Virus record (IMG/VR): IMGVR_UViG_3300035703_004056
Coordinates: 1-32,412 of that record
DNA from: a virus
Length of the DNA stretch: 32,412 nucleotides
Strand: one strand, 5' to 3'
In this document: positions 1-32,412 of the stretch, one piece after another
Layout of the letters: each line of letters begins with the position of its first letter
Numbering within the stretch: position 1 is the stretch's first letter
Notes under the pieces: generated by a model
What the model was told of the DNA's origin: nothing
The model's database searches: none
The model's input: the letters and a program-made list of their open reading frames with translations, nothing else
Translations under genes and position numbers: made by a program

Positions 1-750
1 ATGAACAAGCCCCTGATTGCCGCACAGGTCGAAGAATACTTGGCGACTCGCAGAGCGATGGGCTTTGCGCTAACTGGAGAGGGGTCGCAGCTCCGTGCCT
101 TCGCCCGCTTCTCACAAGAAAACCAGCAGACAGCGCTAACTGTGGAGTCGATAATGCTGTGGGTGCAAGGCGCCAGCAAACCAGGGCCCGTCACGGCCGC
201 TCGGCGCGTTGAGGTGTTGCGCCCATTCTTGAAGTATTGTCGCCAGTTCGACCCGCAATGCCCGTTGATTCCAGTTGACTACTGCGGCCCTGCACATCGC
301 CGACCCGTTCCGCACATCTATACCGACGAGGAAGTTGTTGTTTTGCTCAGAGCCGCCGGAGAACTGCAGCCGGAGGGATTACGGCCGGCCACTTACGCAA
401 CTCTTTTTGGCCTGCTGGCCGTAACGGGCATGCGCGTATCCGAAGCGCTCAAGTTGGAACGAAAGGAGATGGACTTGACGGGTCGGTCGCTAACGGTGCG
501 TGAGACAAAGTTTAAGAAGTCGCGATTAGTTCCGATTCACGCCACCACCGCGGAGGCGCTTTCGGCGTATCAACAGGCGACGATCCATGCGCGGCGCCAA
601 CCTGGGGTTGACACAGTTTTCCTAAACCCCTCTGGCGGGCCGCTGGCGAGTCGCACAGTGCATGGTACTTTTGCCCATTTGCGCCGGAGTCTGGGTTGGG
701 TATCCCGCGGCAGCTTGTCTCAGCCGCGCATTCACGACTTGCGACATACA
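1..750 (+). pseudogene. Tyrosine recombinase/integrase, 3' end lost
   Basis: The first 250 codons encode a site-specific tyrosine recombinase. An N-terminal core-binding part (about residues 1-100) is followed by the catalytic domain. The box I arginine is in TGMRVSEAL (about residues 142-150), a beta-hairpin lysine is in RETKFKKSR, and the box II motif HDLRHT is the last thing encoded. The frame then meets a TGA at 751-753. The third catalytic Arg/His box and the nucleophilic tyrosine are therefore missing, and the product cannot cut DNA. The sequence after the break is IS66-like, so an insertion or rearrangement replaced the 3' end. The N-terminal style (MNKPLIAAQVEEYL, then PHIYTDEE) recalls the tandem recombinase trios of RIT elements, a weak attribution made from memory. 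The ATG is the first base of the window, so an upstream partner cannot be seen. Confidence 0.85.
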
Positions 751-883
751 TGACCCTCCGGCGGTGTGGTTTGCCTATTCGCCGGATCGCAAAGGGGCGC
801 ATCCGCAGGAACATTTACAGACGTTTCGAGGGATCCTGCAGGCGGACGCCTATGCGGGGTTCAACGGGGTCTATGCGCCGGGG
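749..883 (+). pseudogene. IS66-family transposase fragment
   Basis: About 45 codons read as an internal slice of an IS66 TnpC transposase: VWFAYSPDRKGAHP, then EHLQTFRGILQADAYAGFN and a GVY tail. The pattern (Y/F)xYxPxRxGxHPxxHLxxFxGxLQxDAYxGFN is characteristic of the IS66 catalytic core, and its DAY contains one of the acidic catalytic residues. No start, no C-terminal part and no flanking IS66 end is visible. It begins exactly where the upstream recombinase stops, so it is a relic of an insertion or of a deletion between elements. Similarity fades after about 883, and 884-965 shows nothing I can assign. Confidence 0.8.
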
Positions 884-965
884 CATAAGGGCGGTGGAAA
901 GGGGAGGGAAACCTGCTTTTGGTTTTCCGCTTTCCCCCGCGCGTCATTTCCACAGCCCCTTGGTT

Positions 966-2205
966 TCACGCCGACCGCTTCGCCGGAAACAGATCGGCGA
1001 ACAGAGACCGCTTAGCCTGCTGCATCCGCCTGGCGGCTTCGGTGTCGCTCTCCTCGCTTGCCTTTCTCGCCAGCCCGCGCAGGGTCTGCCCCGCCTTCAA
1101 GTAGCGTCCCGCGTTGGGCAGCGCCCGGTACACTTCCCACGGCGTCTCATAACGCCGATAGGCTCGCCGCTGTTTACCCTTGGCGTCGGTTGTGATTTCA
1201 ACCTGACCACACGGGCGATGGAAGTTCAAATAGTCATTGAGATGCTCTTCATAGAAAAGCTGAACTCGGGCCGCCTGCGGCGCCGTGATGTGGACATAGC
1301 CCATATGCTTTCGAATCACCGCTCCGTTCTTGGCTTCCACTAATCCGTTGTCGTTGGATCTGCGGGGACGGCTCTTGGTCTGCTCAACCAGTAACTTCTT
1401 CAGCATCGCCGCCACATTGTATGAACTCACTGCCGTTGTCGGAGTGGAATCCGCGGATCTTAAAAGGAAACTGCGCCAGCATCGAATACAGCGCCGGCGC
1501 CAGCCAAGCTTCGCTGATCTGCGGGACGCAGGCCACCACCTGCCATTGCGTGACCTCATTTACCGCGTTGATGTGATACACCCCTTTGACGCCATCCCGG
1601 TCCCCTTGGTGGACGGTGTCCACCCGAAGATATCCGGGGCGTCCTTCCGGCTCCGGGCCGCGCCGTTGTCCGATCGCCACTGTTGTCGATTTCGTCTTGG
1701 TGAAGGTGGCTTGGCGTGTGCGGTAGGTCGTTGTCTTCCGCAGGCGATACAAGTGGGCGACGGAGATACCGGCCAACTGTTCGAACTCCGGTTTGCCGTA
1801 TTCGCCGAACTCACGTTCCAGGATCTTCCGTGTGGCCGGTCCGCTCATTGTGTCGTGGGCCTCCTTGACCGAGGCCAGATGGGCCGTGTCGATCCGCGTG
1901 TAGAGGGCCGGGAAACGATGCCTGCGGTAGGGGGTGGGGTGGACCGCGCCGGTGGCGGCATATTTACCGATGAGCCGGGTGACCTGCGCCCGGCTGTGGC
2001 CGGTCATTTTCGCCACGTAGGCCCGCAACAGACCCTTGCCCTCCCGGCTCTGCTGGGTGTAGTTATGCTCCCGCAATGTCTTGCCTGTCCACTCGTAAAT
2101 CTCTTCCCGGCGGTGTCCGGCAAAGCGCACCTCCTGGCTTGCTTCCAGCAACGCCCGGATCTGCTCCAGGCTCAGCTTCTCGCCACTTTGCATGCTGATG
2201 ATCAA
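966..2205 (-). pseudogene. DDE integrase-core transposase, frameshifted
   Basis: A transposase of roughly 410 residues on the minus strand is split into two frames. The N-terminal frame (2205 down to 1384) holds a helix-turn-helix region (AYVAKMTGHSRAQVTRLIGKY) and the start of an rve-type catalytic core (GYLRVDTVHQGD with the first Asp, then FHSDNGSEF with the second). The C-terminal frame (to 966) continues with NVAAMLKKL, then SNDNGLVEAKNG with the expected third acidic residue. The frames part near 1420, where a typical protein would read GSEFINYNV but the DNA gives GSEFIQC. A small deletion (5 bases would fit) explains this. The start is TTG 2205 or ATG 2193, with AGGAGG complementary to 2219-2225. 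No slippery heptamer is visible, so I call it a broken gene, IS481-like in style. Confidence 0.8.
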
Positions 2206-2232
2206 TCCCCAGCTTGCACCTCCTTAACCCCT

Positions 2233-2287
2233 TCAGGCTCATCTTGCGTGAGAATCGCCCGCTCCCTCAGGCTCATCTTGCATGAGA
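2233..2287. repeat. Two 21-bp direct repeats with palindromic arms
   Basis: A 21-base unit, TCAGGCTCATCTTGCGTGAGA, occurs at 2233-2253 and again at 2267-2287 with one mismatch, a 34-bp period. Each copy contains an imperfect or perfect inverted repeat (CTCAT-5-ATGAG in the second copy). They lie just outside the start of the broken transposase, where transposase-binding sites of an element end would be. A matching sequence at the other side of the transposase gene (around 890-965) was not found by eye. Confidence 0.6.
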
Positions 2288-2299
2288 TAAGACTGCAGC

Positions 2300-2327
2300 T
2301 TGACAACCAGCTTCGGCATGGTATAAT
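2300..2327 (+). promoter_or_regulatory. Consensus sigma-70 promoter for the LRR gene
   Basis: TTGACA at 2300-2305 and TATAAT at 2322-2327 are both perfect consensus hexamers, separated by 16 bases. Transcription would start near 2334-2335, which is the A of the ATG of the leucine-rich-repeat gene. No Shine-Dalgarno sequence fits in the 7 bases between the -10 box and the ATG. This predicts a leaderless transcript. The promoter lies next to the end of the broken transposase and may point outward from that element. Confidence 0.75.
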
Positions 2328-2334
2328 CGCGATC

Positions 2335-3429
2335 ATGTTCGAAAACTGCTTCTCACCGGCAACTTTTCAAGAGTTAATAACGCTTCCAGAAATCGATACT
2401 CTCACAAGTTTAGATTTGAGTGATTGCGTCGGGCTAAAAGATTTAACGATCTTGCGGAAGCTCAAAAACCTTACCACATTAACGCTGGTGGGCCGCAAGA
2501 TAACAGATTTCACTGAGCTGGCAAACCTCACGGCTCTAACAAGTCTTACCTTGACCCATTGCGAGAAGCTAACCGATCTCAGCCCAATTTCTGGACTTAG
2601 GTCGCTGGCCACTCTCAGCTTAGCGCATAATGAAAACGTGAGCGACATCAGTCACTTATCGCGACTGACGGCACTCGAAACGCTAGATTTGAGTGGATGT
2701 GGGGTATCCGACATAGGACCACTGGCAACCCTTCAGAACCTTCGAGTTTTAACGGTCGATCCCGGTCTTAAAGTCCGTGACCTAAGCCCTCTAAGCAACC
2801 TTCCAAGTCTTACGACGCTTGATCTGCGGGTCAATACGAAAGACCTCGGTCCGTTGGCGGTCATTCGATCCCTTAGGGAACTAACTTGGTTTGGTGGATT
2901 CATGAAAGCGCCTGCCGATCTAAGCCCGCTGAGTGGTATGGTTGGTCTCTCAGCCCTAAGCCTTAGAAGTTTTCCGAAAAATGTCAATGTTGAGCCGTTG
3001 GCAAGCTTAGTCAACCTGAAGGAGCTTCGAATTATATCCTTCGCTAATCTTTCTGATGTGGAACCATTGAAAAATCTTGTATCATTGAAAATCCTCGAAC
3101 TCAACAGTTGTACTGCTCTAGAGGACCTAACGCCGCTTGCATCATTAAGCAGCCTGGAGGAGTTAAGCCTTACCGCCTGTTCGGCAATCTCAAACATCGA
3201 GCCTCTTGGGGAGCTTAAGGGCCTCCATAAATTGGATCTCAGTTTGTGTGAGAACCTATCAAACATACGACCAATAGCTGGGTTGCCATCTTTAATAGAT
3301 TTAGATTTGAGCGATTGTCAGTCCCTGCAAGATATCAGCTCACTGGCAGGGCACTCCTCCGTAGTCCAGCTCAAAGCCGATGCAGAACTTCTTAAGTCTA
3401 TCGGCAGGAGTTCAATAATCTCTGAGTGA
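2335..3429 (+). CDS. Leucine-rich-repeat protein, SDS22/internalin-like
   Basis: The 364-residue protein is almost entirely leucine-rich repeat. About 14 units of 21-25 residues follow the pattern LxxLxLxxCxxLxDixPLxxLxx (for example LTSLTLTHCEKLTDLSPI and LEELSLTACSAISNIEPL). This is the bacterial SDS22-like class, which folds as a curved solenoid and usually binds a protein partner. No signal peptide, membrane segment, LPXTG anchor or enzymatic domain is present, so it is probably cytoplasmic or an incomplete module. The frame is open upstream to 1330, but that part runs antisense through the transposase and is spurious. ATG 2335 is chosen because the repeats begin right after it and a perfect promoter ends 7 bases before it. 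The partner and role are unknown. The gene looks intact and less GC-rich than its neighbours, suggesting transfer. Confidence 0.85.
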   Translation: MFENCFSPATFQELITLPEIDTLTSLDLSDCVGLKDLTILRKLKNLTTLTLVGRKITDFTELANLTALTSLTLTHCEKLTDLSPISGLRSLATLSLAHNENVSDISHLSRLTALETLDLSGCGVSDIGPLATLQNLRVLTVDPGLKVRDLSPLSNLPSLTTLDLRVNTKDLGPLAVIRSLRELTWFGGFMKAPADLSPLSGMVGLSALSLRSFPKNVNVEPLASLVNLKELRIISFANLSDVEPLKNLVSLKILELNSCTALEDLTPLASLSSLEELSLTACSAISNIEPLGELKGLHKLDLSLCENLSNIRPIAGLPSLIDLDLSDCQSLQDISSLAGHSSVVQLKADAELLKSIGRSSIISE

Positions 3430-3551
3430 TTGGAAACGTCATGGACCGTGCTGTTGATCCGCTTCGCTTGATTTACACCGATGTCGCCAGTGTTCATGCG
3501 GGCGATGGATGTAATGGACTCCGAAAAGTGGATCAGTCTCCATATTAGTAC
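3430..3551. other. Short spacer with transposon-end debris
   Basis: This is the gap between the LRR gene and the ISL3 remnant. It holds a 35-codon open frame (ATG 3441 to TAG 3546-3548) that I do not recognise. It also holds the sequence CCGAAAAGTGGATCAGT (3521-3537), whose last ten bases are the inverse of ACTGATCCAC at 4237-4246 in the IS3-type end. It is probably a worn insertion-sequence end. Confidence 0.4.
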
Positions 3552-3576
3552 GGCTCTTTGCAGGAATCTGTAAAGG
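3552..3576 (+). repeat. Left terminal repeat of an ISL3-family element
   Basis: The sequence starts GGCTCTTTGCAGGAATCTG and is followed by GTAAAGG-like bases, as in ISL3-family ends, which typically open with GGCTCTTTG. It lies 53 bp before the transposase remnant. The matching right end was not seen, because the element is interrupted by the IS3-type insertion at about 4220. Confidence 0.65.
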
Positions 3577-3628
3577 CGTTGATTTGACGGGCTTTTCCGA
3601 AATCCGGCATTTTGGCTAAACTGTCGAG

Positions 3629-4222
3629 GTGACAGACAACGATTTCACGAGAATCCTGCAGTGGCCGGGGTAACGGGTGTACCGGCATGAGATCCATGAA
3701 TCGGGCAAGCGCCTTCGTCTTTGGGTCCGCCGGAAACGGGGGAATCGGAAGTTGGTGTGTGCGGGCTGTGGGCGGAAGTCCGAGGATTATCATGACTTTA
3801 GCGAGCGGGAAGTGCGGGATCTGCCCTGGAGTTTTCTTTTGACTACGGTGGTGATTGAGGTCCATCGGGTGAAGTGCCCGGATTGCGGAGTGAAGGTTGA
3901 ACGCGTCCCGCTGCTGCCTAGTAAAGCGCCCTTTAGCCAGCGGTTCGAATATGTCGTTGGCCAAGCGTGCGAAGGCGCGTCAACTCGGCAAGTCGCTCGG
4001 CGTTTCGGCTTGGCGGAGAGCACGGTGCGGGCCATCGATCTGCGGTATTTAGTGCGCTGGTCGGCGTGCCGCACCAAGCCCGCAGTGAAGCATTTGGGCG
4101 TGGATGAGATCTACCTGGGCAAGCGGCAGAAGTTCATCACGCTAGTGAGTAATCTGGAGACGGCCGAGCCGTTATGGTCCGGACAGGATCGGAAATAGGC
4201 GACCCTGGACCGGTACTTTTGA
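3629..4222 (+). pseudogene. ISL3-family transposase, two in-frame stops
   Basis: Starting at GTG 3629, the frame reads 14 residues (MTDNDFTRILQWPG) and then a TAA at 3671-3673. It continues in the same frame with a zinc-ribbon domain (CAGCGRKSE, later KCPDCGVKVE), a helix-turn-helix (STRQVARRFGLAESTVRAID) and the start of the DDE core (HLGVDEIYLGK, with the first catalytic Asp). A second stop, TAG 4196-4198, is followed in frame by ATLDRYF. ISL3 transposases run to about 400 residues, so about half is missing. The rest was displaced by the IS3-family insertion that starts at about 4220. Two stops plus a truncation make this a dead remnant. Confidence 0.85.
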
Positions 4223-4281
4223 CCTGCTCCCCGAAAACTGATCCACCGTAAACTACGACAAAGGAGCCAAGGAGAGGAGCG

Positions 4282-4575
4282 ATGCGGCAAAGCCGATTCA
4301 GTCAAGAGCAGATGCGGAAGGCGATCCAGCAGTTAGAGGCTGGGCGAAAGGCGGAGGAGGTCGGTCGGGAACTGGGGCTCAGCAAACAGACCCTATATGC
4401 CTGGCGCCCCAAGTATGGCGGACTGGAGAGGGACGATCTCGAGCGCGTCAAAGATCTGGAAGAGGAGAACCGCCGGCTGAAGTCGTTGGTAGCCGATCTG
4501 AGCCTCGACCGGGAAGCGCTGAAGTGGGTTATTGAAAAAAACGGATGGAGCTCGCAGCTCGGCGCGAAACGGTAA
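4282..4575 (+). CDS. IS3-family transposase OrfA
   Basis: This 97-residue protein is a typical IS3 OrfA. Its N-terminal helix-turn-helix (RFSQEQMRKAIQQLEAG, then GLSKQTLYAWRPKYGG) binds the element ends. A C-terminal leucine-zipper-like coiled coil follows (DLEEENRRLKSLVADL). The sequence AAGGAG and a second purine-rich stretch precede ATG 4282. Near the end, codons GAA AAA AAC contain the slippery heptamer AAAAAAC (4536-4542) that many IS3 elements use to make the OrfAB transposase by -1 frameshifting. OrfA is complete, but the element cannot move by itself because orfB is broken. Confidence 0.9.
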   Translation: MRQSRFSQEQMRKAIQQLEAGRKAEEVGRELGLSKQTLYAWRPKYGGLERDDLERVKDLEEENRRLKSLVADLSLDREALKWVIEKNGWSSQLGAKR

Positions 4576-4903
4576 CATCGATGCGCGCATAGTTTCCGAA
4601 GATCACGGAACGACGAGTTTGCGGGCTGCTGGGCATCGCACGATCCAGTTGCCGCTACAAAGCCAAACAGCAGTTGCTCAATGAAGAACTGGAGGCCGAG
4701 CTTAGTACGCTGGCCCTGGAAAAGCCGCGCTTGGGCTATCGACGGTTGCATCTTCTGCTGCGGAGTGCTCGCGAGCGGAATGAGCGGCCGTCCGAGTTCA
4801 ATGCCAAACGCATTCACCGGCTGTACAAGAAGGCGGGCCTGTGCATGCGCCGGGTGGTCCGAAAGCGCTTGCGCCGCGAGGCGCGCACTTTGGTTTCGCT
4901 TAG
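4545..4903 (+). pseudogene. IS3-family OrfB, in-frame stop and truncated
   Basis: In the -1 frame relative to orfA, after the AAAAAAC slippery site, the DNA reads MELAARRETVTSMRA and then TAG at 4590-4592. It continues with ITERRVCGLLGIARSSCRY and the HTH_21-type region PRLGYRRLHLLLRS through IHRLYKKAGLCMRR. This is the N-terminal part of IS407-type OrfB. The rve catalytic core with its DDE residues is missing, because the IS701-type element begins at 4904. The internal stop and the truncation both disable it. Confidence 0.85.
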
Positions 4904-6356
4904 TACTACTGTGTCATAACATGTGATACACTTTCCGCGTGGCCCCGCAACCTCCCCCCGCGCCAGGCCCACGCGAAGTGCGTCTTGCCGCCTACCTTGA
5001 GGGTCTGGCGCAAGCGGCAGGACACAAGGACCGGCATCAGCCCTTAACCAGCTACTGCCTCGGCCTCCTCCTGCCCGGAGAGCGCAAAAGCGTGGAACCC
5101 ATGGCTGCCCGTCTTGACCCCAACAATGTCCGGCGCGCTCATCAATCTCTACATCACGTCGTCGCCGTAGCGCCCTGGAATGACCAACTCCTCCTCCAAG
5201 CCGTCCGCCACTACGTTCTGCCCCAGATGACCTCGCGAGTGCCGATCTCGGCCTGGGTCGTCGACGATACCGGCTTCCCCAAGAAAGGCAAACACTCCGT
5301 CGGCGTCGCCCGGCAATACTGCGGCCAAGTCGGCAAACAGGATAACTGCCAAGTCGCCGTCAGCCTCTCGATCAGCACGACCTCCGCCAGCCTCCCCATC
5401 GCCTACGAACTCTACTTGCCGGAAGCCTGGAGCGAGGACACCGAACGGCGCCGCAAGGCCGGTGTGCCAGACGATGTCGTGTTCCGCACCAAACCGCTCA
5501 TCGCCGCCGAACAAATCCGGCAAGCCGTCGCCGATGGCGTTCCGCGCGCGCCCGTGGTCGCCGACGCTGCTTACGGCAACGACACCAAGTTCCGCCAAGC
5601 CTTGCTGGATATGGGACTGGAGTACGTGGTGGGCATTCAGCCGATGCTGTCCGTGTGGCCTCCCGGCAAGGAACCGCTTCCACCCAAGCCGCGCAAGTGC
5701 GTTGGCCGGCCGCCCAAACTGCGCCAGCGTGAGCCCAACCACCAGCCGGTTCTGGCCAAAGAGATTGCTGCCGGACTTGGTCCCGCTGACTGGCAGACGA
5801 TCACTTGGCGCAACGGTATCAAGCAAAAGCTACACTCCCGGTTTGCCGCGGTGCGGGTCCGGCCGGCGAATCGGGATTACTGGCGAAGGGAACCATTGCC
5901 AGAGCAATGGCTGCTGATCGAATGGCCCGAGGAGGAGACGCAACCAACGCTGTACTGGTTAGGAAGCCTCGCGGCGGATACCAGTTTGACGGCCTTGGTC
6001 ACGACGGCCAAGCAACGCTGGATCATTGAGCGGGACTATGAGGAACTGAAGCAGGAGCTTGGCTTTGGGCACTATGAGGGGCGAGGTTGGCGCGGGTTCC
6101 ATCATCACGCCACACTTTGCATTGCCGCTTACGGCTTTCTGATCGCGGAACGAAGCCGTTTTTCCCCCTCGGCCCGCGCTGGACAGCTCCAACTTGCCCT
6201 ACCCGAAGTTCCACCCGACTGGAAGCCGCGCGGGGCGCGCACAACGTCATAACCCGCACTCGTACGCGACCCTTCGAGTCCTGGTCGCGAGGGTGCTGGT
6301 CGGTCGGCTTCCGTGTTGTCCGTTATGTTGCGCCCTTCGCTCATAACACAGTAGTA
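4904..6356 (+). mobile_element. IS701-family insertion sequence, apparently intact
   Basis: The element is 1453 bp with imperfect terminal inverted repeats: TACTACTGTGTCATAAC at 4904-4920, and the complement of TACTACTGTGTTATGAG at 6340-6356, 14 of 17 matching. It carries one full transposase gene. The 4-base flanks are TTAG (4900-4903) and CTAA (6357-6360). Both fit the YTAR target preference of IS701 elements, but they are not the same word. A simple insertion would leave identical duplications, so one flank has probably been exchanged or deleted. Confidence 0.85.
4939..6252 (+). CDS. IS701-family transposase
   Basis: This is a 437-residue DDE transposase of the IS701/IS4 superfamily (DDE_5-like domain). 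The acidic residues are in place: the first in VVDDTGFPKKGKHSVGVARQ (about residues 107-126), the second in PVVADAAYGNDTKFRQAL (about 205-222), and the glutamate in the signature ERDYEELKQELGFGHYEGR (about 364-382). The length is normal for the family, no stop or frameshift is seen, and both inverted repeats survive, so it may still be active. The start is taken as GTG 4939, the first start codon after the left repeat. No strong ribosome-binding site is visible, which is common for transposases. Confidence 0.92.
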   Translation: MAPQPPPAPGPREVRLAAYLEGLAQAAGHKDRHQPLTSYCLGLLLPGERKSVEPMAARLDPNNVRRAHQSLHHVVAVAPWNDQLLLQAVRHYVLPQMTSRVPISAWVVDDTGFPKKGKHSVGVARQYCGQVGKQDNCQVAVSLSISTTSASLPIAYELYLPEAWSEDTERRRKAGVPDDVVFRTKPLIAAEQIRQAVADGVPRAPVVADAAYGNDTKFRQALLDMGLEYVVGIQPMLSVWPPGKEPLPPKPRKCVGRPPKLRQREPNHQPVLAKEIAAGLGPADWQTITWRNGIKQKLHSRFAAVRVRPANRDYWRREPLPEQWLLIEWPEEETQPTLYWLGSLAADTSLTALVTTAKQRWIIERDYEELKQELGFGHYEGRGWRGFHHHATLCIAAYGFLIAERSRFSPSARAGQLQLALPEVPPDWKPRGARTTS

Positions 6357-6374
6357 CTAACGCCGGAAGCAGAA

Positions 6375-7334
6375 TCAATGTAGCTTCCTGAAGTTAAACT
6401 TAACAGTCTCTGCCCATGGGATAGCTTTCCCGTCGCACCTAGCGGGGCGGAAAGTCCATTGTGATACGGCTCTCAGCGCATTAGTATCTAAACCCATCCG
6501 GCCGCCTTTAATGACAAGCATATTTGCCGGAACTCCAGATTCGAGGATATCCAGTAAGATCACGACCTGCACCTCGCGAATATCCGACTTCAGCCACTCT
6601 GCGGACCCTTCTGGCTCGACCTTGGAGAGAATGCTTGGGGGGACTTTAACCCCAGAACATTTTGTTTCGGAAAACCTAACAAGCTCCTGCATGGTACCAT
6701 CGGGTCCAATCTCGACGGAGATTCGCTGCCTATCTTCTCCGAAAACGGAGAATGGAAGTAAAATGCGCGCTTGCGCTATATTCGCCTTCAGCGTCTTGGC
6801 GGAAGAGGGCTCCATCATAGTTTTGTACATAATCCCATCCGGAGTGCTGAGGGTGACCATTTCAGCATCCGCGTCGTACGAAACGAACTTTAACTGACGA
6901 CCTTGAATGGGGTACCGCCCGTCCTCCAACGACTTCTTTCGCTTAATCAGAGGCGCGCTCAGCGCGTCGATTCGTAATGATTTCTGAAGAGCATGAGCCT
7001 TCCGTCTAGCTTCATACTCCGAGGTCTTCTCGAACTCATCACGTGAGCTAAGATGCAAGTTAAGGTCGGCATCAGTCATCGACCGAATCCGCTTTAATTC
7101 ACGGTTCAAAATGACTACCTCAAGTTGAGCCTTCCGTAGCGGGGATGGCGGAGAGCCATTTCGATCGAGCTTTTCCAGTTCGTGCTGTAGTTCGCTTTGA
7201 ATACTTCGGAACAGGGACTGCTCCGCAGCCACGGCGGGGAATATTATTGGAGGCGGTTCCAGATCCTGAGCGATCATCACAGGCAGAAGAGACAAAAGGA
7301 TAAAAACAACAGTGTAGTTGCGTAGCAGACGCAT
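6375..7334 (-). CDS. Secreted protein with TonB C-terminal domain
   Basis: This protein has 319 residues. The first 22 form a signal peptide (two arginines, then TVVFILLSLLPVMIA before Q). A charged, coiled-coil-prone region spans about 35-135 (EKLDRNGSPPSP, then LNRELKRIR), and a middle beta-rich part runs to about 235. The end resembles a TonB C-terminal domain: VQVVILLDILESGVPANMLV, then LDTNALRAVSQWTFRPA and VKFNF. The proline-rich spacer of a classic energy transducer is missing, so a role in ExbB/ExbD-driven transport is doubtful. Acidobacteriota encode many such stand-alone TonB-C proteins of unknown function. The start ATG 7332-7334 has only a weak purine stretch upstream. It ends 18 bp from the IS701 element and is not linked to phage genes. 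Confidence 0.75.
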   Translation of the reverse strand: MRLLRNYTVVFILLSLLPVMIAQDLEPPPIIFPAVAAEQSLFRSIQSELQHELEKLDRNGSPPSPLRKAQLEVVILNRELKRIRSMTDADLNLHLSSRDEFEKTSEYEARRKAHALQKSLRIDALSAPLIKRKKSLEDGRYPIQGRQLKFVSYDADAEMVTLSTPDGIMYKTMMEPSSAKTLKANIAQARILLPFSVFGEDRQRISVEIGPDGTMQELVRFSETKCSGVKVPPSILSKVEPEGSAEWLKSDIREVQVVILLDILESGVPANMLVIKGGRMGLDTNALRAVSQWTFRPARCDGKAIPWAETVKFNFRKLH

Positions 7335-7537
7335 CTTCGACTCATTAAACTCTAACTGTTAGCTCAACTAAGAACGATGTTAGAAACACCGTCCCAAGCT
7401 TGGGGAAGGTGTTCGAGCTAGAGTATTTCGATTGGGATCTTGGTGCCGCAAATGTTCGACGTGCTGCGGGGTGGAGCGGTCAACGCGTGCGCAACGTATG
7501 GACTCAGGCGAACAGTCCAGCCAATGCACCGAGAAGC
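7335..7537. other. Non-coding stretch upstream of the TonB-C gene
   Basis: I see no convincing gene here. Open frames on both strands are short and lack family features or ribosome-binding sites. The promoter of the TonB-C gene should lie in the first part, but no clear hexamer pair stands out. Confidence 0.4.
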
Positions 7538-7750
7538 TTACAGCGTCCTCTTCTGCCCATGCTCCTGTATGAGTTCGGCAAATTGCCTCCAATTCATTCT
7601 AAATCCATTGACAGAGTTCCCGGAAGGAACCCAATCGATAGATCCCCTACTGATTCGGAGCTCCCCAAACTTCTTAGAATTGTCGATCACGCTTACGACT
7701 AAATCCTTGTTTAACAGTTCTAAACTAGGGAGCGCAACGCTAAGCTTCAT
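7538..7750 (-). CDS. Small hypothetical protein
   Basis: A 70-residue protein is possible from ATG 7748-7750 (a TTG at 7786 would add 12). The C-terminal half, FGELRISRGSIDWVPSG, then FRMNWRQFAELIQEHG, looks like a real small folded domain: a beta-hairpin with a tryptophan, then an amphipathic helix. I recall similar small proteins of unknown function that end in an RxSW(E/R)xFAxLM-type helix, but I cannot name the family. No good ribosome-binding site is visible. The overlapping plus-strand frame (7440-7802) has no such features and was not chosen. Confidence 0.45.
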   Translation of the reverse strand: MKLSVALPSLELLNKDLVVSVIDNSKKFGELRISRGSIDWVPSGNSVNGFRMNWRQFAELIQEHGQKRTL

Positions 7751-8068
7751 GGACCAAAGGATATACGATGGTGATCCGCACCGCAACTATGGCTTCGAGT
7801 GAGTAACGGTTAACCAGCTGTTCCGTCGCGTATTTCGTTGCGTAGGGTCTTTCGGGTGACAGCGACGCGCCGTTCAATCTCGCCCATGCCGTCAGCCCAC
7901 CATTCTCGGACACCATTCAAACCAAAAAAGATGAGCCCAGATCTGGCGGTTGATCCAAGTTCCGTTGCTATATTGAGCCGGGGTCAACTGCCCGATTTGG
8001 GTTGATACGTCTATCGATACTTGATGGAGGGACAGGTGCGACCCGATGATGGAAGACTGCTGATGTCC
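7751..8068. other. Spacer between prophage end and flanking DNA
   Basis: This stretch holds only short frames. One minus-strand frame (about 7823-7990) reads GVREWWADGMGEIERRVAVT and could be the worn end of a protein, but it has no start or family match. The DNA downstream of the last phage gene shows no strong terminator. A 10-bp palindrome CCAGATCTGG followed by a T-run on the minus strand is too short a stem to call. An attachment site could lie here but cannot be defined without the other prophage end. Confidence 0.35.
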
Positions 8069-8419
8069 TCACCCCCGCACCGTCAAATCCGGCTCGACCA
8101 CCAGCCTCCCTGCGGCCACAGTGTATACCGCGCCCGCGATTTCCACCTCTAGATCGAAGTACAGCCGCACGGTCCTGGCCCCCAACCCCTGAGTATCGGC
8201 CGGCACGAGTTCGATCACCCCGGCGCCGCTCGCGGCGTCGGTGACTGTAATGCCGGAACCCACGGCCTTCTGGAAGACGACGGCGCTCGCGCCCGGCGAC
8301 GTCTTCGCCGTGATCCAAATACCGGCGCCTGTGAGGTCCACCGGGTTGCCGCCAAGCGCGACTACAAAGTCGAGGACCATGGTGTTACCGCGGTACATGG
8401 TCAGTTGCTGTTGCTGCAT
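8069..8419 (-). CDS. BppU-like baseplate/tail N-terminal domain protein
   Basis: This 116-residue protein opens with a beta-rich domain that resembles the N-terminal domain of lactococcal phage BppU: TMYRGNTMVLDFVVALGG, then PVDLTGAGIWITAK and a closing VYTVAAGRLVVEPDL. In those phages the domain plugs receptor-binding proteins into the tail tip. The N-terminal glutamine run (MQQQQ) is a curiosity. The start ATG 8417-8419 is 2 bases after the stop of the 14-residue repeat protein, with GAGG 5 bases upstream. It is the last gene of the late operon. The partner may be the repeat protein before it. Confidence 0.65.
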   Translation of the reverse strand: MQQQQLTMYRGNTMVLDFVVALGGNPVDLTGAGIWITAKTSPGASAVVFQKAVGSGITVTDAASGAGVIELVPADTQGLGARTVRLYFDLEVEIAGAVYTVAAGRLVVEPDLTVRG

Positions 8420-8421
8420 GA

Positions 8422-10938
8422 TTACCTCGTGCGCAGGCGCGCCACCGGCGCATCTGCTGGCGTGATGATGGTTTCTGGTATGGCCCGTGCCGACAATGTG
8501 GCCCGTGGAATCGCGCGTGGCGTGATCGAGCTAACCAGCCCGGCGGAAGAGCGAAGGAGGACGCCCGTGCCATGCGCCGGCGCCTGAGTTGCCCGGAATC
8601 GCGCACTGGACCCATGGCCCCTCACGAATCTGGCGAGTAGGGCGGTACCGGTCGCGTGATCCCGAACCTGGGTAATGACGGCGACTGAATTGGAGCCGTG
8701 GGATGTTTGCGCCGTCGCGCGGAGGAGTGACACGGCGCCGTGTGCCGGTTCTATGGTCGCCCGGAGCAGGGAATTGGCGCTATTATCCGCAGTGGACGTT
8801 GCGCGGAGCAGGGAGCCAGCTACGTGGGGCTTCTCTACGCCCGCCCGGAGTGCCGCATCGGCCAGGTGCCCGCGAGTGACCGTCGCCAGAAGGATCGAAT
8901 CGGACGTGGAGACGTCCGCGCCCGTGGATCGTAGAAGCGCGTCTCCGGCGGAGCTGATGGCTTCGGAGGCGCGAAGGAGGATGCCGACGGAATGGCCGGA
9001 TGATGCAATCCGCCGGAATAACGAGTCCGCCGAACTGCCTGTTACCTTCGTTGCCCGAATCGCTGGACATGTCGAGTGTCCGGCCGCAACCGCCGCGCGG
9101 AGGATCGAGTCGGAAGAGCTCCACTGCGAACCTTCATCCCGGAGCACCGAGTCGCTCCCGTGATCCGCCAGGGTCAATGCCCGCACAAGGGTCCCGGCAC
9201 TGTGCCCGGCCATCGCCATCACGCGCAGGAACGCGTCAACGGTTTGTTCTTGGTCGGATTTGGCAGTCGCCAAGGATGCGACGCCGTGAGCGATTCCCCC
9301 GGTGCGTTGCAGCAGGCTATCGGCAATCTGCGCGGTGACCCGACCGGCGTAGAGCAGCGCGCCGGTGCCGTGCAGGGCACGCTCCTCGATGATCAGGCCC
9401 GAGTCCGCGCCATGTGCGGGCGTGAACGTCGTCCGAAGAGCGGCTCCCATCGAGTGGGCTTTTTGAAAAGCACCGGCAAGTAACGCTTCCGCCGTATGGC
9501 CGACCGTGGACCCGGCCAGAAACGAAGACGTCCCGTGCGGTAGCGTTGGCGTGCTCTGGAGGAACACGTCCGTGGCGTGGCCTCGGGTCAGCGTTGCCCT
9601 GAAAACGGCACCGCTCCCGTGAGACTCGACGACCGTCGCCCGCAACACAGCCGCCGTCTCGTGGCTTGGCCCCGTCGTACTCCGGATCAGCGAAGCGGCG
9701 GCATGGGCCAGCCGTGCTTCTACCAGAAAGGAAGCAGCGCTGTGTGGAGCCGTAGTTGTTAAGCGGAGAAACGTCTCCGATGCGTGCGCCCTCGTCGCGA
9801 CAAAGCGTAACTGCGAATCCGTCGGATGGTATGACTCCGCCGTCGCGCGCAGCAACGAGCTCGAGGCACTCCCGACCGAGTCCGTCGCCCGGAGAACTGG
9901 ACCCGCCATATGGGGCTGGGTGACCGAAGCCAGTACGAGAGAGTTCGCCGAATGATTCGGCGCCACCGTCGTGCGCAGAACCGACGATGCCCCGTTCGTC
10001 TGGACTGTCGTGGCGCGTAACGACGCATTCGCCGAGTGGAGTACCGATGCGGTCGCCCGCAGCAGGGAACCCGAATGGTTCGCAGCCGTGACCGAGGCGA
10101 GGAATAGCGAGTCGGTCCAACCCGCTTTCACTCCTGTCGCACGGAGACAGGAATCTCCCGAATGGTTCCGGTTGAACGTCCTCGTCGCGCTACTCAGCGC
10201 GGCGTAATCGAGCGGGGCAGCACCCAACTCGAAGTAGGAAACGTAGGCGCCGGAACTCGTCCAATGAGAAGTCTCAACCACTCCCGCGACGGTTGCATCC
10301 GCGGAATGAGATTGCGTCGCCGAAGGGATGACGAACTGAAGGTTCGAGGTCGAGAACTCAACCCACGGATTGTCGTAAGTGACGGCGACATCATCCTCGG
10401 GGAGATCGGTAGCCGCGGCATCCCCAAACTCGAGCGTGGAATCGTGATCGGCGCCACCCGAATTGGCCGGATCGCCGGCAGTGCCGATCTCAATGACGAG
10501 GAAGTCACCCTCTACTGCCGTGACGGAAGAGGTCGTCGCCGAGAACGACCGGTTCGTGAGAGTGGTGCCCGCCGGGAGTTCGGTCGTATCCCGCGTGACC
10601 GCCAGGACCGTGCCGCGCGCGGTCCCCGTGGGTGACAGGACACGGATGCCCATCGCCACAAACATGTTGTTATTGGCGAGCCGCTCGTAGCCGCGAATCT
10701 GCAGCTTGACGGTTTGCGCGCCAATGGTCTGCGCCGCCAGCGGAAGCGAGACGTACTGCCGGAAAGCCACATCCCGGTTTTGGTTATTGGAATCATCAAC
10801 CGAAACCGAGGCGAACGGACTGCCTTGCCGAGTTGTATAGCAGGCCCGCGACGCTGAGAAACTGGTGTCCTCCCAGGCCGAGTCATAGCCGAATCCAACA
10901 GCGGTGTCGGAACTGGAGAGGTAGAAGCGAGTCGCCAT
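8422..10938 (-). CDS. Tail fibre-like protein with ~39 14-residue repeats
   Basis: This protein has 838 residues. Residues 1 to about 210 form a non-repeated beta-rich domain (TRFYLSSSDTAVGF, then QYVSLPLAAQTIGAQTVKLQ), likely a beta-sandwich for attachment or sugar binding. After one isolated copy (HSADATVAGVVETS), residues about 259-802 are 39 back-to-back units of 14 residues. Two of the units have 13. The consensus is H-S/G-x-x-S-x-L-L-R-A-T-x-x-x, for example HSANSLLRATIEPA-type units. A basic tail of 36 residues follows. The even period with a conserved His, Ser and LLRAT core suggests a regular shaft or solenoid. Comparable H(T/S)TDALLR repeats occur, as I recall, in actinobacterial phage proteins. 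The ATG at 10936-10938 has only a weak AGG upstream. It lies among adhesin genes, so it is probably a host-contact protein. Confidence 0.75.
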   Translation of the reverse strand: MATRFYLSSSDTAVGFGYDSAWEDTSFSASRACYTTRQGSPFASVSVDDSNNQNRDVAFRQYVSLPLAAQTIGAQTVKLQIRGYERLANNNMFVAMGIRVLSPTGTARGTVLAVTRDTTELPAGTTLTNRSFSATTSSVTAVEGDFLVIEIGTAGDPANSGGADHDSTLEFGDAAATDLPEDDVAVTYDNPWVEFSTSNLQFVIPSATQSHSADATVAGVVETSHWTSSGAYVSYFELGAAPLDYAALSSATRTFNRNHSGDSCLRATGVKAGWTDSLFLASVTAANHSGSLLRATASVLHSANASLRATTVQTNGASSVLRTTVAPNHSANSLVLASVTQPHMAGPVLRATDSVGSASSSLLRATAESYHPTDSQLRFVATRAHASETFLRLTTTAPHSAASFLVEARLAHAAASLIRSTTGPSHETAAVLRATVVESHGSGAVFRATLTRGHATDVFLQSTPTLPHGTSSFLAGSTVGHTAEALLAGAFQKAHSMGAALRTTFTPAHGADSGLIIEERALHGTGALLYAGRVTAQIADSLLQRTGGIAHGVASLATAKSDQEQTVDAFLRVMAMAGHSAGTLVRALTLADHGSDSVLRDEGSQWSSSDSILRAAVAAGHSTCPAIRATKVTGSSADSLFRRIASSGHSVGILLRASEAISSAGDALLRSTGADVSTSDSILLATVTRGHLADAALRAGVEKPHVAGSLLRATSTADNSANSLLRATIEPAHGAVSLLRATAQTSHGSNSVAVITQVRDHATGTALLARFVRGHGSSARFRATQAPAHGTGVLLRSSAGLVSSITPRAIPRATLSARAIPETIITPADAPVARLRTR
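8533..10164 (-). repeat. 42-bp tandem coding repeat array
   Basis: This is the DNA of the 14-residue repeats: about 39 head-to-tail units of 42 bp (two of 39 bp). Units have diverged a lot at the DNA level while keeping the protein pattern, so the array is old or under selection for the protein shape. It is not a recent expansion. On the plus strand it appears as recurring GC-rich words such as GCCCGGAGCA and GCGCGGAG. Confidence 0.8.
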
Positions 10939-11007
10939 TGTATTGGCCTAGGAGGAGAATCAGAATGCGGCCGGGGTAGGCCGAACCGGAACCAAACAGA
11001 GACGGCC

Positions 11008-11343
11008 TTAGCGGGCAGGCTCCCACGGGAACGCCATGCTGACCAGCGGTGGATTCACTTTTTCCTCGATCTGCTGGGCGATTCCACGTTTCAATGCGGC
11101 CATCGTGTTCAAGCCCATGGCGACCTCGATGAACTCGCCGACCCGGGCGGCAGTCAAATCTTCGAACGGCACGAATGCCGCAGGATCTGGCGCCGGCAGG
11201 GAACACGACCCGCTCTGCACAGCTTCTACATTGTTGTCGCTCACGCCGCGCAGTGTCCAATGGACGATCTGCACCACATTCATTAACCCAGCCTCAACTG
11301 GCTTCGCCAGCAACTGGTTGATACTCCACTCGTAGATAATCAT
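11008..11343 (-). CDS. Small conserved phage protein, tail fibre region
   Basis: This 111-residue protein begins MIIYEWSINQLLAKPVE and continues MNVVQIVHWTLRG, with a C-terminal PWEPAR. The arrangement YEWxI, then NVVxxVHW, a middle FxPFEDLTxxxVxEFIE helix and a final PW is one I associate with small proteins next to fibre genes in cyanophages and other environmental phages. Its function is unknown. It was possibly an assembly helper or a small structural piece. The start is ATG 11341-11343 with AAGGAG upstream. An upstream in-frame start at 11397 lacks a site and would overlap the adhesin gene. Its position between a glycine-rich adhesin and the repeat protein ties it to the adhesion module. 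Confidence 0.6.
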   Translation of the reverse strand: MIIYEWSINQLLAKPVEAGLMNVVQIVHWTLRGVSDNNVEAVQSGSCSLPAPDPAAFVPFEDLTAARVGEFIEVAMGLNTMAALKRGIAQQIEEKVNPPLVSMAFPWEPAR

Positions 11344-11353
11344 CGTTTTCTCC

Positions 11354-12052
11354 TTACCAGGTGATCTTGACTTGGCCCGTAGCTCCGGCCCCACCACTCA
11401 GACTCAGGTTGTTGGTACCGTCGCCAGCGGAACGCCCGCCGCCGCCCCCACCCGGATTTGTTCCATTTGCACCTGAGGCACCGGAGCTAGAGGACAAATC
11501 GCAAAACCCTCCATTACCCCCGTTCCCGCTCGGCCCACCCCCGCCGCCAGTGCCGCCATTTGGACTGCCGCCCGCCGACCCTGCTCCGCTGCTTGAAGCG
11601 CCACCACCGCCACCACCGCCGTAGTAGGAATAGGAATCGTTACTCTTCACGCCCCCCGCACCACCGGAATAGGACAGTTGGAAGCCAGTGCCGCCCGAAC
11701 CAGATCCGCCACTTCCGCCACTCGTAGTCTGGCCTGGTCCGCCAGCCGTCCCCAGCACCGTCGCGGTACTGATGAACCAGGAGTCCTCATTGTTAGCTCC
11801 GACGTACAGGCTGTAGGAACTGCCGGGACTCACGCTCCTGATGCTTTTGGCGTAGCCACCGCCACCGCCACCGCCACCACCGGGTCCAGGGGGGTAATCG
11901 CCGTTATAGCCGAGACCGCCGCCCCCGATACATTCGACCGTCACAGAGGTCACTCCAGACGGACAGGTCCAGGAATAGCTACCCGCCGTCGAATAGGTCT
12001 GAGACCCCGGCGAGTAACCGTTCCCGGAAAGGAGCATCTGCTGGATTGACAT
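11354..12052 (-). CDS. Glycine-rich tail adhesin
   Basis: This 232-residue protein has a short N-terminal helix (MSIQQMLLSGNG), then a beta-sandwich-like part (YSTAGSYSWTCPSGVTSVTVECIGGG). The rest is dominated by glycine stretches: eight or more glycines around residue 65 and many GG/GGG blocks after that. It ends SLSGGAGATGQVKITW. This glycine-rich layout, closed by a VKITW-like strand, is common in phage fibre-tip proteins. In the T-even adhesin gp38, such blocks fold as a polyglycine type II sandwich with receptor-binding loops. That fold is an inference here. The ATG overlaps the stop of the upstream 691-residue fibre (TAATG), which fits a shaft-tip pair. Confidence 0.7.
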   Translation of the reverse strand: MSIQQMLLSGNGYSPGSQTYSTAGSYSWTCPSGVTSVTVECIGGGGLGYNGDYPPGPGGGGGGGGGYAKSIRSVSPGSSYSLYVGANNEDSWFISTATVLGTAGGPGQTTSGGSGGSGSGGTGFQLSYSGGAGGVKSNDSYSYYGGGGGGGASSSGAGSAGGSPNGGTGGGGGPSGNGGNGGFCDLSSSSGASGANGTNPGGGGGGRSAGDGTNNLSLSGGAGATGQVKITW

Positions 12053-14127
12053 TAAGCCACCCCGGCGCCGGATATAACGAACACGTTCGAAGCCACACAC
12101 AACACCGTGGCCACGCCTCTTTGCGCCAGCGTCCGGTTCCCGGTCGTCGCGGTACCGGCCAAGTACATGGTTACGCTGCCCCCTTGCGTGATCGTTTGGT
12201 TAGCGGCCGAGTTGTTATAGATCGTCACCGCTTGTCCAGCCGAAAACACACTGGCCGGGACCGTCACGCCGCCTGTGGTGATGGAGATGTGCTTTCCAGT
12301 GTCACTGGCGATGAGCGTGTACGCGGAGGTCTTTGCATTCGGCGGGATATCGCGCAGGTTCCCGGCCGCATCGGACACCGCGTTGAACGTGACGTTGTTT
12401 CCAGTCCCGACGTTCTGATTGACCGTGTACGAAGATATGTTGTCGGCAACCCGCGCAGAATCTACCCGGACCCCATAGGTGCTGGACCCATTCCATCCCA
12501 TGAGAGTTGGATACGTGGCAGTCCAACCAGTAGCAGCGTTCGTATTATTGATTGCACCCCCCGCGGGGGAAGTTCCCGCAGACGCATCAAAAATCGTATG
12601 ACCATTCCCATAATTCTTCCACGCCAGTTGCCCAACAACAGCACTGAGTGTGCCGTTCGTAAGCCAAGTGGAACCCGTCGTGGACAAGGTAACGGCGCTA
12701 CCAGCAGAGGTTGCATAATTGACGCTGAAATTACTGGGACTCCAGACATAGATGTTGGAGCCGTCATTGGAACCCCACAGCCAACTCGGCTGACCTCCCT
12801 GACCAGCCCAATTGAAGGTCATGGCCGTTCCGTTTCCGCCACTTTGCGAGAGGGTGGAGGCCTTAGACGCGAGGGTAGACGTCGCAGCATTGCCCGTCAC
12901 GCTGATTCCCCACGAACCGCTGGCCCCCGTTCCGGTCAATGTCGGTGCGTAGGAGTTGAAGTTGTTGGAATGCAGGATCGGATACGCCGCTGCTCCCATG
13001 GACCAGCCACCGACCTTGAAGACGTTGTCAGCATCGAGTCCGAAATACGCTGCATAGGCGCCCGGGCGGTGAAAGGCCATGAAGGCGGCATTCGTTCCCC
13101 CGCCACCATAGACCTCAATCGCCCCAAGACTTCCCGTCGAGTTGGCAATCCCTCCCGAACCGAGCGCGGCTGACGCCGTGATACGTCCGCTGAAGCTTCC
13201 GGTAGTTGCGGTGACTGAGCCACCGCTCAGGTTCGTAGCCGTCGTGGCAGTCGAGGCGTTGCCGGAAAGCGAAGCCGTGATCGTACCTGCCGAGAAATTG
13301 CCCGAGGCATCACGGGCCACGATCGCTGAAGCCGTGTTCGCGCTGGTCGCGTTACTGGTGAAAGTGATGGCTCCGGTTGCAGCATTGACGCTGATGCCGG
13401 TACCGCTGGTGGCGAGAGACAGGACGCCCGTGTTTGCAATAGTGACTGCCGCGGAACCGCTATACGAGGTGCCACTCAGGCCAGTGCCGATGGTGAGGGC
13501 GTTAGGGTTGATGGCGGTGATCACTATCGATCCGCCCAGAGAGACGCCGCTCCCGTTGATGGTGACCGACGAATTTGTGAGCGAACCATTGCCGATGCTG
13601 GTCAGCGTATTGCTCGCCCCGCTGATCGTCTTGTTGGTCAGCGTATCGGTGGTCGCACGCCCGATGAGCGTATCGGTGGCTGCCGGAAGAGTCAGGACTC
13701 CTGAGGCCGCGGCAGTTGCGACGATGCTCGTCGATCCCGACGTGGACCCTGCGAGGGTAAACCCTCCGGACCCGATAGCCGGCGTCACCAAAGACGGAGA
13801 AGTCGCAAACACCAGCGCACCAGTTCCGGTTTCATCGGTGACGGCGGTTCGCAGGTTGGCCGAGGAGGGCGTGGCGAGGAAGGTCGCCACGCCGCTCCCC
13901 ATCCCGCTGATGCCGGTTGTGATCGGCACCCCGGTCAGACTGGCACCGGACCCGCTGAAGGCTCCTGCCGCAATCGTGCCGGAAGCGGACACGTTTGCGA
14001 CGTTGCTCAGCGAGTATCCGCCGCCATCCGTGTTGCCGCCCCACAGTGCGAGAGCGGCGGCGATCTCGTTCCAGGCGGACGCGGTGACCAGGAAGCCCGT
14101 GGCACGGTTACTGGCAGGCCAAGGCAT
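12052..14127 (-). CDS. Large tail fibre protein
   Basis: This 691-residue protein is rich in Ser, Thr, Gly and Ala. The N-terminus (MPWPASNRATGFLVTASAWNE) resembles adaptor segments that sit on the tail. The middle is a shaft of repeated short beta-motifs (GTLTLPAATDTLIGRATTDT-type and LSGNASTATTATNL). The last 120 residues match a module seen at the end of many phage fibres: DTGKHISITTGGVTVPASVF, then ANQTITQGGSVTMYLAGTAT and LAQRGVATVLCVASNVFV. There is no peptidase-type chaperone at the end. GGAGGT (complement of 14133-14138) lies 5 bases before the ATG, deciding the start. The gene overlaps the previous one by 20 bp and the glycine-rich adhesin by one base. Confidence 0.8.
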   Translation of the reverse strand: MPWPASNRATGFLVTASAWNEIAAALALWGGNTDGGGYSLSNVANVSASGTIAAGAFSGSGASLTGVPITTGISGMGSGVATFLATPSSANLRTAVTDETGTGALVFATSPSLVTPAIGSGGFTLAGSTSGSTSIVATAAASGVLTLPAATDTLIGRATTDTLTNKTISGASNTLTSIGNGSLTNSSVTINGSGVSLGGSIVITAINPNALTIGTGLSGTSYSGSAAVTIANTGVLSLATSGTGISVNAATGAITFTSNATSANTASAIVARDASGNFSAGTITASLSGNASTATTATNLSGGSVTATTGSFSGRITASAALGSGGIANSTGSLGAIEVYGGGGTNAAFMAFHRPGAYAAYFGLDADNVFKVGGWSMGAAAYPILHSNNFNSYAPTLTGTGASGSWGISVTGNAATSTLASKASTLSQSGGNGTAMTFNWAGQGGQPSWLWGSNDGSNIYVWSPSNFSVNYATSAGSAVTLSTTGSTWLTNGTLSAVVGQLAWKNYGNGHTIFDASAGTSPAGGAINNTNAATGWTATYPTLMGWNGSSTYGVRVDSARVADNISSYTVNQNVGTGNNVTFNAVSDAAGNLRDIPPNAKTSAYTLIASDTGKHISITTGGVTVPASVFSAGQAVTIYNNSAANQTITQGGSVTMYLAGTATTGNRTLAQRGVATVLCVASNVFVISGAGVA

Positions 14128-14506
14128 CTCTCACCTCCTCGCAGGGTACCGGCTGCACGGAGTAGAACCAGGGATGATCATCGCGCCACCGCCCGGCCAA
14201 ATGGATTTCGCCATCGCCGGTCACGTAGGCCATCGACTGGACATTCGAGCCGTTGACGGTTTCCTGCCAGCCGACCAAATAAATGACCCGGTCCGTTCCA
14301 CCCACCTGGCGCTCCACACGCCGGCGGAAAATCAGGCGCTGCCCCGGGTCAAGATGCAGCCGGAAGAGGACCGTGTCGTCCTCGCGCAGCAGGGCGAACG
14401 ATTCCAGCCGCTCCCGGTCAATGTCCACGTATCTGCTCTCGCTGCCGTCGGCATGGTACTGCGGCAACGTGGATCCGTCGTTGTATCGAGCTTCCCAGCG
14501 CATCAT
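14108..14506 (-). CDS. Hypothetical phage protein
   Basis: This 132-residue protein starts MMRWEARYNDGSTLPQYH and has a mixed beta composition (LESFALLREDDTVLFRLHL, later RVIYLVGWQETVNGSNVQSM). It has no signal peptide or membrane segment. Proteins with a W-x-A-x-Y-x-DG-x-x-L-x-Q-Y opening occur in phages, but I cannot name a family. Two ATG codons are adjacent at 14504-14506 and 14501-14503, right after the TAA of the upstream gene. Its position between a small structural protein and the long fibre suggests a virion or fibre-assembly role. Confidence 0.6.
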   Translation of the reverse strand: MMRWEARYNDGSTLPQYHADGSESRYVDIDRERLESFALLREDDTVLFRLHLDPGQRLIFRRRVERQVGGTDRVIYLVGWQETVNGSNVQSMAYVTGDGEIHLAGRWRDDHPWFYSVQPVPCEEVRDALACQ

Positions 14507-14508
14507 GA

Positions 14509-15054
14509 TTAGGTCTCGTCGTACTTCCAGGTGAAGGTTTCCTGTGCCGTGGCGCCCGGGCCGGCCGTCGAGCCGACTTCCATCTGGAAAACCACGAAAT
14601 CGCCAAAGTCACCCGTCGAAGGTCCGTTGATGGACCCGGCCACGGACTTGGGTGACGCACTGGTGAAGGCGAACGCATCGGTCGGCGCCCCGGCGAGCGT
14701 CGCATAGGCCCCGGTTGTGAGTTGCGTTCCGGTTGTGCCGGGAGTCCCGGTTGCCTGCACGTACCCGGTGGCCGTGTTCATCTTGCAGGTCACGCCGGTT
14801 CCGAATCCGTTTCCTCCGTCGGTATACCACCGCAGGTTGTTGATCGTTCCCGAGGGCGCGGTATCGGCGCTGAGCCGTGTGGCGACCCAGTAGGAATAGT
14901 TGGTGCCCGTCTCGGGAATCTGAATTGGGTTGCTGGTGCCGGCGACACTGTGCGCGTCCTCGGCGTTGGCGCGCGTGTTGATGCCGGTGATATTGGTTTT
15001 TGTCGGGGAACCGGATACTCCGGTCCAGCGGCGAATGGTGACGGTAGCTGCCAT
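14509..15054 (-). CDS. Hypothetical structural protein, beta-rich
   Basis: This 181-residue protein is made of Thr/Gly/Ser-rich beta strands (TVTIRRWTGVSGSPTKT, then YSYWVATRLSADTAPSG and NNLRWYTDGG). It ends ETFTWKYDET, a typical last strand of a beta-sandwich. It resembles virion decoration or fibre-accessory proteins with a conserved NxxWYTDG motif, but I cannot name the family. AAGGAG precedes ATG 15052-15054. It is the first gene of the fibre set, directly upstream of the 132-residue hypothetical protein. Confidence 0.6.
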   Translation of the reverse strand: MAATVTIRRWTGVSGSPTKTNITGINTRANAEDAHSVAGTSNPIQIPETGTNYSYWVATRLSADTAPSGTINNLRWYTDGGNGFGTGVTCKMNTATGYVQATGTPGTTGTQLTTGAYATLAGAPTDAFAFTSASPKSVAGSINGPSTGDFGDFVVFQMEVGSTAGPGATAQETFTWKYDET

Positions 15055-15075
15055 GGGGGTCTCCTTGTAAAGTGA

Positions 15076-15492
15076 TTAGGCGCTCTTGCGCTTCTTGCCT
15101 GGCGTGACCAGAACGGGTTGCGCGGGCGCGGCTTCCTCGATCAGCAGGAAAGGTTCAATCGAAGCCAGCTCGCCCGGTGTCATGGACACGTGGTCGATGG
15201 CCACGAACGGAATCCGGTCCAGGTGGATCGTGACTTCGGTGGCAAGAAACGGTTCCAGTTCCCGTCGAAACGCCTCCATGTTTCGCTCCGGGACCTGGAT
15301 ATTGCCGGACGCATCCCGGCTGCCGAAGCGCTCGAAGAGTTTGACGTACTCCTCGTGGGCGGTCTTGTGTTCGGGGTTGACCTTCTGGGCCAGGCGCGCA
15401 ATGCGCAGAGCGGTGGCGGCAGGCACGCTGGCCTGCATCAGTTTTTCCATCCCAGGTTTGCAGTCGAGCAGTTGCCCGATCGTAAGAATCAT
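15076..15492 (-). CDS. Phage protein, DUF1617-like
   Basis: This 138-residue soluble helical protein has a layout that resembles the DUF1617 phage family, known mostly from tail regions of phages of Gram-positive bacteria. It opens with a short strand (MILTIGQLLDC), then helices with KLMQASVPAATALRIARL, an HKTAHEEYVKLFERFG segment, a short DASGNIQV turn and a final EVTIHLDRIPFVAIDH part. The likeness is by pattern only. It ends in a basic KKRKSA tail. GAGG lies 6 bases before ATG 15490-15492. It sits between the lysis-type genes and the fibre genes. Its function is unknown. Confidence 0.5.
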   Translation of the reverse strand: MILTIGQLLDCKPGMEKLMQASVPAATALRIARLAQKVNPEHKTAHEEYVKLFERFGSRDASGNIQVPERNMEAFRRELEPFLATEVTIHLDRIPFVAIDHVSMTPGELASIEPFLLIEEAAPAQPVLVTPGKKRKSA

Positions 15493-15524
15493 GGTTTCCT
15501 CGTAAGTCCCGGCGGAGGCCGGGG

Positions 15525-15845
15525 TTAGTTTTTCGAATTGGCCAGGCCGAAGAACGCCGCCACCCCGAGCGCAAAGGCCCAGAGAGTGCCGACGAGCCAG
15601 GCGATCGCCTGAAGGAACGAGTTTTGCTTTAAGTGCTGGTCTTCCAGGTGCTTGGTTCGCTGCGCCAGAGCCAGCAGATCCGCATGGTCGGTCTTCTGTA
15701 TGTTGACTAACGACCGGATTTCGGCCGCGAGATTATCCGTGGTGCGGACGGTTTCCACCTGGCGGGTTTCGATGCGGTGAAGACAACGGGCAAGGTGCTC
15801 CCAGCGCTTCTCCGGGTCGTTGGTGAGTAGGATCGTGTCCGGCAT
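15525..15845 (-). CDS. XhlA-like coiled-coil membrane protein
   Basis: This 106-residue protein has a long coiled coil at about residues 12-75 (TTDNLAAEIRSLVNIQKTDH, then LALAQRTKHLEDQHLKQN). One C-terminal membrane helix follows (LQAIAWLVGTLWAFALGVAAFFGL) with a short NSKN tail. This is the layout of XhlA-type proteins, which act with holins and endolysins in some phages. The open frame runs further upstream, but that part overlaps other lysis genes in a different frame and is unlikely to be used. ATG 15843-15845 has no clear ribosome-binding site, so the start is uncertain. It is the last member of the lysis cluster. Confidence 0.55.
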   Translation of the reverse strand: MPDTILLTNDPEKRWEHLARCLHRIETRQVETVRTTDNLAAEIRSLVNIQKTDHADLLALAQRTKHLEDQHLKQNSFLQAIAWLVGTLWAFALGVAAFFGLANSKN

Positions 15846-15907
15846 CTTGTCGAGAGAGGTGGCGTCGGTGGGTTCGTCATCGGGTCCGGTGCCCGCGATA
15901 TCTCGCG

Positions 15908-16126
15908 CTACTTCGCCTCCGGACCGGAACGCCTGGAGTTCATGGCCAGAAGCAAGGCTCCGAAAATACCCTTGCGATAGTCGCCGACATCCGCGGCGTC
16001 GCAGCCGACGGCGGGCAAGAGGCAGAACATCACAATCAGCAGAACGATATGGCCGCCCGGAGTGTTGCAGGAGCGCAGCAAGCGCTCCCACGCTCCGAGC
16101 ACGTTGCCGACGAACCCGGAGTTCAC
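15908..16126 (-). CDS. Small membrane protein, holin/spanin candidate
   Basis: This 72-residue protein has one clear membrane segment (HIVLLIVMFCLLPAVG, about residues 26-41) and a weaker second one (GIFGALLLAM). The residue after the first is a cysteine in AVGC, a loose lipobox-like pattern, so an outer-membrane spanin-type lipoprotein is possible. The 25 residues before it are long for a lipoprotein signal, so a two-helix holin is an equal alternative. The start GTG at 16124-16126 overlaps the upstream stop (GTGA). Function is inferred only from its place beside the endolysin gene. Confidence 0.5.
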   Translation of the reverse strand: MNSGFVGNVLGAWERLLRSCNTPGGHIVLLIVMFCLLPAVGCDAADVGDYRKGIFGALLLAMNSRRSGPEAK

Positions 16127-16467
16127 TGTGCCGCCCGGGACTCGACCACGGCAGCCTGAACCGCCAGATCAATGATCCGGTCCACGGTATCGGGAGCCAC
16201 GCGCTTCAACTGCGTGGCGGCCACCTGCATCAGTGCGCGGCCACGCTGCTCCCGGGGCAGTTGCAACCAGGCGTCGACACCGGGAACGGCGTATTCCTGG
16301 AACAAGCGCACGAGTTCATCATCCGAGCGCGTCGGGGTTAGTGCGGTCACCTGCTGGACGATCGGCAGGGCCAGCCGGGTGAGCTCCACGGCGGTGGCGA
16401 TATCCTGGGCGGCGCGTCCGGAGACGTAGGACAGCATCTTCAAGTAGAAGGTCTTAATCCACTTCAT
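16123..16467 (-). CDS. Lysis-cluster protein, possibly LLH holin-like
   Basis: This 114-residue protein starts with a basic segment (MKWIKTFYLKMLSYVSG) and then a moderately hydrophobic helix (VELTRLALPIVQQVTAL). Its C-terminal half is helical (DTVDRIIDLAVQAAVVE). The closing amphipathic IIxLAVQAAV helix recalls the end of LLH-superfamily holins, but the N-terminal helix is weaker than usual, so this is tentative. Its start overlaps the previous stop as ATGA, showing translational coupling to the membrane-anchored coiled-coil gene. It overlaps the next small membrane gene by 4 bases. Confidence 0.45.
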   Translation of the reverse strand: MKWIKTFYLKMLSYVSGRAAQDIATAVELTRLALPIVQQVTALTPTRSDDELVRLFQEYAVPGVDAWLQLPREQRGRALMQVAATQLKRVAPDTVDRIIDLAVQAAVVESRAAQ

Positions 16468-17153
16468 TTAATGGCTCCAAAGAGGGCGCCCCCACCGATG
16501 GGGGCGGCTATTTTGAGAATCTTGATGGCGAGCGAATCGGGTCTGGTGATTCGCGCCACATTCGCGGTCGTCTGGTTCACGTTGGCGACGATGCCCGGCG
16601 TGGCCTCCCGGATGGTGCGCAAGGTGCGCGAGGTCTCCCCGGCGGTTGTCCGGGATGCTCCCAGTAGGGCGGTCCATTGCGCCTGCCAGCAGGCCCCGTT
16701 GCCTTTGCAGTCCGTCCAGGGATCGAGGCGCGCCCCGACCATCGCCGGAATGCGCCGGTACTCATCGAGCAGTGCGACGGCGGCGGCGGTCGGGACATCG
16801 GCCTTCGCCAGAAGCTCCCCAGTGCGGCGGTCGAGCAGGACGAGCGTATCCCTGCGCGCTTCGGCGATCTCCGTCAGTGTCTGGTTCCGCCACTGTTCGG
16901 ATTCAACGACCGCAGCGTCTCGGGCGGCCGCAGCCTGCGCTTCAACTGTCCTTCGCCACGCTGCGGACTCAGCCGTGAAGTCGCCCCGGAATGCCGCAGA
17001 GTGCCGTTCGGCGATCTCCTCGAGCCTGTCCGGCAACCCAGCCGCCGTCACCTCGAGAGTGCGAACCAGCGCAAGCGCTGCAACGACGAGCCAGATCAGA
17101 ACGCCGAGCAGCACAAGGCAGAGAACATGCCGGCAATGTGTGAGGAACCCCAT
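16464..17153 (-). CDS. Membrane-anchored coiled-coil protein
   Basis: This 229-residue protein has one strong N-terminal membrane helix (HVLCLVLLGVLIWLVVAALAL, about residues 8-28). A long alanine- and arginine-rich helical stretch follows (ERHSAAFRGDFTAESAAWRR, then AAAARDAAVVESEQW), then a short loop with two cysteines (DCKGNGAC). It ends in another helical part with a small hydrophobic end (KILKIAAPIGGGALFGAIK). A single-anchor coiled-coil protein next to an endolysin could be an inner-membrane spanin, but it is longer than usual and I do not recognise a family. The ATG overlaps the TAA of the endolysin gene (TAATG), so the frame's upstream extension is not used. Confidence 0.5.
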   Translation of the reverse strand: MGFLTHCRHVLCLVLLGVLIWLVVAALALVRTLEVTAAGLPDRLEEIAERHSAAFRGDFTAESAAWRRTVEAQAAAARDAAVVESEQWRNQTLTEIAEARRDTLVLLDRRTGELLAKADVPTAAAVALLDEYRRIPAMVGARLDPWTDCKGNGACWQAQWTALLGASRTTAGETSRTLRTIREATPGIVANVNQTTANVARITRPDSLAIKILKIAAPIGGGALFGAIK

Positions 17154-17707
17154 TAGCTGGCCCGCGCCGCCGCGATCGCCTGGCGGACATTCGGTTGCGC
17201 GGCGATCTGCTGAGCAAGTGCGGCGTAATTTCCGGCTGTGGCATAACCCGCCGCGCAAATCCCCCCGATCAATGCATTAACATCACGATTCTGCTGAAAC
17301 GCCGTCCACGCGGACCGATACCGGGCAGCCGTCGTAATGAGGCCCACTTTGTCGGCGATGCTGTCTTCGGCCGTCTCGTAGTCGGCAAACTTCCGTTCGA
17401 CGTTTATGCGGAAGTATCCCGGCCGGTTCGACATGGGAACCGTGGAACGGATCCGTTGCCGTTCATCCAGCGGCAGGCGGTTGATCCCGTCCTGGGTCAG
17501 TTCTTCCCAGGTCGGAACCCAGGAGAAGGACTTGTGACGGGACGGATTGAACGTCATGCCAAACAGGTTGTTCTTCCCGCTGGGCCGTTTCCCCCAGTTG
17601 GATTCGATGGCCCATTGGGCGATGAGCACTTCCGGCGGATAACCGGCGCGGTGCTCGTAGGAAATCGCGATCGTCGCCATGGCGGCGAGGTGGTGGACTC
17701 GTGTCAT
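17153..17707 (-). CDS. Endolysin, glucosaminidase (GH73/FlgJ-like)
   Basis: This 184-residue single-domain peptidoglycan hydrolase should cleave N-acetylglucosaminyl bonds in the cell wall. The catalytic-site region reads VLIAQWAIESNWGK with the general-acid candidate Glu35, followed by NNLFGMTF. Later come FADYETAEDSIADKVGLI and CAAGYAT, matching the GH73 order (AxxExGWG, NxFGIK, Y, AGYAT). There is no signal peptide, so it needs a holin to cross the membrane. A 45-residue upstream extension of the frame is antisense to spike sequence and was rejected. ATG 17705-17707 has AGGA upstream. It opens the lysis cluster and follows the tailspike. A virion-associated role is an alternative. Confidence 0.82.
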   Translation of the reverse strand: MTRVHHLAAMATIAISYEHRAGYPPEVLIAQWAIESNWGKRPSGKNNLFGMTFNPSRHKSFSWVPTWEELTQDGINRLPLDERQRIRSTVPMSNRPGYFRINVERKFADYETAEDSIADKVGLITTAARYRSAWTAFQQNRDVNALIGGICAAGYATAGNYAALAQQIAAQPNVRQAIAAARAS

Positions 17708-17754
17708 AAGGATCCTGTGGTGTAGGGAGGGAGCGGTGAGCCGGGTGGTGTCGC

Positions 17755-20700
17755 TTAGGACGCCGAGACCAGAACGCCGCCCCGGAAAATGAGGGTCGTG
17801 TAGCTGAAGCCGTTGATGGTGAACGTCCCGATGACATTCCACGTCTGGCCTGAGTAGCCGCCGTTCACGTTGTAGCCGCCGGCATTGATGCCATTGGCGC
17901 CGACGTTGATGCCGGCACCCACGAACTGGCCGCTTGTGTTGATCACCTGGGTGGTGCCGACATAGAAGCCCCCGTTGGCTCCGGTTCCGGCGGAGATGCC
18001 TGCATCCGATTGAATGGAGTTGTAGGCGCTCAAGCCCGAGGACACATAGCCCCGGCCTTGGATGTAGGCATTGGGCGCATAAATTGCCGGGCCGATGGAG
18101 CGGTTGCTCTGTAGTGCGTCGGCCAGCGTCAGGGCATTGAAGGTGACGTTGGCGTTCGTGCTGATGTTCTGCGGGAGGCTCAGTGTGATGCCGCCGGTCG
18201 ATCCCGATACGGAGACCTGGTTGGCGGTACCACTGAGCGAGGTCACGCCGGCATTCGTGATGGTGACCGTGTTCGAAGCGTTAGAGATCGAGATGCCGGT
18301 ACTCGCAGAAATGGCGATCGCCGGGCCGGTCATCGAGTTGATAGAAGTGAGCCCACCACTCGCCAGGAGATCCACGTAGGCGCTGCCGTTTTGCGAGACC
18401 CGGAACTTGTTGGTCGCGGAGTCGAAATAGATCCGCCCCTGGCCAGCCGCCGACAACCCGGCATTGGCAGCGGATTCTGCCGAAAGCGTCAATGAAGTCG
18501 TGCCGATCAGGTACTTTGCCGTCACGCCACCAGCGCTGCATTGGATCTGGTTCGTCGCAGAACCCGAAGCAGCGAATCCGGCAGCACTCACGGAACCCGT
18601 AACGGCGATCGCGTTCGAGGCGGCGCTCGTGATCGTGAGCGTCGAAAACGTTGGTGTGGCTGAGACATGAATGGACTGCGGAAGACTCAGCGTTACGCTG
18701 CCAGTGCCGGCTGATGCGATGACCTGGTTCGCCGTTCCCGTGATCGAGCTGACCCCGCCCCCCACTCCAGCCAAGTCGACGGTGGCCCAAGCCGAGCCAT
18801 TCCAATACAAATAGGTGGAGCCGCTTCGATGCGCCCATGCCCCATACCCGGTGCCCGGCGAGTTTGGGTTCCCGGCGAGCGTCTTCAGATAAACCGCCTG
18901 ATCGAGCGTAGCGCCGAGTCCGGCGTACACGCCGCCCGAAGGTGCCTGCAAAGAGTTCGATGCAGTTCCTGAGACGTTCACGCCCGCGGCCGATACGATG
19001 GCTGACGCGGACAGGTTGCCGGCCTGGTCGATCGAAACCGTGGAGCCGAAGGTCACCAGGCCGGCGTTGTTCATCGTGATGCGGGTGGCTGCGGCGGTTT
19101 CGTCAGAGACGAAGAACTGGCCCGAAGCGTTCACGCCGAATCCGAAGGATCGCTGGTTGGCGCCCGCATTCCGGATCAGGTTCAATCCTGCGGCGCCGTC
19201 GTTGCGAATTGCGATCAATGAAAGCGCCGAGACCCCGCCGCTCAGCGCATTGATGGCAGTCGATGACGCGGAGGTGGTGAGGAACCCTTCCTGGGACTGG
19301 ATGAAGCTCGTGGCCGCGACAATCGCTGCCGTGCCGGTGGTGCCCGTGACGGTGAGAACGCGCCCTGTGTTGTTCCAGGTCAGGTTTGAAGTATCAGCGA
19401 GGGAGGACGCGCCGGCCGTGTAGGGAAGGCGCCCCGCCGTCAGGCCGCTGAGAGCCGGTGGGGAAAGCGGCGACCATACGCGGACGCCCGCCGAAGTCGA
19501 CGTGCTCTGCTCGAAGAGCTTCGACGTCGCGTTGTAGCGGATCAGTCCGACGGTATCAGCGAGAAGGTTCGCTTCAGTGCCCGAGAACGTCGTCGCCGCC
19601 ATCGCCAGGAAGCCGTCGGCATAGACCTTCGAGGAAAGCAGCGCGTCATCAAAGGCCGATGACGTGCGCGCCCCCGTGGTGATGACACCCCCGACGGCAT
19701 CCAGGCTGACGTTGAGAAGCGGCCCGCCGGTTCCGCCGCCCGACAGCGCCGTCTGGTCGAGCAGAGAGAGAACGGACTTGGTTTGTGCGCCGTTGGTCCA
19801 ATACGCCCGGAGATAACCGTCTTCGCGCTGCAGAGTGTTCTTGCTCTCGACCGCGAGCCCTGTTTTGTTCGACGGAAACTCCCGTCCGGTGCGCGAGCCG
19901 CTTGTTGGCGCCTTCAGAAACTCGAAGGTGTTCGTGCCGTGAAGACGATTACCATAGACTCGGTTCACGTCGGAGCCGACGAACGCAGACCCGTTTGGAT
20001 CTTCTTGGACGACCGCCGTGACTGTGCCCGGGCTGTAGTGTATGTCGTTGTTGGTGACGGTGTTGCGGTAGGCACGCTGGTTCGAGCCGCTGCCGATGTT
20101 GCCAAGAATGATCGGGGCCACTGATGCCGCGGATGGATGTTCAATGGTATTGCCGGAGACGGTTCCGCGCCGCGAGGCGTACATCCGCACCGCGCCCAGC
20201 CCGCAATTACGGAACCGATTCCCCGTCACCCGGACGCCAATGGCGGCGTCAGCGAGGTTGTTCGTATTCGAGGTCTGGACGCCGTAGCAGTAGTTTCCCG
20301 CCCACGATGCAATCCCGTCTTCGGTGTATTCCGGTTCGCCAACGGTCGGTACGATCACCGTGTTGTCACTGACCACACCTTCGGCAAAGCCGTCGAGATC
20401 AATCGCTGCGCCGTAGCAGGAGACGAAGGAGTTTCCCCGGTAGTTCACCCCGCGCGTAAGTCCGGCCGTGTCAAGGCCGACCGCCCACTGGCCGTTGATC
20501 CACCGCGGGACCCCGGCGCTGACATCATCCGTGCAGATGTAGCCGATGCGCCGGAAGAAGTTTCCCGCGATGTCACCGCCGACAACTCCGCCCAGCATGA
20601 TCCCGTCGCGGCCGATGTCTTCAAACGTACAGCCCTGGATCTTGAAGTCGGTATGCAGCGTGCCGAAGCCATAGAGATGGCTCCAGACCTGGTTCCCGGT

Positions 20701-21423
20701 GCCACGGCGGAAACGGCCGCCACGCACCGTGAGGCTGCGGACACCGTAGCTGTTTGCGAGCCCATCTCCCTGGGCGAGAATCCCGCCGGTCCAGCTTCCG
20801 TAGATTTCGCTGCCGGCCGTTGCCCCAAACAGGAATGAGCGGTTATCGTGCAGGTGCGGTTCGATGATCTCGATGCGGTAGACGTGGGCCGTCCTGGCAT
20901 CGATGTGCACTGCGTACCCGCCGGTATGGAAGATCCGGCAGCGGAACAGCGTGATGTCGCTGGCGCCTGGATGAATGCGGATTGACGAGTTGGCGACCAG
21001 CGTGCTCGATGAGGGATCGCTCAGGCTGCTGTAGAGCGCCGTGGCAGGAGTGGTGACTTGGCCGTCAATGGCCAATTCCCCGCAGCCGGATTTTGCACCC
21101 GCGAAGTTAAGGACACCGCGTCCTGCCGAAAGGTTCCCGGCCCGCTTAAAAATTGTGCGCGCCGCTCCGTCGCCGCGCAGAAATACGTTTGCGGGAACCG
21201 TCAAGTCCATCACCGGGTAGACGCCCCAGGGCAGATACAGCACGCCTCCGCCAGCGCCCGCTAAGGAATCCAGGCCATCCTGAATCCAGCCAGTCAGATT
21301 CGTTGCCGTAGTCCCAGCGCGCACGGCAGCGTGCTGCGCCTCGGGAATGAAGTCGAGTGCGGACGGCCGTTCGCCAAGTTTGTCGCCGAGGCTTCGGGAA
21401 ATTCGATTAGCAAACTCAGGCAT
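17755..21423 (-). CDS. Tailspike/fibre with beta-helix domain
   Basis: This protein has 1222 residues. The N-terminus (MPEFANRISRSLGDKLGERP, then ALDFIPEAQHAA) and GGGVLYLPWGVYPV through LTVPANVFLRGDG are the usual entry into a right-handed parallel beta-helix of the pectate-lyase type. Its turns continue to about residue 500 (GNTIEHPSAAS, NNDIHYSPG). Spikes of this kind bind and often cut surface polysaccharide. The second half is a fibre shaft with at least two copies of the module GTANQVxxSxxTGxxTLSLPQ, and it ends FTINGFSYTTLIFRGG. ATG 21421-21423 overlaps the hub stop by 8 bases. An earlier in-frame start at 21483 lies inside the hub gene. Catalytic residues cannot be assigned by eye. 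Confidence 0.8.
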   Translation of the reverse strand: MPEFANRISRSLGDKLGERPSALDFIPEAQHAAVRAGTTATNLTGWIQDGLDSLAGAGGGVLYLPWGVYPVMDLTVPANVFLRGDGAARTIFKRAGNLSAGRGVLNFAGAKSGCGELAIDGQVTTPATALYSSLSDPSSSTLVANSSIRIHPGASDITLFRCRIFHTGGYAVHIDARTAHVYRIEIIEPHLHDNRSFLFGATAGSEIYGSWTGGILAQGDGLANSYGVRSLTVRGGRFRRGTGNQVWSHLYGFGTLHTDFKIQGCTFEDIGRDGIMLGGVVGGDIAGNFFRRIGYICTDDVSAGVPRWINGQWAVGLDTAGLTRGVNYRGNSFVSCYGAAIDLDGFAEGVVSDNTVIVPTVGEPEYTEDGIASWAGNYCYGVQTSNTNNLADAAIGVRVTGNRFRNCGLGAVRMYASRRGTVSGNTIEHPSAASVAPIILGNIGSGSNQRAYRNTVTNNDIHYSPGTVTAVVQEDPNGSAFVGSDVNRVYGNRLHGTNTFEFLKAPTSGSRTGREFPSNKTGLAVESKNTLQREDGYLRAYWTNGAQTKSVLSLLDQTALSGGGTGGPLLNVSLDAVGGVITTGARTSSAFDDALLSSKVYADGFLAMAATTFSGTEANLLADTVGLIRYNATSKLFEQSTSTSAGVRVWSPLSPPALSGLTAGRLPYTAGASSLADTSNLTWNNTGRVLTVTGTTGTAAIVAATSFIQSQEGFLTTSASSTAINALSGGVSALSLIAIRNDGAAGLNLIRNAGANQRSFGFGVNASGQFFVSDETAAATRITMNNAGLVTFGSTVSIDQAGNLSASAIVSAAGVNVSGTASNSLQAPSGGVYAGLGATLDQAVYLKTLAGNPNSPGTGYGAWAHRSGSTYLYWNGSAWATVDLAGVGGGVSSITGTANQVIASAGTGSVTLSLPQSIHVSATPTFSTLTITSAASNAIAVTGSVSAAGFAASGSATNQIQCSAGGVTAKYLIGTTSLTLSAESAANAGLSAAGQGRIYFDSATNKFRVSQNGSAYVDLLASGGLTSINSMTGPAIAISASTGISISNASNTVTITNAGVTSLSGTANQVSVSGSTGGITLSLPQNISTNANVTFNALTLADALQSNRSIGPAIYAPNAYIQGRGYVSSGLSAYNSIQSDAGISAGTGANGGFYVGTTQVINTSGQFVGAGINVGANGINAGGYNVNGGYSGQTWNVIGTFTINGFSYTTLIFRGGVLVSAS

Positions 21424-24400
21424 AGGAGATTCCCACTTCTGCGGCGGCCACCGTCCCCGGATCCCCGGGCAGGTAGATTTCACGCCACTGGTTGTTTTCG
21501 CTTGCCGAAGCGACGCCGAACTTGTCGAGGGTCTGCACTTCGACGAGCAGTGTCTGGCCGAGCAGGTTGTCGACGGGGATGGTCAGCGCCATCGGATTGT
21601 CCGGCCCGTCGTTATAGATGGAGTCCGAGTCGGCGGCGTAGGAGTAGCTCGGCTCCTGGACGACGTACACGCTGGTCGCATCCGGCGTGACGTCCCAAGG
21701 TTGATTGACGGTGTGGACGGTGGCGGTGTTCGAAACAACCCGGCGAATCTGTCCCTTGCCGGTTCCGCCAATAATGCGCACGAGCAAGCCGCGCTCCTCG
21801 TTCGGCGTCATCCCGGCCGGATAGGTTGTGTTCTGCCACCTTGCATCGCCGATCGTTGTGGCCGAAAATATCGTCGCCTTGGTGCGGAGGATCAACACGT
21901 CTCCGGTTTCGACGCCGTCAGCCAGCGGGGTTCCCGCCACCGTGAAGGTGTCCGCTGTGTTGCTCGACACGGTGTAGTCGCGGATCTGCGCGGAACCGTC
22001 GCTCGCATCGCTGATGATCGAGACGATGCGGCCTGCCCACTCGTTGGCGGTCCAGCCAGCACCGGTAATCGTGATGGAGGAAGTCCCGACCGATCCGATC
22101 TGCATGCCGTCGACGCCCGAGTGCTTCAGCCGGTAAACCAACATCCGCACCCGGCTAATGGCGCTGGATGGCAGTGTGTAGTTCCGGGTCGCGGAGATGT
22201 TTGTCAGGGTGATCGAAGCAGGAACTCCAGACGCGGCGATCTGCCGGCACAAAGAGCCGTAGTTGGTCGAAGCGGAGACCCAGTAACTGGTCACGCCTGC
22301 AGGCCAGATAATCCCGCCGACAGTGATCTGGTTCGCGTTCCCCGCGCCCACGCGGACCGTCACCGGCGATGAGGGCGCCGTCATTTTGCCAGCTGCGTTG
22401 AGCCCGTAGAAGACGATAGTCACGTAGCTGTTCGCGGGAATCGTGCCGCCCGTGGTGGCCGTCGAGTAGGAGGTGGCGACCGGCGAGGCGTCGGTGTAGA
22501 AGCTCGTCACCGGGGCCGCGCCGCTGACCTCAAGCTTCGCCAGCGTCCCGACATCGGCCAGATCCTCGTAGACCAGGCGCAGGCCGAAGAACTTCTCGCC
22601 CACGCTGTACAGCGGGTTGCCGGCGAGCGGCGTTTCGACATTGCCGCCCCAGGGTGGAACCGGGAGCTTCGAAAAACCGATCTCTGCCGGCACGGGTGCC
22701 GCGGTCACATCGGCTGGTTTCGGGCCCACCGCCAGGTCGTACATCTCGTCGGTGGTGGTCCGTCCGGAGACATCAATCGAGTAATCTCCGTTCAGCCGCC
22801 AGCCCGAGACGCGGAACTCGCCGACGCCATCCGGCATGTCGGGATGCGTCATCGAGCAGACCATGCCGGGTTCGACATTCAAAGCCAGCACCGTCGTGCG
22901 GAACGAGAGCCCCCGGGCCTTGCGCTGCTGGGTCAGGTTGTAGCCGCCCAGCTCCTCGCGCAGCCGTGTGGTGACAACCCGCGCCGCCTGCGACTTCGAC
23001 GGACAGCCTACCAAGTTCATCTCGCTTTTGAGAAACACCGGAGCCGTGGCCCCACCAATCAACTGTGCCTGGTCGATGTCGTAAAGCGTGACCGTATTCC
23101 GGATGAACTCAAACTCCTCATCCGCAAAGTTCGCGGTCAGGTGGTTGAAGGTCGGCCGGACGGGCTTTAGCTTCAGGCTGTTGAACAGGATGTTGCCGTT
23201 CGTGAAGGCCTCGACGACGCTCGAGTTGTTGCGGATGCCAACCTTCAGCCGGCCGAAGGCGAAGGTGTAGTAGCCGAGTGCCGTCATGAGGATCTCCTGG
23301 ATCCAGTCCCGCAATGGCTTTTCTTCCTGGAGAATCCCGTTGAACCGGAACTGGGTCTCGGTTCCCGTTCCGACGACCTTGGCGACACTGGCATCGCAGA
23401 GAGCGGCTGCGGCGATCGCGGCCGAAACGTCAAAGTACTGCTCGCAGTCCGCCGCCGTTGAGAAGCGCAAGCCGCGCGCACGGAGCAGGCAGTTGATGGC
23501 AATCCAGACCGGATTAGTAAGTATCTGCTGGGTGCGAACTCCGGGGGCACTCCAGACCCAACCGGCCAGCCCCAGCGACACCGAGACCTGCATCTGGTGC
23601 TGCGTGAGGGCCGTTGGTTGGATCCCCTTCTGGTCGGTCCGGCGGATCTCGGCGAACGCCGTGCCGGCTGCATAGATCGATGGCAGGAAAGGCCCGGTGT
23701 CGCTCAGCACAAACTGATCGTTCACGGCCGCCGGATCGAGCCCTAGCGAGGTCCGCAGGCCGAGCGGCGCGGGCCCGTGCGGTGGCTGGTTGTCGAGCAG
23801 CTGCTTCAACGGGTCGGGGTCAAAGGCGCCCAACGGTCCCTCGCCGATGATCCCGAGCGCGTCGTAGAACTCCCCTTCATCGCGCCCGGCGATGATCTTG
23901 GCGGCCACCGGGATGGCGACGTTCGTGTAGATCTCGGGCACGGTCTGGCTGTAGGCCGAGTCGCCGATGATGCTGGTGGCCGTGATCGCGCGCCGGCCGT
24001 TGGCGTTGTCGCGGATCCGGACGCCTTGAGGGGAAGCGACGATGCCGCCGAAGTAGCGCTGCATGCCATGGGAGGCGCAGCCGTTGGCGGTATCGAGACC
24101 CTTGTCGCACGATGCCGGGTTGCCCCCGGAGCCCACGGAAGAGTACGGACACGCCGGGCCATTGAACACCTTCCAGCAGCCGCGGTCCACCCGGCGGGTC
24201 GGATAAGGCAGTGTAAGTTCGTAGATCCCATCGGTCGCCCGCACCGGGAACTCGGGACCGGCGTCGAGGTCCCAGTCGACGATCTCGCCGCGCCAGAGGT
24301 CGAGCTTGATGCCCTGGCCCACGTGGAAGAGGGCGAACTCGATGGTGGCGCGCCACAGATCGACGGCGTTGGCAAGATCCCGCATTACCCGGTCAGCGTT

Positions 24401-25057
24401 TCCGAAGATAAAGCTCGCGTCGTCGGCGTCATTGCCGAGTGACTGCGAAATGCTCGACCAGGTGAGAAGCCGAGCCTGATACAGCTGTCCGCCCACGGTG
24501 CACCGGCGGTCGGAGACGCAGATCGCTGGATAGCCGGTGGCGCGCGCCTGGATCTTGACGAGCGGGATCAGTTCCTGGACCTGCGATAAGAGAGCCGTCG
24601 GAAGACCCGCAGAAGGAAACCGCGTCTGCGTCGAATTCAGCGTGTAGGTCGGGGCGGTCGATGGAATCTCGACGAGGACCACGCCCACGGAGGCAACGGC
24701 GTTCGACAGATGATCAAACGTCAACGGCGCATTCTCGAACCGGCAGGTGGTCGCGGCGGTCGTGCCGTCTGGATTCGGCACCTGGAACGTGAAAGCGCCA
24801 TACGGTCCGCTCATCGCCTCCCAGAAGTCGCGCAGTCCTTCCCGCTCTGTCCGGCTCATCGAGCGCCGGACGACAAAACGGCGCGCCCCGGTGCCCAGAT
24901 AGAAACGCTGCTCAATCTTGGCGTTCGCGGAGCCGAACTGGTGGGTGACGACCGATGGGCTCAGCGTCTGAACGAACGGGTACTCAGCGAGGATCGGAAA
25001 CGGAGTCCCGCTGACGCTGATTTCTGGGACGCCGATCGTGCCAAGAGTGTCGGGCAT
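21416..25057 (-). CDS. Giant tail-tip hub: gpM-, gpL- and gpJ-like parts
   Basis: This protein has 1213 residues. Residues 1-130 resemble a gpM/distal-tail domain (RFYLGTGARRFVVRR, then REGLRDFWEAMSGPYGAFTF). Residues about 150-340 resemble lambda gpL, including four cysteines (C294, C303, C317, C327; spacing C-x8-C-x13-C-x9-C) that could hold an iron-sulfur cluster as proposed for gpL. Residues about 450-830 look gpJ-like hub (SVSLGLAGWVWSAPGV, then RDWIQEILMTALGY). The rest is beta-rich fibronectin-like modules (about 890-1000) and a C-terminal part that may touch the spike. A strong GGAGGT (complement of 25064-25069) sits 6 bases before ATG 25055-25057, which overlaps the upstream TGA, so the longer frame to 25120 is rejected. 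No separate gpK-type peptidase or gpI gene follows. Confidence 0.72.
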   Translation of the reverse strand: MPDTLGTIGVPEISVSGTPFPILAEYPFVQTLSPSVVTHQFGSANAKIEQRFYLGTGARRFVVRRSMSRTEREGLRDFWEAMSGPYGAFTFQVPNPDGTTAATTCRFENAPLTFDHLSNAVASVGVVLVEIPSTAPTYTLNSTQTRFPSAGLPTALLSQVQELIPLVKIQARATGYPAICVSDRRCTVGGQLYQARLLTWSSISQSLGNDADDASFIFGNADRVMRDLANAVDLWRATIEFALFHVGQGIKLDLWRGEIVDWDLDAGPEFPVRATDGIYELTLPYPTRRVDRGCWKVFNGPACPYSSVGSGGNPASCDKGLDTANGCASHGMQRYFGGIVASPQGVRIRDNANGRRAITATSIIGDSAYSQTVPEIYTNVAIPVAAKIIAGRDEGEFYDALGIIGEGPLGAFDPDPLKQLLDNQPPHGPAPLGLRTSLGLDPAAVNDQFVLSDTGPFLPSIYAAGTAFAEIRRTDQKGIQPTALTQHQMQVSVSLGLAGWVWSAPGVRTQQILTNPVWIAINCLLRARGLRFSTAADCEQYFDVSAAIAAAALCDASVAKVVGTGTETQFRFNGILQEEKPLRDWIQEILMTALGYYTFAFGRLKVGIRNNSSVVEAFTNGNILFNSLKLKPVRPTFNHLTANFADEEFEFIRNTVTLYDIDQAQLIGGATAPVFLKSEMNLVGCPSKSQAARVVTTRLREELGGYNLTQQRKARGLSFRTTVLALNVEPGMVCSMTHPDMPDGVGEFRVSGWRLNGDYSIDVSGRTTTDEMYDLAVGPKPADVTAAPVPAEIGFSKLPVPPWGGNVETPLAGNPLYSVGEKFFGLRLVYEDLADVGTLAKLEVSGAAPVTSFYTDASPVATSYSTATTGGTIPANSYVTIVFYGLNAAGKMTAPSSPVTVRVGAGNANQITVGGIIWPAGVTSYWVSASTNYGSLCRQIAASGVPASITLTNISATRNYTLPSSAISRVRMLVYRLKHSGVDGMQIGSVGTSSITITGAGWTANEWAGRIVSIISDASDGSAQIRDYTVSSNTADTFTVAGTPLADGVETGDVLILRTKATIFSATTIGDARWQNTTYPAGMTPNEERGLLVRIIGGTGKGQIRRVVSNTATVHTVNQPWDVTPDATSVYVVQEPSYSYAADSDSIYNDGPDNPMALTIPVDNLLGQTLLVEVQTLDKFGVASASENNQWREIYLPGDPGTVAAAEVGISYA

Positions 25058-25461
25058 CAGTTCACCTCCACGAGTTGGATCTGGATATCGGTTCGCGCCA
25101 TTCCCATCGATTGCTGCCACTCCCCGTCAAAACGAACGGTGACTCGTCCCACCGCACTCGCCCCGGTGGGATCGTAGTTTGAGCCGATGGGGACAAGCGC
25201 AAAGGGATCGTAGTAATAGAACGGCTCGGTTCCGCCGCGCCGGGCCAGGTAGAAGGAGCGCAAGGCCGCGAGCGCGGAGCCGGACAACCGGGCAGCGAGG
25301 ACCCATTTGCGGCGGCTGCTCGCGACCTGGAGCGCGCGTTGCGACTCGCCGTTGCGATAGTCGTTCGCCTGCAGCGCAATCTCCCGGGTTTGCTGGAAGG
25401 CCGTGCAGAGCATCTGCGGGAACACGGTCACCGGCGCTGCGTTCGAGACATTTCCTGGCAT
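25057..25461 (-). CDS. Minor tail protein, gpM-like
   Basis: This 134-residue protein begins with a short linker. A compact beta domain with RKWVLAARLSGSALAALRSF, FYYYDPFALVPIG and VTVRFDGEWQQSMGMA then ends in a strand, IQIQLVEV. The order (a helix that counts residues around an FY..DP turn, then a VRF strand and a final LxEV strand) is that of gpM/DUF2460-type distal tail proteins, which ring the tail tube end and receive the hub. Its stop overlaps the hub start. Its own ATG 25459-25461 has only a weak site (AGAAG). Unusually, its upstream neighbour on the genome is not the tape measure but a toxin-antitoxin pair on the other strand. Confidence 0.65.
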   Translation of the reverse strand: MPGNVSNAAPVTVFPQMLCTAFQQTREIALQANDYRNGESQRALQVASSRRKWVLAARLSGSALAALRSFYLARRGGTEPFYYYDPFALVPIGSNYDPTGASAVGRVTVRFDGEWQQSMGMARTDIQIQLVEVN

Positions 25462-25487
25462 GGGCTTCTAAACAGGTCGAGAGCTGT

Positions 25488-25511
25488 GTATATACGGTGG
25501 TGGTATATACT
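25488..25511 (+). promoter_or_regulatory. Twin GTATATAC operator and promoter of the toxin gene
   Basis: The palindrome GTATATAC occurs at 25488-25495 and 25503-25510, 15 bp centre to centre, in the 56-bp gap between the toxin gene and the divergent minor tail gene. The second copy overlaps a -10-like TATACT (25506-25511). The toxin GTG at 25518 falls where transcription would start, so the mRNA may be leaderless. No good -35 box is seen. The repeats are the expected kind of site for a ribbon-helix-helix antitoxin. The gap also lies ahead of the tail gene on the other strand. Confidence 0.6.
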
Positions 25512-25517
25512 TGAGTC

Positions 25518-25805
25518 GTGGAGTTGCAGTTATCCGGGTTCGATTGGGACGAACATAACGTCGCCCACATTGCACAGCACGGCGTCAGCCCGGACGAGGT
25601 CGAGTACGTTGCGACACACCAACATTTACGGTTCCCCGCTACCACCAAGGGGGAAGAACGCCGATGGAAACTCCTTGGAAAAACTCTCGACGGAAGATAT
25701 CTCGTTGTGGTTTTTGCCGTGCGTGATGGCCGTTTTCGAACTGTTACGGCGTACACCATGAATCAAGCTGAAAGGAGAAAATATGGCCCGGAACTCGAAA
25801 TATGA
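25518..25805 (+). CDS. brnT: BrnT-family toxin
   Basis: This 95-residue protein matches BrnT, a RelE-fold ribonuclease toxin. The opening FDWDEHNVAHIAQHGVSPDEV corresponds to the family's F.WD..K...N..KHGV motif. The middle RWKLLGKTLDGRYLVVVFAV and the end TVTAYTMNQAERRKY match the G.t..GR.L.V and R.ISAR.A...ER..Y stretches. In this branch the end reads TAYTMN instead of SARxA. The GTG start at 25518 is the first in frame after the operator. The antitoxin gene overlaps its end by 23 bp and is made second, as in brnTA operons. The module lies inside the tail operon on the opposite strand, so it is a cargo (moron) gene. It may stabilise the prophage or exclude other phages, which is inference. 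Confidence 0.85.
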   Translation: MELQLSGFDWDEHNVAHIAQHGVSPDEVEYVATHQHLRFPATTKGEERRWKLLGKTLDGRYLVVVFAVRDGRFRTVTAYTMNQAERRKYGPELEI

Positions 25806-26121
25806 GGGTCCTCCAGAGACAGAGGTGGATGCTTCCTGGTATGCCTCTGCCGAAGGACGTCGACAAACGGAGCGAGAGTTCGCCAAGGCATTTCGCAAAG
25901 GCAGCGTGGTCCGATCCTCTGGGATCAACGTTCCGTTAACGGATTCGGCTGTGCTTGCTGATTTGGTGGCGAAGGCGAAAGCGAGAGCGACCAAGGCAAT
26001 ATCGATTCGACTTTCTGTCGCGGATCTCGAACGAGCACGAGAGCTTGCCGACGAGGAGGGAGTCGGGTACCAGACGATTCTGAAGCGGGCGATTCAAGAG
26101 GGATTGAAAAAAGTCTCTTAA
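25783..26121 (+). CDS. Ribbon-helix-helix antitoxin (BrnA/CopG type)
   Basis: This 112-residue protein has a hydrophilic N-terminal part (about 1-70) that should wrap the toxin. It is followed by a ribbon-helix-helix DNA-binding end: KAISIRLSVADLERARELAD, then GVGYQTILKRAIQEGLKK. The YQTILKRAI helix is typical of CopG/BrnA antitoxins. AAAGGAG lies 6 bases before ATG 25783. It would neutralise the BrnT toxin and repress the shared promoter by binding the GTATATAC sites. Its TAA (26119-26121) overlaps the TAA of the tape measure gene from the other strand (26118-26120), in the palindrome CTTAAG, so there is no room for a terminator between them. Confidence 0.85.
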   Translation: MARNSKYEGPPETEVDASWYASAEGRRQTEREFAKAFRKGSVVRSSGINVPLTDSAVLADLVAKAKARATKAISIRLSVADLERARELADEEGVGYQTILKRAIQEGLKKVS

Positions 26122-29100
26122 GACGTCACCGTACCCGGCGCCAGTTGCAGGCTCAGAAACTCACGGCGGCCGGCGTTCGATCGCGTCGCGCTCAGCACGG
26201 CGGACTGAGCCGCGCGCGGGTTCTCCGCGATCGCCTGGACCGCCTCCCCGCGGAGCAGGTCCGTCGTCGCCGCCCCATCGAGATGGATCACAACGGACAG
26301 CGGCGCGTTCTGCGCGGTACCCGCCGCGATCACGCCGCCACCAACCAGCGGCATCGGCATCCCGTTGGCAAACCCGGGCTGCTGGTAGAGCGATCCGCCG
26401 GACTGCATAAGGGTCAGCGGCTGGGCCTGAGGCGGCATGCCGCCTACCTTTTGACCCGTCATTTGGCTCCACAGCTGGATCAGTTCGCGGATCTGCGGGC
26501 TCTGGACGGCCAGCATGTAGTTGCCGCCAAAGGCCGACTTCGCGGTCTGTGCGACCTGCCCCAGGAGACCCTTGTCCCAGACATCGACGCTGTAGGTGGC
26601 CCGAATGGCCTCCCGCGCCTTCTGCTCCGGCGTCTTTCGCAACATACTGATCAGGCCGATGCCCGCACCAATGGCTGCCCCAATTGCAGCGCCCATCGGG
26701 CCACCGATCGATCCGATCTTGGCTCCCAGGGCGAGGCCAGTCAGCAGTCCGCCGCCTGTCGTAAGGCCAAACTTCAGCGCCTTGTTCTGCGACTGGTATC
26801 CAGCCATCATGAGCAGTGGCCCGGCCAGAAGAGCAGCACTTGAGGTTCCAATGCCGGCAAGAGCCCCTTTGACGCCGCCGATCCCGGCAGCCGTTGTCGC
26901 GGCACCGCCGCCCAGTGCGATCGAGCCGGAGTTGAAGAGCAGGCTGCCGAACCCGGCGAGACCACCGGCAGCGCCCAGCAAACCGCCTGCGCCGCCCGTG
27001 GTGGCGCCCGGCGCCGCGTTCCCGGACACGGAGCCCACCGGCCCAGCGAAGCCGCCCGTGCCGCCCGGCGCACCGGGAATCATCACGCCAGGCAACCCGC
27101 CGGTGAGCGACCCAAAGCCGCCCAGGCCCAGCATGCCCGCCAGACCCGCCAAGCCGCCACCGGTGCGCGCACCACCGAAGACCGGACTGCCGCCGAGCTG
27201 TCCGCCGCCGGGGACGAAGCTGACCTGCCCGAGGCCAAATAGCTCCATGAGCGACGCCGCCACGCGGCTCGTGACGATCTCGCGGATGGCCGTCAGCACG
27301 GCTACTTTGAAAGCGTTTCCGATCGCGGTGAATACGTTCTGGCTCCGGTTCAGCAGGGCGTCAAAGACCTTCTCCGCTCCGCCCTTGAGGGAATCGTAGG
27401 CACGGCGCTGCTGGTCAATGATGAGTTGCGTCGATGTGACGCTCAGGTCTTGCGCCCGCTTCTCCTGGGTCCGTTTGAACTCATCATCGAGCCCATCGAC
27501 GGTGGCGGAGTACCGCTGCCAACTCGCCACACGGATGGCGCTGATCTGATCTTCCGTGGTGCCGGCGGCCCGCAGCCGGGCTTCGAGCAGGAGCAACTCG
27601 CCGTTGAACTCGAGCTCGAGCATCCGCTTCTTGTGCTCCAACAGCTTCTGGTCCGCCGCTGTTTCGATGGCAAACTTCTGCTGCTCGAGGGCGATCTTCT
27701 GGGCGACCGTGACGGCCTGGATCCGTTCGAGACTCTGCAACTGCAGGTCTCGCGAATGGTTGATCGCCTCCTCGTCGCGGCGTAGCCGGTCCATGTCGGC
27801 CGACTGCGCAATCTGCATTGCTTCGCCGGAGAGCCCAAGCCGGTTCGAGAACCGCTCCGCTCTTGGGGCCAGCACCCGTTGGGCGAAGGTCTCCCGCTGG
27901 GAATCCATCTGTTCTGCCAACTGCTGCTGCCAACTGCCGAACACGAAAGGCCCGGGTTTCCCGTTCGGGCCCGTGATGCGCCCACCAAAGAGCGCCGACC
28001 TCTCCCGTTCGACCTCGACCGCCACCGACTGCCGCAGCAACCGGATGGCTTCTCCGGCGCCGGCATCGCGCGCGGACTTGAACGCCTCGGCGTACTCGGG
28101 CTCTATCTTGAAAAGCCCCACGGCCAGCTGGCGACGGGTCTGCTCGAGCTTTGCGCGGGCACCGTCGACGGCGGCTTTGATCGCGACCTCGTTGGCTTTG
28201 AGGAGATCCGCCTTGATCTCCTCGTCCTGCTTGGCACCGGCCCGCATCGTCTCGCGCAGCAGGTCCGAATACTCGCTGTCGCCGAGCGACCCGCGGGAGG
28301 GGAGTTGCATCCCGCGGCGGCGCATCGCCTCCTCCATCTTGCCGATCGCAAAGGTCAGGTTGCGGTCAGCCTGCTGGCCCATCTCCGCGTCGCGGTTCGA
28401 GGCGAAACCCAGCTTGGCCCAGACGCTGTCCTGCAGCCAGTTTGAAAACTCCTTGAGTGGACCGACGTTCTCCCGCAGCCACTCGCCCATTTTCCAGCCC
28501 GCGAAGGCGGCACCGACAACGGCAATTGCCTTCCCAAATCGCAATAAGGTAGCTTCGCTCCCGACCAGGGCTCCAGTCATTCCCGTAAGCACTGCGGTAA
28601 CCACCGTCCGTAACGTCGTGAAAGCCGCCGCGGCGCGGGCGAGATTTGCGGGTAGAAAAGAAAACAAGCTGAGCACGCTCGGAAGAATCGTCAGTGCGGC
28701 TGTCAACGCGATGATTGCCGCCGTAGTGTTCCGCACCGGTTCGGGCAGTTCTCGAAAAGACTTCAGTGCTGGCGCCAGGTAGTCGATCATGCCGCGGAGA
28801 CCATCCACCGCCTTTCTTGCCGCAGGTGTGAACGCTTCTCCCAATTCGACGGCGGCAAACTTGGCGGCATCCGCGAGCTTCGAGAACTGCGACCCGATCA
28901 CGTTGCTCGTAGTCGAGGCGCCAAGACCGCCGAACTGCTTTTCCATACCGCGGAGGATCACCTGCAGGCCAACATTGGCATCCAGTCGCTGGAGTTCGGC
29001 GAGCATCATGACATCACCGGGAGTCGCCGTTTTCTTCGTCTGCCGGGATAACTCCTCAGCCAGATAGCGGGACGCCGCGATGCCGGCTTCGCCCAGCTGC

Positions 29101-29654
29101 TTGTTGATCTCTTCGGCGTTGAGCCTGCCCTTGACCTTGATCTGGCCGATGGCTAGGCCAATCTGGTTTAGTTTCTCGACCGTCCCGCCGACCCCGGCCG
29201 CCGAGTCCGCCACTGCTTTCACGGTGCGCAGAAGTTCCTGGCCCTGAAAGCCGAACGCGGAGAGCGAGGTGGTCAGGTTCTGGAGATCCTGGAACTCGAA
29301 CGGTTGTTGCTGCGAGAGAGCCCGAAGGTCCGTCAATGTCTTCCGCGCCGCCTCAGCGGAGCCCGTCATCTGCGTCATCGTGATCTGTGCGCGCTGGAAG
29401 TCGGAGGTGAGCCGCAGGAGTCCGGCGCCAGCACCGCCCGTCACGAGCCCCAACAAGGCCGCTTTGGCCCGATCGAACTGCCGGGACATCTGCTCGACCT
29501 GCACAGAGACTCCCCGAAGAGAGCCGGTGGCCTGCGAGGAAGCCGATTGCGCCGCGCCGCCGATCTGGCGAATTCCCTGGTTCAGCTGGTTGATAGCTGC
29601 ACCGGCCTGGCCGGTCTGGAAATCGACCTGAACGTAGATGCGGTTGGCTGCCAT
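26118..29654 (-). CDS. Tail tape measure protein
   Basis: This 1178-residue protein sets tail length and sits inside the tube. The N-terminus has the tape-measure opening (RIYVQVDFQTGQAGAAINQL, then QFDRAKAALLGLVTGG) and TSDFQRAQITMTQMTGSAEA through LSAFGFQGQELLRTVKAVA. These match the TMP_2-type N-terminal domain. A hydrophobic block follows at about 310-410. Long helices (about 480-780, with EQTRRQLAVG and ARLRAAGTTEDQ) lead to a glycine-rich hydrophobic stretch (about 820-1060), which is expected to interact with the host membrane. At about 1.5 angstrom per residue, a tail of around 175 nm is predicted. The ATG overlaps the stop of the chaperone extension (TAATG). The C-terminal stop overlaps the antitoxin stop. 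Confidence 0.92.
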   Translation of the reverse strand: MAANRIYVQVDFQTGQAGAAINQLNQGIRQIGGAAQSASSQATGSLRGVSVQVEQMSRQFDRAKAALLGLVTGGAGAGLLRLTSDFQRAQITMTQMTGSAEAARKTLTDLRALSQQQPFEFQDLQNLTTSLSAFGFQGQELLRTVKAVADSAAGVGGTVEKLNQIGLAIGQIKVKGRLNAEEINKQLGEAGIAASRYLAEELSRQTKKTATPGDVMMLAELQRLDANVGLQVILRGMEKQFGGLGASTTSNVIGSQFSKLADAAKFAAVELGEAFTPAARKAVDGLRGMIDYLAPALKSFRELPEPVRNTTAAIIALTAALTILPSVLSLFSFLPANLARAAAAFTTLRTVVTAVLTGMTGALVGSEATLLRFGKAIAVVGAAFAGWKMGEWLRENVGPLKEFSNWLQDSVWAKLGFASNRDAEMGQQADRNLTFAIGKMEEAMRRRGMQLPSRGSLGDSEYSDLLRETMRAGAKQDEEIKADLLKANEVAIKAAVDGARAKLEQTRRQLAVGLFKIEPEYAEAFKSARDAGAGEAIRLLRQSVAVEVERERSALFGGRITGPNGKPGPFVFGSWQQQLAEQMDSQRETFAQRVLAPRAERFSNRLGLSGEAMQIAQSADMDRLRRDEEAINHSRDLQLQSLERIQAVTVAQKIALEQQKFAIETAADQKLLEHKKRMLELEFNGELLLLEARLRAAGTTEDQISAIRVASWQRYSATVDGLDDEFKRTQEKRAQDLSVTSTQLIIDQQRRAYDSLKGGAEKVFDALLNRSQNVFTAIGNAFKVAVLTAIREIVTSRVAASLMELFGLGQVSFVPGGGQLGGSPVFGGARTGGGLAGLAGMLGLGGFGSLTGGLPGVMIPGAPGGTGGFAGPVGSVSGNAAPGATTGGAGGLLGAAGGLAGFGSLLFNSGSIALGGGAATTAAGIGGVKGALAGIGTSSAALLAGPLLMMAGYQSQNKALKFGLTTGGGLLTGLALGAKIGSIGGPMGAAIGAAIGAGIGLISMLRKTPEQKAREAIRATYSVDVWDKGLLGQVAQTAKSAFGGNYMLAVQSPQIRELIQLWSQMTGQKVGGMPPQAQPLTLMQSGGSLYQQPGFANGMPMPLVGGGVIAAGTAQNAPLSVVIHLDGAATTDLLRGEAVQAIAENPRAAQSAVLSATRSNAGRREFLSLQLAPGTVTS

Positions 29655-29989
29655 TAGGGGTTCTGTTGAGCGAGTTGTTCGTTGCGATAGGCCTCCCGCT
29701 CTTCGTGCAGCGCGCGAAGCATCCGGAAGTCGTCATACAGCACGTAGTCGAGATCCACGGCGAATCGTGCCGAAACCGCGAAATCGACGTCAACAATGTT
29801 GCGTAGTTGCGCGCCCATGGGCGACTCGAGCACGCCGTCGAGGTAGGCCAGTGGACATTCCATGCACGGGGTCGCATCGTCCGGCGCACCCGGGCACATT
29901 CGTGCTCCCGGACAGAGCGTGTCCCGGCGGAACATCATCCGGAACACGCGCCGGGGCGTGGGCGAGTCGGGTAGCTCGCCCGCTGCTAA
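29654..29989 (-). CDS. Tail assembly chaperone extension (gpT-like frame)
   Basis: This open frame of 111 codons lies in the -1 frame relative to the upstream chaperone. It is meant to be reached by frameshifting at 29989-29995, giving a fusion of about 310 residues (199 plus 111), the equivalent of lambda gpGT. It has an N-terminal linker (LAAGELPDSPTPRRVFRMMF). A cysteine-rich patch follows (LCPGARMCPG, then TPCMECPL) with four cysteines spaced like a small metal site. A helical end follows (DDFRMLRALHEEREAYRNEQ). A GTG at 29945-29947 could start a 97-residue version, but no ribosome-binding site supports it. It lies directly before the tape measure gene, which gpGT-type proteins bind during tail assembly. 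Confidence 0.8.
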   Translation of the reverse strand, partial: LAAGELPDSPTPRRVFRMMFRRDTLCPGARMCPGAPDDATPCMECPLAYLDGVLESPMGAQLRNIVDVDFAVSARFAVDLDYVLYDDFRMLRALHEEREAYRNEQLAQQNP

Positions 29990-29995
29990 AAACCC
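29960..29995 (-). promoter_or_regulatory. Programmed -1 ribosomal frameshift signal
   Basis: Reading the minus strand, codons GAG GGT TTT TAG contain the heptamer G GGT TTT (29989-29995). It has the X XXY YYZ form with its frame correct for a -1 slip. The zero-frame stop TAG follows at once. After a 7-base spacer (TAGCAGC) comes a perfect 7-bp stem, GGGCGAG paired with CTCGCCC, with an 8-base loop (29960-29981). The arrangement matches the lambda G/T site (GGGAAAG). A slip leads into the 111-codon extension. Confidence 0.85.
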
Positions 29996-30585
29996 TCGCT
30001 GCCGTCGACCTCCGTCTCGATGTAGTCGATCATGGCGCGCAGGGCGCGATCTTTGTGGAGGATCGAGATGGGCCCGTCGTAGCCCTCGGCGGATACGACG
30101 CAGCGATCAAACAGCGCACTGGCCTCGCTGAGCCGGCTGATCATCTGCGTCCGTCCATGCGGCAGCGAGATCAGCTGAAACGCCCGCTTCCGGTATTCCA
30201 GCACCGCTTTGGTGGTCGGAGCCTTCAGCCGAATTACCACCTCCTGCGCGTGGATCGTCGCCTCGATGGCGTAGACGTCGCCCTCCTGTCGGCAGTCGCG
30301 GATTTCGAAGGCGCCGAGCAGTTCGATGATGCGCCCTGCCTCCACGGCGTCAAGATCCGGAGCGCCGTCGATGCGCACGGCGTTGTACAGCGCGTGATCG
30401 GCCTTGGCGTTATCCACCTCGGTTTCCGATTTTCCGCGGCCAAGGGTTTTGAAGATCGTTCGGCAGCCGGCCGCATGCTGGGTCCATTCGGTGTCGGTCG
30501 GGAAACGGACCACGACGGCGGTGGGGCCACTGTCCAGCCGAAGGGAAAAGGCAAACTCGTTGTCGATGCTGAATGGTTGATTCAT
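29986..30585 (-). CDS. Tail assembly chaperone (gpG-like)
   Basis: This 199-residue protein lies between the tail tube and tape measure genes, the usual place of the lambda G gene. It begins MNQPFSIDNEFAFSLRLDSG and has mixed alpha/beta composition (GRIIELLGAFEIRD, later TTKAVLEYRKRAFQL). It shares little sequence with known chaperones, so the call rests mainly on position and on the frameshift signal at its 3' end. It ends with SEGF directly on the slippery site. AGGA precedes ATG 30583-30585, 18 bases after the tube gene's stop. The short and the frameshifted forms should both be made, in a fixed ratio, and coat the tape measure protein during assembly. They are not part of the finished virion. 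Confidence 0.78.
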   Translation of the reverse strand: MNQPFSIDNEFAFSLRLDSGPTAVVVRFPTDTEWTQHAAGCRTIFKTLGRGKSETEVDNAKADHALYNAVRIDGAPDLDAVEAGRIIELLGAFEIRDCRQEGDVYAIEATIHAQEVVIRLKAPTTKAVLEYRKRAFQLISLPHGRTQMISRLSEASALFDRCVVSAEGYDGPISILHKDRALRAMIDYIETEVDGSEGF

Positions 30586-30603
30586 GAAAGTCCTGTTGGC
30601 GCT

Positions 30604-31641
30604 TTACGCGAGAATGTTGTCCTGGTTGGTGGTAACCGCCACCGTCAGCAGTCCGTTGGTCGTATGCCAGAGCGGCTGCACCGTAACCTCGACGGTCACG
30701 ATCCCATCGGCATCGTTGACGACAGCAGTGGCAAACCGTACCCGGTGCCAGGTGACCGTGCACCCGTGATAGGTCGATCCGCTGATCAGCGCACCCTGCA
30801 ACGACCAGGTGATCGTCCCCTCGGTCTGCGCGTAGAGGTCCGTGAGTTCCGTCGAACCCGTGTCGAACCGCGCCTGGAATTTGAAGCCAGGCATGCGATC
30901 CCCAAACTCCATCCGGCCGCGGATGGCGGCGCCTGTGTCGGTGCCGGACCCGGGATAGAACCCGGTCTGCTCCCGCACCGAGTTGTTCCAGGTCTGCTCC
31001 AGCATGACGAAGTTGCGGTTCGTGACGTAGTTCACGCTGTTGATGGTGATGGCGGCGGAGGCGGAGTTCAGAAACTCCTCGGAGACGGCGGCGGGAATCG
31101 TGATGGTCGAGGGCCGAACCACCTTGCCGCTGCCGATGAAATTCGCCGTGACCTTCGCGTTCGCGCGGCCCGGACCGGACGCCAGCGTTATTGCGAAATC
31201 CGAGATCACGCATCCCACGGCCGCCCGATCGATGACCGCAGAGCCGCCCTGCCGGATGGCTTCCACGTAGGTGAACGCCTTCAGGTCGATGCCGTCGGTG
31301 ACCGGGTCCTGCGGCGCGCAGGTGTAGGTATAGGCTCCGGCCACGGGTGTCGTCTTGGTCGTCTTGCCCAGGCCGAAGCAGAAGACCCAGGCCAGGAACT
31401 GGCTCGAGATGTACTTCTCAAACGAGCCCGTCACGTTCCAGTGGCTCTTGTAGTTATTGAGAGCAAACTCGTTGCCTTTGCCGATCTCAGCGGCATCGTT
31501 CTCGGTGACCATGTCGACGACCGAGAGCGCGGCGTTGAGCTTGGTGAACGACCAGCAGTCGGCGGCCGTGAGCGCCGTTTGCAGCGCAGTCTGCTTCCTG
31601 TAGCTGATACCGATGCGCGTTTCGCGGATATTAGCCGACAT
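30604..31641 (-). CDS. Major tail tube protein
   Basis: This 345-residue protein is the likely tail tube subunit. It has the opening SANIRETRIGISYRKQTALQ, typical of tube proteins that start with a short strand before an insertion. Beta hairpins follow (NVTGSFEKYISSQFLAWVF, then ADGIVTVEVTVQPLW) around a middle with YVEAIRQGGSAVIDRAAVG and KFQARFDTGSTELTDL. Size and placement (after a tail terminator and before the chaperones) fit a siphovirus tube. It is longer than the lambda gpV, so it may carry a surface domain. The ATG overlaps the stop of the 60-residue protein (TAATG). No sheath gene is next to it, which argues against a contractile tail. Confidence 0.8.
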   Translation of the reverse strand: MSANIRETRIGISYRKQTALQTALTAADCWSFTKLNAALSVVDMVTENDAAEIGKGNEFALNNYKSHWNVTGSFEKYISSQFLAWVFCFGLGKTTKTTPVAGAYTYTCAPQDPVTDGIDLKAFTYVEAIRQGGSAVIDRAAVGCVISDFAITLASGPGRANAKVTANFIGSGKVVRPSTITIPAAVSEEFLNSASAAITINSVNYVTNRNFVMLEQTWNNSVREQTGFYPGSGTDTGAAIRGRMEFGDRMPGFKFQARFDTGSTELTDLYAQTEGTITWSLQGALISGSTYHGCTVTWHRVRFATAVVNDADGIVTVEVTVQPLWHTTNGLLTVAVTTNQDNILA

Positions 31642-31823
31642 TATTGCTGCTCCTCCTCGGTGACGGGCGCCCAGGGATTGGACACGGTTTCAACGGCATT
31701 CGGGAACACCTGGCTATACCCGGCCACCATCTTCCGATTGATCTCTTCCGTGGTGGTCGGCACCCTTTCAGCGGTTCCGCCGGGTAGCGCCATCCACACG
31801 TAATCTCGCAAGTGCTCCTGCAT
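31641..31823 (-). CDS. Small hypothetical phage protein
   Basis: This 60-residue protein is hydrophilic: MQEHLRDYVWMALPGGTAER, then a VPTTTEEINRKMVAGYSQ helix and a PVTEEEQQ end. It has no membrane segment or known motif. AAAGG precedes ATG 31821-31823, 6 bases after the upstream gene's stop. Its own stop overlaps the tube protein start, so it is clearly part of the late operon. Small genes at this spot in siphoviruses can encode tail completion or tube-assembly helpers. The function here is unknown. Confidence 0.65.
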   Translation of the reverse strand: MQEHLRDYVWMALPGGTAERVPTTTEEINRKMVAGYSQVFPNAVETVSNPWAPVTEEEQQ

Positions 31824-31829
31824 GGGCCT

Positions 31830-32282
31830 TTAGTCCCCCGTCTCCTCAATCTGAACTTTGACTTCGAAATGGTCGATCGCATCGCCGTCAGTGACGCGCT
31901 CGATCGATAGAACTTCCGGCGGCAGCGTGCCGGCCAGCACGGGTGAATGCCGCAGCTTCAACCCCGCATTGCTGGCCGGTGTGCCGTCGACGATCCCGTT
32001 GACCAGCGGAAGGACCGGTCGGTCCTTAGCGGCCTTCACGTAGATCGAAAACGTATGCGCCCAGGCATTCATCGCCTCGGCGGTGTTCACAGTGGTCGAG
32101 ACCCAGGCGACGAGAATCCGGCCCGGCGACATCTCATAAACCGCCCGGGCGAGGGAGACCGCCGTCGGGAAGGCGTCTGCGTAGAAGGACACATTGGTCG
32201 GCGAACCGATCTCGGTCGCTACCAGTGGGATCTCCGCGATCTTGGCCGCCAGCGCGGAACCGAGCTGCGTCAAGCTAACCAA
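31830..32282 (-). CDS. Putative tail terminator/completion protein
   Basis: This 150-residue protein has an alpha/beta layout: an N-terminal helix (LTQLGSALAAKIAEIPL), a strand with SFYADAFPTAVSLARAVYEM, then RILVAWVSTTVN and WAHTFSIYVKAA. A C-terminal strand follows (FEVKVQIEET). A helix that packs on a central sheet with repeated WxHTFSIYV-type strands is usual for tail terminator (gpU-like) proteins, and the position one gene before the tube agrees. The start is a TTG at 32280-32282 that overlaps the upstream stop by 8 bases. A later start is possible. No sequence family is recognised. Confidence 0.55.
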   Translation of the reverse strand: MVSLTQLGSALAAKIAEIPLVATEIGSPTNVSFYADAFPTAVSLARAVYEMSPGRILVAWVSTTVNTAEAMNAWAHTFSIYVKAAKDRPVLPLVNGIVDGTPASNAGLKLRHSPVLAGTLPPEVLSIERVTDGDAIDHFEVKVQIEETGD

Positions 32283-32412
32283 TGGGAATCACCGCCTTCT
32301 TCACAAAATTGCCGTACTGTTTCTTGGTTTCGGCCAGCACGTCGGCGACGTTGCGGCCCTCCCACCCGAACATCTGCGAGGTGCCCAGGGTTGCGGTAAC
32401 GCCCTTGTTCTT
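32275..32412 (-). CDS. Phage protein, C-terminal end at window edge
   Basis: The last 45 codons of a gene that runs in from the right edge. They read GVTATLGTSQMFGWEGRNVA, then DVLAETKKQYGNF and VKKAVIPIG, with TAG at 32275-32277. The next gene overlaps its stop. Its position before a tail terminator suggests a head-tail joining or minor virion protein (HK97 gp10-like is one option), but too little is visible to name it. Confidence 0.55.
   Translation of the reverse strand, partial: KNKGVTATLGTSQMFGWEGRNVADVLAETKKQYGNFVKKAVIPIG

Follow-up and report, generated by a model that had tools for sequence, protein, structure and literature searches.

A 14-residue repeat array with a swappable N-terminal domain and a co-occurring partner gene in uncultured phages

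Triple β-spiral shafts, such as those of the adenovirus fibre and reovirus σ1, are built from 15-residue repeats with a conserved Gly/Pro turn. The trimeric β-roll of BpaC has 42 units of 14 residues and a hydrophilic Thr/Asn core, and the left-handed parallel β-roll of YadA and BpaC carries an invariant glycine at position 8 (PMC9543794). In collagen-like phage fibre shafts, interchangeable repeats are joined to phage fibre domains (PMC3368898). Here we analyse a 32,412-nucleotide stretch of viral DNA (the complete IMG/VR record IMGVR_UViG_3300035703_004056; hereafter the window), in which an open reading frame on the minus strand (positions 8422–10938) encodes a fibre-like protein of 838 residues. 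We read it as a predicted jelly-roll N-terminal domain followed by a shaft of 14-residue repeats, the latter marked by its periodicity.

The window array resembles the head of YadA and BpaC in its 14-residue period, in the great length of the arrays and as a putative part of an adhesive stalk or head. Polar, Thr/Asn-rich versions of this β-roll exist, and the analogy fits the polar arrays of the family described below. Unlike YadA and BpaC, the window array is of phage origin, and no autotransporter anchor is found. The only PDB profile match of the array is BpaC (E 7.4, with biased composition), and there is no Pfam YadA match. Neither the family nor the window has a conserved glycine at any repeat position. 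Because the invariant glycine is absent, the array is not classed as a β-roll and membership of the YadA type is rejected; by analogy, the shaft may still work like one. The triple β-spiral likewise combines a short repeat, loops of variable length between conserved strands and a role as fibre shaft, but the array has a period of 14 and lacks the conserved Gly/Pro, and so does not fit that class. Collagen-repeat phage proteins are among the viral fold matches of the N-terminal domain, but the window protein contains no G-X-Y triplets, and its shaft differs from collagen-like shafts in its repeat and in having a partner gene of its own.

The array comprises 39 units (residues 259–802; 8533–10164, minus strand), as delimited by periodicity and matched by the family profile. 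Residues 259–398 form ten units of 14 and residues 399–411 one of 13, followed by four of 14 (412–467), one of 13 (468–480) and 23 of 14 (481–802), which gives 37 units of 14 and two of 13. The in-register count at lag 14 reproduces exactly the extent, the number of units and the two off-length units given in the earlier note. Identity at lag 14 is 0.247, about threefold over the background of about 0.075 at neighbouring lags, and the BLOSUM autocorrelation reaches +0.69 at lag 14, compared with a maximum of −0.16 over 500 shuffles at all lags. The best consensus for the window array is H-S/G-A/T-D/G-S-L-L-R-A-T. No DNA-level tandem repeat is found across the array, and the DNA identity between its units averages 0.42. 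At conserved residues the three codon positions are identical at frequencies of 0.54, 0.63 and 0.34. The third base thus varies almost freely there, indicating that the protein pattern is kept by selection, as had been proposed from the divergence of the DNA.

Ahead of the array lie two degenerate units (residues 211–238) and an insertion of 20 residues (10165–10308, minus strand). The nearest relative, L050, has a similar insertion (FELG.APL). The array is followed by a C-terminal tail of 36 residues (8425–8532, minus strand), in which domain searches find no recognisable domain or receptor-binding domain. Short C-terminal repeats are present in this tail and in the proteins of L006, L016, L057, L059, L062, L074 and L121; they often number two to four, are about 10 residues each and are phage-specific (for example, VEQEVRVYAVEQEVRTYAV; DDPRLIYV...DDPRTIYI).

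Relatives were located by scanning DNA for two-unit patterns (LLRAT-LLRAT, or HxTD[AS]xL twice), which return 22 IMG/VR contigs and L010; a search with the whole protein finds no array relatives. Among the matches in genome contigs, the sole true array is that of L049, from a 1.2-Mb metagenome bin, and the remainder are mostly other low-complexity repeats. In all, homologous arrays are present on about 35 IMG/VR contigs. They contain 4 to 67 units, spaced mostly by 14 residues and also by 13, 15, 16 or 17, with whole domains inserted between some units. The consensus from about 700 units is H-T-T-D-[AS]-x-L-[RK]-x-x-x-T-x-T, which is somewhat biased because each of two adjacent units had to carry H, T, D, A/S and L to fit the scan pattern; arrays reached later through the partner gene have S, T or N at position 1, or F, I, L or V at position 3. 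In tblastn, with E values scaled to a search the size of a phage database, the window array matches those of L016 (2e-33) and L006 (5e-33), and several arrays score from 1e-31 to 1e-33. The family profile A1, which includes window rows, matches the window array at 3.5e-38. As a copy of the family repeat, the window array is degenerate and agrees least at D4. Its 29 best-scoring units have H at position 1 in 76%, A, T or S at position 3 in 89%, S or A at position 5 in 79% and L at position 7 in 76%; at position 4 they have D in 34% and G in 31%.

With these queries, 50,697 GenBank phages yield no credible array, and the local positive control of that search works. The tblastn matches to Aeromonas phage BUCT551 and to Borrelia plasmids fall on the opposite strand to annotated genes and are discounted. 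No family for the 14-residue repeat exists in Pfam, PHROGs, NCBIfam or the PDB, and a literature search for the motif finds no description of it; a match of L006 to DUF2430 is below the cut-off of that family and one of 76 scattered weak ones. By sequence, the window array belongs to a 14-residue repeat family that is undescribed and widespread in uncultured phages. The earlier note mentioned related H-T-T-D-A-L-L-R repeats, with fold and function seemingly undescribed; the IMG/VR arrays bear out that such repeats exist, and the library searches find no described family. The note placed these repeats in phages of Actinobacteria, where the GenBank search has no array to offer, and actinobacterial hosts for the array phages are unsupported. 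Other 14-residue repeats, SKSAYLKGG and SLDLFIRGF, which loosely follow x-[DS]-[AS]-x-L-x, are present in L055, L080 and L064; they fail the family profile and are possibly remote kin.

The N-terminal domain (residues 1–205; 10324–10938, minus strand) is predicted by AF2 to be a jelly-roll, with pLDDT above 90. The model aligns best with 8yzn, a PepX_C/CocE-type domain (VIA-align Z 11.8, 155 residues aligned, rmsd 2.8), and with the X-prolyl peptidase 6nff (Z 10.6), a fold like that of the C-terminal domains of CocE and X-prolyl peptidases. Carbohydrate-binding modules, the furin P-domain and TNF-like folds rank lower. The domain has no sequence match in Pfam or the PDB, and the model points to a shared fold only.

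Relatives of this domain are encoded on 39 IMG/VR contigs, where it is followed by a variety of tails. In L050 the domain is 65% identical and precedes an array closely related to that of the window; in L055 and L080 it precedes the SKSAYLKGG repeat, and in L052, L057, L058, L060 and L062 Ser/Pro- or Ser-rich tracts. Other relatives have repeats of 18, 20, 21 or 22 residues, or no tail. Conversely, the array is joined to unrelated N-terminal domains in other phages. The best case for the array being a shaft module comes from this swapping of N-terminal domain and array in both directions. The shaft or stalk role proposed earlier is therefore well supported by domain swapping, and physically unproven. 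With six or more different repetitive tails on one jelly-roll domain, L050–L088 make up a natural shaft-swapping series. The domain also exists without a shaft, at about 30–32% identity to the window jelly-roll, in Streptomyces phages Wakanda (gp27) and Muntaha and in ct7ZZ929, where its gene lies between the major capsid gene and the head–tail adaptor or connector gene. In Wakanda and ct7ZZ929 the stand-alone gene is downstream of the major capsid gene, and in Wakanda it is immediately ahead of the head-to-tail adaptor.

Among contigs with Ser/Pro-rich shafts (L052, L057, L058, L060, L062 and L136), five of six carry GT2 glycosyltransferase genes, in several cases near the shaft gene, compared with 7 of 32 other N-domain contigs. 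This suggests that Ser/Pro-rich shafts are glycosylated. The window carries no GT2 gene, and one is present on just 6 of 18 array contigs, so we make no such claim for the window array. In L052, L057, L058, L080 and L081, adjacent fibre genes of one phage share the same type of shaft repeat, as if homogenised between genes.

Most arrays adjoin two further genes. In the window, the first encodes a 181-residue protein (14509–15054, minus strand), recognised as a partner of the shaft by its co-occurrence on contigs, and the second encodes a 132-residue protein (14108–14506, minus strand; W.A.Y.DGT..Q ... RLI.RRR), with relatives at 12 array loci and no family match. The 181-residue protein has 117 relatives in IMG/VR, with a mean identity of 62%, and no match in GenBank phages, Pfam, PHROGs or the PDB. 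The window gene (matched over 14512–15054) fits the family profile A4, which holds a window row, at 1.8e-89, and in an independent tblastn its product matches L049 at 8.5e-65. Together the two genes make up an orphan cassette, and many of its relatives (L089–L168) lie on phage contigs longer than 100 kb.

The 181-residue gene is present on 24 of the 26 array contigs (20 of the 22 found from the repeat motif alone, plus the window, L010, L049 and L050), about four of which are near-duplicates of others. It is present on none of the 36 contigs with the same N-terminal domain but another shaft, and on none of four contigs without arrays. In the reverse test, 13 of the 17 contigs of at least 40 kb that were found by the 181-residue gene and tested carry an array, and on the contig of L154 the two are about 100 kb apart. 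In L136, one of the exceptions, a Ser/Pro-rich shaft takes the place of the array beside the gene. In L140 and L144 the array is replaced there by 51-residue repeats (FFKPDGTKMY..G), which are β-propeller-like. In a Mantel test, the 181-residue protein diverges in step with the array profile (r 0.53, p 0.0003, n 23), for which GC content does not account. At nine loci with all three genes, the correlation is 0.40 for the 181-residue protein (p 0.03) and −0.16 for the 132-residue protein; shared descent of the cassette could contribute. By these patterns, the 181-residue protein tracks the 14-residue shaft, not the anchor, and is probably a dedicated partner.

The window array gene lies downstream of a tail module with genes, all on the minus strand, for a tape measure protein (26118–29654; PF20155, 6.9e-15), a glucosaminidase or lysin (17153–17842; PF01832, 9e-18) and a glycine-rich tail-tip or adhesin-like protein (11354–12100; PF21722, 4.6e-7). 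A 691-residue tail protein, whose N-terminal start is common to the window and L050, is encoded between cassette and array (12052–14127, minus strand; phrog_4900, 6e-13), and a 116-residue protein (phrog_1084, of unknown function, 4e-14) directly downstream of the array gene (8069–8419, minus strand). At 17755–25120, adjacent reading frames of 1242 and 1234 residues overlap by 68 bases; neither has a Pfam or PHROG match at E 0.01. In other phages the array gene is found between head–tail adaptors and Neck1 (L006), a little ahead of the major capsid gene (L022 and L049) or between capsid and connector genes (L033). The cassette therefore moves between modules, from a tail setting here to head or connector settings elsewhere, which suits an accessory fibre of the virion surface better than a core tail part.

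For ten window units with a 48-row alignment, the AF2 monomer model is all-β, with one strand (positions 5–12) and one turn (positions 13–4) per unit, at a mean pLDDT of 47 and a pTM of 0.35; in the N-terminal construct, the array portion has pLDDT below 45. The monomer prediction called for by the earlier note thus yields one strand per unit, at a confidence that also fits disorder. In VIA-align, the model matches the SufB/SufD β-helix (Z 8.5) and the β-helices of tailspikes and SRRPs, a hint of solenoid likeness to which we give little weight at pLDDT 47; that 14 residues form one short solenoid turn is possible on the same model. A test for parallel or antiparallel strands finds only noise in the coupling of charge, volume and hydropathy between neighbouring units. 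The arrays of L097 and L138 are strongly polar, which makes a hydrophobic core in them unlikely. Position 7 is K or R in some arrays, and there is no other conserved stack of large hydrophobic residues. On a charge–hydropathy plot several family arrays fall on the disorder side, and the window array on the ordered side.

We favour, with a little better than even confidence, a modular fibre of the virion surface composed of a jelly-roll anchor, a β-structured shaft and a dedicated structural partner. The N-terminal domain would anchor the protein to the virion, and the array would form a β-structured shaft with one strand and one turn per unit, probably self-associating and most likely as a trimer. 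This shaft would be a spacer, rigid or semi-rigid, with the number of units setting its length. The expected shaft length is about 19 nm if each unit is one 4.8-Å β layer, and about 50 nm if the shaft is a triple β-spiral, which rises about 13 Å per unit. The 181-residue protein, which is weakly charged (12%) and rich in Ser and Thr (26%), would recognise the shaft as a cap, a clasp or a bound decoration, and its gene would follow the shaft type, not the anchor, for that reason. Either the distal end of the fibre or its repeated surface would face the host or the surroundings. It is distinctly unlikely, in our estimate, that each unit instead provides the strand on which one copy of the 181-residue protein docks, with the array a track carrying dozens of β-type subunits along the fibre. 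Such a track, strand-complemented or clasped, would have no known counterpart among tailed-phage fibres.

Other readings reassign the partner or the shaft. T4 gp57A and gp38 are fibre assembly chaperones that leave the mature virion, and the 181-residue protein could likewise be a chaperone for this shaft type, absent from the mature virion, with the shaft unchanged. Its association with shaft type rather than anchor and its occasional distance from the array would suit this role, but its composition is that of a structural β protein, not of a charged or helical chaperone, and we regard the role as somewhat unlikely. We think it unlikely, too, that the array serves as a flexible spacer, for the most part disordered, in which length and polarity alone matter. 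Ser/Pro-rich low-complexity tracts, to which it would be equivalent, do swap in after the same N-terminal domain and in one case lie beside the 181-residue gene, many arrays are polar, and the array is modelled at pLDDT below 50. However, a spacer needs neither a 14-residue register kept strictly for hundreds of residues nor conservation of the H, T, D, A/S and L positions; the window array itself falls on the ordered side of the charge–hydropathy plot, and a dedicated partner tracks it.

A monomeric β-solenoid adhesin, with one coil per unit and glycan binding along its length, would agree with the single strand per unit, with the β-helix alignments of the low-confidence model and with the lack of a separate C-terminal receptor domain. 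We nevertheless consider it very unlikely, since AF2 confidence is low despite the supplied alignment, units of 13, 15, 16 and 17 residues exist and position 7, the only candidate for a large-hydrophobic stack, is itself K or R in some arrays. The earlier note had also read 14 residues as two heptads. The arithmetic of 2 × 7 is compatible with a coiled-coil shaft, but autocorrelation of the window array at lag 7 is at background, the units have a Thr-rich strand/turn pattern and the AF2 model is all-β, so that this reading is scarcely credible.

For the modular fibre that we favour, the shaft family itself is real by sequence comparison, being new to the curated libraries and GenBank phages searched and widespread in uncultured phages; the mechanism of shaft and partner is what we infer. 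Repetitive shafts are usually overlooked in annotation, and the 181-residue family and the N-terminal domain provide markers for orphan genes in many metagenomic phages. The repeat shaft is a candidate natural scaffold of programmable length. For the phages themselves, the findings offer two testable rules: a fixed anchor would take exchangeable shafts like cartridges, and one type of shaft would bring with it a dedicated partner protein.
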